Translations under genes and position numbers: made by a program
DNA from: Fundidesulfovibrio magnetotacticus
GTDB lineage: Bacteria; Desulfobacterota; Desulfovibrionia; Desulfovibrionales; Desulfovibrionaceae
Reading direction: 5' to 3'
DNA: 64,000 nt
Assembly (NCBI RefSeq): GCF_013019105.1
Contig: NZ_BLTE01000003.1
Span: 186,001 to 250,000, forward strand
Notes under the pieces: generated by a model
Told to the model about the DNA's origin: nothing
Databases searched by the model: none
Seen by the model: the letters and a program-made list of their open reading frames with translations, nothing else
Part shown: piece by piece, positions 1 to 64,000 of the stretch
Layout: each line of letters begins with the position of its first letter
Position numbering within the stretch: the first letter of the stretch is position 1

Positions 1-53
1 TGTTGCGCGGCGTTTCGGTGGGGCAGGGCGCGGAGCAGGCCCCCGGCTCGGGC

Positions 54-749
54 ATGCTCCCACTGCGCGAACTTCTGAAGCCGGAGGAGCGCTTCGTGGC
101 GCTCCTGGGCTCGGGCGGCAAGACGGCCCTGATGCGCGCCCTGGCGCGGCAGATGGCCGGATGGGGCGAGCGCGTGCTCCTGGCGGCCTCCGAGGGTTCG
201 CCCCTGCCGGGTCGCAACGTCTTCCTCACGGCCCGGGGCGGGCGGCCCCCGGCCTACACCATGCTCACCCTGGCCCGGGACGCGCACCCCGAAACCGGCC
301 TGGCCCAGGCCCTGGACCCGGACGAGATCCCCGACGTGGCCGGGCGCTTCGGGGCGCACAGGGTGTTCGTGGAGCTGGGCGCCTCGGGGGGCAGGCCACT
401 GCCCTCGGGGCCGTTCGCGCCCGCGCCCGAATGGGCCGGGGTGGTGGTGGCGGTGCTGGGCCTGGACGCCCTGGGCATGCCCCTGGACGAGGCCTCGGCC
501 GATCCCCTGGCCCTGGGACTCTCGGCCGGTCTCTCCCCCGGGAACGCCGTGGACGCCCGGACCCTGGAGGCCGTGGCCGCCGCGCTGTTGGCGGGCGCGC
601 CGCCCGGGGCCAGACGGGTGGTCTTCCTCAACAAGGCCTGCGTGCACGCCCTGCCCGGCAGCGCCCTGGCGGCGGCTCCCGCCGGGGACGTGGAATTCCT
701 GGCGGGCTCCGCGCTGCGGGGTTGGTTCTTGAACCGCGGAGGCGTTTGA
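54..749 (+). CDS. yqeC: YqeC-like selenium-dependent hydroxylase accessory protein
   Basis: About 231 residues. A P-loop-like motif (GSGGKTALM) follows a short N-terminal segment, as in the YqeC family, whose genes accompany selenium-dependent molybdenum hydroxylases and are thought to act in cofactor maturation. A C-terminal VVFLNKAC segment resembles the NKxD-type base-recognition strand of this family. I chose the ATG at 54 because it places the P-loop at the usual distance from the N-terminus; the frame is open to the left window edge, so an upstream start or fusion cannot be excluded. PhoU-like follows after 32 nt on the same strand. The hydroxylase itself is not in the window. Family call is fairly firm; the biochemical role is inferred. 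Confidence 0.72.
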   Translation: MLPLRELLKPEERFVALLGSGGKTALMRALARQMAGWGERVLLAASEGSPLPGRNVFLTARGGRPPAYTMLTLARDAHPETGLAQALDPDEIPDVAGRFGAHRVFVELGASGGRPLPSGPFAPAPEWAGVVVAVLGLDALGMPLDEASADPLALGLSAGLSPGNAVDARTLEAVAAALLAGAPPGARRVVFLNKACVHALPGSALAAAPAGDVEFLAGSALRGWFLNRGGV

Positions 750-781
750 CGTAACGGTCGGCGCGGGGGACTGGAGAACGC

Positions 782-1447
782 ATGCACAACGAATTCGATG
801 ATGAACTGCTCAGGCTGCGGGTGCTCATGGGCGAAATGACGGCCAGGGCCGGGGAGTCGCTGGAAAAGGCCCTGCGCTCGGTGCGGGAGCGCCAAGCCGC
901 TCCGGCCCAGGAATGCATGGACAACGACGACGTCGTGGACTCCCTCGAATGCCGCGCCGAGAGGCTTTGCCTGCGCCTGCTGGCCCTGCGCCAGCCCGTG
1001 GCCCGGGACCTGCGGCTGCTGGTGGGGTCCATGCGCGTGGCATCCAACCTGGAGCGCATCGCGGACGAGGCCGTGAACATCGCGGAGCGCAGCCTCGTGC
1101 TGCTGGAGAGCCCGGCGCACGCGGACACCCCCGCTCTGTGGACCATGACCGGGGCCTGCCTGGAGCTCTACGCCGCCACGCGCCGCGCCTGGACCGAGGG
1201 CTCGGCGGAGCTGGCCAGCGCGGTGCGCAAGGAGAACCTGGCCGTGCACGGGCTCCACGTGAAGGCCTTCCGGGAGCTTTCCGCACTGATGGTCGCCGGA
1301 CCCGAGGCCATGGAGCGCTCCATGCAGCTCTCCTTCGTGGCCTATTCGGTCAAACGCGTCTGCGACCGCTGCGCCAACGTGGCCGAGAGCGTGGGCTTCA
1401 TCGTGGACGGGCGCGACCTCAAGCACGCCGGGTGCGCCGGGGCCTAG
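782..1447 (+). CDS. PhoU-family phosphate signalling protein
   Basis: 221 residues, all-helical, with two PhoU-type repeats (roughly residues 5-95 and 115-205). The signature helix with ASNLERIADEAVNIAE-type spacing is clear at about residues 85-105, and the second repeat carries VCDRCANVAES. PhoU proteins couple the Pst phosphate importer to the PhoR kinase or regulate other phosphate transporters; the acidic E-R-x-x-D positions bind metal ions in characterised members. No pst, phoB or phoR gene lies nearby, so this may be a free-standing PhoU linked to a Na/Pi cotransporter elsewhere (inference). A GGAG SD precedes the ATG. Confidence 0.85.
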   Translation: MHNEFDDELLRLRVLMGEMTARAGESLEKALRSVRERQAAPAQECMDNDDVVDSLECRAERLCLRLLALRQPVARDLRLLVGSMRVASNLERIADEAVNIAERSLVLLESPAHADTPALWTMTGACLELYAATRRAWTEGSAELASAVRKENLAVHGLHVKAFRELSALMVAGPEAMERSMQLSFVAYSVKRVCDRCANVAESVGFIVDGRDLKHAGCAGA

Positions 1448-1450
1448 GCC

Positions 1451-2548
1451 TCAGCGCCCCGCGCACCCCGGGCACTGGGCGGCCTTGAGGGCGATGGCCT
1501 TCTCCGGGCACATTTCCTGGCAGCAGTAGCAGGCGATGCAGGCCTGCGCGTCCACCACGGGCAGGCCGTCCTCCATTGCGAGGGCCTGGGCCGGGCACTG
1601 GGCCGCGCAGGTGCCGCAGCCGGTGCAGGCGGCGGCGTCCACCACGGGGCGGGCCAGGGCGCGTTCCTCCAGGATGCGGCGCAGGCCGTCGGCGTGGCCC
1701 TGGGCCGCGTCGTCCAGGGGCGGGTGGCGGAAGCCTTCCAGCAGCAGGAGTTCGCCGTCGAGCTCCACGTCGGCGTGGTCGAAGGAACCCAGGCCCAGAT
1801 CCCGGGCGCGGACCAGGAAGGGCAGGCGGGCCGGGTCGATGCCCATCATGCGCGCCATCACCGCATCCAGGGCCACGGACGAGTCCGAGGCCAGCACGCG
1901 GCCCACCCAGCGCAGGTCCTTGGAGGCGGGGCCGTTGCCCTGCATGCCCAGCACGGCGTCCATGATCACCAGGTCGGGCGCGCGCAGGCGGAAGACGTCC
2001 GTGACCACGTGGTGGAAGCGCTCATGACCCCCGGCCAGGCGGTGCAGCTGGGCCTTCTGCGCCCCGGGCAGGATGCCGTAGCTGTTCTTGATGGCCCCCG
2101 TGATGCCCGTGAGCCCGTGGGTCTTGAACTTGGGCACGCTGATGAACACGTCGGATTCCATCACCGCGCGCGAAACCTGAAGCCTGCCGCCGTATCCCTC
2201 GGCAAAGGGGACTTCCACGGCGTCCTGGCCGATGTTGCGGTAGTGGCCGCGTGCGGCCTCCATGAGCCCGCAGCGCTCGAAACTGGCCTCGTTGGCCCCG
2301 TAGCCGTGCAGGCCGGGGTTGTCGCCAACGGTGACGCAGGCCGGGCCATGCTCCTCCACGCAGCGCACCACGGCCTCCAACACGGCCGGATGGGTGGTGA
2401 CGGCCTCTTCTGGGCGGGCAGGGCGCAGCACGTTGGGCTTGATCATCACCTTCGCCCCGGCCAGGGGCAGGGGGAACAGCTCGAAGGCGCGGCGCACGGC
2501 GTCCTGGCAGTCCTGGTAGTCGGCGGCGCGGGTCATCACGATAGGCAT
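1451..2548 (-). CDS. DUF362 protein with C-terminal 2x[4Fe-4S] ferredoxin domain
   Basis: 365 residues. The N-terminal 280 residues match the DUF362 family (KVMIKPNVL, GDNPG and PKFKTH motifs); the C-terminus holds two CxxCxxCxxxC clusters, beginning CTGCGTCAAQC and CIACYCCQEMC, typical of 2[4Fe-4S] ferredoxins. Such proteins are common in strict anaerobes, usually cytoplasmic, with poorly defined redox roles. The start at 2548 is preceded by a strong AAGGAGG 7 nt upstream. Its stop lies 3 nt from the end of the convergent PhoU gene, and it is divergent from butyrate kinase across about 177 nt that probably hold both promoters. Confidence 0.88.
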   Translation of the reverse strand: MPIVMTRAADYQDCQDAVRRAFELFPLPLAGAKVMIKPNVLRPARPEEAVTTHPAVLEAVVRCVEEHGPACVTVGDNPGLHGYGANEASFERCGLMEAARGHYRNIGQDAVEVPFAEGYGGRLQVSRAVMESDVFISVPKFKTHGLTGITGAIKNSYGILPGAQKAQLHRLAGGHERFHHVVTDVFRLRAPDLVIMDAVLGMQGNGPASKDLRWVGRVLASDSSVALDAVMARMMGIDPARLPFLVRARDLGLGSFDHADVELDGELLLLEGFRHPPLDDAAQGHADGLRRILEERALARPVVDAAACTGCGTCAAQCPAQALAMEDGLPVVDAQACIACYCCQEMCPEKAIALKAAQCPGCAGR

Positions 2549-2725
2549 GGCGTGGGCCTCCTTGGGGTGCGGCGGCGCAGCATACCCCCGGGAGGCGGAC
2601 CTGCCAAGGGGCGCGGGGATCGCCGCAGCCAGGCCCCGTCCCGTCTTCGGCGTAGCCCGAGGCCTGGCCGGGGGGGGCTCGGCCCGGGCGTTGACCGCGC
2701 GGCCCGTTTGCACCACACTGCGTCC

Positions 2726-3805
2726 ATGGCTCCCGCGCGCATCCTGGCCGTGAACCCCGGCTCCACCTCCACCAAGGCAGCCCTCTTCGAGGACGGGGCG
2801 CTCGTGCGCTCCGTGGAGGCAGGGCATCCCGCCGGGGAACTGGCCCGCTTCGCGCGCGTAGTCGATCAATTGCCCGCGCGCATGGCCGCCCTGGACGCCC
2901 TCCTGGGCGAGACAGGCCCCCTGGAGATGGTCATCGGGCGCGGCGGCTTCCTGGCCCCGCTGCCCGGCGGGGTCTGGGCCGTGGACGAGGCCATGCTCGC
3001 GGAGCTGCGCCTGGCCCCGCGCGGCGAGCACGCCAGCAACCTGGGGGCCTTCATGGCCCGGGAATACGCGCTCCGCGCCGGGTGCCCGGCCGTGATCGCG
3101 GACCCGCCCGTCACCGACGAGATGGAGGACGCGGCACGGGTCACGGGGCTGCCCGGGGTGGAGCGCCGGGTGATCTTCCACGCCCTGAGCCAGCGCGGCG
3201 CGGCCCGCGAGGCTGCGCGCCGCCTGGGCCTGGACTACGCGTCCGCCCGGCTGGCCGTGGCCCACCTGGGCGGGGGCGTCTCGGTGGGCGCGCACCGCCT
3301 GGGCCGCGTCGTGGACGTGACCAACGCCATCGACGGCGAGGGGCCGCTCTCGCCCCAACGCTCCGGGGCCGTGCCCCTGCTGCCGGTCCTGGACCTGATC
3401 GAGCGCGGTGAGCGCTCTCCGGCCGACCTGCGCCGCCAGATCGTGAGCGGCGGCGGGCTCCTGGGGCTTTTGGGCACGGACGACCCGCGGGCCGCCCAGG
3501 CGGCCATGGAGGCGGGCGACGCCCGCTCGGGCCTGGTGCTGCGCGCCCTGGCCTACGGCGTGGCCAGGGCGTTGTGGTCCACGGGCGCGGCCCTGGAGGG
3601 CAGGCCCGACGCGGTGGTGCTCACGGGCGGCATGGCCCGGTCCGCCTGGCTGACGGGAGAGATCGGCCGACTCACGCAGGCCCTGGCCCCGCTGGTGACC
3701 GTCACGGGCCTTGAGGAGCTGGAGGCCATGGCCCGCTGGGCGGAGCTGGCCCTCTCGGGGCAGGCCACCGTGCGCTCCTACCCGCCGGGAACGGGCGGCG
3801 GTTGA
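2726..3805 (+). CDS. buk: Butyrate kinase
   Basis: 359 residues, the usual length. The acetokinase-fold phosphate-binding motif VNPGSTSTK occurs at the N-terminus, followed by the butyrate-kinase motifs PVTDEMED and IFHALSQ, HLGGGVSVG and an ALEGRPDAVVLTGG adenosine motif. It interconverts butyryl-phosphate and ATP with butyrate and ADP (or a branched-chain analogue). The usual partner, phosphate butyryltransferase, is not adjacent. No strong SD is visible before the ATG at 2726; the start is set by the conserved N-terminal strand. The next gene begins 71 nt downstream. Confidence 0.9.
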   Translation: MAPARILAVNPGSTSTKAALFEDGALVRSVEAGHPAGELARFARVVDQLPARMAALDALLGETGPLEMVIGRGGFLAPLPGGVWAVDEAMLAELRLAPRGEHASNLGAFMAREYALRAGCPAVIADPPVTDEMEDAARVTGLPGVERRVIFHALSQRGAAREAARRLGLDYASARLAVAHLGGGVSVGAHRLGRVVDVTNAIDGEGPLSPQRSGAVPLLPVLDLIERGERSPADLRRQIVSGGGLLGLLGTDDPRAAQAAMEAGDARSGLVLRALAYGVARALWSTGAALEGRPDAVVLTGGMARSAWLTGEIGRLTQALAPLVTVTGLEELEAMARWAELALSGQATVRSYPPGTGGG

Positions 3806-3875
3806 CGCAGGCCCCGCTCCTTCGCTATCCGAAGCATCGGCCCTCCCGGGCACACTCCAGCGAGAAGGACCCCCG

Positions 3876-5144
3876 ATGCCCCGGCCTCGCGCCTCCAGCC
3901 ACCCGCTCCTCCTTCTCGCCCTGGCCTTTCTCCTTTGCCCGTTGTCGGCGCTGGCCGCCAAGCTCTCCGAAGCCTTCGAGACCCCCTACAACCTGAGCGC
4001 CTCGCGCATCCTGCCCCCGGAGCTGCTCTCCGGGCCGCACCATCGCGTGGAAGAGCAGGTGGAGAACGACGGCTACATGAACACCTACCGGGTGCGTTCG
4101 CGCTACGGGCCCTACCGCGTGGTCTCCACGGCGCTGCTGGCCGTGCGCGTGCGCGAGTTCGAGGCCATGGCCGCCATGGACAAGGTGGCCGGGGGCGAGC
4201 AGTTCGGCAAGAGCGTGCTGGAGGGGGGCGAGAGCGTGCTCAAGGGCGTGGCCAACCTGGTCACCTCGCCGGTGGAGACCCTGGAGAGCGCCGCCTCGGG
4301 CGTGGGCAAGCTCTTCGCGCGCGCCGAGGAAGGCATCTCCGGCAGCCCGCCAAGCAACCACGAGGACTCCACGGGGGCCAAACTCACGGGCTTCGCCTCG
4401 ACGCGGCGCGCCCTGGCCGTGGCCTTCGGGGTGGACCCCTACACCACCAACGAGCCCCTGCGGAAGCGCCTCTCGGACCTGGCCGCCGCCGGGTACACCG
4501 GGCAGCTGACCTCCATGGGCCTGAAAGCGCTGATACCCGGAGGCGTGGGGCTGGCGGTGTCGGGCGTCTCCAGCGTGAACTGGCTGGGCGAGGTGGACCT
4601 GGCCCAGCCCCCGAGCGACCTGCGCATGAAGAACCGCGCGGACCTGGAGCGCCTGAAGACGCCTTCGGGACCGGCCACCGCCTTCATGGACAACCGTGAG
4701 TACACGCCCACCCAGCAGACCCTCACGGTGCGCGCCCTTTCGGCCATGGGCGGCCCGGGCGGGCTGGACGTGTTCCTGCGCCTGGCCGCCTCCACCGAAA
4801 ACCAGGACCAGGCCCTGTTCCGCACGCGCATGGCCCGCATGTACGCGGGCTACGCCCGCAAGGTGGACGCCCTCAAGGGCTTCGTGGCCCTGGGGCGGCT
4901 GGCCGGGGCCAAGGCGGCCTCTGGCAGGCTGGTGCTCTGCTTCCCCCTGGACCACCTCTGCTGGACCCCCGACGTGGCCCGCCTGGCCACGGACATCGAG
5001 GCCGGGCGCGAGCGCGTGGGCGCGGGGCCGGTGGAGCTGTGGGTGACGGGCACGGTGAGCCAGAAGGTGCGCTCTCTCTTCGCGGCCAGGGGCTGGACCG
5101 TGCACGAAAAGGCCGGAAAGGAGCTCCTGGACGAGGATTTCTGA
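3876..5144 (+). CDS. Secreted protein of unknown family
   Basis: 422 residues with a clear signal peptide: positive start, hydrophobic LLLLALAFLLC core and a cleavage site near ALA (about residue 28). The mature part is hydrophilic, has no Cys pairs or known catalytic motif, and includes a Gly/Ala-rich helical stretch (residues about 105-150). The final 60 residues read like an alpha/beta segment, with one strand (VELWVTGTV) followed by a helix. I do not recognise the family. It is likely periplasmic. The ATG at 3876 is the start that yields the signal peptide, with a GAAGGA-like SD. It may be cotranscribed with buk. Confidence 0.7.
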   Translation: MPRPRASSHPLLLLALAFLLCPLSALAAKLSEAFETPYNLSASRILPPELLSGPHHRVEEQVENDGYMNTYRVRSRYGPYRVVSTALLAVRVREFEAMAAMDKVAGGEQFGKSVLEGGESVLKGVANLVTSPVETLESAASGVGKLFARAEEGISGSPPSNHEDSTGAKLTGFASTRRALAVAFGVDPYTTNEPLRKRLSDLAAAGYTGQLTSMGLKALIPGGVGLAVSGVSSVNWLGEVDLAQPPSDLRMKNRADLERLKTPSGPATAFMDNREYTPTQQTLTVRALSAMGGPGGLDVFLRLAASTENQDQALFRTRMARMYAGYARKVDALKGFVALGRLAGAKAASGRLVLCFPLDHLCWTPDVARLATDIEAGRERVGAGPVELWVTGTVSQKVRSLFAARGWTVHEKAGKELLDEDF

Positions 5145-5156
5145 GGCGCGCCCACT

Positions 5157-5771
5157 TCAGACGGGCTGGCCCAGTTTCGCCGAGGCGCGCTCCCTCATGG
5201 CCGCCACGGCCTTACGTGCCGACGCCTTGTCGCCAAGGTCCTCCAGGTTCAGGGCGTCGGCGTAAATCTTATAGCCCGGCAGGGATTTGTGTGCGGCCAA
5301 CTCGCCGCGTCGGGGATAGTCGGAGCTTCGCCAGACGCTGTAAAACCAGTTCCTGTCCTCACCGTCCGGATCGCTGCACGCGTAGAAATAGAAGCGCAGT
5401 TCGCTCGCGCTTTTGTCCACGGGGGCCTCGGGCTCTTTGTCCAGGCCGTTGCCCGTGTCGCTGCGCACCCAGACGTCGATGAGCAGGTCGCCGGCCTCGT
5501 GCTGGTGGATCGGGTCCTGCTGCTGCCCGGCTGGCTTGATCCAGAGAACGGAGATGTCGTTGAAGGGCAGGAAGCGACGCCCGGCGTCGTCGCTCAGTTC
5601 CAGCCTGTCGAAGCCGCGCGGCACGGCGTTGCGGTAGTTCTGGTGGTAGGTGGTCGCGCCCAGCTCCTTGCGGACGAACGCCAGGAGTTCGACGAGGTGC
5701 TGCTGGTAGTCGGCCAGCAGGCGGTAGGCGGTGCGCACGTTCAGCAGGGCGTCGGTCAGGGAAGTGCTCAT
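5157..5771 (-). CDS. Unknown protein, partner of the PD-(D/E)XK-like gene
   Basis: 204 residues. Overlaps the upstream gene by 4 nt (ATGA), so the two are almost certainly translationally coupled. The N-terminal 45 residues are predicted helical; the middle is a mixed alpha/beta region rich in aromatic and acidic residues (DLLIDVWVRSD, LRFYFYAC, NWFYSVW), and the last 35 residues form an Ala/Lys/Arg-rich helix. No signal peptide or membrane segment. I do not recognise it. Pairing with a nuclease-like protein suggests a regulator, specificity or immunity partner, which is inference only. Confidence 0.65.
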   Translation of the reverse strand: MSTSLTDALLNVRTAYRLLADYQQHLVELLAFVRKELGATTYHQNYRNAVPRGFDRLELSDDAGRRFLPFNDISVLWIKPAGQQQDPIHQHEAGDLLIDVWVRSDTGNGLDKEPEAPVDKSASELRFYFYACSDPDGEDRNWFYSVWRSSDYPRRGELAAHKSLPGYKIYADALNLEDLGDKASARKAVAAMRERASAKLGQPV

Positions 5772-6745
5772 GAGGTGGTGCTCCAGGTGATTTTCGGAAA
5801 GGCCGAGATGGTCAGCGCAGGCGGGTCGAACCGGGACAAGGGGCGGAGCGTCGCGGAGGGTTGCTCCGGCATCGGGGGCGGGACAGGCCCGGAGTCCGGC
5901 GCGAAGAGACCCCGGGGAAAGGAAGCGGCGCGGACCTCAAGCGGTTCGAGCCCATCCAGCCAGCGCATCGCCTGGAGGCGTACGCCGTGCCAGTCGTAGA
6001 CCTTGGCGATGTCGCCCAGCAGCCTCCGGAGGGGCCCCCCTTCGTCCTGCGCGGCTTCCACGGACAGCCTCAGGGCCTGGAACACCTGCCTCCAGCTGCG
6101 ACAGGCCAGTTCAAACCCGCCGTCCATCCGGGGCAGGCAGGCGTCCACGGCGTCGCGCAGCTCCAATTCCCAGACAGCGTCGTCCTCGTCGGCGTGCCCT
6201 CCCACGGCCAGGAGCACCGTGTCCGGGCGCAGCCTGCCTTCGTTCCATCCGGCGGTCAGCTCCCGGGCCAGTTGCTCGGCCATCTGCTGCGGCACGCCGT
6301 CGCGGCGCTTGGCCTCCACGAGGATGTCCCTTTCGGTGCAATCCAGCACCACATCAGGCTCCACGCCGCGTTGCCCCGTGGACCACATGGGCCAGAACTC
6401 GGCCTCGTTGAGCGTGCCCGCCGGATGGTCCAGGCCCAGCAGGCGGTCCAGGAAGTCCGCGAACACGTCGTCGGGGAGATAGCCCAGCCGCTCGAAGACC
6501 GTGGCGGTGAGAATGTCTTCCGCGCCCACGGCCTCGGAGGAGTCCCAGCCGCCGCCGGAGAGGCCCGTGCCGCGCCGCTTGCCCTGGATGACGGCGGTCA
6601 GCACGGGAGGGATATCCTGGAGGATGCGATGTGGGAGGTCGAGGCGGCCGACCGGGAAGACGCGGCGCAAGGGGGGGCGGAGCGTTGGCGCATGGGGACG
6701 GACTCCTTTCCCCTGCGTGCGGACGGCGGGGGGGCTATGAACCAA
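5768..6745 (-). CDS. Unknown protein with PD-(D/E)XK nuclease-like core
   Basis: 325 residues if translated from the ATG at 6745. Around residues 129-146 the sequence VEPDVVLDCTERDILVEAK has the D-x(n)-ExK arrangement of PD-(D/E)XK nucleases (D131, E144, K146), with an upstream helix containing an acidic residue (AEDILTATVFERL) as seen in restriction-like folds. The first 35 residues are Arg/Pro-rich and look untranslated or poorly conserved. A better SD (AAAGGAG, 6703-6709) serves an out-of-frame ATG at 6693, discussed in the findings, so the true start is uncertain. No methylase or helicase partner is adjacent. A DNA-targeting or defence role is inference. Confidence 0.6.
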   Translation of the reverse strand: MVHSPPAVRTQGKGVRPHAPTLRPPLRRVFPVGRLDLPHRILQDIPPVLTAVIQGKRRGTGLSGGGWDSSEAVGAEDILTATVFERLGYLPDDVFADFLDRLLGLDHPAGTLNEAEFWPMWSTGQRGVEPDVVLDCTERDILVEAKRRDGVPQQMAEQLARELTAGWNEGRLRPDTVLLAVGGHADEDDAVWELELRDAVDACLPRMDGGFELACRSWRQVFQALRLSVEAAQDEGGPLRRLLGDIAKVYDWHGVRLQAMRWLDGLEPLEVRAASFPRGLFAPDSGPVPPPMPEQPSATLRPLSRFDPPALTISAFPKITWSTTS

Positions 6746-6865
6746 GGGCCGTCTGGCCCATGAGGCCGCAGACGGGGTCTGCAGTCCCGCGCGTGGCGCA
6801 GCCTGGAGCAGGGCGGCTTTGCCGCCTGCGAACGGCTCCGGCGAATCCCCTCTTAGGGGTGGCGC

Positions 6866-6899
6866 AACGAAAAAAGGGCCGTGAGGCCCTTTTTTCGTT
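6866..6899. terminator. Bidirectional intrinsic terminator
   Basis: A perfect 15-bp stem with a GTGA loop, with an A-run on the left arm and a T-run on the right, so it can work in both directions. It lies 42 nt after the stop of the minus-strand DEAD-box helicase gene. The rest of 6746-6941 shows no gene. Confidence 0.85.
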
Positions 6900-6941
6900 A
6901 CATCAAAACCCTGCGGGAGTCACCCCGCCGGGCGTCGAGCG

Positions 6942-8867
6942 CTAGGCGCTCTGGCCGCCGCCGCGGCGCGTGCCCCGGCGGTTGCCCTGGCCCGCGCGGG
7001 GGCCGTTGCCGGAGGCTTCCTTGCGGCGCTTGTCCTGGTAGCGGTTGGCGTTGCCCGCCACCTCGGTGGCGCGGCCGTAGAACCCGCCGCCCCCGTGGGC
7101 GTTGCCCTGGTCCCCGGACTGGCTTCCGGCGCGCCTGACGCCCCGTCCGGCGTTGCGGTTCCCGGCGTGGTTGCCGTCGTAGTCGCCGTGGATGCGCGGC
7201 TGGGGCGGCTGCACCATCACGAAGTTGTCCTGGCCCAGCCAGCCGCTCACGAGACTGTGGGAAGCGGCCTCGGTGTTGTAGTTCTTTTCCTGGGCGTCGT
7301 CCGCGGACGCTGCGGCCATCACGCCGCCCTGGCGGGTGATGTTGCCCTCCACGCCGCCCTGGCGGGGCTTGCCGCCCTGGCCCTGGCGGACGGGCATGCG
7401 GTTGCCGATGGAATCCTCGTCGATGCCCTGGGCCTGGACGGGAGCCTGCGGGCGGGGCCGGGCCTTGGGAGCCGCGGCCTGGGCGCGGGGCTCGGCGGCC
7501 TGGCGCGTTCCGGGCTGGGCGGCCATGCCTCCCTGGCGGGGCGCCCTGGCGGGTTCTCCGCCCTGGCGCACGCCGGACTGGCCCTGACGGGCGGGTTCAC
7601 CGCCCTGGCGCACGCCCGGTTTGGCGGCCATGCCGCCCTGGCGGGCGGGCTGGGAGGCCTGGGGCCTGGGGGCGCGGGCCTGTCCGCGTCCGGGCAGGGG
7701 AGGGCGCTGGAATTCGGTGTCGCGGTCGGGGGCTACCGCGCCGTAGTCGAAGCCTTCCACCTTGCGGCGCTCGATGGCCTTGCCCAGCAGGCGCTCGATG
7801 GCCCGCACCATGGAGGTGTCCTCGTGGGTGATCAGGGAGTGGGCCTGACCCTCGCGCTCGGCGCGGCCGGTGCGGCCCACGCGGTGGGTGTAGGTCTCGG
7901 GGGTGTCGGGCAGGTCGTAGTTGATCACGTGGGCCACGCGGGAAACGTCGATGCCCCGGGCGGCGATGTCGGTGGCCACCAGCACGGAATAGCGGCCGTC
8001 GCGGAAACCGTCCATGGCCTTCTGGCGCTGGTTCTGGGAGAGGTTGCCCTGGATGCAGGCGGCCTGGTGTCCCTGGCGGCAGAGCTGTTCGGCCAGGCGC
8101 TTGGCGCGGTGCTTGGTGCGCGCGAAGACGAGCACGGAGCCGTCGTCCGCTTTGCCCAGCAGGTTGAGCAGCAGCTTGGTCTTGAGGTGCTGGGGCACGG
8201 GGTAGAGGCGCTGCTCGATGGTCTGGGCGGGCTTGGCGTGGCCGATCTTCACCAGGGCCGGGTCCTTGAGGGTCTCGCCCGCCAGGCCGCGGATGGATTC
8301 GGGCATGGTGGCCGAGAAGAGCAGGGTCTGGCGCTCGGCGGGGAGCTTGGCCAGGATCTTGCGGATGTCGGGGAGGAAGCCCATGTCGAACATGTGGTCG
8401 GCTTCGTCGAGCACCAGGACCTCCACGCTGGAGAGGTTGGCGTTGCCCTGGTTGAGGTGGTCCAGGAGCCTGCCGGGGCAGGCCACCAGGATGTCCGCGC
8501 CCCGGCGCAGGTTGGCGGCCTGGGGGGAAAGGCTCACGCCGCCGTAGACGGTGGCGGTGCGCATGCGCATTCCGGCGGTGTAGTCCTTGGCGCTCTGGGC
8601 GATCTGTTCGGCCAGTTCGCGGGTGGGGGCCACCACCAGGCAGCGGGCGGAGCCGCGCAAGGGCTTGGGCTCGCGCAGGAAGCGGTCGATGATGGGGAGC
8701 AGGAAGGCGGCGGTCTTGCCGGTGCCGGTCTGGGCCAGGCCCATCACGTCGCGGCGCTGCTTGACGTGGGGGATGGCTTCACGCTGGATGGGGGTGGGGG
8801 TTTCGTAGCCCAGCTTGGCGACGTTGGCGAGAATGGAGGCATGGAGATCGAAATCGTCGAATTGCAA
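6942..8867 (-). CDS. DEAD-box ATP-dependent RNA helicase, RhlE-like, with repetitive RGG-type tail
   Basis: 641 residues. Core helicase motifs in order: Q motif (TPIQREAIP), I (AQTGTGKT), Ia (PTRELAEQ), Ib (TPGR replaced by CPGR), II (DEAD), III (SAT), IV (VFARTK), V (ATDIAARGID) and VI (HRVGRTGR). After about residue 375 there is a long Gln/Arg/Gly/Pro-rich tail with many RQGG units, ending in an Arg/Gly-rich stretch typical of RNA-binding tails. The start is a TTG at 8867, the only in-frame start that leaves the conserved FDDF segment near the N-terminus; it has an AAGGA SD at the right distance. Role: RNA duplex unwinding in ribosome assembly, mRNA decay or cold adaptation. Confidence 0.93.
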   Translation of the reverse strand: MQFDDFDLHASILANVAKLGYETPTPIQREAIPHVKQRRDVMGLAQTGTGKTAAFLLPIIDRFLREPKPLRGSARCLVVAPTRELAEQIAQSAKDYTAGMRMRTATVYGGVSLSPQAANLRRGADILVACPGRLLDHLNQGNANLSSVEVLVLDEADHMFDMGFLPDIRKILAKLPAERQTLLFSATMPESIRGLAGETLKDPALVKIGHAKPAQTIEQRLYPVPQHLKTKLLLNLLGKADDGSVLVFARTKHRAKRLAEQLCRQGHQAACIQGNLSQNQRQKAMDGFRDGRYSVLVATDIAARGIDVSRVAHVINYDLPDTPETYTHRVGRTGRAEREGQAHSLITHEDTSMVRAIERLLGKAIERRKVEGFDYGAVAPDRDTEFQRPPLPGRGQARAPRPQASQPARQGGMAAKPGVRQGGEPARQGQSGVRQGGEPARAPRQGGMAAQPGTRQAAEPRAQAAAPKARPRPQAPVQAQGIDEDSIGNRMPVRQGQGGKPRQGGVEGNITRQGGVMAAASADDAQEKNYNTEAASHSLVSGWLGQDNFVMVQPPQPRIHGDYDGNHAGNRNAGRGVRRAGSQSGDQGNAHGGGGFYGRATEVAGNANRYQDKRRKEASGNGPRAGQGNRRGTRRGGGQSA

Positions 8868-9055
8868 TGGATATCCTTGGGTTCGCGTTGACGGCGAAGA
8901 GCTGGCGTGACGCGCTTTGCTGCTTTCGCGGTCAGGAAGGCTCTCACGGGGAAACTGGTGGTGCGGCAGGTGCAGTCTGGTTGGGATGGGCGGGGCTTGC
9001 AGCTGGCCTCCGCCTCGCAGGCAGTCATGCCGGAGCGCTTGGATGCGCTGACACC

Positions 9056-9084
9056 CCATGTAAGCCTTTCGGGGGGCATGTCAA
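9056..9084 (-). promoter_or_regulatory. Candidate promoter for the DEAD-box gene
   Basis: Read on the minus strand there is a perfect TTGACA -35 (9084-9079) with a weak TACATG -10 sixteen nt later. It would leave a leader of nearly 190 nt before the TTG start, as seen for some cold-regulated RNA helicases. Apart from this, the 315-nt gap 8868-9182 shows no gene. Confidence 0.35.
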
Positions 9085-9182
9085 GCGTCGTGAACGGGGC
9101 GGGCGTTTTTTCGGAAGCGCGCGGGATGACTTTTCCGGGCACGGTGTTAATCGAGGGTTCTATCGCTTGCAGGGATATGTCC

Positions 9183-9395
9183 ATGAAAAATGAATACACC
9201 GCCGTTATCCGGCAGGACGGCGACTGGTGGATCGGCTGTGTGGAGGAAATCCCTGGCGTGAACTGCCAGGAACCCACCCGCGAGCAACTGCTCGAGACGC
9301 TGCGCGAGACGCTGCGCGAGGCCATCGAGTTCAACCGCATTGATGCGCGCCATGCAGCCGGGTCAGGCTTCACCAGCGCATTGATCCGCGCGTGA
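9183..9395 (+). CDS. hicB: HicB-family antitoxin
   Basis: About 70 residues. The N-terminal half has the HicB partial RNase-H-like fold pattern (YTAVIRQDGDWWIGCVEEIPGV) followed by a helix of the LLETLRETLREAIE type. It neutralises the adjacent HicA mRNA interferase and usually autoregulates the operon. The ATG at 9183 is chosen over 9177 because the AGGGA SD at 9171-9175 sits 7 nt upstream. The stop overlaps hicA by 4 nt (GTGA). The order is antitoxin first, whereas many hic loci have hicA first. Confidence 0.85.
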   Translation: MKNEYTAVIRQDGDWWIGCVEEIPGVNCQEPTREQLLETLRETLREAIEFNRIDARHAAGSGFTSALIRA

Positions 9396-9577
9396 AGCGC
9401 GTTCAACTCCTCAAGCATCTCCCCCGCCAGGGGTGCGAACTGCTCCGCGAGGGAGGCAGGCACTCCTGGCGGCTGAACTCCGCCACGGGCAGGCGCTCCG
9501 CCGTGCCCCGGCACACCGAGATCTCCGACCTGCTGGCACGAAAGATCTGCCGCGACCTGGGAGTGGACGAGCCCTGA
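9392..9577 (+). CDS. hicA: HicA-family mRNA interferase toxin
   Basis: 61 residues with a GTG start overlapping hicB. The dsRBD-like HicA pattern is clear: basic N-terminal helix, RQGCELLREGGRHSWRLN with the catalytic His in GGRHSW, then PRHTEISDLLARKICRDLGV. HicA cleaves mRNA and causes growth arrest when free; the toxin is translationally coupled to its antitoxin here. All conserved positions I can judge are intact, so the pair is probably functional. Confidence 0.87.
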   Translation: MKRVQLLKHLPRQGCELLREGGRHSWRLNSATGRRSAVPRHTEISDLLARKICRDLGVDEP

Positions 9578-9610
9578 CGCGCTTACGACGATCCCCGCGC
9601 GCGCACCCCC

Positions 9611-9639
9611 TTGACCTCTACCCTTTCAGTCGGCAAAAT
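9611..9639 (+). promoter_or_regulatory. Predicted promoter for upp-uraA
   Basis: TTGACC (9611-9616), 17-nt spacer, CAAAAT (9634-9639). It lies just after hicA and about 47 nt before the upp start codon, giving a short leader with a strong AAGGAGG SD at 9674-9680. Confidence 0.5.
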
Positions 9640-9685
9640 TCCAAAGTTTTGCGCGTTTGACAAATCACCAACCAAGGAGGGGGGC

Positions 9686-10312
9686 ATGCCGGTAACCGTG
9701 GTCGATCATCCCCTGGTGCGGCACAAGCTGGGCATTCTGCGTCAGGACGGCGTGAGCACCAAGAGCTTCCGCGACCTGGCCGGGGAAGTGGCCAGGCTTC
9801 TGACCTACGAGGCCACCAAGGACCTCAAGACCGAGAAGAAGACCGTGCAGGGCTGGGCCGGCTCCGTGGAAGTGGAGCAGATCAAGGGCAAGAAGATCAC
9901 CGTGGTGCCCATCCTGCGCGCGGGTCTGGGCATGATGGACGGCGTGCTGGACATGATCCCCGGGGCCAAGGTCTCGGTGGTGGGCATGTACCGCAACGAG
10001 GAGACCCTGGCCCCCGTGCAGTATTACGTGAAGCTGGCCAAGGAGATCCAGAAACGCACGGCGCTCATCCTGGACCCCATGCTGGCCACGGGCGGCACGC
10101 TCATCGCCACCATCGACCTGCTCAAGGAAGCGGGCTGCAAGAAGATCAAGGGCCTCTTCCTGGTGGCCGCCCCCGAGGGCCTGGCCAAGCTGGAGGCCGC
10201 GCACCCCGACGTGCACGTCTACGTGGCAGCCATCGACGAGCGCCTCAACGAGGTGGGCTACATCCTGCCCGGGCTCGGCGACGCGGGCGACAAGATTTTC
10301 GGAACCAAATAA
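9686..10312 (+). CDS. upp: Uracil phosphoribosyltransferase
   Basis: 208 residues, the normal length. It converts uracil and PRPP to UMP in pyrimidine salvage. Visible motifs: the conserved basic loop near [20 protein letters not shown], the PRPP-binding [11 protein letters not shown], and the uracil-binding C-terminal [12 protein letters not shown]. The ATG at 9686 is 5 nt after AAGGAGG. UraA follows 15 nt downstream, forming a classic uracil salvage operon. Confidence 0.97.
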
Positions 10313-10327
10313 AGGAGCGCTCCCCCC

Positions 10328-11578
10328 ATGGCCCTGGCTTCCAACAATCCCGACTACGTGCTGCGCCTGCGGGACTTCCCCGTGGGAGCGCAGATGCTCT
10401 TCGTGGCCTTCGGCGCGCTGGTGCTCGTGCCGCTGCTCACCGGGCTCGACCCCAACGTGGCCCTCTTCACCGCGGGCGTGGGCACCCTGATCTATCAGGT
10501 GCTCACCAAGTTCCAGATTCCCATCTTCCTGGGATCGTCCTTCGCCTTCATCGCCCCCATCATGCTCTGCACGCAGCGCTACGGCGCGTCGGCCTCCCTG
10601 GGCGCGCTGGCCATGGTGGGGCTGGTGTACGTGGCGGTGGCGCTGATCATCAAGGCCAAGGGCACGGCGTTTCTTCTGCGTCTGCTGCCCCACGTGGTGA
10701 CGGGTCCGGTGATCATGGTCATCGGCCTGATCCTGGCCCCGGTGGGCGTGTTCATGGCCATGGGCAAGACCGGCGACGGGGCCAAGGTGCTCTATCCCGA
10801 GAACCAGGCCCTGGTGATCTCCATGATCTCCCTGGCCGTGACGGTGCTGGTGGCCATCCGGGGCCGGGGCATCCTGAAACTGATCCCCATCCTCTGCGGC
10901 ATCGCGGCGGGCTACTGCGCGAGCCTGGTGGCGGGCATCGTGGACTTCGCCCCCGTGGCGGCCGCGCCGTGGTTCAAGATGCCCAGCTTCACCGCGCCCA
11001 CGTTCAGCGTGGAGGCCATGCTGATCATCGTGCCCGTGGCCATCGCGCCCATCATCGAGCACATCGGCTCGGTGCTGGCCATCGGCTCCGTGACGGGCAA
11101 GAACTACATCGACCAGCCCGGCGTGCACCGCTCGCTCCTGGGCGACGGCGTGGCCACCAGCCTGGCGGGCTTCCTGGGCGGGCCGCCGCTGACCACCTAC
11201 GCCGAGGTGACGGGCGCGGTGTCGCTCATCAAGATCTACAACCCGGCGCTCATGACCTGGGGCGCGGTGACGGCCGTGGGCCTGGCGTTCATCGGCAAGC
11301 TGGGGGCGCTTCTGCAGACCATCCCGGCCCCCGTCATGGGCGGGATCATGCTGCTCTTGTTCGGGGCCATCATGGTGGTGGGCTTGAACTCGCTGGTGCA
11401 GGACGGCCAGGACCTGATGAAGCCGCGCAACATGGTGATCGTGGCGCTCATCGTGGTGCTGGGCATGGGCAAGATGAGCTTCTCGTTCTGGGGCGTGCAC
11501 CTGGAAGGCATCGGCCTGGCGGGCGTCGCGGGCGTGCTGCTCAACGTGATCCTGCCGAGAGACCGGGCCGAAGACTGA
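10328..11578 (+). CDS. uraA: Uracil permease, NCS2 family
   Basis: 416 residues, about 12-14 hydrophobic segments across the whole length. NCS2 hallmarks are present: FLGSSFAFIAP in the N-terminal half, and the conserved segment with EHIGSVLAIGSVTGKNY and PGVHRSLLGDGVATSLAGFLGGPPLTTYAE. Inner-membrane uracil:H+ symport feeding Upp. AAAGGAG lies 9 nt before the ATG. A strong terminator follows the stop. Confidence 0.95.
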   Translation: MALASNNPDYVLRLRDFPVGAQMLFVAFGALVLVPLLTGLDPNVALFTAGVGTLIYQVLTKFQIPIFLGSSFAFIAPIMLCTQRYGASASLGALAMVGLVYVAVALIIKAKGTAFLLRLLPHVVTGPVIMVIGLILAPVGVFMAMGKTGDGAKVLYPENQALVISMISLAVTVLVAIRGRGILKLIPILCGIAAGYCASLVAGIVDFAPVAAAPWFKMPSFTAPTFSVEAMLIIVPVAIAPIIEHIGSVLAIGSVTGKNYIDQPGVHRSLLGDGVATSLAGFLGGPPLTTYAEVTGAVSLIKIYNPALMTWGAVTAVGLAFIGKLGALLQTIPAPVMGGIMLLLFGAIMVVGLNSLVQDGQDLMKPRNMVIVALIVVLGMGKMSFSFWGVHLEGIGLAGVAGVLLNVILPRDRAED

Positions 11579-11616
11579 CGAACCGGACCGGATAAGACAA
11601 GAACAAGGCAATGAAG

Positions 11617-11655
11617 AAGGCCCGCCGCGAGGAGTCGCGGCGGGCCTTTTTTTTT
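11617..11655 (+). terminator. Intrinsic terminator of upp-uraA
   Basis: A 12-bp G/C stem (GGCCCGCCGCGA with its complement) and GGAG loop, followed by nine T residues. It ends the uracil operon just before base composition becomes AT-rich. Confidence 0.93.
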
Positions 11656-11760
11656 GAAGTGACTGGGATGATGCAAAATGTACAGTCTGAGTTATCCCAG
11701 GGGCTTCTATGGTCCTCCAACTCCGAACTAACAAATTTCCATCTGTTCTGGAGTGAGAGA

Positions 11761-11790
11761 TTGCCTTGAAACTGGTTGGCATGGTATAAA
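11761..11790 (+). promoter_or_regulatory. Candidate promoter for the AT-rich sensor kinase
   Basis: TTGCCT (11761-11766), 18-nt spacer and TATAAA (11785-11790), about 83 nt before the kinase start. The -35 is weak and the -10 good. The remainder of 11656-11873 holds no gene that I can see. Confidence 0.35.
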
Positions 11791-11873
11791 AGAGGAGTCT
11801 GTATTTTGGGCAGGAGCCATCAGCAAACGGATGACATAGATGCCTTGAACAAACCGCCGCAAAGGATTTCAAT

Positions 11874-14804
11874 ATGATGGTTTGGCATGTATTTCGATTT
11901 ATCGTGTATATTGTAGTTGTGCAATCTGTGTTTACGATCCACAGTCATTCTGTGGCTTATGGCTCTTCGGTCAGGCAGGTAAAAAGGTTTGAATTGAATG
12001 CGGACGAAAGTGAGTTTATTAAAAATTTGCAACCGCTTAGAGTCATGGTAGATGACAATTTCATCCCAATATCGTATTATGATGTTCCAAATAAATTGTA
12101 TAAAGGTATCAGCGTTGACCTGTTTGTGAGCATGGCTCAAGGCATTGGCCTTAAATATCAATTTATACATGTTGAAGGGATGCTTTGGTCTGAAAAAGTT
12201 GAGTTGTTTAATAAGGGGGATGTCGATGTACTTTTGCCTGTTAGCATCAATGACCAGCGTTCGGCGAGGGGAATTTTTACTAGTACGTATTATAATTCAC
12301 ATTATGGATGTATTTCAAAAAAGACACGGCATGTCAAGATTAACAGTCTAGATGATTTGTCGTGCTACTCAGTCGGAGTGGTTAAGGAGTCGGCGATAGT
12401 GCCACTTGTTCAGTCGATTGTTGACCAAGCGCGAATAGTTGTTTTCCCTGGGCAGGAGGAGCTTTATAGTGGAATTAGGAACGGTGTTGTTGATGTTGGG
12501 CTGCAAAACATCAATGTTTTCCTGGAGGACCGTTCAAATCTTGAATACTTTGATATTGAACTAATGTATACTGTCAAAGAATTTCCAAGAAAGTATTCTT
12601 ATTATTTGACAAAAACGGATCAACACAAAATTCTTGCAGAAATTTTCAGCCGCTACATTGACAGCGTAGACTGCAGCGAGTTGGTGGCTTCATATGAGCG
12701 GGGCGAGGATGAGTTGATTTTGCGCTATATGGAACAGAAAAGCCAGGGAAGGGTGCTGATTGCGCTCATGGCGGGGGCGTTGATTCTTCTTGCGCTTATT
12801 AGTGTTGCATATGCAAATCATCGGAAGATGACGTCAATACTTTCTGCGACGTTGAAACAAGTGCAGTCGCAACAGGAAGTAATTTTGGACAGTGAGCACA
12901 GGCATCGCGTAATATTCGAAAATTCGCCCCTTGGAATGATTCGATTCTCAAATGATGGAACAATACTCGATTGCAACGACAAGTTCGTTGAGTTGATGGG
13001 GTCGACTCGGGCCGATTTGATAGGTTTTAATACGGCAAGGCAGAGCACTCTAAAAATGCGTGAAGCGATTGGAAGAGCTTTGTCTGGCGAGTGCGCTACA
13101 TATGAGGATATTTATGTTTCAGTGACCGGCAACAAGGAAACCGCTTTACGCGTAATTTTCAATCCTGTTCGGCATGAGGCTCCGACAGAGGTTATCGCAA
13201 CTCTTGAAGATGTCTCCAAGCGTCGAGAAGCAGAGGAGGCGCTTAAGATTAGCGAGGAGCGGTATCGTTCGTTGTTTACAGCTCAACTTGATGCATTCGC
13301 TTTACATGAAATCATTCTGGGTGCTGATGGGCATCCCGTGGACTACCGTTTTCTGGCTATGAACCCAGCATTTGAATCAATTACTGGACTTAAGATTGAA
13401 AATGTGCTGGGTCGAACAGTTATGGAGGTGCTCCCAAATACTGAAAGCTATTGGGTTGATCTTTACGGAAAAGTGGCGATGGAAGGTGCCCCTCTGAGAA
13501 TAGAAAATTACAGCAAGGCACTAAACCGTCATTTCGAAGTTAGTGCTTACTCTCCGCAGAGAGGACAGTTCGCGGTGGTTTTTCGAGATGTAACGGACCA
13601 ACATAACGCTAGTCTTGAGCTTGTAAAGGCAAAGGAAGCGGCAGAGAACGCAAATACATCAAAGTCTGAATTCTTGGCAAATATGAGCCATGAAATCCGT
13701 ACGCCCCTAAATGGTGTGCTAGGCATGCTTCAGCTTCTAGAAAACACTAACCTTGATGAAGAGCAAAGTGAATATCTGCTTGCTGCTGTACAGTCTTCCA
13801 GGCGTTTGACCCTGCTTCTCTCGGACATCCTCGATCTTTCGCGGATCGAAGCAGGTAAACTCGTCATTCAGAACTTGGTTTTCACCGTGGGAAATCTTAG
13901 AGATTCTGTTTTGGATCTGTTCGCCATTCCTGCCAAAGAAAAGAATCTGTCGCTACAGTTCTCCATTGATGACCAGACGCCATCGAGTCTTATTGGCGAT
14001 GAGGTCCGCCTGCGTCAGGTTCTCTTTAATCTTGTAGGCAATGCCATAAAATTTACTGACAAAGGGTTTGTTGCAGTAGACATAAGGCTTATTCAAGTGC
14101 AGAAGCCGGCCAAGGTGCGATTGCTATTTTCCGTGAGTGATAGTGGCATTGGTATCCCAGATAGTATGTTAAGAAATATTTTTGAACCCTTTACCCAGGG
14201 TGAGGATACATACACGCGGCGCTTCCAGGGCGCTGGTTTAGGCCTCTCTATAGTATTTAAACTTGTAAATATGATGGGTGGCGTTCTCTCGATTGACAAC
14301 AATGTTGACGGTGGTACAACAATATATTTAAGTCTTCCTTTCGCTATGCCTCATGGCGCAGATCAAGCCACTAGACAGTCATTATCTGTTGCCGTGCAAC
14401 CAGTTAGAATCCCCATGCGGATTCTTTTGGCTGAAGATGACAGGGTGAGCCAGCTCGCCGCAAAGCGAATGCTGGAAAAAACGGGATACACTGTCTTCAC
14501 TGCGCAAGATGGTCTTGAAGCCTTAAAATTGCTTGCTGAGAATGATTTTGACATGGTTTTCATGGATATCCAGATGCCCAATATGGATGGAGTGGAGGCG
14601 ACGAAGACAATTCGAAACGCTTCACGTTTCGGAACAAGGTCTAAGATTCCAATAATCGCAATGACAGCGTATGCCATGGCCGGAGACAAAGATAAGTTCC
14701 TGGCTGCGGGAATGGATGACTACATTGCTAAGCCCGTCGAGAAGGCTACTCTAATCGAAGTGATTGAACGTGTGATGGCTAACCGTCGTGAGAACGTTGT
14801 GTGA
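11874..14804 (+). CDS. Hybrid sensor histidine kinase with periplasmic solute-binding sensor (BvgS-like)
   Basis: 976 residues. Order: N-terminal signal/anchor (residues about 5-25), a periplasmic SBP_bac_3-type domain (about 50-280), a membrane segment (about 293-312), two PAS domains (about 340-455 and 460-585), HisKA with His606 in SHEIRTPLNG, HATPase_c with N and G boxes (LVGNAIKFTD, GAGLGLSIV), and a receiver domain with phospho-acceptor Asp898 in VFMDIQMP. This is the BvgS-like architecture that binds small ligands in the periplasm. The gene is strikingly AT-rich against its GC-rich neighbours and uses codons such as TTA, ATA and AGA, which indicates recent transfer. No HPt or response regulator is adjacent. 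Confidence 0.92.
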   Translation: MMVWHVFRFIVYIVVVQSVFTIHSHSVAYGSSVRQVKRFELNADESEFIKNLQPLRVMVDDNFIPISYYDVPNKLYKGISVDLFVSMAQGIGLKYQFIHVEGMLWSEKVELFNKGDVDVLLPVSINDQRSARGIFTSTYYNSHYGCISKKTRHVKINSLDDLSCYSVGVVKESAIVPLVQSIVDQARIVVFPGQEELYSGIRNGVVDVGLQNINVFLEDRSNLEYFDIELMYTVKEFPRKYSYYLTKTDQHKILAEIFSRYIDSVDCSELVASYERGEDELILRYMEQKSQGRVLIALMAGALILLALISVAYANHRKMTSILSATLKQVQSQQEVILDSEHRHRVIFENSPLGMIRFSNDGTILDCNDKFVELMGSTRADLIGFNTARQSTLKMREAIGRALSGECATYEDIYVSVTGNKETALRVIFNPVRHEAPTEVIATLEDVSKRREAEEALKISEERYRSLFTAQLDAFALHEIILGADGHPVDYRFLAMNPAFESITGLKIENVLGRTVMEVLPNTESYWVDLYGKVAMEGAPLRIENYSKALNRHFEVSAYSPQRGQFAVVFRDVTDQHNASLELVKAKEAAENANTSKSEFLANMSHEIRTPLNGVLGMLQLLENTNLDEEQSEYLLAAVQSSRRLTLLLSDILDLSRIEAGKLVIQNLVFTVGNLRDSVLDLFAIPAKEKNLSLQFSIDDQTPSSLIGDEVRLRQVLFNLVGNAIKFTDKGFVAVDIRLIQVQKPAKVRLLFSVSDSGIGIPDSMLRNIFEPFTQGEDTYTRRFQGAGLGLSIVFKLVNMMGGVLSIDNNVDGGTTIYLSLPFAMPHGADQATRQSLSVAVQPVRIPMRILLAEDDRVSQLAAKRMLEKTGYTVFTAQDGLEALKLLAENDFDMVFMDIQMPNMDGVEATKTIRNASRFGTRSKIPIIAMTAYAMAGDKDKFLAAGMDDYIAKPVEKATLIEVIERVMANRRENVV

Positions 14805-14878
14805 TAAGGAGGACTGCACAAGCACCGCTCGCTCCTGACTGGATGATTAGCTGCTCCCGTCCGTGCCGACCACCTCAA

Positions 14879-15148
14879 TCACCCTCTTTCCTCGTCACCT
14901 GTTCCCCAGAATAACACCCCCACCATCACCCACTCCACCCCTTCATACCCCGCCTCACCCCTCCAGCGCTCCGCCCCTGACGGCGCAGGCCTCTCCCCAG
15001 CTCCCTTCCAAAGCCAGTTCCACTGTTTCCTGGACGTTCTCCAGGGCCTCTTCCAGCAAATCCCCGCCGTGTTGCAGCCCGGGATGTTCAACAGCGTCAC
15101 GCCGCAGGCCTTGCCGGGTTCGATGAAGAGCACGGCGGGGGAGAGCGT
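14879..15148 (-). pseudogene. Decayed HicB-type antitoxin gene
   Basis: On the minus strand AAGGAG (15159-15154) is followed 5 nt later by ACG (15148-15146) where ATG is expected, then an HicB-like reading PAVLFIEPGKACGVTL, IPGCNTAG. The frame then breaks: the continuation DLLEEALENVQETVELALEG lies in the +1 frame, and the C-terminal part (GERPAPSGAERW, then GYEGVEWVMVGV) returns to the first frame. A lost start codon and two offsetting frameshifts mark it as inactive. No hicA is adjacent. Confidence 0.72.
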
Positions 15149-15206
15149 GCGGGCTCCTTGCCGGGGTGCGTGCCCTGGCAAAGCAGAGTGCTCGTAGCCG
15201 CCCCGC

Positions 15207-15698
15207 TCAGGCCTTCCCAGCCAGCACCTCGCGCAGGTGCTCGATGTGCGAGCCCACGTGGTAGCTGCCCAGGCCGGAGATGAAGGCCCCCAGGGTGGGG
15301 TATTCTCCCAGGGGGGAAGCCTTGAGCAGGGGGATGCGCGCCGTGCGGGCCAGCTGCTCCGGGGTGAGCGTGGCCACGAAGGCGGCCGCGCGTTCGTATT
15401 CCGCCCGCGTCTCGTCCACCAGACGCGCCAGGGGCATGGCCGCCCGCTCCGGCGTGAACCAGGTGGTTTCGGGCACGAGCTCGATGGTGGGGGTGTCCTC
15501 GTCCAGGAAGCGCCGCAGCATCCGCACATGGACGTCGGGCTCCGGCCCCAGCAGGTGGGAGACGATCTCCTTGGGCGTCCAACGGCCCTCGGGCGCGCGG
15601 GACGCGGCGGCCTCGTCCAGGCCGACGCAGGCCGTGACCAGTTCTTCCAGGGTGTCGCGGATTTCCTGGGCCAGCTCTTCTCCGGTCTTGCTCGTCAT
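15207..15698 (-). CDS. DinB/DUF664-like four-helix protein
   Basis: 163 residues from the ATG at 15698, chosen because GGAGG lies 8 nt upstream; an in-frame ATG at 15746 would add 16 residues. The helical pattern, WTPKEIVSHLLG near the N-terminus and a C-terminal YHVGSHIEHLREVL segment match the DinB/DfsB superfamily, whose members bind a metal through three His residues; candidates are His near SHLLG and the two His of VGSHIEH. Function in this organism is unknown; some relatives are thiol-dependent transferases. Confidence 0.72.
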   Translation of the reverse strand: MTSKTGEELAQEIRDTLEELVTACVGLDEAAASRAPEGRWTPKEIVSHLLGPEPDVHVRMLRRFLDEDTPTIELVPETTWFTPERAAMPLARLVDETRAEYERAAAFVATLTPEQLARTARIPLLKASPLGEYPTLGAFISGLGSYHVGSHIEHLREVLAGKA

Positions 15699-15839
15699 GG
15701 CGGTCGCCTCCAAGGACATGCCCTCGGGCATGGGATGTGACGCCACTCTACCGGGTTCTCCGGGACGCGTAAACAGACGGGGGGGCTTCGACCGTTCGTC
15801 GGGCGCGATCCGGCGGGGCCGTCTCGTGCCGGGGCGGCC

Positions 15840-16334
15840 TCAGCCGTCGTTCTTCGCCGTCTTCACGATGGGCTGGATGAACTGGGGCTCGGAGTCCCAG
15901 GGGAAGAGGATCCAGGTGTCCTGGCTCACCTCGGTGATGTAGGCGTCCACCAGGGGGCGTCCCTCGGGCTTGGCGTACACCGTGGCGAAGTGCGCCTTGG
16001 GCAGCATCTCGCGCACGCGCTTGGCCGTGCGCCCGGTGTCCACCAGGTCGTCGATCAGCAGCCACCCCTCGCCGTCGCCCTCCACGCCCTTGAGCACCTG
16101 CACAGTCTCGCCCTGGCTCTGCCAGTCGTAGCTGGCCACGCACACCGTGTCGATGAGCCGGATGTCCAGTTCGCGCGCCACGATGGCCGCCGGGATCAGC
16201 CCGCCCTTGGTGATGGCGTAGATGCCCTTCCAGGGGCCGAGCCCCATGAGCCGCCAGGACAGCGCCTTGCTGTCGCGGTGCAACTGGTCCCAACTGACGG
16301 GATACATGCGGTGGTAACGGTCGTTGTCGGACAT
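15840..16334 (-). CDS. gpt: Purine phosphoribosyltransferase, Gpt-like
   Basis: 164 residues. The PRPP-binding motif [14 protein letters not shown] is unmistakable, and the N-terminus ([20 protein letters not shown]) and [17 protein letters not shown] resemble enterobacterial xanthine-guanine phosphoribosyltransferase. It converts xanthine or guanine plus PRPP to the nucleotide. The ATG at 16334 follows GAGGAGG by about 5 nt. Substrate preference among xanthine, guanine and hypoxanthine cannot be read from sequence alone. Confidence 0.85.
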
Positions 16335-16550
16335 GGCGCGCCTCCTCGCCCCGTGCGGGCAAGGGCTAGTTAGGGCAAGCCCGGCCCGCGCGCAAGGGGG
16401 CGCGTTCGCCCGGCGGTTTTCGGCCTGCTCCGTGCGCAGTGCACTCAGGTGGAGGGCGGCTTCCCCCCACGCAAGCGGCCCACGCAAGCACCATCCGGGA
16501 GGGGTGTCTTCATGCAGAGTGCGGTGAGTGCGCCCGCGGCCGATTCTCGC

Positions 16551-16579
16551 TTGATTCCAAAGCAAGGAAAGACTAGTAT
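16551..16579 (+). promoter_or_regulatory. Predicted promoter for the first EAL-HDOD gene
   Basis: TTGATT (16551-16556), 17-nt spacer, TAGTAT (16574-16579), about 70 nt before the start codon. It is the only convincing signal in the 317-nt gap 16335-16651; the rest of the gap is GC-rich with no gene. Confidence 0.5.
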
Positions 16580-16591
16580 CAGGATTGATAC
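16576..16591. repeat. Inverted repeat overlapping the -10 element
   Basis: GTATCA, 4-nt GGAT loop, TGATAC: a perfect 6-bp inverted repeat that overlaps the predicted TAGTAT -10. The position suits a repressor operator. No regulator gene is identified. Confidence 0.45.
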
Positions 16592-16651
16592 ACAACTGTC
16601 TGATTTGACACACGATGTTTGTCCGGACAACCGGGCGTGGGGCTTGCCATC

Positions 16652-17950
16652 ATGATTGAAGAGAACCAGGAAGAAGCAGGGGCCTGCTTCCTTTCCAGAC
16701 ATCCCGTTTTCGACAAGACGAAAAAGGTCCACGCCTACGAGGTGGTGGCACGCTCCGTGCTTGTCTCCGACGATCCCTCCCACGTGGACGTGGACGCCTT
16801 CTCCTGGATGGTCAGCGACGGCGCGGGGGAACTCCAGCTGCTCCTGGAAGACTCCGAGCGCCTGATGATCTTCGTGCCCGACCCCATGCTCGACGCCCCC
16901 GAGGTGCACCTGCTGCCCATGGACTACTGCGAGCTGGTGGTCAGCCCCCAGGAGACCGAACGCGGGAACCTCGAGGAACTCCTCGCCTTCTACCAGGACT
17001 ACGGCTACTCCCTGGCCCTGCGCTTCGCGGGCTCCTGCCAAGAGCACGGTCATCTTTTGAAATACGCCTCAACGGTGATCCTGGACCTGGCCACCCTCAC
17101 GCCCATGGAGCTGGCCAAGGAACGCAAGTTCCTCAAAGGCTTCAAGGTGCGGGCCATGCTGGACCACGTGGACTCCTGGGAGGCCTTCGCGGGCTCCAAG
17201 GCCCTGGGGTTCGACCTCTTCCAGGGGGCCTTCTTCGGCAGGCCCGAGGTGGTGAAGGGCAAGAAGCTCTCCGCCAACTCGCTCACGCGCATGGAGTTGA
17301 TGGGCAAACTGCTGGACGAGAACTCCTCCTACAAGGACATGGCGGCCATCATCGCCAAGGATCCGCTGCTCTCCTACCGCCTACTCAAGTACGTGAACTC
17401 CCCGGGCGTGGGCCTGGGCCGCACCGTAAGCTCCATCGAGCACGCCGTGGCCATCCTGGGCGACACCGCCTTCAAGCACTGGGCCATGATGGCCCTGGTG
17501 GCCAGCCTGGACGCCACCGCCAAGGGCGAGGAACTGGCCTACCTCTCCCTGCACCGCGCCAGCTTCCTGGAAAAGATGGCCGGGCGCGCCAAGGCCTCGC
17601 CCGTGCCCCCCAAGACCATGTTCCTGCTGGGCCTGTTCTCCCTGCTGGACGCCATGCTGGGCCAGCCCATGGCCGAACTGGTGGCCTCCATGCCCATGGA
17701 CCCGCGCATCAAGGCCGCCCTCTCCGGCGAGAGGAACTCCCTCGGCCCCTGGCTGGACCTGGTGAACTGCGTGGACCAGAACCGCTGGTGCGACGTGGGC
17801 GTGATCCTCTCCGAGCAGAAGGTGAGCCACATCGGCGCGGCCAGGGACTATCTGGAGGCCTCGCGCTGGGCCAGGGAGTGCTTCCGCTCCGGGCTCAAGG
17901 ACAAACTGGTCGAAGCCCCCGGGCACAAGCAGGCCGATCAGGCGGGCTGA
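16652..17950 (+). CDS. EAL-like/HDOD signalling protein (YuxH type)
   Basis: 432 residues. The N-terminal 200 residues are a degenerate EAL-like fold (LSRHPVFDKTKKVHAYEVVAR, then FQGAFFGRPEVV), lacking the ExLxR and catalytic acidic residues, so not an active phosphodiesterase. The C-terminal part (about 205-410) is an HDOD domain (IIAKDPLLSYRLLKYVNSP, ISSIEHAVAILG-type motif). Such proteins act as adaptors in c-di-GMP, motility or chemotaxis signalling. A second copy of this architecture lies at 34688-35953. Start chosen at the ATG that leaves the conserved FLSRHPVFD segment near the N-terminus. Confidence 0.88.
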   Translation: MIEENQEEAGACFLSRHPVFDKTKKVHAYEVVARSVLVSDDPSHVDVDAFSWMVSDGAGELQLLLEDSERLMIFVPDPMLDAPEVHLLPMDYCELVVSPQETERGNLEELLAFYQDYGYSLALRFAGSCQEHGHLLKYASTVILDLATLTPMELAKERKFLKGFKVRAMLDHVDSWEAFAGSKALGFDLFQGAFFGRPEVVKGKKLSANSLTRMELMGKLLDENSSYKDMAAIIAKDPLLSYRLLKYVNSPGVGLGRTVSSIEHAVAILGDTAFKHWAMMALVASLDATAKGEELAYLSLHRASFLEKMAGRAKASPVPPKTMFLLGLFSLLDAMLGQPMAELVASMPMDPRIKAALSGERNSLGPWLDLVNCVDQNRWCDVGVILSEQKVSHIGAARDYLEASRWARECFRSGLKDKLVEAPGHKQADQAG

Positions 17951-17962
17951 TCCTTCCAGGCG

Positions 17963-17981
17963 CCCGGCGCAGCGCGCCGGG
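17963..17981. terminator. Hairpin after the EAL-HDOD gene
   Basis: Perfect 8-bp stem CCCGGCGC with an AGC loop, 13 nt after the stop. There is no T-run, so it may be a weak or Rho-assisted terminator between two convergent genes. Confidence 0.45.
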
Positions 17982-18099
17982 AGCGCGGCTTCGCCGGATG
18001 GGGAGCCGGTGGGCGCAGCCCCGGCGCAGGCGCAGGGCGGGCGGGATGCCGTAGCCCCCGCGCCCTCCGCGACGCCCGCGGGCTGCCTAGGCGGAGGGC

Positions 18100-19516
18100 T
18101 TACTCGTCGGCGTATTCCCCGGCCGGACGGAAGCGCGCGGCGTCCACGCCCAGGCGCTTGAGAATCTTCTGCAGAGACACCCGCTCCAGCCCCGAAAGCC
18201 TCGCGGCCTGGGTCACGTTGCCGCGCGTGCGTTCCATGAGCCCCAGCACGTAGGAGCGGGTGAAGTCGTCCAGCACGCGCTCCTTGGCCTCCAGGTAGTT
18301 GCCGTAGCCCGTGGCCGCGCCGGGGTTTTTCGCCTGGGCGTCCAGCAGGCGCACCTGGGCCTCGGTGATGTAGGGGCCGCTGGAAAACACCGCCGCGCGC
18401 CGCACGAAGTTCAAGAGTTCCCGCACGTTGCCCGGCCAGTTCCTGGCCTTGATGAAGTCCAGGGCGTCGGGGGTCAGCTCCTTTTCTCCGGTCTCCAGTT
18501 CCTCGCAGGTGCGCGCCAGGAAGTGTCTGGCCAGCAGGGGGATGTCCTGGGAGCGCTCGCGCAGGGGCGGCACGTGGAGGGTGAGCACGTTGAGGCGGTA
18601 GTAGAGGTCCTCCCGGAACTCCCCGGCGGCCATGCGCGCCTCCAGGCGGCGGTTGGTGGAGGCCAGGATGCGGGCGTCCACGCGGATGGCCTCGCTGCCG
18701 CCCACGGGGCGCACCTCCTTCTCCTGGAGCGCGCGCAGGAGCTTGGGCTGCACGTGGGTGGGCATGTCGCCGATCTCGTCCAGGTGCAGGGTGGAGCCGT
18801 CGGCGGCCAGGAAGAGCCCTTGCCGGGCCTGGGCCGCGCCGGTGAAGGCCCCCTTCACGTGGCCGAAGAGCTCGCTCTCCAGCAGGTGTTCGGGCACGGC
18901 CGTGCAGTTGAGGCTGACCATGGTGTTGGCCCCGCGCCGCGAGAGCGCGTGGATGGTGCGCGCCACCAGCTCCTTGCCCGAGCCCGATTCGCCCTGGATG
19001 AGCACGGTGTAGTCGTTCTGGGCCACGGCCTGGATTTCGCCCAGCAGCCTGCGCATGGCCGGGCTCTCGCCGATGATGGACTGGCCGCGCGGGCACGCTC
19101 CGGCGGCCTGGCGCAGCCGTCTGTTTTCGCGCATGAGCGCGGCGCGGTCCAGGGCGCGGGCCACGCAGCGGAAGAGCACGTCCTGGTCCACGGGCTTGGC
19201 CAGGAAGTCGTAGGCCCCGCTTTTCAGGGCCTTCACGGCGGCCTCCACGCTGCCGTAGCCGGTGAGCATCACCACGGTGAGGGCGGGCGCCACGGTGAGG
19301 GCCTGCTCCAGCAGGGCGAAGCCGTCCTGGCCGGGCATGCGCACGTCGGTGATCATCAGGGCGCAGGGCCGCTCCTGCAGGGCCTCCAGGGCCTTGGCGG
19401 CGCTGTCGCGCACGAGCACGGTGTGGGCGGGGAAGCCCTTCTGGAGGAGCCGGGCGATGCCCTTGGCGAAGGTGGCCTCGTCGTCCACCACCAGGATGGC
19501 GTCGCTGGAGAAGTCT

Positions 19517-19524
<8 letters not shown>
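18100..19524 (-). CDS. NtrC-type sigma-54-dependent response regulator
   Basis: 474 residues: receiver domain (about 8-120, phospho-acceptor Asp in MITDVRMPG), AAA+ domain with Walker A GESGSGKE, the sigma-54 contact loop GAFTGA, and Walker [11 protein letters not shown], and a Fis-type helix-turn-helix at the C-terminus ([24 protein letters not shown]). It activates sigma-54 promoters when phosphorylated. Its start overlaps the end of the histidine kinase gene by 8 nt, so the two are a coupled pair. Likely targets include the upstream usp/transporter genes (inference). Confidence 0.95.
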
Positions 19525-21901
<2,377 letters not shown>

Positions 21902-22038
21902 GGGGCCTCTGGCCGGGCCGGGCAGGCCCGGCCCAGCAATAGGTGCCGGTCCGGGGGGGTGTCAACCGCGCGGTCCGGCGGTCTCGGGCGGTCCGGGGGC
22001 GCGCCGGTCCGGTTGGTTCCGGTCCGGCGCGCCGCCGC

Positions 22039-22482
22039 TCAGATGTCGTGGGGGGGCGTCTTCACCAGAAGGAGCGAGCAGGGCAGCTTGCCCAGGAGGT
22101 CGCGGGCGGTGTCGCGCACGGTGGCGGTGCCGCGCCAGAAGGGGTGGGCCATCACGAGCAGGTCGTAGCCGCCCGTCTCGGCTTCCTTGAGGATCTCCTC
22201 GCGCACCACGCCGTTGGCCAGTTTGACCTCCAGGGGCAGGTCGCCCGCGCGGGCGCGCAGTTCGGCCGCCAGGCGCTCGGAGTCCTTGATGTCCTCCTGG
22301 CCTGCGTATTCGATGTAGGCCCCGCGCACGGTGGAGCCCGAGAGCCAGTCGTGCCCGGTGTAGTCGCTCCAGTTGCCGTCGAGCACGAACAGGGCCGTGA
22401 GGGCCGCGCCGCGTTCGCGGCACAGCCTCACGGCCTCGTCCATGGCCTGGGTGGATTCGTCCAGGGCCAGGAGCACGCGCAT
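22039..22482 (-). CDS. Universal stress protein, UspA family
   Basis: 147 residues with the Usp fold: N-terminal VLLALDES strand, central variable region and C-terminal YDLLVMAHPFWRG. The usual nucleotide-binding G-2x-G-9x-G-S/T pattern is altered (HPFWRGTATVRDTARDLL), so ATP binding is doubtful. Its ATG overlaps the stop of the lipoyl-domain gene (TAATG), showing coupling. It is the last gene of the transporter operon; the longer paralogue-like partner opens the operon at 24445. Confidence 0.85.
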   Translation of the reverse strand: MRVLLALDESTQAMDEAVRLCRERGAALTALFVLDGNWSDYTGHDWLSGSTVRGAYIEYAGQEDIKDSERLAAELRARAGDLPLEVKLANGVVREEILKEAETGGYDLLVMAHPFWRGTATVRDTARDLLGKLPCSLLLVKTPPHDI

Positions 22483-22880
22483 TACGGCAGGGTCCCCTTC
22501 ACGTGCTCCACCACCAGCAGCGCGTTGCCGCGCTTCATGGAGTCGCCGGGCTTCTTCTTGAGCTCCAGCACCTTGCCGGGGGTCTTGGACTTGAAGGTCT
22601 CCTTGGCCACGGTCTCCTGGACCTCGCCCTGCACGTACTTCTTCTTCTTCACTTCGTAGACGTAGAGGGGCTGGCCTTCTGAGATGGTGTCGCCCACGGC
22701 GACCTTCATCTCCAGGAGCTTGCCCTCGGCCGGGGCGTTGATGGACACCTTGCTCAGGAAGAAGGCCATGTAGACCAGGACGAACACCACCACCAGGGCG
22801 GCGAAGGCGCACGCGCCCAGGTCCTCGTGCCGGTCGGTCTTGAAGACGGTGAGTTTCTGTTTCTTCTCTGCGGCGGACAT
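22482..22880 (-). CDS. Membrane-anchored lipoyl/biotinyl-like domain protein
   Basis: 132 residues: a cytoplasmic N-terminus of about 22 residues, one membrane helix (about 25-44, ending FFLSK), then an 85-residue beta-rich lipoyl/biotinyl-like domain (INAPAEGKLLEMKVAVGDTISEGQPLYVYEV, then SKTPGKVLELKKKPGDSMKRGNALLVVE). The canonical MKM or DKA modification lysine hairpin is absent; KKKKY sits at the equivalent turn, so it is probably not biotinylated. The doubled half-motif resembles membrane-fusion (HlyD) hairpin-less proteins. It lies between a YeiH-like transporter and a Usp gene and may be a transporter subunit (inference). Confidence 0.75.
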   Translation of the reverse strand: MSAAEKKQKLTVFKTDRHEDLGACAFAALVVVFVLVYMAFFLSKVSINAPAEGKLLEMKVAVGDTISEGQPLYVYEVKKKKYVQGEVQETVAKETFKSKTPGKVLELKKKPGDSMKRGNALLVVEHVKGTLP

Positions 22881-22893
22881 GTGCGGTCCCTCC

Positions 22894-24009
22894 CTAGAAA
22901 GGCGCGTCTTTGGAGATGAAGTAGAGGGTCATGAAGAGGGCAAGGACGTACTTTGTGGTGCCGGCGACCAGGCCCACGATGAGCGGCTTGCCGCCCGCGG
23001 CCTTGATCTCGCCGAAGTCGATGTACGCGCCCAGGCCCACCATGCCGATGCCGAAGATCCACTGCATCAGGGTGCGCAGGAGGTGCGAGGTCTCGGAGCC
23101 TTCCTGGCCCAGGAGGCCGAGGGAGGACAGGACCGTCATGCCGACGAAGCCCAGCACGAAGATGGGGAACTTGGACTTGAGGATCTCCAGAAGGCTGATG
23201 TTCTGCCCGCCGGCCTCTTCCTTGTTGCCGCTCCAGTACCAGACGGTGATCACGAACACCACGAAGGGGATGATGATCACGCGCATCACGTTCCACAGCT
23301 CGCCGTAGGCCACGGCGGTGCCGGGGGCCACGATGGGGTTGAAGGCCAGGCAGGAAGCCAGCACCTGGCCGGAGTTCAGGATGCCCGTGCCCACCCAGAC
23401 GCCGTACTGGTAGTCGGAGAATTTCAGGAGGTTGCCCAGGAAGGGGGAGATGAACATGGTCATCACGCCGAAGCCCAGGATGGTGGCGATGGCCAGGGCC
23501 ACCTCGGCGGGCTTGGCCTTCACGCCGGGGCTGGTGGCCACGGCGGCGGAGACGCCGCACACGCCGCAGGCCGCGCCCATGACGCCCACCAGGGAGCGGT
23601 CCATCTTGAGGATCTTGCCCAGCCACATCACGAAGATCACCGTGCCGAACACGAAGGCCGAGATGAGCAGCGCCGCCTGGAGGCCCAGCTTGGCCAGGCC
23701 GCCCAGGGTGTAGATGGAGCCCAGCATGATGACGCCGGTCTTGATGAACAGGCGCGTGGTGCGGAATCCGTCGGCCGCCCAGCTGGGGATGGTGCCCTTG
23801 AACAGCACGTTGCGGTAGAGCACGCCCATGATGATGGAGATGATGATGTAGTTGAGGTTCAGCACCCGCCCGAAAAACTCCGGGAAGCCGAACACGGTGA
23901 AGGGTTTGAGCCAACCCTCGAGCCACTGGGCGAAGAGGAACGTGGCGATCATCAGCGCCAGTCCGGGTACGATGGCCAGGAGCGCGCCGGCCCCGCGTTT
24001 GTCTTCCAT
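22894..24009 (-). CDS. YeiH/UPF0324-family putative sulfate exporter-like membrane protein
   Basis: 371 residues, about 10-11 hydrophobic segments. The family signature is visible in the two-half pattern: LNYIIISIIMGVLYRN, GVIMLGS, and the highly conserved GAACGVCGVSAAVATSPGVKAK. Family members are annotated as putative sulfate or sulfonate exporters, but the substrate is not established. The gene is flanked on the same strand by a Usp gene (13 nt upstream) and the lipoyl-domain gene (13 nt downstream), so the four form one operon. Confidence 0.85.
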   Translation of the reverse strand: MEDKRGAGALLAIVPGLALMIATFLFAQWLEGWLKPFTVFGFPEFFGRVLNLNYIIISIIMGVLYRNVLFKGTIPSWAADGFRTTRLFIKTGVIMLGSIYTLGGLAKLGLQAALLISAFVFGTVIFVMWLGKILKMDRSLVGVMGAACGVCGVSAAVATSPGVKAKPAEVALAIATILGFGVMTMFISPFLGNLLKFSDYQYGVWVGTGILNSGQVLASCLAFNPIVAPGTAVAYGELWNVMRVIIIPFVVFVITVWYWSGNKEEAGGQNISLLEILKSKFPIFVLGFVGMTVLSSLGLLGQEGSETSHLLRTLMQWIFGIGMVGLGAYIDFGEIKAAGGKPLIVGLVAGTTKYVLALFMTLYFISKDAPF

Positions 24010-24022
24010 TTCCTACGACTCC

Positions 24023-24445
24023 TTATTTGACGATGAGAACGTTGACGTCGGCAAGCTCGGCCACCCTCGAGGACACCGAGCCCAGGAGGAGCCTGGCTGC
24101 CCCGTGCCTGCCCACGCTGCCAATCACGATGAGATCCGCGCCGGTCTCCCGGGCGGCTTCGACGATCTGCTCCGGGGGGCGCCCGGCGCGCACCAGCACC
24201 TGGGCCTCGATCCCCTTGGCCTTGAGCGATTGCGCGGCCTTGCGCGCCCGGGCCTCCGCCTCGGCGGAGAGGGAGCGCGCCACCAGGGAGCACTCCTCGG
24301 GGGAAAGCTCCTCCGAGCCCATGCACACGTCCGGGGCCACTGTGACGATGGTGATGCCGCCCGAAAATTTCGAGGCGATCCTGGCCGCCTCTTCCAGCGC
24401 CTTGCCCGCCTGGGGCGAACCGTCGTGGGCCACGAGCACCTGCAT
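24023..24445 (-). CDS. Universal stress protein, UspA family
   Basis: 140 residues. Typical UspA: VLVAHDGS at the N-terminus with the adenine-contacting Asp, and a full ATP-binding motif GSVGRHGAARLLLGSVSSRV (G-2x-G-9x-G-S type) near the C-terminus. First gene of the operon: its ATG at 24445 is preceded by AGGAGG, 13 nt separate it from the transporter gene. It is a probable ATP-binding regulator of the transporter (inference from context). Confidence 0.92.
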   Translation of the reverse strand: MQVLVAHDGSPQAGKALEEAARIASKFSGGITIVTVAPDVCMGSEELSPEECSLVARSLSAEAEARARKAAQSLKAKGIEAQVLVRAGRPPEQIVEAARETGADLIVIGSVGRHGAARLLLGSVSSRVAELADVNVLIVK

Positions 24446-24796
24446 CGTTATCCCTCCTTGCACCGTGTTGCGGAACGTCGCGCCGATTTTGCCGCGCCGG
24501 TCTTTTTGGCGTGGGGCGGCGCGCTGCATCAGCCGGGAGCCGGTGAGGCCAACCCCGCATTAGCACGAGACGTGCCAGCAGAGTGGCGAATAGGAAAGTC
24601 AGTTATTCCGGTGGTTATTCTTGGTACAGAGCACGGGAACCGCCAACGGCCGGGCTGTGGACGCCAACGCGCGTTAGCACCTGCCGCGCGCTGGCGTTTG
24701 ATTTGACAGAAACGTTAAGATTGATCTTCGTCCGAGTTGTTCCTACAATCTGGTGGCGGATGGAGGCAGTGTGGGGCCCCATCCCGGGGAGAAGCG
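24446..24796. other. Divergent regulatory region between usp and GGDEF-EAL genes
   Basis: 351 nt without a gene. It holds a GCACG-AGA-CGTGC inverted repeat (24563-24575), a 10-nt near-repeat (GCATTAGCAC at 24558 and GCGTTAGCAC at 24671) and the plus-strand promoter at 24721-24749. No convincing sigma-54 or sigma-70 promoter for the minus-strand usp operon is visible to me. Confidence 0.5.
24721..24749 (+). promoter_or_regulatory. Predicted promoter for the GGDEF-EAL gene
   Basis: TTGATC (24721-24726), 17-nt spacer, TACAAT (24744-24749): one of the best sigma-70-like matches in the window, 47 nt before the start codon. Confidence 0.6.
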
Positions 24797-27634
24797 ATGA
24801 CGGGCGGGCAGACTTTCGATGCAGAGAACTTCCTGAGCCTCTTCGAGGAGGTTCCCGTGGCCGTGTGCCTTATCGACGCGGCCGACAGAGCCCTGAAGGT
24901 GAACAAGGCCTTCGAGCGCCTTTTCGGCTACCGCCGTGAGGAGATCGAGGGCCGTCCGCTGCTGGGGCTGGTGATCCCCCTCGGCCGCGAGAACGAGGTG
25001 GCCACCCTGGCCGAGGGCGTCCGCCGGGGGGGCAAGGGCCGCCTGGAGACCACCCGCAGGCGCAGCGACGGCAGCCACGTGCAGGTGGCCGTAACGCTCT
25101 TTCCGGCCTCCGGGCGCTCCGGCGAGGAGAGGTTCTTCGCCGTCTACAACGACCTCCAGGAACTGCGCGACGCCGAAAAGGACCTGCGCCGCGCCCAGGA
25201 CAAATACCAGGCCTTTTTCGAGAACGCCGCCGAGGGCATCTTCCAGTCCACGCCCGGGGGCGGCTACATCGTCGTGAACCCTGCCCTGGCGCGCATCTAC
25301 GGCTACAACTCGCCCGAGGACCTGATGAACTCGCTGCGAGACATCGAGCGCGAACTCTACGCGGACCCCGGGCGTCGCGACGACTTCATCCGCGCCATCA
25401 CCGCCGCGGGGGAGGTGCGCGACTTCGAGTCGCGCGTGCGCCGCAAGGACGGCTCCGTCATCTGGATCAGCGAGAACGCGCGCGTGGTCCGCCGCCCGGA
25501 CGGCAGCCTGGACTTCTTCGAAGGCACCGTCACCGACGTCACAGCCCGGCGCGAGGCCGAGGAGGCCCTCAAGGCCAGCAGCGAGCGCTACCGCTCCCTG
25601 GTGAAGTCGGCCTCCGACGGCATCCTCACCCTCAAGGACACGGCCGTGGTGAGCACCAACCTGCGCGCCCGCGAACTCTTCGGGTTCGACGAGGACGAAA
25701 TCCCCGGGCTGTGCCTGGAGAACCTGCTGCCGCCCGTGCAGCCCGACGGACGTCCCTCGGGGCAGGTGGCCCGCGAACTCTTGGACAAGGCCCTGGCCGG
25801 AGCGCCCCAGAAGATCGAATGGGTGCACCAGCGCAAGGACGCCGCGTGGTTCCACGCCGAGGTCTCGCTCAACCGCTTCGACGCCCACGGCGAGACCTTC
25901 CTCACCGCCGTGGTGCGCGACATCTCGGAGCGCAAGCGCACCGAAGCCGCCCTGGAGCGCGAACGCGCCCACCTGAAGCTGCTCTTCGAGAGCTCCCCGC
26001 AGGCCATGGTGCTGCTCAGCCCTGAGGGCCGAGTGCTCAACGTGAACCCCGCCTTCACGCGCCTCTTCGGCTACCCCAGCGCGGACGTGGCGGGCGAGTT
26101 CAACCGCAACCTCATCGTGCCCGAACACCTGGCCGCCGAGGCCGCCAGCTTCAACGCCCAGGTGAACGCCGGGCGCTTCGTTTCCAAGGAGACCGTGCGC
26201 CGCGCCAAGAACGGCACGCTCATCCCCGTCTCGGTGCTGGGCTACCCCATCGAGCTGGGCGGGCGCATCGAGGGCATCTACTACATCTACGAGGACATCA
26301 CCGAGCGCAAGAGCTTCGAGGACCAGCTCACCCACCAGGCCTTCCACGACGGGCTCACCGGCCTGCCCAACCGCAACCTCTTCACCGAGCGCCTCAACCG
26401 CGCCATGGAACGCTCCAAGCGGCGCATGGGCTACAACTTCGCCGTGCTGCTCCTGGACCTGGACCGCTTCAAGCGCATCAACGACTCCCTGGGACACCTG
26501 GCGGGGGACATCCTGCTCAAGGGCATCGCCCGGCGGCTGGAGTCCTGCGTTCGCTCCGTGGACACCGTGGCCCGCCTGGGCGGCGACGAGTTCGCCGTGC
26601 TCCTGGAGGAGTTCGCCACCTCCCGCGAGGTGATCGACGTGGCCGACCGCATCCGCCACGTGTTGGACAAGCCCTTCACCATCTCCGGCAACGAGGTCTA
26701 CTGCGGGGCCAGCATCGGCATCGTGCTCAAGACCCAGGGCTACACCACCGCCGAGGACATCCTGCGCGACTCCGACATCGCCATGTACCGCTCCAAGGAG
26801 TCCGGCAAGGACCGCCTGGCCTTCACACGGCGCATGCACGCCCTGGCCGTGGAAAACCTGCGCATGGAGAACGAACTGCGTCAGGGCCTGAAAAACGGCG
26901 ACCTGACCCTGCACTACCAGCCCATCTACTCCCTGCCCGGACGCGTGCTCCAGGGCTTCGAGGCCCTGGCGCGCTGGAAGCACCCCACCCTGGGCATGAT
27001 CCCCCCGGCGCGCTTCATCCCCCTGGCCGAGGAGACGGGGCTCATCGAGCCCCTGGGCGAGTGGGCGCTGGCCGAGGCCATGCTGCGCCTGGGCCGCTGG
27101 CGGGAGCTGCTGCCCCAGGCCCGCTCGCTCTACATGACGGCCAACATCTCCAGCAAACAGTTCCGCCAGACGGACCTGGTGGAGTCCATCCGCCTCGGCC
27201 TTTCGGCCCACCATATCCCACCGCATCTGTTCAAGCTCGAGATCACCGAAAGCGTGATCATGCGCGACGCCAAGACCTCGGGCGACAAGCTGGGCAAGCT
27301 CAAGAACCTGGGCGTGCACCTGCTGGTGGACGACTTCGGCACCGGCTACTCCTCCCTCTCCTACCTGCAGCGCTTCCCCATCGACGGGCTCAAGATCGAC
27401 CGCTCCTTCGTCTCCGGCCAGGGCGACGCCCGCGAGAACCGCGAGATCGTGCGCACCATCGTGTCGCTGGCGCGCAACCTGGAGCTGGACGTGGTGGCCG
27501 AGGGCGTGGAGACACGCGAACAGCTGGAGAGCGTGGCGGCCCTGGGCTGCCTCTCCGCCCAGGGCTACCTCTTCTCGCCGCCCGTGGACGCCGCCTCGGC
27601 CGAGCGCCTCATCCGCCTGGCCGGGCAGGGGTGA
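24797..27634 (+). CDS. 4xPAS-GGDEF-EAL cyclic-di-GMP enzyme
   Basis: 945 residues, no membrane segment, so cytoplasmic. Four PAS domains (about 10-130, 140-260, 267-390, 395-515) each with the usual aromatic/Gly pattern, then GGDEF (signature GGDEF at 595-599) and EAL (EAL at 722-724, with downstream NxSxxQ, ETxxI and DDFGTGYSSL motifs intact). Both catalytic signatures look complete, so it could make and degrade c-di-GMP, tuned by PAS ligands. The ATG at 24797 follows GGGGAG. Transcribed alone from a good promoter. Confidence 0.95.
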   Translation: MTGGQTFDAENFLSLFEEVPVAVCLIDAADRALKVNKAFERLFGYRREEIEGRPLLGLVIPLGRENEVATLAEGVRRGGKGRLETTRRRSDGSHVQVAVTLFPASGRSGEERFFAVYNDLQELRDAEKDLRRAQDKYQAFFENAAEGIFQSTPGGGYIVVNPALARIYGYNSPEDLMNSLRDIERELYADPGRRDDFIRAITAAGEVRDFESRVRRKDGSVIWISENARVVRRPDGSLDFFEGTVTDVTARREAEEALKASSERYRSLVKSASDGILTLKDTAVVSTNLRARELFGFDEDEIPGLCLENLLPPVQPDGRPSGQVARELLDKALAGAPQKIEWVHQRKDAAWFHAEVSLNRFDAHGETFLTAVVRDISERKRTEAALERERAHLKLLFESSPQAMVLLSPEGRVLNVNPAFTRLFGYPSADVAGEFNRNLIVPEHLAAEAASFNAQVNAGRFVSKETVRRAKNGTLIPVSVLGYPIELGGRIEGIYYIYEDITERKSFEDQLTHQAFHDGLTGLPNRNLFTERLNRAMERSKRRMGYNFAVLLLDLDRFKRINDSLGHLAGDILLKGIARRLESCVRSVDTVARLGGDEFAVLLEEFATSREVIDVADRIRHVLDKPFTISGNEVYCGASIGIVLKTQGYTTAEDILRDSDIAMYRSKESGKDRLAFTRRMHALAVENLRMENELRQGLKNGDLTLHYQPIYSLPGRVLQGFEALARWKHPTLGMIPPARFIPLAEETGLIEPLGEWALAEAMLRLGRWRELLPQARSLYMTANISSKQFRQTDLVESIRLGLSAHHIPPHLFKLEITESVIMRDAKTSGDKLGKLKNLGVHLLVDDFGTGYSSLSYLQRFPIDGLKIDRSFVSGQGDARENREIVRTIVSLARNLELDVVAEGVETREQLESVAALGCLSAQGYLFSPPVDAASAERLIRLAGQG

Positions 27635-27639
27635 GGTGC

Positions 27640-27660
27640 GGCGGCTCCCGGAGAGCCGCC
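27640..27660 (+). terminator. Hairpin after the GGDEF-EAL gene
   Basis: GGCGGCTC stem (8 bp) with a 5-nt loop, starting 6 nt after the stop. No T-run follows. The 171-nt gap to creA has no other feature I can support. Confidence 0.45.
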
Positions 27661-27805
27661 CCGGCAGGCTGGCCGACCGGTTCGCGCGCGGCGACGGCGC
27701 GGGGCCTTCGCGGGGGCCGCACGCGCGCAGGCAGCCCCGGGCCTCGACGCGGGAGCCGGAAGCGTCTATGACGTGCACACCGGCATCCCGCCGCAGGAGG
27801 TTTTC

Positions 27806-28258
27806 ATGTCCGCACGCATCCTGACCATTCTGGCCCTCGCGATCCTCTTCGCCGCACCCGCCCAGGCCGAGGAGCTGGACTGCCTGACCACCGAGTGGAA
27901 GCTCCTGGGGGCCAACCACAAGGTGTGCGTCTACGCCTTCGACGACCCCGACGTGCCCTGCGTCACCTGCTACCTGAGCCAGGCCCGCAAGGGCGGGGTG
28001 TCCGGGGCCGTGGGCCTGGCGGAAGACCCCTCGGAATTCTCCCTGGAGTGCGTGCAGACCCGCCCCTGCGACATGCCCGACAAGCTGCCCAAGTCTCGCA
28101 AGGTGTTCTCCGAGGGCACGTCGCTGCTCTTCAAGGACACCGCCATCACCCGCATCGTGGACCCCAAGCGCAAGACGCTGGTCTACCTGGCCATCAGCCG
28201 CAAGGTCATCGACGGTTCGCCCAAGAACGCCATCTCCACGGTGGTGCTGCGCCCGTGA
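27806..28258 (+). CDS. creA: CreA-family periplasmic protein
   Basis: 150 residues. Signal peptide with cleavage near AQA-EE (about residue 20). The mature part matches CreA throughout: AFDDPDVPCVTCYLS, GLAEDPSEFSLEC, SLLFKDTAITRIVDPKRKTLVYLAIS and SPKNAIS. Five Cys occur in the mature protein, more than in the common form. The function of CreA is unknown. AGGAGG lies 5 nt before the ATG at 27806. Confidence 0.88.
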   Translation: MSARILTILALAILFAAPAQAEELDCLTTEWKLLGANHKVCVYAFDDPDVPCVTCYLSQARKGGVSGAVGLAEDPSEFSLECVQTRPCDMPDKLPKSRKVFSEGTSLLFKDTAITRIVDPKRKTLVYLAISRKVIDGSPKNAISTVVLRP

Positions 28259-28679
28259 GCCTTCCCGGACCGACCGCCCACCCTGACGGGCGCGGGACGG
28301 GACGAGGGACGGCCCCGAGGGCGTCCTATCATACCGCGACGGGAGTGTTTCGTGCGGTTGTCTACGCAATTGCCGACACGGCCTCAGTAAACCGCTCGGA
28401 CAGGGCGCGCGCCTGCCGCAGGCCTCTGAGCGGACCATTCGTGCCGGGGAGGGGGCGATTCAGTCGCCTGGGGGATCGGTCGTTTCTTTGGAGGAATCAA
28501 TCCCTACCGAAAGGTGTGGTGTGCGAAGATCTCAACAAAAGAGTCAAACCTTCAAGGGGTTGGCCTGCGTCCCTTTCCAAGTGACGGCAAAAAGACTATC
28601 AGGAAACGTTTTTGGTCGCTCAGAGACGGATCAAACGGCCCCAGGCCGTCAACCACCTCAAACGACAGGAGATGATCGC
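28259..28679 (+). other. 421-nt leader region of the peptide-type ABC importer
   Basis: No gene is supported here. Composition falls toward AT in the last 200 nt (for example around 28565-28620), as expected for a promoter and leader. I see no clean -35/-10 pair, riboswitch or terminator. An ACAGGAG SD immediately precedes the solute-binding protein start. Confidence 0.4.
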
Positions 28680-30230
28680 ATGAAGAAGTCCCTCGCCCTC
28701 CTGGCGGCGCTGGCGCTCGCGGGCCTCATGGCCGTCAACGCCCAGGCCAAGACCCTGAAACTGGCCCTCGACGCCGACCCCCCGCGCCTCGACTACATGA
28801 GCCAGCTCTCCGGCAACCTCCTGTCCTACGCCGAATGGGTCTTCGATCCCCTCGTCCGCTGGACCAAGGACATGAAGATCGAGAACCGCCTGGCCGAGAA
28901 GATCGAGCAGAAGGACCCCCTGACCCTGCGCGTCACCCTGCGCAAGGGCGTCACCTTCCATTCCGGCAACCCCATGACCGCCGCCGACGTGGTCTGGACC
29001 TTCGAGCGCGCCCGCAAGGCCCCGGACTGGAAGGCCCTCTACGACGCCTTCAAGGAAGCCAAGGCCATCGACGACAACACGGTGGAGTTCACCTTCAGCC
29101 GTCCCGAGCCCCTGGCGCTGAACCTGCTCACCTACATCTTCCCCATGGATTCCAAGTTCTACTCGGGCAAGGACGCCCAGGGCAAGGACAAGGACCTCAT
29201 CTCCAAGACCGACCCCGTGTTCGCCAACTCCAACGCCTCCGGCACCGGCCCCTTCAAGGTGGTCTCCTACGAGCCCCAGGTGAAGATGGTGCTCGAGCGC
29301 AACACCGCCCACTGGGACAAGAAGACCAAGGGCAACGTCACCCAGGTGATCCTCACCCCCATCAAGAACCCCGGCACCCGCACCGCGGCCCTGCTCTCGG
29401 GCGACGTGGACTTCATCAACCCCGTCAACCCCCAGGACCAGGACCTCATCAAGCAGGACAAGAACCTCGCCCTGGTGAACATGGCCTCCACCCGCGTGAT
29501 CACCATCGGCCTCAACCCCACCGCCCAGCCTGAGTTCAAGGACGTGCGCGTGCGCCAGGCCGTGATCGCCGCCGTGAACAACGCCGGCATCGTGGACAAG
29601 ATCATGAACAAGCTCACCGTGCCCGCCAACCAGCTCTCGGCCAAGGGCATGTCCGGCTTCAACCCCGACCTCAAGCCCCGCTTCGACCTGGAGAAGGCCA
29701 AGAAGCTCATGAAGGAAGCCGGCTTCGAGAAGGGCTTCACCGTCACCATGATCGCCCCCAACAACCGCTACACCAACGACGACAAGATCGCCGAGGCCGT
29801 GGCGGGCATGCTGGCCAGGATCAACATCAAGGTCGATCTCAAGACCATGCCCATCGCCCAGTACTGGCCCGAGTTCCAGAAGCGCCAGGCCAGCCTGCAG
29901 ATGGTCGGCTGGCACCCCGACACCGAGGACTCCGCCAACTTCTTCGAGTTCCTGCTCTTCTGCGAGAACAAGGAAAAGGGCTGGGGCGCCTACTCCGCCG
30001 GTTACTGCAACCCCAAACTCGACGAACTGGTCATGAGCGCCTCCACCGAGACCGACCTCAAGAAGCGCAACAAGATCCTTCAGGACGCCGAGAAGATGGC
30101 CTACGACGACGGGGCCACCATCACCCTGCACTTCGAACCCCTCTCCTGGGCCGCCAAGAAGAACGTGAAGCTGGACACCTGCATCAACCAGCAGAACTTC
30201 CTCTACCTGGGCGACCTGGTCATCGAGTAG
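28680..30230 (+). CDS. ABC importer solute-binding protein, SBP_bac_5 (Dpp/Opp type)
   Basis: 516 residues. Signal peptide (MKKSLALLAALALAGLMAV) cleaved near AQA. The SBP family 5 pattern is intact: FHSGNPMTAADVVWTFERA, SGTGPFKV, DVRVRQAVIAAVN and an ADDG-like PDTEDSANFF lid region. It captures a peptide, nickel complex or similar ligand in the periplasm and delivers it to the permeases encoded downstream. Lys-rich and strongly codon-biased, suggesting high expression. A terminator-like hairpin after it would explain more binding protein than permease. Confidence 0.93.
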   Translation: MKKSLALLAALALAGLMAVNAQAKTLKLALDADPPRLDYMSQLSGNLLSYAEWVFDPLVRWTKDMKIENRLAEKIEQKDPLTLRVTLRKGVTFHSGNPMTAADVVWTFERARKAPDWKALYDAFKEAKAIDDNTVEFTFSRPEPLALNLLTYIFPMDSKFYSGKDAQGKDKDLISKTDPVFANSNASGTGPFKVVSYEPQVKMVLERNTAHWDKKTKGNVTQVILTPIKNPGTRTAALLSGDVDFINPVNPQDQDLIKQDKNLALVNMASTRVITIGLNPTAQPEFKDVRVRQAVIAAVNNAGIVDKIMNKLTVPANQLSAKGMSGFNPDLKPRFDLEKAKKLMKEAGFEKGFTVTMIAPNNRYTNDDKIAEAVAGMLARINIKVDLKTMPIAQYWPEFQKRQASLQMVGWHPDTEDSANFFEFLLFCENKEKGWGAYSAGYCNPKLDELVMSASTETDLKKRNKILQDAEKMAYDDGATITLHFEPLSWAAKKNVKLDTCINQQNFLYLGDLVIE

Positions 30231-30243
30231 ACGACGCATCCGC

Positions 30244-30272
30244 CGCGGGGGCCTTGGGCCCCCGCGTTCTTT
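30244..30272 (+). terminator. Attenuating terminator after the solute-binding protein gene
   Basis: A 10-bp stem CGCGGGGGCC with a 3-nt loop, followed by TTCTTT. It lies 13 nt after the stop and probably lowers transcription of the permease and ATPase genes relative to the binding protein. Confidence 0.75.
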
Positions 30273-30281
30273 CCAGTTCCC

Positions 30282-30303
30282 GCCCGGGAGCCCGCTCCCG
30301 GGC
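30282..30303. repeat. Inverted repeat in the importer intergenic region
   Basis: GCCCGGGAGC and its exact complement separated by CC. It is one of three successive hairpins in the 428-nt gap between the binding protein and permease genes. Confidence 0.6.
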
Positions 30304-30444
30304 CTGAACTGGGGGGCGCAAGCAAACGCGGCGCTCGTGTTGCGCCCGGCCCTGGACCAGCGGCCCGGGATCGGCTATTGGGCCACCGCGCCGGGGAAAC
30401 CAACCCTTGGCGGAAGAGTTGAAGACGTTGTGTCCGTTCAGGTC

Positions 30445-30486
30445 CGCCCTGTCGGGTTCCGCATCCGGCCGGAACCCGACAGGGCG
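30445..30486. repeat. Long perfect inverted repeat
   Basis: Two 17-bp arms (30445-30461 and 30470-30486), fully complementary, with an 8-nt loop. No T-run follows. Its place midway between genes of one operon suggests an RNA-processing or stabilising hairpin, a repeat-family member, or a protein site. The remaining sequence of the gap (30231-30658) holds no gene. Confidence 0.75.
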
Positions 30487-30658
30487 CACGGGAGCGGCCG
30501 CCGCCTGGGCTGGGCCGGGCAGGCCGGGCCTTGGGGCGCGCCGCCGCGCCGTAGGCAATCGTTCCAGGTCCCGCGCCGCGCGGGGCCATGCGCCTTCGGG
30601 CGCTTTCGTTCGCGCACCGGGCCGCGCCCGGAATCGGTGAGGGAGGTCACACGACGCC

Positions 30659-31636
30659 ATGTTCGCGTTCTTCGTCCGCCGGGCGGGCCAGGCCATGCTG
30701 GTCATGGCCATCATCAGCCTGGTCTGCTTCGCCGTGCAGCACAAGATCGGCGACCCCATCCGCGACCTGCTCGGCGAGTCGGTCTCGGAGACGGAGCGCC
30801 AGGCCCTGCGCGTGAAGCTGGGCCTCGCCGACCCGCTGCCGCAGCAGTACCTGCGCTTCGTCACCAACGCCCTCAGGGGCGACCTGGGCATCTCCTACAT
30901 GTTCGGCAAGCCCGCCCTGAGCGTTATCCTCCAGAAGTTCCCGGCCACGGCGGAGCTGGTTTTCTGCGCCGTGCTCTGGGTGCTGGCGCTCTCGCTGCCC
31001 CTGGGCATCTACGCGGCCATCCGGCCGCGCAGCGCGCTCACGCGGGTGATCATGGGGGCCTCCATCGTGGGCGTCTCCATCCCGGTGTTCCTCATAGCCA
31101 TCATCATGATCTGGATCTTCGCCGTGTTCCTGGGCTGGCTGCCCTCCTTCGGGCGGGGCGAGACGGTCACGGTGCTGGGCTTCTGGTCCACGGGCCTGCT
31201 CACGTGGGACGGCCTGCGCCACATGGTGCTGCCCTCCATCTCGCTGGCCTCGCTCACGCTGCCGCTCTTCATCCGGCTCATCCGCTCCGAGATGATGGAG
31301 GTGCTCCAGAGCGAGTACGTCAAGTTTGCCTTCGCCAAGGGCCTGCCCCTGTGGCGCATCTATCTCGTGCACGCCTTCAAGAACACGCTGCTCCCCGTGA
31401 TCACCGTGGGCGGCGTGCGCATAGGCACCATGCTCGCCTTCACCATCCTCACGGAGACGGTGTTCCAGTGGCAGGGCATGGGCTTCATCTTCCTCCAGGC
31501 CGTGGAGCGCGCGGACACCTCGCTCCTGGTGGCCTATCTGGTGGTGGTGGGGCTCATCTTCGTGGTGGTGAACACCGTGGTGGACCTGGTCTACGGCCTG
31601 GTGAACCCCATGGTCCGCGTGGCGGGGAGGAAATAG
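30659..31636 (+). CDS. ABC importer permease 1 (DppB/OppB type)
   Basis: 325 residues with six hydrophobic segments. N-terminus FFVRRAGQAMLVMAIISLVCF and the conserved loop EYVKFAFAKGLPLWRIYLVHAFKNTLLPVIT (EAA motif region, contacting the ATPase) match the BPD_transp_1 permeases of peptide importers. A GGGAGG SD lies 9-10 nt upstream. The second permease follows at a 1-nt gap. Confidence 0.94.
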   Translation: MFAFFVRRAGQAMLVMAIISLVCFAVQHKIGDPIRDLLGESVSETERQALRVKLGLADPLPQQYLRFVTNALRGDLGISYMFGKPALSVILQKFPATAELVFCAVLWVLALSLPLGIYAAIRPRSALTRVIMGASIVGVSIPVFLIAIIMIWIFAVFLGWLPSFGRGETVTVLGFWSTGLLTWDGLRHMVLPSISLASLTLPLFIRLIRSEMMEVLQSEYVKFAFAKGLPLWRIYLVHAFKNTLLPVITVGGVRIGTMLAFTILTETVFQWQGMGFIFLQAVERADTSLLVAYLVVVGLIFVVVNTVVDLVYGLVNPMVRVAGRK

Positions 31637-31637
31637 C

Positions 31638-32570
31638 GTGACCGTCAGCTGGAAAGCCTTCAAGGATTCGTGGTTTCTCTACCGCTTCCTGCGCGACCCC
31701 GTGGCCATGGGCTGCGCCCTGGTGCTCTTCTTCCTGTGCGCCGTGGCCCTGCTGGCGCCCGTGGCGGCCCCCCACGACGTGTACGACGCCATCAACATCG
31801 ACGTGCTGGACGCCCGCACCCCGCCCGCCTGGACCGCCGAGGGCAGCTCCAACTTCCTCCTGGGCACCGACCAGCAGGGGCGCGACCTCCTCTCGGCCAT
31901 GATCTACGGCATGCGCACCTCGCTGATCATCGGCCTGGGGGCCACCATGCTCCAGTGCCTGATCGGCGTGGTGCTCGGGCTCACGGCGGGCTACGCCGGG
32001 GGCAAGACCGACGCCTTCCTCATGCGCATGGCCGACGTGCAGCTCTCGTTCTCCACTCTCATGGTGGCCATCATCATCTCCGTGCTGGTGGACGTGCTGC
32101 TGGGCAGGCACTCCCTGGCCCTGCGCGAGCAGATGGCCGTGCCCATCCTGGTGCTGGTGATCGGCCTGGCCGAGTGGCCCCAGGTGGCGCGCACGGTGCG
32201 CGCCTCGGTGCTGGCGGAGAAGCGCAAGGAATACGTGGAGGCCGCCCGCGTGATCGGGCTTTCGCCCCTGCGCATCATGTTCCGCCACATCCTGCCCAAC
32301 ACGCTCTCGCCGGTGCTGGTCATCGCCACGGTGCAGGTGGCCGGGGCCATCATGAGCGAGGCGGCCCTCTCCTTCCTGGGCCTGGGCATGCCGGTGACGC
32401 GCCCGTCGCTGGGCTCGCTCATCAAGACGGGCTTCGAGTACATCTTCAGCGGGGCCTGGTGGATCACCGCCTTCCCCGGCGTGCTCCTGGTGGTGCTCAT
32501 CCTGGTGATCAACCTCCTGGGCGACTGGCTGCGCGACTTCCTCAACCCCAAGCTCTACAAGAAGGGATAG
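31638..32570 (+). CDS. ABC importer permease 2 (DppC/OppC type)
   Basis: 310 residues, GTG start one nt after permease 1, with GGGGAGG about 8 nt upstream. N-terminal OppC_N-type region (FLRDPVAMGCALVLFFLCAVALLAPV), the LGTDQQGRDLLSAMIYGMRTSL motif and EAA loop EYVEAARVIGLSPLRIMFRHILPN. Forms the heterodimeric transmembrane channel with permease 1. Confidence 0.95.
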   Translation: MTVSWKAFKDSWFLYRFLRDPVAMGCALVLFFLCAVALLAPVAAPHDVYDAINIDVLDARTPPAWTAEGSSNFLLGTDQQGRDLLSAMIYGMRTSLIIGLGATMLQCLIGVVLGLTAGYAGGKTDAFLMRMADVQLSFSTLMVAIIISVLVDVLLGRHSLALREQMAVPILVLVIGLAEWPQVARTVRASVLAEKRKEYVEAARVIGLSPLRIMFRHILPNTLSPVLVIATVQVAGAIMSEAALSFLGLGMPVTRPSLGSLIKTGFEYIFSGAWWITAFPGVLLVVLILVINLLGDWLRDFLNPKLYKKG

Positions 32571-32575
32571 CGGAC

Positions 32576-33556
32576 ATGGCGGACCAAACCCTTCTCAAGG
32601 TGGAAGACCTGGAGGTCACCTTCGCGCTGCGCGCGGGCGACTACCAGGCGGTCAAGGGAGTGAGCTTCCAGCTGGACCGGGGCGGACGCCTTGGTCTGGT
32701 GGGGGAATCCGGCGCGGGCAAGTCCATCACGGGGTTCTCCATCATCAACCTGATAAGCCCCCCGGGGCGCATCAGCGGGGGCCGGGTGCTCTTCGAGGGG
32801 CGAGACCTCTCCAAGCTCAGCCCCGAGGCCATGCGCTCCATCCGGGGAGACCGCGTGGCCATGATCTTCCAGGACCCCATGATGACGCTCAACCCCGTGC
32901 TCACCGTGGGCCAGCAGATGGTGGAGACCATCCGCGCCCACAGAAGCATCTCCCAGGCCGAGGCCGAGGCCCTGGCCGTGGCCAAGCTGGCCAAGGTGCA
33001 CATTCCCTCTCCCGAGCGCAGGCTCCGGCAGTATCCCCACGAGTTCTCCGGCGGCATGCGCCAGCGCATCGTCATCGCCATCTCGCTTCTGGCCGACCCG
33101 GCCCTGATCATCGCGGACGAGCCCTCCACGGCCCTGGACGTGACCATCCAGGCCGAGATCATGGAATTGCTCCTGGAGCTTTGCGAGTCCGAGCGCATGG
33201 GGCTCATCCTCATCAGCCACGACCTGGGCGTGGTGAGCCAGGTGAGCCAGCGCATGGCCATCATGTACGCCGGGCACATCGTGGAGATGGGGCCCACCGA
33301 GGCCATCGTGCGCGCGCCGCGACACCCCTACACCCAGGGGCTGCTGGCGGCCCTGCCTGGGCTTCAGTCGCGCCGGGGCAGGCTCAACCAGATCCCCGGG
33401 GTGATGCCCGGGCTCACCAACATCCCGCCGGGCTGCCCCTTCCATCCGCGCTGCCAGAGCGCGAAGGACGTGTGCCGCACCGAGCTTCCGGCCCTGATCT
33501 CCAGGCGCGACCACGCCGTGGCCTGCCACCTGACCCGCGAGGAGGCCCAAGCATGA
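32576..33556 (+). CDS. ABC importer ATPase 1 (DppD/OppD type)
   Basis: 326 residues. Walker A GESGAGKS, signature SGGMRQR, Walker B LIIADEPSTALD, switch His in LISHDLG, and the C-terminal oligopeptide/dipeptide extension with CPFHPRCQSAKDVC, whose Cys residues bind an Fe-S cluster in characterised OppD/DppD proteins. Drives uptake with the second ATPase, whose ATG overlaps its stop (ATGA). Confidence 0.95.
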   Translation: MADQTLLKVEDLEVTFALRAGDYQAVKGVSFQLDRGGRLGLVGESGAGKSITGFSIINLISPPGRISGGRVLFEGRDLSKLSPEAMRSIRGDRVAMIFQDPMMTLNPVLTVGQQMVETIRAHRSISQAEAEALAVAKLAKVHIPSPERRLRQYPHEFSGGMRQRIVIAISLLADPALIIADEPSTALDVTIQAEIMELLLELCESERMGLILISHDLGVVSQVSQRMAIMYAGHIVEMGPTEAIVRAPRHPYTQGLLAALPGLQSRRGRLNQIPGVMPGLTNIPPGCPFHPRCQSAKDVCRTELPALISRRDHAVACHLTREEAQA

Positions 33557-34560
33557 GCGCCCTGGTACGCATCGAGAACCTGGAGAAACGCTTCGACATC
33601 TCCGGCGGCTTCCTGGAACAGCTGAAGTTCGAGTCCGGCAGGGTGGTGCGCCGACGCACCGTGGTGAAGGCCGTCAACGGCGTGAGCTTCGAGATCGCCA
33701 AAGGCGAGACCCTCTCCGTGGTGGGCGAGTCGGGCTGCGGCAAGTCCACCCTGGCCCGGGCCGTGATCGGCCTGCACGCCCCCAGCGCGGGCGAGGTCTG
33801 GTTCGACGGCGAGCGCATCGACACCCTCACGCCCAAGGCCATGCGCCCTTACCGCAAACGCATGCAGATGGTCTTTCAGGACCCCTACGCCTCGCTCAAC
33901 CCCCGGCTCACCGTGCGCTCCATCCTGGAAGAGCCCGTGCGCATGCACTTCCCAGGGCTCTCCGACGCCCAGGTGCGCGAGCGCGTGGCCCAGGTGATGC
34001 GCCAGGTGGGCCTGGACCCGGCCTGGGCGGGCAACTACCCCCACGAATTCTCCGGCGGCCAGCGCCAGCGCGTTTCCATCGCCCGCGCCCTGACCGTGGA
34101 CCCGGACTTCATCGTGGCCGACGAACCCATCTCGGCCCTGGACGTGTCCATCCAGGCCCAGATCCTCAATCTCCTCATGGAGGCCCAGGACGAGCGCGGG
34201 CTCACCTACCTCTTCATCAGCCACGATCTCTCGGTGGTGCGCCACATCTCCACCCGCGTGGCCGTGATGTACCTGGGCTGCCTCTGCGAGTTGGCAGGGG
34301 CCGACGCCCTCTTCGAGGAGCCGCGCCACCCCTACACGCGGGCGCTGCTCTCGGCCATCCCGCGCCTGGGGGCGGACCCGGCCAAGCGCGTGCGCCTGAC
34401 CGGGGAGATCCCCTCGCCCATCCACCTGCCCGGCGGCTGCGTGTTCCACGGCCGCTGCCCCAGCGCCCGCGAGCGCTGCCGGATGGACGTGCCCAAGGCC
34501 CTGGACGCGGGCGACGGCCGCCTCACCGCCTGCCACGGCGTGGAGGAGGGCTGGGTGTAG
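33553..34560 (+). CDS. ABC importer ATPase 2 (DppF/OppF type)
   Basis: 335 residues. Walker A GESGCGKS, signature SGGQRQR, Walker B FIVADEPISALD, switch LFISHDLS, and the C-terminal extension CVFHGRCPSARERC. It forms the heterodimeric motor with the preceding ATPase. Last gene of the five-gene importer; a perfect 19-bp hairpin follows 37 nt later. Confidence 0.95.
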   Translation: MSALVRIENLEKRFDISGGFLEQLKFESGRVVRRRTVVKAVNGVSFEIAKGETLSVVGESGCGKSTLARAVIGLHAPSAGEVWFDGERIDTLTPKAMRPYRKRMQMVFQDPYASLNPRLTVRSILEEPVRMHFPGLSDAQVRERVAQVMRQVGLDPAWAGNYPHEFSGGQRQRVSIARALTVDPDFIVADEPISALDVSIQAQILNLLMEAQDERGLTYLFISHDLSVVRHISTRVAVMYLGCLCELAGADALFEEPRHPYTRALLSAIPRLGADPAKRVRLTGEIPSPIHLPGGCVFHGRCPSARERCRMDVPKALDAGDGRLTACHGVEEGWV

Positions 34561-34597
34561 CGCGGCTGGCGCGCCCGGCTCGGCAAGCCTTTCAACG

Positions 34598-34637
34598 CGA
34601 AGCCCCCGCGCATCTTGCAAGATGCGCGGGGGCTTCG
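34598..34637. terminator. Shared hairpin between convergent importer and EAL-HDOD genes
   Basis: Perfect 19-bp stem with a 2-nt loop, the most stable simple hairpin in the window. No T-run on either side. It sits between the convergent ends of the ABC importer (plus) and the second EAL-HDOD gene (minus) and probably stops or protects both transcripts. Confidence 0.7.
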
Positions 34638-34687
34638 CCGTTGGGGTAACTCGCGTGCGCGCCCGGGGCAGTCCCGGGCGTCCGCCG

Positions 34688-35953
34688 CTAGATCTGGCTC
34701 ATCAGGGCGTGGGTGTCCTCCCCGGCCTTGAGGTAGGCGTTGGCCGCCTGGCGCGGGGCGATGCCCAGGGCCTTGAAGAGCCCGCGCGCGTGGTCCCAGT
34801 CGTTGGCGTCGATGCGGTCCAGCAGAGCCACGTAGCGCGCCAGGGGCTCGCGCGGTTCGCGCAGCAGGGCCTTCTTGAGGGACTCGTCCAGGGGCATGTC
34901 GGCCAGGATGTCCTTCATTTTCATGTCCATGAGCCCGTCCACGTTGCGCAGAAGGCCCAGCAGGAAGAGCGTGTCCCCGGCCGTGCCGGGCGTCAGCCCC
35001 GCATCGGTCAGGCGGGAGAGGAAGAACGCCCCGTTGAGGGTGCGCAGGGAGAGCTCCCGGCCCCTGCCGCTGGGGTCCAGGTCCGAGAGCACGGCGGCGG
35101 TGGCCCACTTGCGGATGGCGTCGAGCCCGGCCAGGGAGGCCGCGCGCGCCAGGGAGTCGATCTTGCCGTCGAGCATGCAGAAGGCGGCCGAGTTCACGAA
35201 CTGGAGCAGGCGCACGCTGAGGGCCTGGTCCGTGGAGAGGGCGTCCACCACTGCGCCCAGGCTCGCCTCCTCGTCGGAGAGCACCTTGAGCAGGCGCAGA
35301 CGCGCCGCCTTGAGCGAGGGCAGCTTCTTCCCCGCGATCTCCTTGGGGTGCGAGAAGAAATAGCCCTGGAAGTAGTTGAAGCCCAGGAACCGGCAGCCCT
35401 CGAAGGCCTCCCAACTCTCGATGCGCGAGGCCACGAGCCCCCCGCGCCAGGCGCCCAGCTCCTTCTTCAGCCTGGCCACCTCGCGGCCGGTGGAGGAGTC
35501 CACGGGCACCTTGATGAAGTCCGCCAGGGGGACCATGCCGTTCTCCCTGGCCTTGCAGGTGGGGGTGAAGTTGTCCAGCAGGAAGCAGTAGCCCTTTTCC
35601 TTGAGTTCGTCGCAGGCCTTGAAGAAACGGTCGTCCGCCTGGATGTCGCTGGGCACCTCAAGGATGGTGCGCTCGGGAGGCAGCGCCAGCACGTAGCCCG
35701 AGAGGATGTTGTCGTAGCCCACGTTCACGGAGATTTTCTCGCGAGGACCAAGGCCCTTGGTGGCCAGGGCGAACCCGTCGGCGATCACTTGGTTGGTGGC
35801 GTCGTCGAAATCGGTGATCAGGGCGCAGACGTCGCCTTCGCATTTGCGGAACAGGAGCTCGTGCGCGAACACGTCCAGATCCTTGGAGAAAATGGGCTGT
35901 CGCGCCATGAACAGGTCCACGGCGTGGCCGGGACCATGGAATGTTCGATGCAT
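34688..35953 (-). CDS. EAL-like/HDOD signalling protein (YuxH type), second copy
   Basis: 421 residues. N-terminal EAL-like region (MARQPIFSKDLDVFAHELLFRK, VPSDIQADDRFF, FLLDNF) keeps the HELLFR version of ExLxR but lacks the catalytic acids further on; the C-terminal half is HDOD (ALSTDQALSVRLLQFVNSAAF, RAASLAGLDAIRKWAT). Same architecture as the 16652-17950 gene but only distantly similar, so paralogous. The start could instead be the internal ATG before ARQPIF at residue 16; neither has a clear SD. Confidence 0.87.
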   Translation of the reverse strand: MHRTFHGPGHAVDLFMARQPIFSKDLDVFAHELLFRKCEGDVCALITDFDDATNQVIADGFALATKGLGPREKISVNVGYDNILSGYVLALPPERTILEVPSDIQADDRFFKACDELKEKGYCFLLDNFTPTCKARENGMVPLADFIKVPVDSSTGREVARLKKELGAWRGGLVASRIESWEAFEGCRFLGFNYFQGYFFSHPKEIAGKKLPSLKAARLRLLKVLSDEEASLGAVVDALSTDQALSVRLLQFVNSAAFCMLDGKIDSLARAASLAGLDAIRKWATAAVLSDLDPSGRGRELSLRTLNGAFFLSRLTDAGLTPGTAGDTLFLLGLLRNVDGLMDMKMKDILADMPLDESLKKALLREPREPLARYVALLDRIDANDWDHARGLFKALGIAPRQAANAYLKAGEDTHALMSQI

Positions 35954-36088
35954 GATGGCTCCCCAGGATGTAGCCGCCAGCCGAAAAGCCCCCCTCGGCG
36001 CTGGCGAATCGCCCCTTTAAGAGATTGCCTTGGGCGCTCGAAGCGGTCAAGCGGGAACTATTCCGACCGCCATGGGGGAGATGCGTGG

Positions 36089-37156
36089 CTACTTCGCGGG
36101 CACCGAGTCCAGGAAACGCGCCATGGAGGCCGTCAGCTCCTCTAGGGAGTCCAGGTGCAGGTATTCCCCGGCCGTATGCTGGGTGCCGTCGCCGCGCGCG
36201 CCCCAGACCGCTCCGGGGATGCCCCGCTCCGAGAGGAAGCGGGCGTCCGTGGCCCCGTGGGAGCGGCCGCGCTCCAGGCCCGGCACGCTGGCGTCGAGGA
36301 GGTCCAGCAGCGGGGAATCGCCGCCGTTGAACTGCACGCTCTGATTGGTCAGCTCCAGTTCGCCCCGCACGGCGGCGCGCACGGCGGCCTTGAGGGCCTC
36401 CGGGTCCTCGCGCTCGGTGTGGCGGATGTCCAGAAGCGCCCAGGCCTCGGCCGGGACCATGTTCACCACCGTGCCACCCTGGATCACGCCGATGTTCAGG
36501 GTCTTGTGCCAGTGGTCCGGGGCGTCGTCGGTGAAGAGGGCGCGCACGCGGGCCAGATCGGCCATGAGGGCCTCGATGGCGTTCCCGCCCATCCAGGGCC
36601 GCGCGCCGTGGGCCGCCTTGCCCCGGGCCGTGAGCCGGAAGCGGATCACGCCCTTCTGGAGCGTCACCAGGGTGCGCGGGCTGCCGCCGTCCAGGGCGAT
36701 GCCCAGTTCGGCCTGGACGTGTTGCAGGGCGTGGCGCGCGCCGTTGCGGCCGCCGGTCTCCTCGTCGCCGGTGAGCAGCACGCCCAGGGGCATGGCCCCG
36801 CCTTGCCCCTTCTGGCGTTTCAGGAGGGCCATGGCCAGGGCCACGGCGTATTTGTCGTCGATGGCGCCCCGGCCGAAGAGCTTTCCGTCCTCCTCCCGGG
36901 GTTCGAAGAGGGCCGCGGGCGCGGCCACCACGTCGTAGTGGGCCATGAGCAGAACGCGGCAGCGCCCAGGCTCGGGCAGGGCCAGGATGGACTCCACGCC
37001 CTCGTGCTCCAGGCGCTCGAAGCCGATGCCCCAGGCGTCCAGAGTGGCGGCGATGTGGTCCGCGCAGGCCTTGCGCGCCCCCGGATCGGCGGCGGTGGAG
37101 GGGAAGCGGATGAGGGCCTTGGTCAGCTCGACGATTTCACGGGTAAGGGCGTCCAT
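36089..37156 (-). CDS. M20-family metallopeptidase (ArgE/DapE/CPG2-like)
   Basis: 355 residues. Zinc-ligand motifs in order: LLMAHYDVV (His-x-Asp), GRGAIDDKYAV (bridging Asp), GDEETGG (catalytic Glu and ligand Glu), and a C-terminal GTQHTAGEYLHL (His). A lid domain with ARGKAAHGARPWMGGNAIEAL separates them. It hydrolyses an amide bond of a peptide or acylated amino acid; substrate not assignable. The ATG at 37156 gives the usual N-terminus. Confidence 0.9.
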   Translation of the reverse strand: MDALTREIVELTKALIRFPSTAADPGARKACADHIAATLDAWGIGFERLEHEGVESILALPEPGRCRVLLMAHYDVVAAPAALFEPREEDGKLFGRGAIDDKYAVALAMALLKRQKGQGGAMPLGVLLTGDEETGGRNGARHALQHVQAELGIALDGGSPRTLVTLQKGVIRFRLTARGKAAHGARPWMGGNAIEALMADLARVRALFTDDAPDHWHKTLNIGVIQGGTVVNMVPAEAWALLDIRHTEREDPEALKAAVRAAVRGELELTNQSVQFNGGDSPLLDLLDASVPGLERGRSHGATDARFLSERGIPGAVWGARGDGTQHTAGEYLHLDSLEELTASMARFLDSVPAK

Positions 37157-37380
37157 GGGCGGCAGTCTGACCAGAGGCCGGGCCTTCTGGCAAGCGCTTT
37201 TGCGGGGTGCCGCGCCGGAGCCGGTGGAGCGGGGCGGATACTTCTGGCCGGGCCAGCGCCTTTCGGTCAGGGCCTGGCGTGCGACCAATGCGCGGCCGTG
37301 GCCCTTCCGGCCCGGGGTTGCTCGCGGCGTGCGTCCGGTCTATCATGGCGCGGCGCCACCGCGCCAAGGAGGCCCGATCC

Positions 37381-37884
37381 ATGGATCCCCGCGAAGCGGT
37401 TCACCGTCTGTACATCCACAAGCTGCTCTACCGGCGCGTCCTGGAGGCCCAGGACGGCCGCCAGGAGGCCATCAAGGAGCTTCTGGGGGCCGTTCGGCCG
37501 GACATGTCCGCCCAGGCCGCCGCCTGCGTGGCCGAGACCGTGCCGCCGCTCCTGCCGGAACTGCACCGCAAGTGGATCGGCCAGTTCGTGGACACCCTCC
37601 TGGGCACCGCCGACCCCCAGCAAGTGGCGGTCCTCTGCGACGGCACGGAGGAGAACAACGCCGCCCTGGCCCTGGCCTACGTGATGTTCCTTGAATCCGA
37701 GCGCATGGAGGCGGAGATCGCCAAGGATCTCGCCGGGATCGAAAGCCTGGACGGCGTGGGCCTGGCCGACGTGGCCGCCACGCTCTGCACCAGGCTTACG
37801 GCCGTGGAGGAGTCCCTCGTGGAGGAACGCCGCGCCAAAGCACGGGAATACCAGATGAAAACTGGGTCGAAAACGACCCATTGA
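37381..37884 (+). CDS. Unknown cytoplasmic helical protein
   Basis: 167 residues, highly charged and predicted nearly all helical, with no signal peptide or membrane segment. The C-terminal 40 residues (VEESLVEERRAKAREYQMK) form a basic coiled-coil-like helix. I do not recognise a family. AAGGAGG lies 6-7 nt before the ATG. It is divergent from the M20 peptidase across 224 nt and precedes greA by 138 nt on the same strand. Confidence 0.7.
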   Translation: MDPREAVHRLYIHKLLYRRVLEAQDGRQEAIKELLGAVRPDMSAQAAACVAETVPPLLPELHRKWIGQFVDTLLGTADPQQVAVLCDGTEENNAALALAYVMFLESERMEAEIAKDLAGIESLDGVGLADVAATLCTRLTAVEESLVEERRAKAREYQMKTGSKTTH

Positions 37885-38022
37885 CCATCGTTCGCCCACG
37901 GCCTTGACCCCGGCCCGCTCGTGGGCTAGGAGGAAGGCGAAGCGTGCCCGGGACCGCGAGGTTCCGGGCAAGGCTTTTTTTATCTCACGCCTCCCCAGGG
38001 AGGCAAGCAGAGGGAACGCACC

Positions 38023-38505
38023 ATGCAATCCATCCCCATCTCGATGCAGGGTTTCCGCCGCCTCGAAAGGGAGCTGGACGACCTCAAGAAGGAACGTCCG
38101 GCCGTCATCCAAGCCATCGCCGAGGCCCGTGAAGAAGGCGACCTGCGCGAAAACGCGGGCTACGACGCCGCCCGCGAACGCCAGGGAATGCTCGAGGCGC
38201 GCATCCGCTACATCGAGGGCCGCCTGGCCACCAGCCAGGTCATCGACCTGGCCACCCTGGACGGCGATCGCGTCACCTACGGCGCCACCGTGGAGATCGA
38301 GGACGTGGAAACCGGCGAGACCAAGACCTGGACTCTGCTCGGCCCCGACGAAAACGATCCCGCCAAGGGCTCCATCTCGCTCCTCTCGCCCGTGGGCCAG
38401 GCCATGCTGGGCAAGGAGGAGGGCGACGAGATCGTGGTGGACGCCCCGCGCGGCAAAATCCGCTACGAGATCGTCTCCGTCCGCTTCCTGGGCGTCTTGC
38501 CCTAG
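38023..38505 (+). CDS. greA: Transcription elongation factor GreA
   Basis: 160 residues, the normal GreA length. The N-terminal coiled coil carries the catalytic acidic tip (AREEGDLRENAGYDAARERQ), and the C-terminal FKBP-like domain includes GKEEGDEIVVDAPRGKIRYEIVSV. It restarts backtracked RNA polymerase by stimulating transcript cleavage. A good intrinsic terminator follows. Confidence 0.95.
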   Translation: MQSIPISMQGFRRLERELDDLKKERPAVIQAIAEAREEGDLRENAGYDAARERQGMLEARIRYIEGRLATSQVIDLATLDGDRVTYGATVEIEDVETGETKTWTLLGPDENDPAKGSISLLSPVGQAMLGKEEGDEIVVDAPRGKIRYEIVSVRFLGVLP

Positions 38506-38524
38506 CGTCCCGCGACGCGACCCC

Positions 38525-38550
38525 AAGCCCCGGTCCTGCCGGGGCTTTTT
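38525..38550 (+). terminator. Intrinsic terminator of greA
   Basis: 9-bp stem AAGCCCCGG, 5-nt TCCTG loop, followed by a short T-run. Confidence 0.9.
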
Positions 38551-38650
38551 CGTGCCGTTCCCCTGATCTCCGCCGCGCCCCCCGCAGGGCGCGGCCACGC
38601 CCCTGCAAAGGGGTGTCGTTGTTTCCCTTTGCGGATTATTTTTTCTGCAA

Positions 38651-38698
38651 GCGGAACAATTCCGCCTGCTTGCCACGGCCCGCGCCTTCTTATAGGAA
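38651..38698 (+). promoter_or_regulatory. Operator-like repeat and candidate promoter of the polar amino-acid importer
   Basis: An inverted repeat GCGGAA-CAA-TTCCGC (38651-38665), set inside a longer imperfect repeat of GCAAGC/GCTTGC ends, directly precedes TTGCCA (38670-38675), a 17-nt spacer and TAGGAA. This would place an operator immediately upstream of the -35. Confidence 0.4.
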
Positions 38699-38765
38699 TA
38701 CAAAGTTTGCCCGCGAAACCGCCCCGGGCGCGCGCCCGGAGCTTACAACCCCCGAGGAGGCTTGC

Positions 38766-39554
38766 ATGAAACGGATCACGATTCTGGCCCTTGTCCTGCT
38801 GCTGTTCGGCGTCACCACCATGGCCCAGGCCGCCGACGGCTCCTGGGACCGCGTCAAGAAGGAAGGAAAGCTGGTCATCGGCCTGGACGACTCCTTCCCC
38901 CCCATGGGCTTCAAGAAGGACGACGGGAAGCTCGTCGGCTTCGACATCGACGCCGCCGAGGAACTGGGCAAGCGCCTGGGCATCCAGATCGTGTGGCAGC
39001 CCACCGCCTGGGACGGCGTGATCCTCTCGCTCGACTCCAAGAAGTTCGACTGCATCTGGAACGGCATGACCATCACCGAAGACCGCAAGGGCAAGGTGCT
39101 CTTCACCGATCCCTACATCATGGACGGCCAGATCGCCGTGGTGAAGGCCGGCAGCCCCGTGAAGGCCTTCGCCGACCTGGGCGGCAAGGTGCTGGGCGTG
39201 CAGAAGGGCTCCTCGGCCGTGGAAGCCGTGAAGAAGCTGCCCAAGGCCGCCTCCGAGGTGAAGGAATACGACGCCAACCCCAAGGCCTTCCTGGACCTCG
39301 ACTCCGGCCGCCTCGCCGCCGTGGTGATCGACAACGTCTCCGGCCGCTACTTCGTGGCCACCAACCCCGGCAAGTACACCGTGCTCCCCGGCTTCATCAC
39401 CAAGGAGCCCTTCGGCATCGCCTTCCGCAAGGGCGAAGCCGACCTCAAGGACATGATCCAGAAGACCCTGGGCGCCATGGTGGCCGACGGCACCATGGCC
39501 AAGATCAGCAAGAAGTGGTTCGGCGAGGACATCACCGACCCCAAGAAGTGGTAG
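38766..39554 (+). CDS. Polar amino-acid ABC importer solute-binding protein
   Basis: 262 residues. Signal peptide (MKRITILALVLLLFGVTTM) cleaved near AQA-AD. SBP family 3 signature: LVIGLDDSFPPMGF, GFDIDAAEELGKRLGI, FDCIWNGMTITEDRK, and the Arg/Asp ligand-binding positions of this family. Ligand (Gln, Glu, Arg, cystine and so on) cannot be fixed by eye. A GAGGAGG SD precedes the ATG. A strong hairpin separates it from the permease gene. Confidence 0.94.
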   Translation: MKRITILALVLLLFGVTTMAQAADGSWDRVKKEGKLVIGLDDSFPPMGFKKDDGKLVGFDIDAAEELGKRLGIQIVWQPTAWDGVILSLDSKKFDCIWNGMTITEDRKGKVLFTDPYIMDGQIAVVKAGSPVKAFADLGGKVLGVQKGSSAVEAVKKLPKAASEVKEYDANPKAFLDLDSGRLAAVVIDNVSGRYFVATNPGKYTVLPGFITKEPFGIAFRKGEADLKDMIQKTLGAMVADGTMAKISKKWFGEDITDPKKW

Positions 39555-39579
39555 TCTGACGCTCGTCGCACGTAGGCCC

Positions 39580-39619
39580 GTCCGGCCGGGGAGCAAGCGC
39601 TTCCCGGCCGGACTTCTTT
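39580..39619 (+). terminator. Terminator after the amino-acid binding protein gene
   Basis: A 15-bp stem with one G-U pair (39580-39594 with 39599-39613) and a 4-nt loop, followed by TTCTTT. Likely partial terminator that raises binding protein over permease. The remaining gap to 39840 has no gene. Confidence 0.8.
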
Positions 39620-39840
39620 CGGGCCTCGCCCCGAAAAATCCGCCCGGGGGGCTTGCCCCGGCGACCGCCGGAGGCTATCCCCTTGCGGCCGGGACGCTCC
39701 CGGCCCGCGCCGTGAGCCGTGAACGCCCCGCGCGGCGAGCCCCAGCAACCCGGAACACCACGACCATGCCGTCCTCACCACGTCGCCCATACGCCCCGCG
39801 CGCCCTCGCGGCGGCCCTCCCTCCCGGCGCGTCCTCGCGG

Positions 39841-40890
39841 ATGGGGGAGCGCCCGTGCGTCCGCCGCGTCCTCGCGGCGGCCCTCCTGCTGACCCTCGCC
39901 CTGGCCCTGGCGTGTCTGCCCGTCCAGGCCGCCCCGGCATGGGCCCAGGCCCAGGCCTCCACCGAGGAACTCATGCGCCGGGGCCGCGACGCCATGGCCG
40001 AAGGCCGCCTCCAGGAGGCCATGGAGGCCTACGCCGCCGTGCCCTCGCCAGACAAGGCCCACGACGAGGGCGAGTACGCCTCGGCCCGCATGCAACTGGC
40101 CCGCCTGCGCCTGGCGGCCGGGGACCACGAGGGGGCCATGCAGGCCGCGCGCGACGTGCTCGAACATTTCGCCGGGCACGCCGAGGCCCAGAACTTCATC
40201 GTCGCCGTGGAGCGCGACCGTCTGCCCGCCTGGGAGCGCTTCCTCAGGGACTGCTGGCGCTTTTTGCCCTCGCTCCTCTCCGGCGCGGGCATGACGCTGC
40301 TCCTGGTGTTCTGCACCATGCTCATTTCGCCCCTGGGGGGGCTGGTCATCGCCCTGGGGCGGCTCAGCTCCTACAGGGCGCTGCGCGCGCCGTGCTGGTT
40401 CGTCATCTGGCTGTTCCGGGGCACGCCGCTTCTGTTGCAGCTCTTCTTCATCTACTACGGTTTGCCCTCCCTGGGCGTGACGCTCAAACCGCTCACGGCG
40501 GCGCTCATCGGGCTGGGGATCAACTATTCGGCCTACCTGGCCGAGATCATCCGCGCGGGCATCGAGTCCATCCCCTCGGGCCAGATGGAGGCGGCCAAGG
40601 CCCTGGGCATGACCTACAGCCAGGCCATGCGCCGGGTGGTGGTGCCCCAGACCTACAAGCGCCTCATCCCGCCCGTGGCCAACGAGTTCATCGCCCTGAT
40701 CAAGGACACGGCCCTGGTCTCCACCATCGCCATGGTGGAGCTGATGCGCGCGGCGGACCAGATGTTCAACACCTATTTCAACGTCACGGCCATCGTCCTG
40801 GCGGGCGTGATCTACCTGTTCTTCACCACCGTGTTCACCTTCGTCTTCGAGCGCATCGAGACCAGGGTGGGCATCTACGAGAGGCGCTGA
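39841..40890 (+). CDS. Amino-acid ABC permease with N-terminal periplasmic TPR-like extension
   Basis: 349 residues from the ATG at 39841; an ATG at 39766 is possible but gives a Pro/Arg-rich extension. A signal-like segment (RRVLAAALLLTLALALACLPVQA) is followed by about 90 residues with TPR-like helix pairs (STEELMRRGRDAMAEGRLQEAMEAYAAV, and ARMQLARLRLAAGDHEGAMQAARDVLEHF). The rest is a HisMQ/GlnP-type permease: five hydrophobic segments, EAA loop MEAAKALGMTYSQAMRRVVVPQ. Ordinary permeases of this type are about 220 residues, so the extension is unusual. The ATPase follows after 1 nt. Confidence 0.88.
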   Translation: MGERPCVRRVLAAALLLTLALALACLPVQAAPAWAQAQASTEELMRRGRDAMAEGRLQEAMEAYAAVPSPDKAHDEGEYASARMQLARLRLAAGDHEGAMQAARDVLEHFAGHAEAQNFIVAVERDRLPAWERFLRDCWRFLPSLLSGAGMTLLLVFCTMLISPLGGLVIALGRLSSYRALRAPCWFVIWLFRGTPLLLQLFFIYYGLPSLGVTLKPLTAALIGLGINYSAYLAEIIRAGIESIPSGQMEAAKALGMTYSQAMRRVVVPQTYKRLIPPVANEFIALIKDTALVSTIAMVELMRAADQMFNTYFNVTAIVLAGVIYLFFTTVFTFVFERIETRVGIYERR

Positions 40891-40891
40891 C

Positions 40892-41656
40892 ATGGCCGGG
40901 CTGATCGAATGCGTGAACCTGCGCAAGAGCTTCGGCGCGCACCGCGCCCTGGACGACGTGAGCCTCGCCGTGGAGCGCGGCGAGAAGGTGGTGATCATCG
41001 GGCCCTCGGGCTCGGGCAAGTCCACGCTGCTCAGGGCAATGAACTTCCTGGAGACCGTGGACGAGGGCGAGATCCGCTTCGAAGGCGTGCCCGCCGGCTA
41101 CCGTCGGGTGGCGGACAAGCTCGTTCTGGACCGCCAGCGCAACCTCTGCGCCCTGCGCACGCAGATTGGCATGGTGTTCCAGCAGTTCAACCTCTTCCCG
41201 CACATGACGGTGCTGGGCAACGTGATGGAAGGCCCCGTGACCGTGCTCGGCCAGGACAAGGCCCAGGCGCGCGGCCTGGCCATGGAGATGCTCGCCAAGG
41301 TGGGCATGGCCGACAAGGCCGGGCGCTTTCCGGCCACGCTCTCGGGCGGGCAGAAGCAGCGCGTGGCCATCGCGCGCGCCCTGGCCATGCGGCCCAAGCT
41401 GATGCTCTTCGACGAACCCACCTCGGCCCTGGACCCCGAGCTGGTGGGAGAGGTGTTCGAGGCCATCAAGACCCTGGCCCGAGAGGGCATGACCATGGTG
41501 ATCGTCACGCACAACATGGGCTTCGCCCGCGAAGTGGCCGACACGGTGGCCTTCATGGACGCCGGGCGCATCCTCCTGGCCGACCCCCCCGCCAAATTCT
41601 TCGGCCAGGACTGCGAAATGCCCCGCATCCGCGCCTTCATGGACAAGATCATGTAG
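40892..41656 (+). CDS. Polar amino-acid ABC importer ATPase (GlnQ/HisP type)
   Basis: 254 residues. Walker A GPSGSGKST, Q-loop VFQQFNLFPHMT, signature LSGGQKQR, Walker B LMLFDEPTSALD and switch VTHNMGFA. An insertion of about 15 residues after the Walker A region (AGYRRVADKLVLDRQRN) resembles HisP-type ATPases. Drives uptake through the adjacent permease. A palindromic terminator follows 34 nt later. Confidence 0.95.
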   Translation: MAGLIECVNLRKSFGAHRALDDVSLAVERGEKVVIIGPSGSGKSTLLRAMNFLETVDEGEIRFEGVPAGYRRVADKLVLDRQRNLCALRTQIGMVFQQFNLFPHMTVLGNVMEGPVTVLGQDKAQARGLAMEMLAKVGMADKAGRFPATLSGGQKQRVAIARALAMRPKLMLFDEPTSALDPELVGEVFEAIKTLAREGMTMVIVTHNMGFAREVADTVAFMDAGRILLADPPAKFFGQDCEMPRIRAFMDKIM

Positions 41657-41689
41657 GGGGATGCTCCTTGCACCCCAGCCTTCAAGAAG

Positions 41690-41713
41690 AAAGGGCCGGT
41701 CGACCGGCCCTTT
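41690..41713. terminator. Bidirectional terminator between importer and cyuP-like gene
   Basis: A 24-nt perfect palindrome, AAAGGGCCGG-TCGA-CCGGCCCTTT. A-run and T-run on opposite sides let it end the plus-strand importer and the minus-strand permease gene. Confidence 0.85.
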
Positions 41714-41726
41714 CCATTTGATCAAC

Positions 41727-42950
41727 TCACTCCAGGAACTGCGCCCAGTACTCCCAGTCCGGCTTGATGTGCGTGAGCCCCAGTTCCTGGCCCATCTCGA
41801 ACACCAGGATGAAGGCGAAGCACGCCAGGGCCGCACCGGCCAGAAGCTTTGCGCCGCCCTGGGCCTTGCGCAGCGTGAGCAGCCCGGGCAGCACCCCGAA
41901 GAGCAGGCAGATGCCCACTCCCCCCACCAGGTTCATCACGGCCAGGAAGATGTCCGGGTAGACCAGCGACACCACCAGCGGTGGCGCGAAAGCCAGCAGC
42001 CATGCCGTCGTGTGGCCTGGCCTGCGCCCCAGGCCGTCGCCCAGGTCCTTCAGGAAGTCCAGGAGCGCCGTGCCGTTGGCCAGGAAGGCCGCGCTCATGG
42101 AGAGCAGGGCGAACACCAGCCCGATGTCGGTGAAGGTGCGCGAATCCAGCAGGATGGAGAGCGGCACCGTGGCCGGGAGGTTCTTCTCGAAGGCGTTCAT
42201 GAGCGTGGCCGGACCCTGGCCCTCCATGGGCAGGGCGCAGAACACGGCCGCCGTCCAGGCCACGTTCATGGCCAGGCCCAGGAGCGATCCGTACAGGATG
42301 GATCGGCGCACCGCGCGCACGTCCCCCCGCATTTCCCGGCAGAGCGTGGGCACGAGATTGTGGAAGAGAAACGCCGTGAGCGCCACGGGCATGGCCGCGG
42401 GCAGGAACTCCGGGCGCATGGGCAGGGCGCGTTCGGGGTCCGCGTGGCCCAGGGTCATGGCGATGAGCGCGGCGAAGCTCACGCCCATGAGCAGAAGGAT
42501 CACCGCGTTGCAACGGCGCAGGATGGCCATGCCGAACCCCGTGAGCCCGGCCACGGCGCAGAAATAGAGCGTCGTGACCGCCCAGCGGGGCACGGGCACT
42601 GCGAAAAGGCTGTTCACCACCGTGGACGTGCCCACCAGGTAGGCCGTGAGCACCCCGTAGAAAATCACCATGTCCGCCGCCACGGCCAGCCACTTGGCCG
42701 AGGGGCCGAGCTTGGAACCGAAGAAGGCGGGCAGGCCGCCCGATCCCTCCTGGGAAAGCTCCGGCTGATCCGCCAGCACGTAGGCGCTGAAGAGCATGAG
42801 CGCCCACACCAGCACGATCCCGGCCAGGGAGGGGATCATCCCCGCTGGGCCCAGGTTCACCGGCAGGGCCAGGATGCCGGCCCCCAGCAGGTTCCCCGTG
42901 ACCATGAGCGACATGGTGAGCACGGGGGCCTTTCCGCCCGGGACGCCCAT
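41727..42950 (-). CDS. HAAAP-family amino-acid permease (CyuP/Mtr-like)
   Basis: 407 residues, about 11 hydrophobic segments. The N-terminal MSLMVTGNLLGAGILALPVNLGPAG is the family signature for hydroxy/aromatic amino-acid permeases (Mtr, TnaB, SdaC, CyuP). It follows the cysteine desulfidase-like gene with a 2-nt gap on the same strand. In E. coli the equivalent pair is cyuP with cyuA, so cysteine (or serine) uptake is the best guess. The substrate is inferred from context. Confidence 0.85.
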   Translation of the reverse strand: MGVPGGKAPVLTMSLMVTGNLLGAGILALPVNLGPAGMIPSLAGIVLVWALMLFSAYVLADQPELSQEGSGGLPAFFGSKLGPSAKWLAVAADMVIFYGVLTAYLVGTSTVVNSLFAVPVPRWAVTTLYFCAVAGLTGFGMAILRRCNAVILLLMGVSFAALIAMTLGHADPERALPMRPEFLPAAMPVALTAFLFHNLVPTLCREMRGDVRAVRRSILYGSLLGLAMNVAWTAAVFCALPMEGQGPATLMNAFEKNLPATVPLSILLDSRTFTDIGLVFALLSMSAAFLANGTALLDFLKDLGDGLGRRPGHTTAWLLAFAPPLVVSLVYPDIFLAVMNLVGGVGICLLFGVLPGLLTLRKAQGGAKLLAGAALACFAFILVFEMGQELGLTHIKPDWEYWAQFLE

Positions 42951-42952
42951 GG

Positions 42953-44293
42953 CTAGGCCCCGGCCTTCTGCTTGGCCAGCATCACGTCCAGGATGGCCGG
43001 ATCGAGCCCGGTGAGGCCCGTGCGCACCACCTGGGAGAGGTTGCGCATGGTCTGCTCGGGGCTCGCGTCCACGATGCCGTCGGTGGAGCGCACCACGCAG
43101 CCGCTGATGGCCAGCAGGGCGTTGCGCACGGCGGCCCCGGCCAGTTCGCCCACCTTGAGGGCGCAGCTGGTCTTGGCCCCGTCGCAGACCACGGGGGTGA
43201 AACAGGCGATGTGGTTCTTCACGGCCCCGCCCACGGCCTCGGCCGATCCGGCCATCATGTAGGCCACGGCGGCGGCCACGCCCGCGCCACCCGCCACGCC
43301 GCTGCCGCACAGGCAGGAAAGCCTGCCCACACCGGCCTTGATGCAGCAGGTCACCAGATAGCTGAGCATCACGGCCTTGAGGGCCAGGCCTTCGTCTTCG
43401 AGCGTCAGGTACTGGGCGGCCGAGATCACGGGGATGCCCGCCGCGATGCACTGGTTGCCCGATCCGGCCAGGGTCATGGCGGGCAGGGGCACGCCGCCCA
43501 TGCGCGAGTCGATGCCCGCGGCGGTGCGGATGGCCGCCCACTGGGCCATGTCCTTCTGCAGCAGGCCACGGCGCAGCAGGCCCAGGAGCGTGCGGCCCAC
43601 GGCGATGCCAGGTCCGCGCGAGAGGCCGTGGTCCACCAGGGCCAGGTTCAGGTCCAGGCCCTCGCGGACGTAGCGCAGGTCCGAGGCGTCCATGTCGTCG
43701 AGGATGTGCACCAGATCGGCCAGGGTCATGCCCAGAAGCCATTCCTGAAGCTCGGGCAGCAGGGTCTCGGAGGCCCCGCCAGCCTGGGCCGCGCCTGGCG
43801 CGGCCACCTCCTGGCCGTCGAGAGTGCGCGAGGAGACGTTGTCGTGGCAGCCCGAGACCACGGCCTGGGCCGTGCGTCCGCCGGAGACCAGGGTGACCCG
43901 CACGAAGAGCCCCTGCGCGTCCGGGGCGATGGAGGCCGTCACCCGGCCCTGGGCCAGCAGCCTGCGGGCGCGGGCCAGGCCCTCCTTGTCCACGGTGGCG
44001 AACACCTCCAGCTTTTTGGCCGGGTCCCCGGCGGTCGCGCCCATGGCGGCGGCCAGGTCCACGCCGGAGGTCTCGTCGGAGTGGGGGATGATCACGCCCA
44101 TGGCGTTCTTGTAGATGTTGGGGTCGGTCTCCACGGTAAGGGAGTCGATGTCGCCCGGCGGGAGGAGCGCGGCTGCCGTGGCCGCGCACAGGCCGATGGC
44201 GGCGGGTTCGGTGCAGCCCAGGCCCGGTTCGGTCTCCAGGTGCAGAAGCTGGCGTGCGTTGTTGTGCAGAATGTCCTTGATGGTGAGACCCAT
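42953..44293 (-). CDS. cyuA: L-cysteine desulfidase / L-serine dehydratase alpha family (CyuA-like)
   Basis: 446 residues, near the length of E. coli YhaM/CyuA. Conserved Fe-S ligand region: Cys in GLGCTEP and CIKAGVGRLSCLCGSG, ACFTPVVCDGAKTSC, plus AGSGNQC. The family uses a [4Fe-4S] cluster to deaminate or desulfurise cysteine to pyruvate, sulfide and ammonia. The coupled permease supports a cysteine catabolic operon. ATG at 44293 follows GGAGG by 5-6 nt. Confidence 0.9.
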   Translation of the reverse strand: MGLTIKDILHNNARQLLHLETEPGLGCTEPAAIGLCAATAAALLPPGDIDSLTVETDPNIYKNAMGVIIPHSDETSGVDLAAAMGATAGDPAKKLEVFATVDKEGLARARRLLAQGRVTASIAPDAQGLFVRVTLVSGGRTAQAVVSGCHDNVSSRTLDGQEVAAPGAAQAGGASETLLPELQEWLLGMTLADLVHILDDMDASDLRYVREGLDLNLALVDHGLSRGPGIAVGRTLLGLLRRGLLQKDMAQWAAIRTAAGIDSRMGGVPLPAMTLAGSGNQCIAAGIPVISAAQYLTLEDEGLALKAVMLSYLVTCCIKAGVGRLSCLCGSGVAGGAGVAAAVAYMMAGSAEAVGGAVKNHIACFTPVVCDGAKTSCALKVGELAGAAVRNALLAISGCVVRSTDGIVDASPEQTMRNLSQVVRTGLTGLDPAILDVMLAKQKAGA

Positions 44294-44388
44294 GGAAACC
44301 TCCGGGCGGTGGTGTTGGGCGCGGGCGCGCGAGCCGGTCTTTTCGCACGGCGCGGGCGCAAAGTCCATGAAGACGGCGGGAAAGAGGG

Positions 44389-46047
44389 CTAGAGCCGGGC
44401 GATGAGCGCGCCCAGCAGCGCCAGGAGCACGTTGGCGAAGGCGTAGGCCCCGGCGTAGCCCAGGGCGGGCAGGGAGCTGCGCGCGTGCTGGGTGACCACC
44501 TTGAGGGCCGGGGTGGAGGTCATGGCCCCGGCCATGGCCCCGAAGAGCAGGGTCGGGTTCATGCGCAACACGAAGCGCCCGAAGGCCAAACCGCCGAAGA
44601 GGCTCACGGCCGAGATGGTCACGCCGCAGGCCAGCAGCTCCAGACCCGAGTCGCGCAGGGCCGCCACCACCCCCTCGCCCGCCTTGAGGCCCACGCAGGC
44701 CATGAAGAAGAGAAGCCCCAGCTCCGAAAGGAGCCAGCGCGCCGCCTGGGGCATGCGCCCGAAGCTGGGCAGCGCCGAGCGCGCGAAGCCGAACACCAGC
44801 CCCGAGGCCAGGAGCCCCCCGGCCTGCCCGAGCCCCACCGTCACCTCGCCCAGCCGGAACTTGAGCGCCCCCAGCCACAGCCCCAGGAGCACGCCGCAGA
44901 CGAAGGCGATGAGGTCGGTCTCCACCATGGAGCGCTCCACGTAGCCCAGGGCCTTGACCACCACGTCGAGCCGGTGCTTGAGCCCCGCCACGGTGAGCAG
45001 GTCGCCCTTTTCCAGCACGATGTCGGGCCTGGGCGCGATGGGAATGTGCGAGCGCACCAGGCGCACGGGGGTGCAGCCCTGCCGGGCCAGCACGCTCAGC
45101 TCGCCCAGGGTCCTGCCTGCCGCGTCCTGGCTGGTGACGGTGATCTCGGCGGTGTCGATGACGTCCGAGAGCAGGTCCGTGTCGAACACCTCGCGGCCGA
45201 TGCGCTCGGCCGCCAGGGGGGCCATGCCCACGGGCATGGAGAGGGCCACCAGGTCGCCCGCTTCGAGGGGGTCGCCGGGGGAGGGCACGAACACCTCGCC
45301 GCCGCGCTTCACGGCCTGGAGGGCGCAGCGGCCGCCCCGGCAGATGTCCAGGCGCTCGAAGGCCTGCCCGGCCAGCTCGGGGCGCTCCACCTGGAAGGCG
45401 CGCAGCTGGGGCGGGGGGAAGGCGGGCTCCAGGTCGTCGGCGTCGTCGCGGAACTGGCGCTCGCGCGAGAGCATCTTGGCCTCGGCGGCCAGGTCCACGC
45501 GCAGCGCCACGGGCGCGAAGCGGATGAGCGCCAGGATGCTGAAGAGCCCCACCAGGTAGGTGAGGGCATAGGCCGAGCCCATCTGGGCCAGGGCGGTGTG
45601 GGAGTCCGGGTTGGACTGGATGAGCGCCTCCTGGGCCGCCACCAGGGTGGGCGAGCTGGTGAGCGTGCCCGCCAGCATGCCCGCCGAGGAAGGGGCGCTG
45701 AAGCCCCAGAGGTGGCCCAGGCCCAGGGCCGTGGCCCCGGCCAGCAGGGCCACCGTCACCGTGAGGGCCAGGTAGCGCGAGCCGTCGGCCAGCAGGATGT
45801 TGAAGAAGCGCGGCCCGGCCGTGAGGCCCACCGAATAGATGAACAGCGTGAAGCCGATCTCCTGGAGCATGGGCGGAGCCTTGAAGCCGAAGTGCCCGAA
45901 GAGCATTCCCGCCACGAGCACGCCCACGGGCGCGGAGAGGTGCACCCCCCGGAAGCCCAGCCTGCTGACGGCGTAGCCCGCCGCCAGCACCGCGAAGAAG
46001 AGCAGCAGGGGCTGGAGCTCGAAGAGTTGGGCGAGGTCGATGACCAT
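44389..46047 (-). CDS. AspT/YidE-type aspartate:alanine exchanger-like transporter
   Basis: About 552 residues. Two similar membrane halves (residues about 1-180 and 390-550), separated by two TrkA_C-like ligand domains (about 205-295 and 300-375), exactly the AspT/YidE/YbjL layout. Each half starts with a membrane duplication repeat with a TSSPT/TSTPA motif. AspT exchanges aspartate for alanine; the substrate of other members is unknown. Start taken at the ATG at 46047, 10 nt after GGAGG; an ATG at 46071 is in frame. It lies upstream of the cyuAP-like pair and is separate from it by 95 nt. Confidence 0.88.
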   Translation of the reverse strand: MVIDLAQLFELQPLLLFFAVLAAGYAVSRLGFRGVHLSAPVGVLVAGMLFGHFGFKAPPMLQEIGFTLFIYSVGLTAGPRFFNILLADGSRYLALTVTVALLAGATALGLGHLWGFSAPSSAGMLAGTLTSSPTLVAAQEALIQSNPDSHTALAQMGSAYALTYLVGLFSILALIRFAPVALRVDLAAEAKMLSRERQFRDDADDLEPAFPPPQLRAFQVERPELAGQAFERLDICRGGRCALQAVKRGGEVFVPSPGDPLEAGDLVALSMPVGMAPLAAERIGREVFDTDLLSDVIDTAEITVTSQDAAGRTLGELSVLARQGCTPVRLVRSHIPIAPRPDIVLEKGDLLTVAGLKHRLDVVVKALGYVERSMVETDLIAFVCGVLLGLWLGALKFRLGEVTVGLGQAGGLLASGLVFGFARSALPSFGRMPQAARWLLSELGLLFFMACVGLKAGEGVVAALRDSGLELLACGVTISAVSLFGGLAFGRFVLRMNPTLLFGAMAGAMTSTPALKVVTQHARSSLPALGYAGAYAFANVLLALLGALIARL

Positions 46048-46144
46048 GGACGGGTTTTCCTCCGCGCGCATTCCCGCCGGGACGCCGGGTTGACGGCTTG
46101 CCGGGGAGGACGCCGCGCTGCTGCGGGGCGTGTTCTGTGTCCGG

Positions 46145-49100
46145 TCAGGCCCCGCGTTCCAGGGGGGCCAGTTCCTCCAGGGCTTCCAGGTAGCCTTCGG
46201 AGTGGTCCAGGTAGAAGGCCAGGCCCTTGGAAAAGTTCTTGCCCAGCAGGCCGTCCAGGAAGAGCTGGCTGATCTCGCGCTTGCGCACCAACACCTGCTG
46301 GGAATGGGAGAAGATCTGTCGCGTCTTGGGGTCCATCTCGGCCAGCACGCGGGCCAGGGCCTGCCGACCCCGGGGCTGGTACATCCAGAAATAGAGGAAA
46401 TCGAGCGAGTTGACGATGACGGCGTTCACGAGGTCCGGCCTGTCCTTGCCCACGTCGGCCACGAAGCGCTTGGGTTCGGCCAGGATGTCCAGGCCGTCCA
46501 CGGTGGGGTGGAGGATCTCCAGCTTTTCCTGGACGGCGAGCATCTGTTCGATCTTGTCGCGGTAGTCGCCCAGGCGCTGGGCCATGTTGCTCTCGCGGTC
46601 GGCCAGGCCCTCGATGATCCCGGCCACGCAGTCGGAGGCCAGCTTGGAGATCACGGCGGCCCACTGCTGGAGGATGGGGTCGGCCAGGGAGGGGTCGTGG
46701 GCGGAGATGGCCGCGCCGAGGGCCGCGCTGAAGCCCATGGCCAGGGGGATGGAGAAGGCGCTGCGCAACAGGTTCAGGAAGGCGGCTTTGCGCGGCAGGC
46801 CCCGGTAGAGGTTGTGGGAGCAGATGTAGAGCCCGTTGACCATGGCCATCACGGTGTAGAGGAGCGTGGGGCTCGTGGCCACGCTCACGCCCAGGCCCCG
46901 GTCCAGGAAGAGCGTCTTCACGAAGAAGTCCAGCAGGGGCACGGAGAAGCCCGTGAACATGAGCGATTCGCAGAGGCGGTCCACGCTTACGTAGTCGTTC
47001 CACTTGAGTAGCGGCGTGCGCGAGATGCCCCCGCCGCCCAGCACCGACTGGATCACGTTGCGCAGCCCCGTGATGGCGAACCAGATGACGGCCCCGAACC
47101 AGGAGAGCACCCACCAGTCCTTGGTGAGCAGGAAGGTGAGCATGGCGGGCAGGAATCCGGCCAGCACCTTGAGGGTGTTCTTGAGTCCCGTGGTCAGGTA
47201 GGTCCAGGAGAGGCCCTTGCGCGGCGCGGGATCGGCCTGGGCCTGACGGCCCAGGGCGTTGCCGCAGCCCTTCTTGACTCCGCCCATGATGAGGATGTTG
47301 CTCTCGCCGGGCCTGGCCGGGAAGAACCCCCGGGACTTGAACTCCTCGCGGGCCTTGAAGCCCAGCCAGCGCATGCCCCGGGTGCGCCTGGCCCAGGCGT
47401 AGAGGGAATCCAGGGACGTGTGGGAGCTTTCGCGGGGTTCGCGCACGGTGCGCGGGTCCACGCGCAGGCCCACCACCATGGCGCGGCCCGCGTCGCGGGT
47501 GAAGGCCCAGGAGGCCTTGCGCGCGGCGGGGGGCAGGGTTTCGCGGGCCACCATGCCCATGCCGTAGCCCCGGCAGGACTGGCCCGTGGAGTCCGAGCCC
47601 ATGGAGGTGCGCAGGGGCCTGTCGCGGTACTGGGCGTGCAGCGAGGGCAGGGCGCGCAGGGCGGTTTCCAGGCGCTCCAGTCGCGCCGGGGCTTCGGGGG
47701 CGTCGCTCGCGCGCAGGGCGTCCATGCGCCCGAGCACCCAGCGCTTGAGGGGGATGAGGCTTTGCCGGTTCATCAGGTGCTGGAGGCGGGCGATCTCCAC
47801 GGGGTCATTGGCCTGGCCCATGGCGGAGTTGCGCAGGTTCACGGTCTCCAGGTGGGTGATCCTGCCCCGGCAGAGGCGCAGGATGTCCAGCACGTCCTCG
47901 GAGTCGAGGCAGCAGAGGTTCAGGATGAAGCGGTTGCCCGCGCGCAGGCGGGTCACCTCCTCGATGAGCTGCATGGGGCCCTGGGAGGCGCAGTAGAGGG
48001 GCGCTGCCTCGCCGTCGTCGGGGATTTCGCGGCTCACGAGGCTTTCGAGGTAGTCGTCCATGAGCGCGTCGGCGTCGAGGAGGTCCAGCTCCTCCATGAG
48101 CTCTGCGATGGCCGTCCGGTCGTCGGGCGCGGCGGCGGCCAGTTCGGCTTCCAGGGTCTGGTGGCGGGCCTGGAGGTGGGGCATCAGGCCCGCGTGGAGA
48201 TACTTGCCCAGGTGCACCAGGGAGGCCTGGCCCGAGCCCACGGCGGCCAGGAAACCCTCCGCGCCGAAGGGCTGGGCGTTCAGGCCGAAGTAGGAGTTGA
48301 AGTCGGGCAGGACGGTGTCGTTGAAGGCCCCCAGCACGTGGAGCAGCTGCTCCTGCTGGAGCTGGGCCAGGCGCTGGCCCTGGCTCATGAAGCGCACCAC
48401 CTCCTCGTGGCGCAGAAAGGCCAGGAAGTCCGAGCGGCCCGAGAAGCCGCGCGGCACCCAGATGATCTTGGCCTGCTTCTCGCGGTAGCGGGTCTGGAAC
48501 TCGATGCCGATGCGCACGGTGATGCCCATGATTTCCGCAGCCGAAAGCAATTCCTCGGCAGCGCCCTCGGGCACGAAGTTGTAGTAGATCACCGTGAGGT
48601 GGCGGATGCCCTTGATCCAGGCGTCCATGATCAGGTGCGTGGCGGACTTGCGGCCCTTGGTGTTGGCGTCGTGGACGTGGTTGTCGAAGCTGACCTGGTT
48701 CCACTCCTCGGGCATGAGCGCCAGGTGGCTCTGCCGGAGCTGGCGGGCCACCACGCGGGGCTTGCCGGTGGCGGCGGCGCGGAAATCGCGGGCCAGCTCC
48801 AGCTGGCGTCGCGGGTCGCCTTCGGTGCGCACCAGTTCCTTCATGATCTGCATGAGCACGCGGGCGGTGTTGCGCTTGAGGTGCGTGGCGGCGGTGCTCA
48901 TGGCCTCGGCCTGGAGGGCGCGCAGGGCGTTGATGCGGTCGTGAGCCTTGCCGATTTCGAGCGATCCCAGGAGGTTGGCTGCGGCGTAGGCCGTGCGCAG
49001 GCCCTGGCTGGCCGCCGTCTCCTTGATGCCGCGCGGGTGGAGATAGGGTGTGAGCAGGTGCTTGACCCCGGAGAGGTCTTCGCGGCCGAGCACATCGTGG

Positions 49101-49174
49101 ACGATGCCCAGCAGTTCATGGTCTTTGCGGTCGAAGAGCAGACGGTCTTCGAGCGTGCGCGCGCCGTGACGCAT
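46145..49174 (-). CDS. Large protein with degenerate PHP-type motif and C-terminal membrane region
   Basis: 1009 residues. Around residues 163-226 the order FDNHVHDANTKG (Asp164, His166, His168), then a strand, then RIGIEF matches PHP metal motifs I and the GxE motif, but the ITDH motif is replaced by VIYYNF. About 400 mostly helical residues follow, then DRPLRTSMGSDSTGQSCRGYGMG and membrane segments at about 660-685, 690-710, 765-785 and 805-825. The last 150 residues are soluble and helical. No signal peptide. I recognise no characterised homologue; a membrane-bound, possibly inactive, PHP-like phosphoesterase is one reading. Confidence 0.72.
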   Translation of the reverse strand: MRHGARTLEDRLLFDRKDHELLGIVHDVLGREDLSGVKHLLTPYLHPRGIKETAASQGLRTAYAAANLLGSLEIGKAHDRINALRALQAEAMSTAATHLKRNTARVLMQIMKELVRTEGDPRRQLELARDFRAAATGKPRVVARQLRQSHLALMPEEWNQVSFDNHVHDANTKGRKSATHLIMDAWIKGIRHLTVIYYNFVPEGAAEELLSAAEIMGITVRIGIEFQTRYREKQAKIIWVPRGFSGRSDFLAFLRHEEVVRFMSQGQRLAQLQQEQLLHVLGAFNDTVLPDFNSYFGLNAQPFGAEGFLAAVGSGQASLVHLGKYLHAGLMPHLQARHQTLEAELAAAAPDDRTAIAELMEELDLLDADALMDDYLESLVSREIPDDGEAAPLYCASQGPMQLIEEVTRLRAGNRFILNLCCLDSEDVLDILRLCRGRITHLETVNLRNSAMGQANDPVEIARLQHLMNRQSLIPLKRWVLGRMDALRASDAPEAPARLERLETALRALPSLHAQYRDRPLRTSMGSDSTGQSCRGYGMGMVARETLPPAARKASWAFTRDAGRAMVVGLRVDPRTVREPRESSHTSLDSLYAWARRTRGMRWLGFKAREEFKSRGFFPARPGESNILIMGGVKKGCGNALGRQAQADPAPRKGLSWTYLTTGLKNTLKVLAGFLPAMLTFLLTKDWWVLSWFGAVIWFAITGLRNVIQSVLGGGGISRTPLLKWNDYVSVDRLCESLMFTGFSVPLLDFFVKTLFLDRGLGVSVATSPTLLYTVMAMVNGLYICSHNLYRGLPRKAAFLNLLRSAFSIPLAMGFSAALGAAISAHDPSLADPILQQWAAVISKLASDCVAGIIEGLADRESNMAQRLGDYRDKIEQMLAVQEKLEILHPTVDGLDILAEPKRFVADVGKDRPDLVNAVIVNSLDFLYFWMYQPRGRQALARVLAEMDPKTRQIFSHSQQVLVRKREISQLFLDGLLGKNFSKGLAFYLDHSEGYLEALEELAPLERGA

Positions 49175-49348
49175 GGATGGCCCCTACCTTGCGGTCATTT
49201 TCCTAACACCCCGGAATGAAAACAAACACGCGGTGGGAACCTTGTCAAGCCGCGCGAAGGCTCCCTTGACGCAGCCGCGCGCCGGGGCTAGCCAGGGCCA
49301 CCGGCAACAGGCCGGGAGGCGCGGCCATCGGATCGCGCGGGGGGCATC

Positions 49349-49981
49349 ATGCTTGGCATCCACGACTTCTGGCTCTTCGTCGCGTCCGGGATCCTGATGA
49401 ACATCGCTCCCGGGCCGGACAACCTCTATGTGGCCGGGCGGGCGGCGTCCCATGGGTTCCGGGCGGGCGCGCTGGCGGCTTTCGGCATCGCCTCGGGGTG
49501 CGTGGTGCACATCCTGGCGGCGGCGTTGGGGCTCTCGGCGGTGATGGCGGCCTCGTCCACGGCCTTCACGGTGGTGAAGCTTGCGGGCGCGGCCTATCTG
49601 GTCTGGAGCGGGCTCTCCCTGCTCCTGGCGCGCGGCGGCGGCGAGGCCCGGTCCGTCGCGCACGAGGACCTGGCCCGGCGCAAGGTGTTCACCCAGGGTT
49701 TTTTGACCAACGTGCTCAACCCCAAGGTGGCGCTGTTCTTCCTGGCGTTTCTGCCCCAGTTCATCGACCAGTCCGCGCCGGGCAAGGCCCTGGCGTTTTT
49801 GGCCCTGGGGTTTGTCTTCAACCTGACGGGCACGGCGTGGATGCTCTGTCTGGCGTGGTCCTCGGCCAAGGCCGCGTCGCTGGTGCGCGGCAACGGGCGC
49901 ACGGGGGCGTGGCTGGGCCGGGCCACGGGGGCGCTCTTCGTGGGGCTGGGCGTGCGCCTGGCCCTTTCGGACGCACGGTAG
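49349..49981 (+). CDS. LysE/RhtB-family amino-acid exporter
   Basis: 210 residues with six hydrophobic segments. N-terminal FVASGILMNIAPGPDNLYVAGRA is the LysE/RhtB signature; LTNVLNPKVALFFLAFLPQFI follows in the middle. Exports amino acids such as threonine, homoserine or lysine; substrate unassigned. A GGGG-rich SD lies just before the ATG. Confidence 0.92.
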   Translation: MLGIHDFWLFVASGILMNIAPGPDNLYVAGRAASHGFRAGALAAFGIASGCVVHILAAALGLSAVMAASSTAFTVVKLAGAAYLVWSGLSLLLARGGGEARSVAHEDLARRKVFTQGFLTNVLNPKVALFFLAFLPQFIDQSAPGKALAFLALGFVFNLTGTAWMLCLAWSSAKAASLVRGNGRTGAWLGRATGALFVGLGVRLALSDAR

Positions 49982-50099
49982 CCGCCCAGGTAGCCGGGGA
50001 GCGTGCCGCGCAGGCGGCGGGACAAGGCCAGGGTGAGACTCCCTGGCCGGGGGGAGGGGGGCTTGCGCATCGGGACGTGTTGGCGTAGATTTTCCAAAT

Positions 50100-50221
50100 C
50101 CAAGGGGGAGTAGCTTCCCAAAGGCAAAGTCAACATCCTGGCGTGCCCCGCCTGGCTTTGCCGTCGGTCCATCCGATGAGCGAGACCTTTGGCATGAGTC
50201 CACTCATGCCGGAGGTTTTTT
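50100..50221 (+). ncRNA. yybP-ykoY manganese riboswitch with overlapping terminator
   Basis: The core motifs of the yybP-ykoY class appear in order: GGGGGAGTAGC (50104-50114), AAAGTCAACATCCTGGC, CTGGCTTTGCCGTCGG, and CGAGACCTTT. P1 would pair CCAAGGG (50100-50106) with CCTTTGG (50186-50192). The same 3' strand starts a 13-bp terminator stem (50186-50198 with 50203-50215) followed by six Ts (50216-50221). The two structures exclude each other, so manganese binding should release termination and switch the downstream exchanger on. Known class, read here by eye. Confidence 0.9.
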
Positions 50222-50263
50222 CTTTTGAAAGCCTCCGGCGAACCGAAGACCGCTGGAGGCTTC

Positions 50264-51475
50264 ATGAACGCCGCGAAACGTCTCGTCCCGCTCTGGATCG
50301 CCGCCCTGGCCGCCCTGCCCGGGCTCTCCCTGCGCCTGACCGGCATTGAACTGCCCGCTCCCGCCGTGACCCTGCTCACGGGGATGGCCGTGCTGGGGGC
50401 CTCGTTCCTGCTGCTTTGGGCCTGCGACGTGGCCCAGAAGGACATCCCCCAGACCCTGGCCCTGGCCGTGGTGGCGCTCATCGCCGTGCTGCCGGAGTAC
50501 GCCGTGGACATGTACTTCACCTGGCAGGCCGGGCAGCATCCCGGGTCGGACTATTCCCACTACGCCATCGCCAACATGACCGGGGCCAACCGCCTGCTCA
50601 TCGGCGTGGGCTGGGCGTCCATCGCCTTGATCTGCTGGCTGCGCACGCGCGGCCCCGTGCACCTGGAGGAGGAGCGTTCCACGGAGGTGGCCTTCCTGGG
50701 GCTGGCGACGGTCTACGCCTTCACCGTGCCGCTCAAGGGGAGCCTGACCTGGTACGACGGCCTGGTGTTCGTGGGTCTTTACGCGTGGTACATCGCGGTG
50801 GTCAGCCGCCGTCCGTGCGGTGAGGTGGAGCTGGAGGGGCCTGCCGAGGTGTTGGGGCATCTGCCCCAGGGGCAGCGCCGGGCGGCCACGGCTGCGCTCT
50901 TCGTCTACGCGGCCGGGGTGATCCTGGCGGTGGCGGAGCTGTTCAGCGAGGGGCTGGTGGCAACGGGCAAGGTGTTCGGGATCAACGAATTCCTGCTGGT
51001 GCAGTGGCTTGCGCCCGTGGCCTCGGAGGCCCCGGAGTTCGTGCTGGCGGTGATGTTCGCTCTGCGCGGTCAGGCGGGCGTGGCGCTGGGGAGCCTGCTT
51101 TCGTCCAAACTCAACCAGTGGACGCTGCTGGTGGGGATGATCCCCGGGGTGTATGGGGTGTCCTCGGGGGACTTGACGGCTTCCATGCCCCTGGACGGCG
51201 TGCAGATGAACGAGGTGCTGCTCACGGCGGCGCAGTCTCTGTTGGCGGTGTTCCTGCTGGTGCGGCTGCGGCTGACGATCCGAGGAGCGGCGGCGCTCTT
51301 CGGGCTGTTCGTGCTGCAGTTCGCGTGGCCAGCGCTGGCTGGGCTGACGGGCCTGGCCCATGTGACGGCCGTGCCGGAGCGGGTGGCGCTCTCGGTGCTC
51401 TACGCTGCGTTCGCGTCGGTGCTGCTTGCGGTCAACATGCGCCGGACGGCCGGATTCGTGCGCGCGTTGCGTTAA
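50264..51475 (+). CDS. CaCA-family cation exchanger under manganese riboswitch control
   Basis: 403 residues, about 11 membrane segments. Two alpha-repeats of the Ca2+/cation antiporter superfamily are visible: VVALIAVLPEYAVDMYF and WLAPVASEAPEFVLAVMFAL, each with the conserved acidic position. Given the yybP-ykoY riboswitch upstream, export of manganese (or calcium) is likely. The ATG at 50264 follows GGAGG by 4 nt; the ATG-less upstream stretch 50222-50263 is leader. Confidence 0.88.
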   Translation: MNAAKRLVPLWIAALAALPGLSLRLTGIELPAPAVTLLTGMAVLGASFLLLWACDVAQKDIPQTLALAVVALIAVLPEYAVDMYFTWQAGQHPGSDYSHYAIANMTGANRLLIGVGWASIALICWLRTRGPVHLEEERSTEVAFLGLATVYAFTVPLKGSLTWYDGLVFVGLYAWYIAVVSRRPCGEVELEGPAEVLGHLPQGQRRAATAALFVYAAGVILAVAELFSEGLVATGKVFGINEFLLVQWLAPVASEAPEFVLAVMFALRGQAGVALGSLLSSKLNQWTLLVGMIPGVYGVSSGDLTASMPLDGVQMNEVLLTAAQSLLAVFLLVRLRLTIRGAAALFGLFVLQFAWPALAGLTGLAHVTAVPERVALSVLYAAFASVLLAVNMRRTAGFVRALR

Positions 51476-51560
51476 CTCGTTGGATTTGAAACAACAGGCG
51501 CGCGGATGCGTTGCACCGGCCCGGGGCGAGTCCCAGGGCCGGGAAACCGAAGGAGGCTCC

Positions 51561-52001
51561 ATGGGACGTTTGGGATGCGGGATAGCCGGAGCGGCCCTGG
51601 CCGCGCTGATGCCCTTGTGCGAGGCGTTGGCCGAGGAGCGCAAGGCGTGCCGGCAGTTTCGCGTGACGTTCCAGACGGAGCTTGCCGCGCCGCCGGGCAA
51701 GGTGATGCTCGGCAAGCGCCAGGTGGGCGTGGTGGAGGGCGCATCGGGCGGGCGCGAGCTCGCGGTGTGCATCGACGCGCGCTTCGCTGGGGAGATGGAG
51801 CGCAACACGTTCTGCTTCGTCTCGGGCGACGAGCTGATGATCTACAACGTGTGGTCCACGGGCGAGGACCTGCCGGAGGGCTCGAGCGTGCCCGGCTTCG
51901 CCACGCGCTGGGGCGCGGCCCTGCACGAGGCCAAGGAGATGGGCGCGGCGTTTCTGGGCAAGCTGCTGGAGTTGCTGCGGCGGGTTCTGGGGAACGGATA
52001 G
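51561..52001 (+). CDS. Secreted MCE/MlaD-like small protein
   Basis: 146 residues. Signal-like N-terminus (CGIAGAALAALMPLCEALA). Residues 33-90 (FRVTFQTELAAPPGKVMLGKRQVGVVEG and the following strands) resemble the MCE domain of MlaD lipid-binding proteins, with GKVMLGKRQVG matching the GspVxyrGvxvG element. No MlaE/MlaF neighbours are present. AGGAGG lies 4-5 nt before the ATG. The MCE assignment is tentative. Confidence 0.6.
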   Translation: MGRLGCGIAGAALAALMPLCEALAEERKACRQFRVTFQTELAAPPGKVMLGKRQVGVVEGASGGRELAVCIDARFAGEMERNTFCFVSGDELMIYNVWSTGEDLPEGSSVPGFATRWGAALHEAKEMGAAFLGKLLELLRRVLGNG

Positions 52002-52012
52002 GAGGGCGCGCC

Positions 52013-52210
52013 ATGCGGAGCGCGAAGCATTCGAAAAACTACTCGGCCGATGAACTGCGTGTCCTCAGGGCCGGGAGCCGGACGGACTTGGCCCGGCTGG
52101 ACGCCCTGAGCGACGAAGACTTGGAGCGTCTGGCGGTGGACGACGCGGACGAGCGCGGCCTGCGGCCCGACTGGACCCGTGCGGAGTTGGTGCTGCCCAG
52201 AGTGGAGTAG
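52013..52210 (+). CDS. Small antitoxin-like protein (BrnA-like)
   Basis: 65 residues. The pattern YSADELRVLRAGSRTDLARLDALSDEDLERLAVDDADE, then DWTRAELVLP, resembles the N-terminal part of BrnA-type antitoxins. It is truncated relative to them: no clear ribbon-helix-helix follows. No BrnT toxin is adjacent. GGAGGG precedes the ATG, 11 nt after the previous gene. Could be an orphan or decayed module. Confidence 0.5.
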   Translation: MRSAKHSKNYSADELRVLRAGSRTDLARLDALSDEDLERLAVDDADERGLRPDWTRAELVLPRVE

Positions 52211-52295
52211 CCCGGGCATTTGAGTTGGGCGAGAAGGTCGGCGGGTATTTCAAAGTCTATGGCAAGGAGGATATGTCTCGCTATATGGAGTTGGC

Positions 52296-52318
52296 GTGGG
52301 CTGCCAGGGACTCGAACC
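52296..52318 (-). repeat. tRNA 3'-end fragment (tRNA-Lys-like)
   Basis: On the minus strand the 23 nt begin GGTTCGAGTCCCTGG and end CAGCCCAC, reproducing the T-loop, T-stem 3' arm, acceptor 3' arm and discriminator of a tRNA such as tRNA-Lys. No anticodon, D-arm or 5' acceptor arm follows. It looks like an attachment-site copy left by an element that integrated at a tRNA 3' end. Confidence 0.55.
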
Positions 52319-52499
52319 GGCTGGGGTGTTTTCAAGGGGCGAATCCCTGTTAGAGGAAGTGTGTCTAAGGTAGGCGTATTGAGTTCGCTTGATATATTCA
52401 AGGTTGTTGAGTAGTCTTGGGGCGCTGGTTGCTGGATTCGCTGGGGTGTCAGTATGTTTTGCTAGTCTATATATTCCCGTGTAATATTGGGGGGTAGTA

Positions 52500-53387
52500 A
52501 TGAATGTCAATATGAAACTACCTGGCATAGGCGAGTCTAGCGAAGAGTACTTCGTTCTTGAGTTCTCAGGCGGTAGTCCTGTCTTGTCTGCACATCAGAT
52601 TGCAATTCGCGAGTACGCTAGATCTCTTGCTGGATATGATTTTTTTGTTAGGCATATTGCTCGAGAAATGCTGCGCACGGATGTAAATATTTGTGTTTCG
52701 GCGCAGAAGAGTGGGTCATATGAGTCGCATTTACATGCGTTTATTGATACTATAGGTGCTGTTTCGTCAATTCTTGGAATATTGTCGTTTTTTGGAGTGT
52801 CGGCCAAATCTGTTCGTGAGGCGCTTTCAAGGTTGCAGGCTGTTATAGTGCGTAAATACAAGCACTACTCTGGCGATATGCAGCAATATATTGCCGAATT
52901 GGCCGAGTATTCGATTCTTTCGGATGGGGATAAAGACATGCTGCTGAAGGCGCTAGAGAATGAACCATTTCTGGAAGCTCTGGATGATTTTACTTCGCCT
53001 TTAGATTCAGATGGTTACGACATGATTAGAGTGGTTGGAGGAGGGGAGGAACTGTTTGCTGTAAGCAAGGCAGATCGTCAGTTTTTTAAGTTCGTTCCTC
53101 CTGCGGGTGAGAAGACCGAAGATTTTGAAGATACTGTTGAACTCTTGTATATATCGCCGGAGTTAATCAAATGGAAATTCAAGGGGCAGGAAACATTTTG
53201 GGCAGATGTATTGGATGTTTCTTTTTTAGAGGCCACCGGGAATGTGAGGTCTACGGAGTTGAAGGGTGTAAAGTATGACTGTCAAGGAAGAAAGGTTCTG
53301 CGACGTAAAAGAGGTTCAAAAAAGTGGATATCTACGTACTATATCGATAAAATAGAGGAGCGACAACAACAAATGTCGGTTTTTTAG
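52500..53387 (+). CDS. AT-rich gene of unknown family
   Basis: 295 residues. No signal peptide; one moderately hydrophobic stretch (residues 82-100, IDTIGAVSSILGILSFFGVS). N-terminal third is mixed alpha/beta with IREYARSLAGYDFFVRHIA, the middle is helical and acidic, the last 110 residues are beta-rich and end basic (KVLRRKRGSKKWIST). The AT content and codon use differ sharply from neighbours, and a TATATT element (52470-52475) lies upstream, so it is probably foreign. I do not recognise it; a defence or mobile-element cargo gene is possible. The 289-nt gap before it holds only the tRNA fragment. Confidence 0.65.
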   Translation: MNVNMKLPGIGESSEEYFVLEFSGGSPVLSAHQIAIREYARSLAGYDFFVRHIAREMLRTDVNICVSAQKSGSYESHLHAFIDTIGAVSSILGILSFFGVSAKSVREALSRLQAVIVRKYKHYSGDMQQYIAELAEYSILSDGDKDMLLKALENEPFLEALDDFTSPLDSDGYDMIRVVGGGEELFAVSKADRQFFKFVPPAGEKTEDFEDTVELLYISPELIKWKFKGQETFWADVLDVSFLEATGNVRSTELKGVKYDCQGRKVLRRKRGSKKWISTYYIDKIEERQQQMSVF

Positions 53388-53409
53388 TCCCCGTAGGAAG
53401 CGCGTCTCC

Positions 53410-53880
53410 TCAATACCTCTCCCTCTCCCGCTGCGCCTCCCGCTCTAGGTCCCGTTCCTTCAGCACGTTCTTCTTGTCGTGCACGTTCTTCCCTCTCCCC
53501 AGCCCGATCTCGACCTTGATCTTGCCGCGTTTCAAATAAATCTTCAGGGGCACCACGGTCAGGCCCTTTTGCTCCACCTTCGCCTTCCAGGCCCTTATTT
53601 CGTGGTCGTGAAGCAAAAGCTTGCGGTCGCGCTCGGGTTCGTGCTGGGCGTAGCCCGCGTTCTCGTACGGGTTCACGTGCAGGCCCTTCAGGATGGCCTC
53701 GAAGTTCCCCGTGAACTGCACGTAGCAGTCCTTGAAGCTCGCCTTGCCCGCCTTCAGGCTCTTCACCTCCGAACCCATGAGCGAGATGCCCGCCTCCATG
53801 GTGCCGAGGATTTCGTAAAGATGCCGGGCCTTCTTGTTGGAGGCGATCACCTTGACGGGTTCGCCGGACTTGGAACTCAC
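53410..53880 (-). CDS. smpB: SsrA-binding protein SmpB
   Basis: 156 residues. GTG start overlapping the ptsI stop by 4 nt (GTGA). Characteristic SmpB motifs: NKKARHLYEILGTMEAGISLMGSEVKSLK, HVNPYENA, and the basic tail KNVHDKKNVLKERDLEREAQRERERY. Binds tmRNA and brings it to stalled ribosomes. No tmRNA gene is visible nearby. Confidence 0.95.
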   Translation of the reverse strand: MSSKSGEPVKVIASNKKARHLYEILGTMEAGISLMGSEVKSLKAGKASFKDCYVQFTGNFEAILKGLHVNPYENAGYAQHEPERDRKLLLHDHEIRAWKAKVEQKGLTVVPLKIYLKRGKIKVEIGLGRGKNVHDKKNVLKERDLEREAQRERERY

Positions 53881-55664
53881 TGCGTGGGACCCTCCTCGGA
53901 ATCCAGCAGCGAATAAAAGAACGTCAGCTGGTCCGGGAACTGTTGGAAGATGGTCTCGCGCACCAACTGGTTGGTGCGCGCCACGGTGGGCGACTCCAGC
54001 ACCTGCTTCAGGAGCTTCTTGCAGTCGTCCATGGTGGTCTGGCGGATGATGTGCTTGATGCCGGGAATGTTCTGCGGGTTCAGACTGATGGCGTCGATCT
54101 GCATGCCCATGAGGATGGGCACGCAGAACGGGTCGGAGGCCATCTCGCCGCAGAGGTTGCACTCGATGCCCGCCTGATGCGCCGAGTCCGTGACGTGCTT
54201 GATGGAGCGCACCACGGCGGGGTGCAACGGCTGGTACAGGTACGACACGTGCCGGTTGGTGCGGTCGATGCCCAGGGAGTACTGGATCAAATCGTTGGTG
54301 CCTATCGAGAAGAAGTCCACCTCGCGGGCCATGATCTCGGCGGTCATCACGGCCGAGGGCAGCTCCACCATCATGCCCACGGGCATGCCGGGGTTGTGGG
54401 GCAGTCCCTGGGCGGTCAGCTCGGCCTGGCACTGGCGCAGCAGGTTCATGGACTGGCGCAGCTCCTTGAGCCCCGAGATCATGGGGAACATGATGGAGAT
54501 GTTGCCCACCACGGAGGCCCGGGCGATGGCGCGCAGCTGGGTGCGGAACAGCTCGCGGTTGCGCAGGCAGAAGCGCACGGCGCGCAGGCCCATGGCGGGG
54601 TTCTGCTCCTCCAGGCGTCCGAAGTGGGCCATGAACTTGTCCGCGCCCAGGTCCAGGGTGCGCAGGATCACGCGCCGGGGCGCGAGGATGTCCGCCAGGT
54701 CGCGGTAGTGCTCGAAAAGTTCTTCCTCGGTGGGCAGCTCGGTGCGGTTGAGGTAGGTGTACTCGGTGCGGAACAGGCCGATGCCGTCGCCGCCGTTGTC
54801 GATGACCTGGGCCACTTCCTCGTAGAGTTCGATGTTGGCCTTCACCTTGAGGCGGTAGCCGTCCAGGGTCTCGCCGGGGAGGTGGCAGTTCTTGATGATG
54901 GCCCCCCGGTAGGACTCGAACTGGTACTTGAGGTCGCCGTAGGCCGCCAGCTCCTCCTCGGTGGGCTCCACGAGCACCACGCCCTTGAGGCCGTCCACCA
55001 CCACGATGGCGCCGTCCTGCACGGCGTCTTCCAGGCCGTCCACGCCCACCACGGCGGGAATGCCCAGGGACTTGGCCAGGATGCCCGCGTGGGAGGTCTT
55101 GCCGCCCTGCACGGTGGCGAAGCCCATGATCTTGTCCACCTGGAGTTCCACGGTGTCGGCAGGGGTGAGGTCGTGCGCCAGGAGCACGGCGCGGCTGCCC
55201 ATGGCCTTGAAGTCCACCTTGCGGCCCATGAGCTGCCCGCGCACGCGGTCGCAGACCACGCGCACGTCCTGGGCTCGTTCGCGGAAATAGGGGTCGTCCA
55301 GGGCGTTGAAGGCCTCTTCCAGGTCGGCCACGGCCTTTTCCAGGGCCCATTCGGCGTTGATGCGCAGTTCGGTCAGGTGGCGTTCGGCCGCGCCCTGGAG
55401 CTTGGGGTCGCTCATGATCATCAGGTGGGAGTCGATGATCAGGGCGTGGTCCTTGAGTTCGGCGGGCACGCGCTGGCGGATGCCGGAAAGCTCGTCGCGC
55501 GCCTGCTGGAATGCGACGCGCAGGCGCTCGCGTTCCTCGTCCAGGAGGCTTTCGGGCACCGTGTGGCGCGGGGCCTGGGCGAAGTGCGAGCGGTTGAGGA
55601 AAAAGGCCTTGCCGATGGCAATGCCAGCGGAGATGGGGATGCCGGCGAGCTTGGCGGTGGCCAT
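53877..55664 (-). CDS. ptsI: PTS enzyme I (phosphoenolpyruvate-protein phosphotransferase)
   Basis: 595 residues. N-terminal domain with the phosphohistidine His192 in GGKTSHAGILAKSLG; C-terminal PEP-binding barrel with GDGIGLFRTEYTYL, ALGADKF-type DLGADKF, and the catalytic Cys region ECNLCGEMASD. It passes phosphate from PEP to HPr. Located just downstream of ptsH with 8 nt between them and upstream of smpB. Confidence 0.95.
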   Translation of the reverse strand: MATAKLAGIPISAGIAIGKAFFLNRSHFAQAPRHTVPESLLDEERERLRVAFQQARDELSGIRQRVPAELKDHALIIDSHLMIMSDPKLQGAAERHLTELRINAEWALEKAVADLEEAFNALDDPYFRERAQDVRVVCDRVRGQLMGRKVDFKAMGSRAVLLAHDLTPADTVELQVDKIMGFATVQGGKTSHAGILAKSLGIPAVVGVDGLEDAVQDGAIVVVDGLKGVVLVEPTEEELAAYGDLKYQFESYRGAIIKNCHLPGETLDGYRLKVKANIELYEEVAQVIDNGGDGIGLFRTEYTYLNRTELPTEEELFEHYRDLADILAPRRVILRTLDLGADKFMAHFGRLEEQNPAMGLRAVRFCLRNRELFRTQLRAIARASVVGNISIMFPMISGLKELRQSMNLLRQCQAELTAQGLPHNPGMPVGMMVELPSAVMTAEIMAREVDFFSIGTNDLIQYSLGIDRTNRHVSYLYQPLHPAVVRSIKHVTDSAHQAGIECNLCGEMASDPFCVPILMGMQIDAISLNPQNIPGIKHIIRQTTMDDCKKLLKQVLESPTVARTNQLVRETIFQQFPDQLTFFYSLLDSEEGPTQ

Positions 55665-55672
55665 GGCGGGTC

Positions 55673-55981
55673 TCACTGGAAGCGGTGTTTGAACATGTCG
55701 GCCAGGGAATCGAGGGCCTGTCGGGCGTCGTGCCCCTTGGCGCGCAGCTCCAGGTTGGCCCCGTGCCCGGCGGCCAGGGTCAGGATGTCGAGGATGGATT
55801 TGGCGTCCACGGTCTGCGAGCCCATGGTGATGGCGATGTCGGCCGCGAAGGTCTGGGCGGCCTGGGCCAGGCGTGCGGCGGGTCGGGCGTGGAGGCCCTG
55901 CTCGTTGAGCACGCAGACCAGCCGGACGCATTCGTCGGCGCATTCCGAGTCGAGAGGGGGGGGCGATGTTGTATCGGGCAT
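55673..55981 (-). CDS. ptsH: PTS phosphocarrier HPr
   Basis: 102 residues, with a 16-residue N-terminal extension over the usual HPr. Active His31 in GLHARPAARL; the regulatory Ser62 in AKSILDIL, which could be phosphorylated by HPr kinase if one is present. Phosphate carrier between ptsI and the sugar-specific EII domains. Lies between the EIID gene and ptsI. Confidence 0.93.
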   Translation of the reverse strand: MPDTTSPPPLDSECADECVRLVCVLNEQGLHARPAARLAQAAQTFAADIAITMGSQTVDAKSILDILTLAAGHGANLELRAKGHDARQALDSLADMFKHRFQ

Positions 55982-56006
55982 TGTGGTCACCGTGAAAACC
56001 GGCAGA

Positions 56007-56756
56007 TCATACGTGAATCCAGAAAAAAAACAAACAGGCGACGATGGCCAGAGCAACCAGGAGCTCGCGGGGGATGCGGCTTCGCCCGGCGGCGAAGGCC
56101 AGGGCCAGCACGGAGGCCACGCCCAGGGCCCAGGCGGCGGGGCCCATGCCGCGCGGCCAGACCAGGGCCCAGAGCACCACCAGGAGCGCGCCGTTCAACA
56201 CCTTGATGCGCCGCCCCCAGTTGATCAGGTCCCAGTTGCGGATGCGCGTGAGCGCGGCGAAGCCGTGGCGGTAGCCCAGGATGAACGTGCCCAGCTTGAA
56301 CAGGTTGAGCGCCGCGAAGAGCGCGCCGCCCAGCAGGAACGCGGCCCAGGGCTGCCCTGCGGCCAGCAGGCAGGCCGTGGCCAGGGACCAGCACACGGCG
56401 AGGCTGCCGCCGAAGAAGGAGTCGCCCACGGCGGAGAGCGTGTAGACCACGGTGCTCTTCACCTGGTCAAGCATGGTGTCGGGGAACTGGCGGCGGGCGA
56501 TGCGCGCCTCCAGGGCCAGGAACACCCCCACGAGGAACGGGGTCCAGAAGGGGTGGGTGTTGTAGATTTTCAGGTAGCGCCGCCAGACGTGTCGCCTGGC
56601 CTGCGGGTCCGGGTAGAGGATTTCGAGGCCCGGCTCCATGGCCAGGGCCAGGCCCACGGTCTGGAGCCCGCGCGTGTTGAAGGAAGCGCCCACGAGATAG
56701 CATCGGAGGTAGGTCCGGATCAGGGTCCGGGTGGTGAGGGCGCCTGGGGTGTTCAT
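56007..56756 (-). CDS. PTS mannose-family EIID component
   Basis: 249 residues. Mannose/fructose/sorbose EIID: N-terminal RTYLRCYLVGASFNTRGLQ, GVFLALEARIARRQFP, YTLSAVGDSFFGGSL and C-terminal membrane segments. EIID normally works with EIIC as a channel. Here no EIIA, EIIB or EIIC gene lies upstream; the next gene is ald. Lies first in an EIID-ptsH-ptsI-smpB series. Confidence 0.9.
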   Translation of the reverse strand: MNTPGALTTRTLIRTYLRCYLVGASFNTRGLQTVGLALAMEPGLEILYPDPQARRHVWRRYLKIYNTHPFWTPFLVGVFLALEARIARRQFPDTMLDQVKSTVVYTLSAVGDSFFGGSLAVCWSLATACLLAAGQPWAAFLLGGALFAALNLFKLGTFILGYRHGFAALTRIRNWDLINWGRRIKVLNGALLVVLWALVWPRGMGPAAWALGVASVLALAFAAGRSRIPRELLVALAIVACLFFFWIHV

Positions 56757-56854
56757 GCCTGCACGGACCGAATGTTTGCCCGGATAGTGGCAAATCGCGA
56801 AGGAAATGACAAGCGCGGCGCGTCCCGGAGGGGCTTCGCGACGCCCGGAAGGGG

Positions 56855-56896
56855 GAAAAGAAGCGCCCCCGGCGGGCGTGGACCTGCCGGGGGCGC
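56855..56896 (-). terminator. Terminator of ald
   Basis: On the minus strand, a stem of 11 perfect G/C pairs extended by three more (one G-U), followed by TTCTTTTCC. It ends the ald transcript 21 nt after its stop and separates it from EIID. Confidence 0.8.
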
Positions 56897-56916
56897 GGAA
56901 AGCGGACTTTATCCGT

Positions 56917-58020
56917 CTAGAACACGTCGGCGGGGGCCACGGTGGCGATGTTGAAGGCCTCGCCCACGGCCTTGCAGGTGAGCAGGCCGTTGTGGACGTT
57001 CAGGCCGGGCAGCAGGCTGGCGTCGTCCTGGAGGGCGTCCAGGCCCTTGGCGGCCAGCTTCATGGCGTAGGGCAGGGTCTGGTTGGTGAGGGCGAAGGTG
57101 GAGGTGCGGGGCACCGCGCCGGGCATGTTGGCCACGCCGTAGTGCACCACGCCGTCCACCACGTAGGTGGGGTCCTTGTGGGTGGTGGCCTTGATGGTCT
57201 CCACGCAGCCGCCCTGGTCCACGGAGACGTCCACGATCACGGAGCCTTCCTTCATCACCTTGAGCATCTCGCGGGTGACCAGCTTGGGGGCCTTGGCGCC
57301 CACGATGAGCACGCCGCCCACCACGAGGTCGGCCTTGGCCACGGCGTCCCAGATGTTGGGCTCGGTGGAGGTGATGGTGGTCAGGCGGCCGCCGAATACG
57401 TCGTCGAGGTACTGCAGGCGCTTGTGGGAGACGTCCAGCAGGGTGACGTTGGCGCCCAGGCCCAGGGCCATCTTGGCGGCGTTGGTGCCCACCACGCCGC
57501 CGCCCAGCACCACCACGTTGCCGGGGGCCACGCCGGGCACGCCGCCCAGGAGCACGCCGCGACCGCCCTGGTACTTCTCCAGGTAGTGCGCGCCCACCTG
57601 GGTAGCCATGCGGCCGGCCACTTCGGACATGGGGGTGAGCAGGGGCAGGGAGCCGTCGGGCAGCTGCACGGTCTCGTAGGCCACGGCGGTGCACTTGGAG
57701 GCCAGCAGGGCTCGGGTCTGGGGTTCGTCGGCGGCCAGGTGCAGGTAGGTGAAGAGCAGCAGGTCCGGGCGCAGGTACGGGTATTCGGCCGCGATGGGCT
57801 CCTTGACCTTGATGACCATCTTGGCGCCCCAGGCCTGGGCGGCGGTGACGAGCTTGGCCCCGGCCTTGACGTATTCGTCGTTGGTGAGGCCCGAGCCCGC
57901 GCCCGCGCCGTCCTCAACGAGCACTTCGTGACCGGCGCGCACCAGGGAGGCGACGCCGCCGGGAGTCATGGCCACGCGATTTTCCTGAGGTTTGATCTCC
58001 TTGGGGATGCCGATGATCAT
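56917..58020 (-). CDS. ald: Alanine dehydrogenase
   Basis: 367 residues. N-terminal [20 protein letters not shown], substrate-binding His in YLHLAADEP, and NAD-binding [22 protein letters not shown], then [10 protein letters not shown]-terminal [26 protein letters not shown] is diagnostic. Interconverts alanine and pyruvate plus ammonia with NAD. AAGGAAG lies about 8 nt before the ATG. An inverted repeat sits 38 nt upstream. Confidence 0.97.
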
Positions 58021-58548
58021 GGGAGTCTTCCTTGTTTGGGGTTGAAAGCTGTCAGATGTTCCTTTAAGCGGAACGGCCGTTAGTTTCAGCGAAATCTATG
58101 CAGCGTTGAACCGAACGAAGAAATCTCTCAAAGCAACAAAGATGTCAATATCTCGTGCGAAGGAGAAGTGAGAGGAGATGCCGTGCCCGTGAGGAAAACA
58201 AGTTGCGGCGCGGGGTTGCCGGACCGGGGAAAATCGGGTCAGGAGGGGCCGGGCGTTTCGTCAGGGTTGGAGGTGGCGTTGGTCAGAGCCGGGAGGCGTC
58301 GGAGACGGGTGGATCCGGCGCGTCAGGGGCGGGCGCGGCGCACGTCTCGGGCAGGATGCGGGGGCTTGTCGGCATCGACGCGCAAGGCTGGGGAGGACGA
58401 TCGAGCGGCGGCCCGGAGAGGGAGGCGGTCCGGGGAGGGAGGCGGCCGGGCGTCCCGGAGGGTGATGGCCGCCCCGGGGCGGGCGCGCGGGACCGGCGGA
58501 GCCCCGCGGGTCAAGGCGGGGGAGGGTGTGCTCCTGGCGGCGCGGGCG
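58021..58548. other. Long intergenic region upstream of ald
   Basis: 528 nt without a supported gene. The part nearest ald (58021-58180) is AT-richer and holds the inverted repeat at 58058-58074 and, on the minus strand, a TTGACA element near 58130-58140 without a good -10. The rest (58200-58548) is G-rich, without clear coding bias, hairpins or tRNA. Confidence 0.5.
58058..58074. repeat. Inverted repeat upstream of ald
   Basis: GTTCC-TTTAAGC-GGAAC, 5-bp arms with a 7-nt spacer, 38 nt before the ald start. Possible regulator site; no protein assigned. Confidence 0.4.
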
Positions 58549-59607
58549 TCAGCTTTCGCCGTCCCGCTGCCGGCGGGGCTTCCGGGCGGGCTTGGCGGGC
58601 GCGGAGGCGTCCTCGGAGGCCTTCTGGAAGCCGTATTCCAGGAGCCGGGCCGTCTCCACCTCGCGCACGATGGGGTTGCGCGCGCCAAGCACCACGGCGA
58701 TCAGGCGGGTGTTGCCGCGCTTGGCCGTGGCCGAGATGTTGTAGCCCGAGGCGCAGACGAAGCCGGTCTTCAGTCCGTCCACGCCATCGTAGCGCCCGAG
58801 CAGGGAGTTGGCGTTGCGGTGGGTCACGCCGTGGTAGGTGTGGGAGGTCATGGAGTGGATCACCAGCGATTCGGGGAAGCGGCGCAGGTAGGCGGCCGAG
58901 AGCCTGGCCAGGTCTCGCGCGGTGGTGAGCTGGCCCGAGGCGGGCAGGCCGTTGGGGGTCATGAAGGTGCTGCGCGTCATGCCCAGGCTCTTGGCCTTGG
59001 CGTTCATCAGGGCCACGAAGCGGCGCACGTCGCCCTTGCCCATGGTCTCGGCCACGGCCACGCAGGCGTTGTTGGCCGACACCACGCTGATGCCCTTGAT
59101 GATCTCCGAGAGCGGCACCTTCTCGCCCTTGTGCAGGGACATGGTGGACCCGCCCGTGCGCACCGCCGCCGTGCTGATCGGGATGGGCGTGTTGGGGCCG
59201 AGCCAGCCCTGGGCCATGGCCTCGCGGATAAGATAGAGGGTGAGCACCTTGGTCACGGAGGCGGGGGCGATGCGCTCGTCGGCGTCGTGCTCGTAGTATA
59301 TCTTGCCGTTGTTCATGTTCATCAGGATCGCGGCCTTCACGTTGAGGCGCAGTTCCTGCTTGTCTTCAGGGGCGGGAGCGCGGGACGCGGCGGCGCGCTC
59401 CGCAGAGCGCTTCTTCCTGGAGGACTTGGAGCGCGGGCTGGAAGCCGAGACGGACTTCTCCGCCTTGGATCGCTTGACGCTCTGCTCCTTCTTTGAAGAG
59501 GAGCGTGCCAGGGATTCCACGGGGCTGACTGATACGGCGAGAAACGAAGCCAAAGCCAGGCACAAGAGTACGGGCCAGGCGGTTCTCCAGTGAACGGACG
59601 CCTTCAT
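58549..59607 (-). CDS. D-alanyl-D-alanine carboxypeptidase (PBP5/6-type, S11)
   Basis: 352 residues. Signal peptide, then a Ser/Lys/Arg-rich linker of about 50 residues that is unusual for the family, then the S11 core with all three active motifs: SVTK (117-120), SAN (176-178) and KTG (279-281). Trims peptidoglycan pentapeptides in the periplasm. The C-terminal membrane-anchor domain of PBP5 is absent; the tail is short and basic. Confidence 0.92.
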   Translation of the reverse strand: MKASVHWRTAWPVLLCLALASFLAVSVSPVESLARSSSKKEQSVKRSKAEKSVSASSPRSKSSRKKRSAERAAASRAPAPEDKQELRLNVKAAILMNMNNGKIYYEHDADERIAPASVTKVLTLYLIREAMAQGWLGPNTPIPISTAAVRTGGSTMSLHKGEKVPLSEIIKGISVVSANNACVAVAETMGKGDVRRFVALMNAKAKSLGMTRSTFMTPNGLPASGQLTTARDLARLSAAYLRRFPESLVIHSMTSHTYHGVTHRNANSLLGRYDGVDGLKTGFVCASGYNISATAKRGNTRLIAVVLGARNPIVREVETARLLEYGFQKASEDASAPAKPARKPRRQRDGES

Positions 59608-59651
59608 GCGCCGGGTTCTTACGTGCTGGGAACGGTTTGGTCAACGCGCGA

Positions 59652-60941
59652 TCAGAGCGCGCGCAGCACCGCGAACCATGCGCAGCCGAAGACGAAGAGC
59701 CCCAGGCACGGAGCCATCACCTTGCGCCAGGAGCGGGCGGGGTCCACCCCGAAGTACTGGCAGGTCATGACGAAACAGATGTGCAGGGGCGAGGCCATCA
59801 CGCCCGTGAACCCGGAAACCAGGGCCAGCACGGCCCAGGCAAGGGCCTGGTCGCGCAGGCCCAGCTGGTCCAGCAGGCCCAGGATCAGCGGATAGGACGC
59901 GCCCACGAAGGCCATGGTGATGCCCGCCACCATGCCCACCAGCAGCGGCACGAACACGGCGGCGGCCAGAAGCGCCGCGTCGCCGCCCAGCTTCACCAGC
60001 TCGCGCACCACCGAGGCTTCGGTAAGCACCTGGTTGAAGGCGAAGATGGCCGCCACCAGCACCAGGGTCTGGCGCAGCTCCTTCTGGAGCAGGCTCTGCA
60101 CCAGGAAGTCGCGCCCGGCCCGGTTCTGGACGAAGGCCACCACGATGGCCACGGCCAGGGCGGCGATGATGCCCACCTCGAAGGAAGCCTCCGGGAAGGA
60201 AGAGGCAACGGCCGCCTCCAGCAGGAAGGAGCCCGCGATGGCCACGATCAGGGGCGCGCCCAGGCGCAGGGCCAGGAGCGGGTCGCGGGCCGGGGGCGTC
60301 TGGTCCTGGGCGGTCTGGTCCAGGGCCTTGAGCCTCGGGCCCATGGGCCGCAGGATGAACCACCAGCCCAGGAGCGCGAAGGCCAGCGAGCCCGCGCACG
60401 TGTGGACCACCACGGTGGAGAGGGGCAGGCCCAGGAGCCCGGCGGTCATGATGATGCCGGGGTAGAGGGGCCAGCAGAGCTCCCAGACGTGGCGGAACCA
60501 GTAGTTCACCAGGGACATCTCGTCCTCGGTGACGCCCAGGGGCGTGCCGGTCTGGCGCACCATGGGCGCGGAGAAGGCCGCGCCGCCGGGCATGGGCAAA
60601 AGCCCGATGAGCACCGGAAAGAAGATGAGCCGCAGCCTGCGGCTGGGCAGGAAGCCCGCCAGGGCGTCCATGAGCCGCAGCGACTGCCCCGTGCGCTCCA
60701 GCACGTGGGAGAGCATGAGGATGAGCACCACGATGGCCGCCAGCGACAGGCACTGCCACGTGAGCGCCGCCGAGACCGCAGCCTCGGCCCACGCGCCCGG
60801 CCCCATGCCGAAAAGCAGGGCCAGCAGGAAGCCCCCCGCCAGGATGGAGGGGCCGATGCCAAGCTTCAGGCGCATGCCCGCCAACATGCAGCCGAACACG
60901 CCGAGAACCTTCGCCAGGGCCAGGAGGCCTTCGAAAACCAT
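59652..60941 (-). CDS. DUF401-family membrane protein
   Basis: 429 residues, about 11 hydrophobic segments. The LLPMPGGAAFSAPMV and NYWFRHVWELCWPLYPG motifs identify the DUF401 permease-like family, distantly related to Na+/dicarboxylate-type carriers. Substrate unknown. Lies 44 nt upstream of the carboxypeptidase and 28 nt downstream of the YkgJ-like gene, probably one operon. Confidence 0.85.
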   Translation of the reverse strand: MVFEGLLALAKVLGVFGCMLAGMRLKLGIGPSILAGGFLLALLFGMGPGAWAEAAVSAALTWQCLSLAAIVVLILMLSHVLERTGQSLRLMDALAGFLPSRRLRLIFFPVLIGLLPMPGGAAFSAPMVRQTGTPLGVTEDEMSLVNYWFRHVWELCWPLYPGIIMTAGLLGLPLSTVVVHTCAGSLAFALLGWWFILRPMGPRLKALDQTAQDQTPPARDPLLALRLGAPLIVAIAGSFLLEAAVASSFPEASFEVGIIAALAVAIVVAFVQNRAGRDFLVQSLLQKELRQTLVLVAAIFAFNQVLTEASVVRELVKLGGDAALLAAAVFVPLLVGMVAGITMAFVGASYPLILGLLDQLGLRDQALAWAVLALVSGFTGVMASPLHICFVMTCQYFGVDPARSWRKVMAPCLGLFVFGCAWFAVLRAL

Positions 60942-60969
60942 GGTCGCTTCCTTTCCCGGCGGACGTCGG

Positions 60970-61548
60970 CTAGCGGGGCGGTCCCGCCAGGATCATCTCG
61001 GCCAGGGTCATGTCCACTTTTGGGGTCTGGTTGCGCCGACTCCCCAGGAATTCCATCTCCAGCTGGGCCAGCTCGCGGTAGAGGGGGGTGCGGTCCACCA
61101 CGGGGGGCTTGGCCGGATCGGCCAGGTCCATGCAGCGGGGGCAGCCCGGGAACTGGCGCAGGCCGTCGCGGCCCAGCACCACGTTGGGCACGCCGTAGAG
61201 GCGGCAGATCATCATGCGGTGTTCGTAGAGGCCGCAGCCGCCCTCGTCGTTGAGCGGGCACATGGCGTCGGGCGTGCGGCCTTCGTCCAGGGCCTGGCGG
61301 GCCTTGGCCACGTAGTCGCGGGCGCGCTCCACGTAGGCCTCGCGGCGCTCGGCGGGCAGGGCGTCCAGGCCCTCCCAGAGGTAATGCCATTCGATGTGCG
61401 TGTGGTGCTGGAAGTAGCTGACGCAGCAGTTGCTGGCGCAATCCCGGCAGGTGAAGCCCTGGGGGGCGGCCTGGGCATAGGCCTGGGCCATCTTGCCGTA
61501 GAGGGCGGCCAGCCGCCGGGACAGGGTGCGTTTGCTCACGTGTTTCAT
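60970..61548 (-). CDS. YkgJ-family cysteine-cluster protein
   Basis: 192 residues. A CxxCxxxCC N-terminal set (CRDCASNCC), then CPLNDEGGCGLYEHRMMICRLYG and a later CPRC form the Zn/Fe-chelating pattern of the YkgJ (PF03692) family. Function unknown; cytoplasmic. ATG at 61548 is preceded by GGAGG. Confidence 0.87.
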   Translation of the reverse strand: MKHVSKRTLSRRLAALYGKMAQAYAQAAPQGFTCRDCASNCCVSYFQHHTHIEWHYLWEGLDALPAERREAYVERARDYVAKARQALDEGRTPDAMCPLNDEGGCGLYEHRMMICRLYGVPNVVLGRDGLRQFPGCPRCMDLADPAKPPVVDRTPLYRELAQLEMEFLGSRRNQTPKVDMTLAEMILAGPPR

Positions 61549-61592
61549 GGGTGCCTCCGGAGGCGTCCCCCTACTCCCATCGGCCGCGAATT

Positions 61593-61973
61593 TCAAACCT
61601 TCCCGGCAGGGCGGGAGGCCGCCAGGGCCTCGCGGCCGAACACGTCCTCCATCACCTCCAGGGCGAAGCGCGCCGACACCGTGGCCGGTCCTCCGCCCAT
61701 CTCCATGCCCACCTCCACGGCCTCCAGCACCTGGCGCACGCCCGCGCCGGACAGGGCGGCCTGCTCCACGTGCCACTGCATGCACGAGCGGCAGTCGATC
61801 ACCACCGAGATGCCCACGGCGATCAACTCCTTCACCTGCCTTGAGAGCGCCCCGTCGGCATAGGTGGCGCGCTCCATGTCCAGGAAGGCCTTGTAGACCG
61901 GGGAGTCCATGTCCAGCAGGCGCTTGTGGGCCTTTTTGCGGGCCAGGGAGAGGGATTTCAGGGAGTCGTCCAT
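61593..61973 (-). CDS. Carboxymuconolactone decarboxylase-family (AhpD-like) protein
   Basis: 126 residues, all-helical. CxxC redox pair with the third conserved His: C61, C64, H68 in CRSCMQWH, as in AhpD-type alkylhydroperoxide reductases. Probably peroxidase or disulfide-reducing activity. An AAAGGA SD lies upstream. It is divergent from a LysR regulator, its likely controller. Confidence 0.88.
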   Translation of the reverse strand: MDDSLKSLSLARKKAHKRLLDMDSPVYKAFLDMERATYADGALSRQVKELIAVGISVVIDCRSCMQWHVEQAALSGAGVRQVLEAVEVGMEMGGGPATVSARFALEVMEDVFGREALAASRPAGKV

Positions 61974-62062
61974 GAGGGAATCCTTTGTTTTGGTTTGCCG
62001 AACGTTGCCAGGCGTCCTCAAGGCTTGATCCAGGAGGTAGCCTCTGGCATGTTGAGTGACAA

Positions 62063-62076
62063 GCGAATCGTTTCGC
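62063..62076. promoter_or_regulatory. Candidate LysR operator
   Basis: GCGAA-TCGT-TTCGC inverted repeat in the 128-nt intergenic region between the AhpD-like and LysR genes, where LysR-type T-N11-A sites usually lie. Confidence 0.4.
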
Positions 62077-62101
62077 ACTGTCTGTTCGGAGATGATGAAC
62101 A

Positions 62102-62998
62102 ATGCTCGAACTGCGTCTGCTCAAGACCTTCCTGGCGGTGGTTTCGGCCGGGTCCGTGCGCGGGGCGGCCGAGGCCCTGCACCTCGCGCCCTCCACCGTG
62201 ACGGCCCAGCTCAAGGGTCTGGAAGACTCCCTGGGCGCGCCGCTCTTCGACCGCGTGGGACGCGGCGTGCTCCTGGCCGAACAGGGCAGGCGGCTCCTGG
62301 CCCACGCCCGCAGGCTGGTGGACCTGGAGGCCGAGGCGCGCCGGGCCCTCTCGGCCCGCGACGACGAGGCGGGCGAGCTGGCCCTGCGCGTCTCCGAGAG
62401 CCTGGGGGCCTGGCGTCTGCCCGGGGTGCTGCGCCGCTTCCGGGAGCGCTTCCCCCAGACGCGCCTGCGCGTGGACAAGACCTCCCGCCAGGGGTTGGCG
62501 CGCGACCTGGCCCACGGGGTGACGGACGTGGCCCTGCTCCTGGGCGAGCCTTTCACGGGGCCGTCGCTGGCGGTGGAGGTTCTCGGGCGCGAGCCGCTCA
62601 CGGTGATCCTGCCGCCGGGATCGCCCCTGGACGGCGGCGTGGCCAGGCCCGAGGACCTGGCGGGGATGCCCCTGTTCCTCACGCGCTATGTCTGGAGCGC
62701 GCGGCGGCTCATCGAGGAGGCCCTGAGCCGGGCCCACGTGCGCCCGGAGGCGGTGGTGGAGTGCTCCAGCGTGGAGATCGTGAAGCGTTGCGTGGCCTCG
62801 GGGCTGGGGGCCTCGGTGTGCCCGCTGTTCGCCGTGCGGGCCGAGGCGGCGCGGGGGGAGCTTTCCCTGGCCGGGTTCAGCGGCGGGCCGCTCTGGGCCA
62901 GCGTGCTCCTGGTGCGCCACGAGGGGCGCTGGCTCTCGCCCGCGGCCGGGGCCTTCCTGGAGGCGGCGAGGGAGTGCTTCACCCCCGCGCGGGCGTGA
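62102..62998 (+). CDS. LysR-family transcriptional regulator
   Basis: 298 residues. N-terminal winged helix (MLELRLLKTFLAVVSAGSVRGAAEALHLAPSTVTAQLKGLEDSLG) and a substrate-binding domain (about 90-295). Divergent arrangement implies control of the AhpD-like gene and itself; the effector is unknown. Its last codons lie in a 25-nt direct repeat shared with the neighbouring kinase gene end. Confidence 0.93.
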   Translation: MLELRLLKTFLAVVSAGSVRGAAEALHLAPSTVTAQLKGLEDSLGAPLFDRVGRGVLLAEQGRRLLAHARRLVDLEAEARRALSARDDEAGELALRVSESLGAWRLPGVLRRFRERFPQTRLRVDKTSRQGLARDLAHGVTDVALLLGEPFTGPSLAVEVLGREPLTVILPPGSPLDGGVARPEDLAGMPLFLTRYVWSARRLIEEALSRAHVRPEAVVECSSVEIVKRCVASGLGASVCPLFAVRAEAARGELSLAGFSGGPLWASVLLVRHEGRWLSPAAGAFLEAARECFTPARA

Positions 62999-63002
62999 GG
63001 GG
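62978..63002. repeat. Direct repeat, copy 1
   Basis: A 25-nt sequence beginning TTCACCCCCGCGCGGGCGTG at the end of the LysR gene is repeated exactly 60 nt further on at 63038-63062. It includes the stop codon of this gene. Confidence 0.65.
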
Positions 63003-63037
63003 GCAATCCACCCGCGTCCAACCAGCACCTAACCAGT

Positions 63038-63062
63038 TTCACCCCCGCGCGGGCGTGAGGGG
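63038..63062. repeat. Direct repeat, copy 2
   Basis: Second copy of the 25-nt repeat, in the 3' end of the minus-strand kinase gene, where it supplies the final LTPARG codons and the stop. Confidence 0.65.
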
Positions 63063-64000
63063 CGCGCCGGATTCCGCGTGTTCGGGACCTGCCAGGGGCA
63101 GGCGCACCACGAAGCGCGCGCCGCGCCCGGGGCTCGATTCCGCGCGGATGTCGCCCCCGTGGCTGTTCACCACGATGAACCAGGCCACGGCCAGGCCCAG
63201 GCCCGTGCCCTCCCCGGGGGGCTTGGTGCTGAAAAGGGGCTCAAACACCCGCAGGCGAACGGATTCCTCCATGCCGGGGCCGTTGTCCTCAATCTCCAGC
63301 ACGCCCATGCCGTCGGCGGCGTGGACGCGCACCACCAGCCGGGGCGGCGCCGGGGGCGCATCCCTCGAGGCCATGGCCTGCGCCGCGTTGACCAGCAGAT
63401 TGTAGACCACCTGCTCCAGGTCCGAGGCGGAACAATGCACGAGCGGCATGTCCGGAGCGTATTCCCGGACGATTTCTATGGAGCGGAAGTCGTACTTCTT
63501 CTTGAGGTCGTAGTCCGTGGCCGCGATCTCGATGGTCTTGTCCGCCAGTTCGGGCAGGGACACCGGCACGCGGGCCGATGCGCTCTTGCGGATGAACCCC
63601 AGCATGTTGCGCACGATGCGCGCCGCGCGCTCGCCGGATTCGCGCACCGTGTCCAGGAAGGTGAAGATGCCCCGGCGCTGGAGGTAGTCCCGGAGGATTT
63701 CGAGGTCCGCGCCGGAAGCCAGCGCCGCGGCGCGGTTGGCTTCGGCGGACGGATCGAGCCTGCGCTGGATGATCTGCACTGCCTGGAGAATGCCCGAGAG
63801 GGGGTTGTTGATCTCGTGGGCCATGCCCCCGGCCAGGCTGCCGATGCTGTTCATCTTCTCCGACTGGATGAGCAGGGCTTCCAGGCGAACGCGTTCGGTC
63901 ACGTCGTCCACGCGCACCACGGCCCCGTCCACCCCGTTGGCCACCAGGGGGCTGGCCAGGATGTCCATGTAGCGCGTCCCCTCGGCCCCGGGGAGGGCGC
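63039..64000 (-). CDS. PAS-containing sensor histidine kinase, C-terminal part (runs off window)
   Basis: At least 320 residues; the frame continues past the right edge. A PAS tail (VDDVTERVRLEALLIQSEKM) leads into HisKA with His in GGMAHEINNPLSG, then HATPase_c with LLVNAAQAM, EIEDNGPGME and [12 protein letters not shown]. Membrane segments, if any, are outside. No response regulator is visible on this side. Confidence 0.93.
   Translation of the reverse strand, partial: ALPGAEGTRYMDILASPLVANGVDGAVVRVDDVTERVRLEALLIQSEKMNSIGSLAGGMAHEINNPLSGILQAVQIIQRRLDPSAEANRAAALASGADLEILRDYLQRRGIFTFLDTVRESGERAARIVRNMLGFIRKSASARVPVSLPELADKTIEIAATDYDLKKKYDFRSIEIVREYAPDMPLVHCSASDLEQVVYNLLVNAAQAMASRDAPPAPPRLVVRVHAADGMGVLEIEDNGPGMEESVRLRVFEPLFSTKPPGEGTGLGLAVAWFIVVNSHGGDIRAESSPGRGARFVVRLPLAGPEHAESGAPLTPARG

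Follow-up and report, generated by a model that had tools for sequence, protein, structure and literature searches.

What kind of protein carries part of a PHP metal site and then continues into a membrane domain? The question is posed by a gene at 46145..49174 (-) in the 64,000-nucleotide stretch of Fundidesulfovibrio magnetotacticus DNA analysed here (the window), an ORF of 1009 codons with an ATG start. The gene is real and conserved. A sequence-only reading had located D164-N-H166-V-H168, GIEF (223-226) and VIYYNF (195-200, the place of ITDH in PHP proteins), and the motifs do stand at these residues; judged from our 134-row family alignment they are family-wide features, not single-sequence quirks, with D164, H168 and Y198 each kept in 134/134 homologues. 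That reading overlooked a C-terminal PHP motif, GSDSTG (526-531), in which the metal-ligand Asp is kept and the His of the canonical SDxH is absent. It also counted four membrane segments; both the hydropathy averaged over the alignment and two AlphaFold2 models point to six. The gene is divided as follows.

46145..49174 (-): whole gene, a 1009-residue PHP/six-TM protein of subfamily A (ORF, tblastn relatives, 134-row alignment, AlphaFold2 model)
48725..49174 (-): N-terminal all-helical domain, residues 1-150, without family match (AlphaFold2 model; conservation 0.66)
48440..48697 (-): first half of the PHP barrel, residues 160-245 (fold match; hhalign to the RNase AM family)
48671..48685 (-): DNHVH, PHP motif I, residues 164-168, with the alpha-site ligands H166 and H168 (hhalign, alignment)
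48656..48658 (-): K173 codon, at the position of the lost gamma-site Asp (D20 of RNase AM) (hhalign, alignment)
48578..48586 (-): YYN in place of T-D-H, residues 197-199; gamma-site His lost, Y198 invariant (family alignment)
48497..48508 (-): GIEF, residues 223-226, with the bridging Glu E225 kept (hhalign; 126/134)
47975..48439 (-): enlarged helical insertion, residues 246-400, where the insertion domain of RNase AM/Cv1693 sits (model; subfamily B hhalign)
48212..48232 (-): GQASLVH, residues 315-321, with Q316 and H321; equivalent of the RNase AM GRPH with its Arg lost (hhalign, control set)
47255..47947 (-): second half of the PHP barrel, residues 410-640, with extra beta strands and the invariant E443 (fold match to 616-618; model strands)
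47582..47599 (-): GSDSTG, residues 526-531, with alpha-site D528 kept and the gamma His of SDxH replaced by T530 (alignment; the genome's own RNase AM has GGSDFHG)
46595..47197 (-): six-helix membrane domain, residues 660-860 (models, hydropathy, conservation)
46166..46594 (-): C-terminal helical domain, residues 861-1003, presumed cytoplasmic (models)

A tblastn scan of genome contigs yielded 381 relatives; the best 80 of the 381 are all from Thermodesulfobacteriota, counting records filed under the older names Deltaproteobacteria/Proteobacteria. The carriers are thus sulfate reducers and bacteria related to them. Relatives are full-length and collinear (∼ 1000 residues aligned, 40-67% identity). 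The nearest named one, from F. agrisoli, is 63% identical, and same-genus genomes range from 63 to 67%. Among sampled whole genomes, 29/39 close relatives carry the gene, as do 45 of the 395 genomes sampled across the phylum and 107/192 in the class of genome G199. Plasmid records held no relative, and the phylum sample held no stand-alone version of the membrane part beyond one marginal match of 33 residues. Some genomes have more than one copy: in one of them two divergent full-length copies lie tail to tail (L025:27-3386 (+) and L025:3416-6928 (-)), and several Desulfovibrionaceae genomes have two or three (G114, G147, G203, G228, G373 and G410). The member at G480:C1:924952-929167 is broken into several ORFs with an internal stop and is probably a decaying copy.

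No model in Pfam, NCBIfam or PADLOC recognises the 1009-residue protein (Pfam gives no match at E up to 1), and a PDB sequence search found no match for it. The gathering score of Pfam PHP (PF02811) is not reached, and none of nine relatives matches PHP at E up to 10. Weak matches to YscG, FaeA, CorA, a pneumovirus nucleocapsid and others lie below cut-offs and differ between members, and we therefore regard them as chance. The sequence-only reading knew of no characterised protein with such a layout, which fits these null results and those of our literature search. By fold, the PHP half falls within a known superfamily; the combination of PHP and six helices was not found in the literature or family libraries searched. 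For a large, highly conserved protein of this prevalence, we found neither a family model in those libraries nor a paper.

The fold was examined in an AlphaFold2 model built with 58 homologues (pLDDT 84.5, pTM 0.83). Foldseek and VIA-align on this model place a PHP barrel at residues 160-618, and the model shows the distorted beta/alpha barrel of the PHP superfamily, as the earlier reading had supposed (Z 18-20 to PHP structures). The best structural matches, spanning ∼ 250-260 residues, are 3e0f (BAD_1165, Z 19.8), 2yb1 (Cv1693, Z 18.9) and 9etk (RNase AM, Z 18.4). They are followed by PHP domains of DNA polymerases at Z 10-12, and the first unrelated fold appears at Z 6.3. Among viral structures the only matches, all weak, are to other PHP domains. 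BAD_1165 and Cv1693, both PHP phosphoesterases, are the closest solved folds; they are soluble, compact proteins with 13-14% identity to ours, and the Cv1693 structure, that of an RNase AM-like enzyme, contains Mn, AMP and phosphate.

Sequence profiles point to RNase AM (YciV; a PHP 5'-3' exoribonuclease; PDB 9etk, 7ug9) as kin. The homologues include a deeply divergent subfamily B (L111, L165-L168; ∼ 940 residues) with the same architecture as subfamily A. Compared by hhalign with the RNase AM family of the same genomes, subfamily A matches over residues 164-258 (E 8.6e-6), and subfamily B matches with E 2.3e-10 and 97% probability, in an alignment that runs through the insertion and takes in a GRPH-like motif. 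By profile comparison, then, subfamily B is an intermediate that ties the family to RNase AM. In both, a helical insertion interrupts the barrel at the same place (246-400 here), and ours is the larger. The second half of the barrel gave no significant hhalign profile match to RNase AM; its alignment relies on the fold and on the pairing of GSDSTG with GGSDFHG. RNase AM has ∼ 285 residues versus 1009; our protein adds the N-terminal helical, membrane and C-terminal helical domains. The genome also encodes an ordinary PHP protein of the RNase AM type, in which the set of nine ligands is complete (L113:1111-1965 (-)), and the membrane protein is therefore not its replacement.

RNase AM binds three Mn ions: alpha by His13, Glu72 and Asp255, beta by Glu72, His83 and His198, and gamma by Asp20, His45 and His257; the mutations D20A, E72A or D255/H257A disrupt its activity, and Arg107, Arg110 and Arg141 hold the 5' phosphate (PMC9410882). 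The 1009-residue protein keeps four of the nine PHP metal ligands, and these are precisely the alpha set: H166, H168, E225 and D528. The second His of the HxH motif is one of the four, which we assume from general PHP knowledge. The HxH of motif I is thus present and the full trinuclear set is not, the other five ligands being replaced (D20 by K173, H45 by N199, H83 by K236/I237, H198 by L420 and H257 by T530). Position 173 is K in 124/134 homologues, and E in subfamily B. As a control, 30 RNase AM proteins from the same genomes were aligned; each of the nine ligands is found in 29-30/30, and the one exception concerns one position. The invariant arginines of RxxR and GRPH in this control set were taken as the equivalents of Arg107, Arg110 and Arg141. 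Subfamily A keeps the insertion and, in 133 of the 134 rows, H321, which aligns to GRPH; it has 0/3 of the arginines of RxxRN and GRPH. With the beta and gamma sites and the phosphate pocket gone, subfamily A is unlikely to carry out canonical RNase AM chemistry or to act by its mechanism, since it lacks D20 and H257, which are among the residues mutated in the inactive RNase AM variants. That the alpha set alone is retained suggests that one metal would be bound.

Subfamily B differs. It keeps all three 5'-phosphate arginines, together with HxH and E225; a His resembling H83 is also present (KHF), and two of the gamma positions are acidic. The D528 position is Ala and the H198 position mostly Arg. 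We had considered B a keeper of the beta site, an idea dropped because of this Arg in most members. Aligned in this way, A and B have each lost part of the site, though not the same part, and A is further from RNase AM.

Within the alignment the alpha ligands are well kept, including the two histidines whose conservation the sequence-only reading required: H166 is found in 132 rows, H168 in 134, E225 in 126 and D528 in 126, and all four occur together in 119/134 (89%). Several lineages lose alpha ligands (E225 to S, or H166 to R with D528 to G) and keep the other pocket residues; parsimony on a FastTree tree of limited quality, with long branches, requires at least two, three and four changes at 166, 225 and 528, respectively. 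Unchanged in all 134 rows are D164, H168, D169, K176, D184, K188, Y198, Q316 and E443. Because this set never changes, selection acts on the pocket even in members that lack one of the metal ligands. The sequence-only reading had offered a pseudo-enzyme sensor or an unusual phosphoesterase; the ligand losses favour a non-canonical or non-catalytic PHP domain, as far as an alignment can tell.

The six membrane helices are predicted at ∼ 662-684, 688-714, 731-761, 769-791, 795-826 and 828-860, and the positive-inside rule and the model helices would put both termini inside. Among the large parts of the protein, the membrane domain is the best conserved: 48 of its 201 positions are ≥ 97% conserved, compared with 20/86 in the shorter first PHP half. 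Near-invariant polar residues of the helices are concentrated on one side, with 17/20 in the presumed cytoplasmic halves (Fisher p 0.001): T702, R705, N706, Q709, S737, T741, S744, H787, N788, R791, N801, R804, K844, S847, D848, E855 and D859. This distribution points to work at the cytoplasmic face, beside the PHP domain, rather than to simple anchoring or to sensing in the periplasm. Modelled alone, the membrane and C-terminal domains reach a pLDDT of 88.7. Against the PDB this model gave no Foldseek match under E 1.7 and a best VIA-align Z of 5.5; a null match of this kind does not prove novelty, and we say only that the membrane domain may have a new fold. SpecificRecomb (PF10136) proteins are large membrane proteins of bacteria that also have soluble, helical regions, and they share this much with our protein. 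The family was tried as the membrane part and rejected: the genome itself has no PF10136 match, and hhalign to the one member compared, L169, showed no profile similarity (probability 0.2%, with a single-sequence template).

The reading that we prefer, with a little less than even confidence, is a membrane protein in which the PHP domain binds a ligand, with one metal or none, and serves as a regulator. An RNase AM/YciV-type PHP domain, together with its insertion domain, would have been fused to a distinct six-helix domain of the inner membrane, and the PHP pocket would have been remodelled after the fusion. The pocket, facing the cytoplasm, would act as a ligand-binding regulatory domain with a single metal, or none in some lineages, rather than as a three-metal hydrolase. 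We propose that the membrane domain is under its control, the conserved polar face on the cytoplasmic side being the putative working part. The invariance of H168, D169, K176, Y198, Q316 and E443 speaks against a regulator, being what is expected of catalytic residues. A more specific version strikes us as rather unlikely: a six-helix fold absent from the PDB would have a function of its own at the cytoplasmic face, and its cytoplasmic sensor would be a PHP domain with one metal, descended from an enzyme of RNA processing. The six helices may then perform lipid or phosphate chemistry, or form a gated pathway. If this version is true, an enzyme has turned receptor and been fused to a new membrane effector, and the result is widespread in Thermodesulfobacteriota. 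Ligand loss is graded, from nine ligands in RNase AM through the intermediate B to the four alpha ligands of A, and fewer in some lineages, the family itself having one architecture; the transition from enzyme to sensor would thereby become testable by mutation and metal analysis.

The same site could instead belong to an active, membrane-tethered mononuclear hydrolase, which we hold to be the main rival, though less likely than not. Here the alpha metal alone would activate water, as in mononuclear amidohydrolases, and the substrate would be phosphorylated or otherwise membrane-proximal, for example a phospholipid headgroup. The joint retention of the alpha four exceeds what a pure pseudo-enzyme needs, so that one-metal catalysis is possible; under random loss exactly that set would survive in ∼ 1 of 126 cases, and the invariant D169, K176, Y198, Q316 and E443 are in keeping with a catalytic pocket. 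However, E225 and/or D528 are lost in several lineages in which the rest of the protein is intact, and the second metal, which helps to make the nucleophile in PHP enzymes, lacks both of its private ligands.

A third view, in our opinion improbable, makes the PHP domain a structural scaffold only and assigns function to the membrane and helical domains. It has a precedent in the PHP domain of E. coli DNA polymerase III alpha, which is likewise ligand-depleted and is kept for stability in a larger protein (PMC3666897). That domain matches ours in fold (Z 12), but is part of a polymerase, has other fusion partners and no membrane domain. The lower mean identity of the insertion (0.54) and the second PHP half (0.53) compared with the membrane domain (0.74) would suit a scaffold. 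The first PHP half, however, is the most conserved stretch of all (0.78), and together with invariant H168, D169, K176, Y198, Q316 and E443 this exceeds what a scaffold needs. Finally, a conventional three-metal PHP phosphoesterase, with missing ligands misaligned or supplied by other residues such as the conserved D169, H180 and H321 near the barrel motifs in sequence, is very hard to sustain, since hhalign sets K173 on the SDG Asp ungapped and N199 beside TDH, and H321 falls on the insertion motif and not on a ligand.

The neighbouring genes in the window are an exporter and a transporter.

44389..46071 (-): downstream neighbour, Asp-Al_Ex/TrkA_C transporter
49349..49981 (+): divergent upstream neighbour, LysE-type exporter

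Over 100 loci there is no conserved gene partner or operon, and neighbours vary; the arrangement with Asp-Al_Ex downstream recurs in Fundidesulfovibrio only. The transporter is part of an amino-acid cluster lying directly downstream (window 41727-46071), with a Trp/Tyr permease and a serine dehydratase alpha chain. A glycerophosphodiester phosphodiesterase (GDPD) gene adjoins four related A loci on the downstream side. At L111 a GDPD gene (5425-6195) lies upstream and stops right before the start of the subfamily B gene (6196-9060), which suggests translational coupling. At L046 the genes directly upstream encode a PiT-like phosphate permease, identified by eye, and a PhoU_div protein, and L003 has a PhoU_div gene upstream. 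The recurrence of such neighbours hints at phosphorus or phospholipid metabolism and lends the hydrolase a little weight; they are, however, too sparse for us to lean on and come mostly from one clade.

Elsewhere in the window, 24737-27634 (+) encodes a multi-PAS GGDEF-EAL protein, opposite which runs a 1231-residue ORF without Pfam match, probably a spurious one. A hybrid histidine kinase with an SBP_bac_3 sensor and PAS domains is encoded at 11874-14804, the lowest-GC stretch (51.5% versus ∼ 68% around it).
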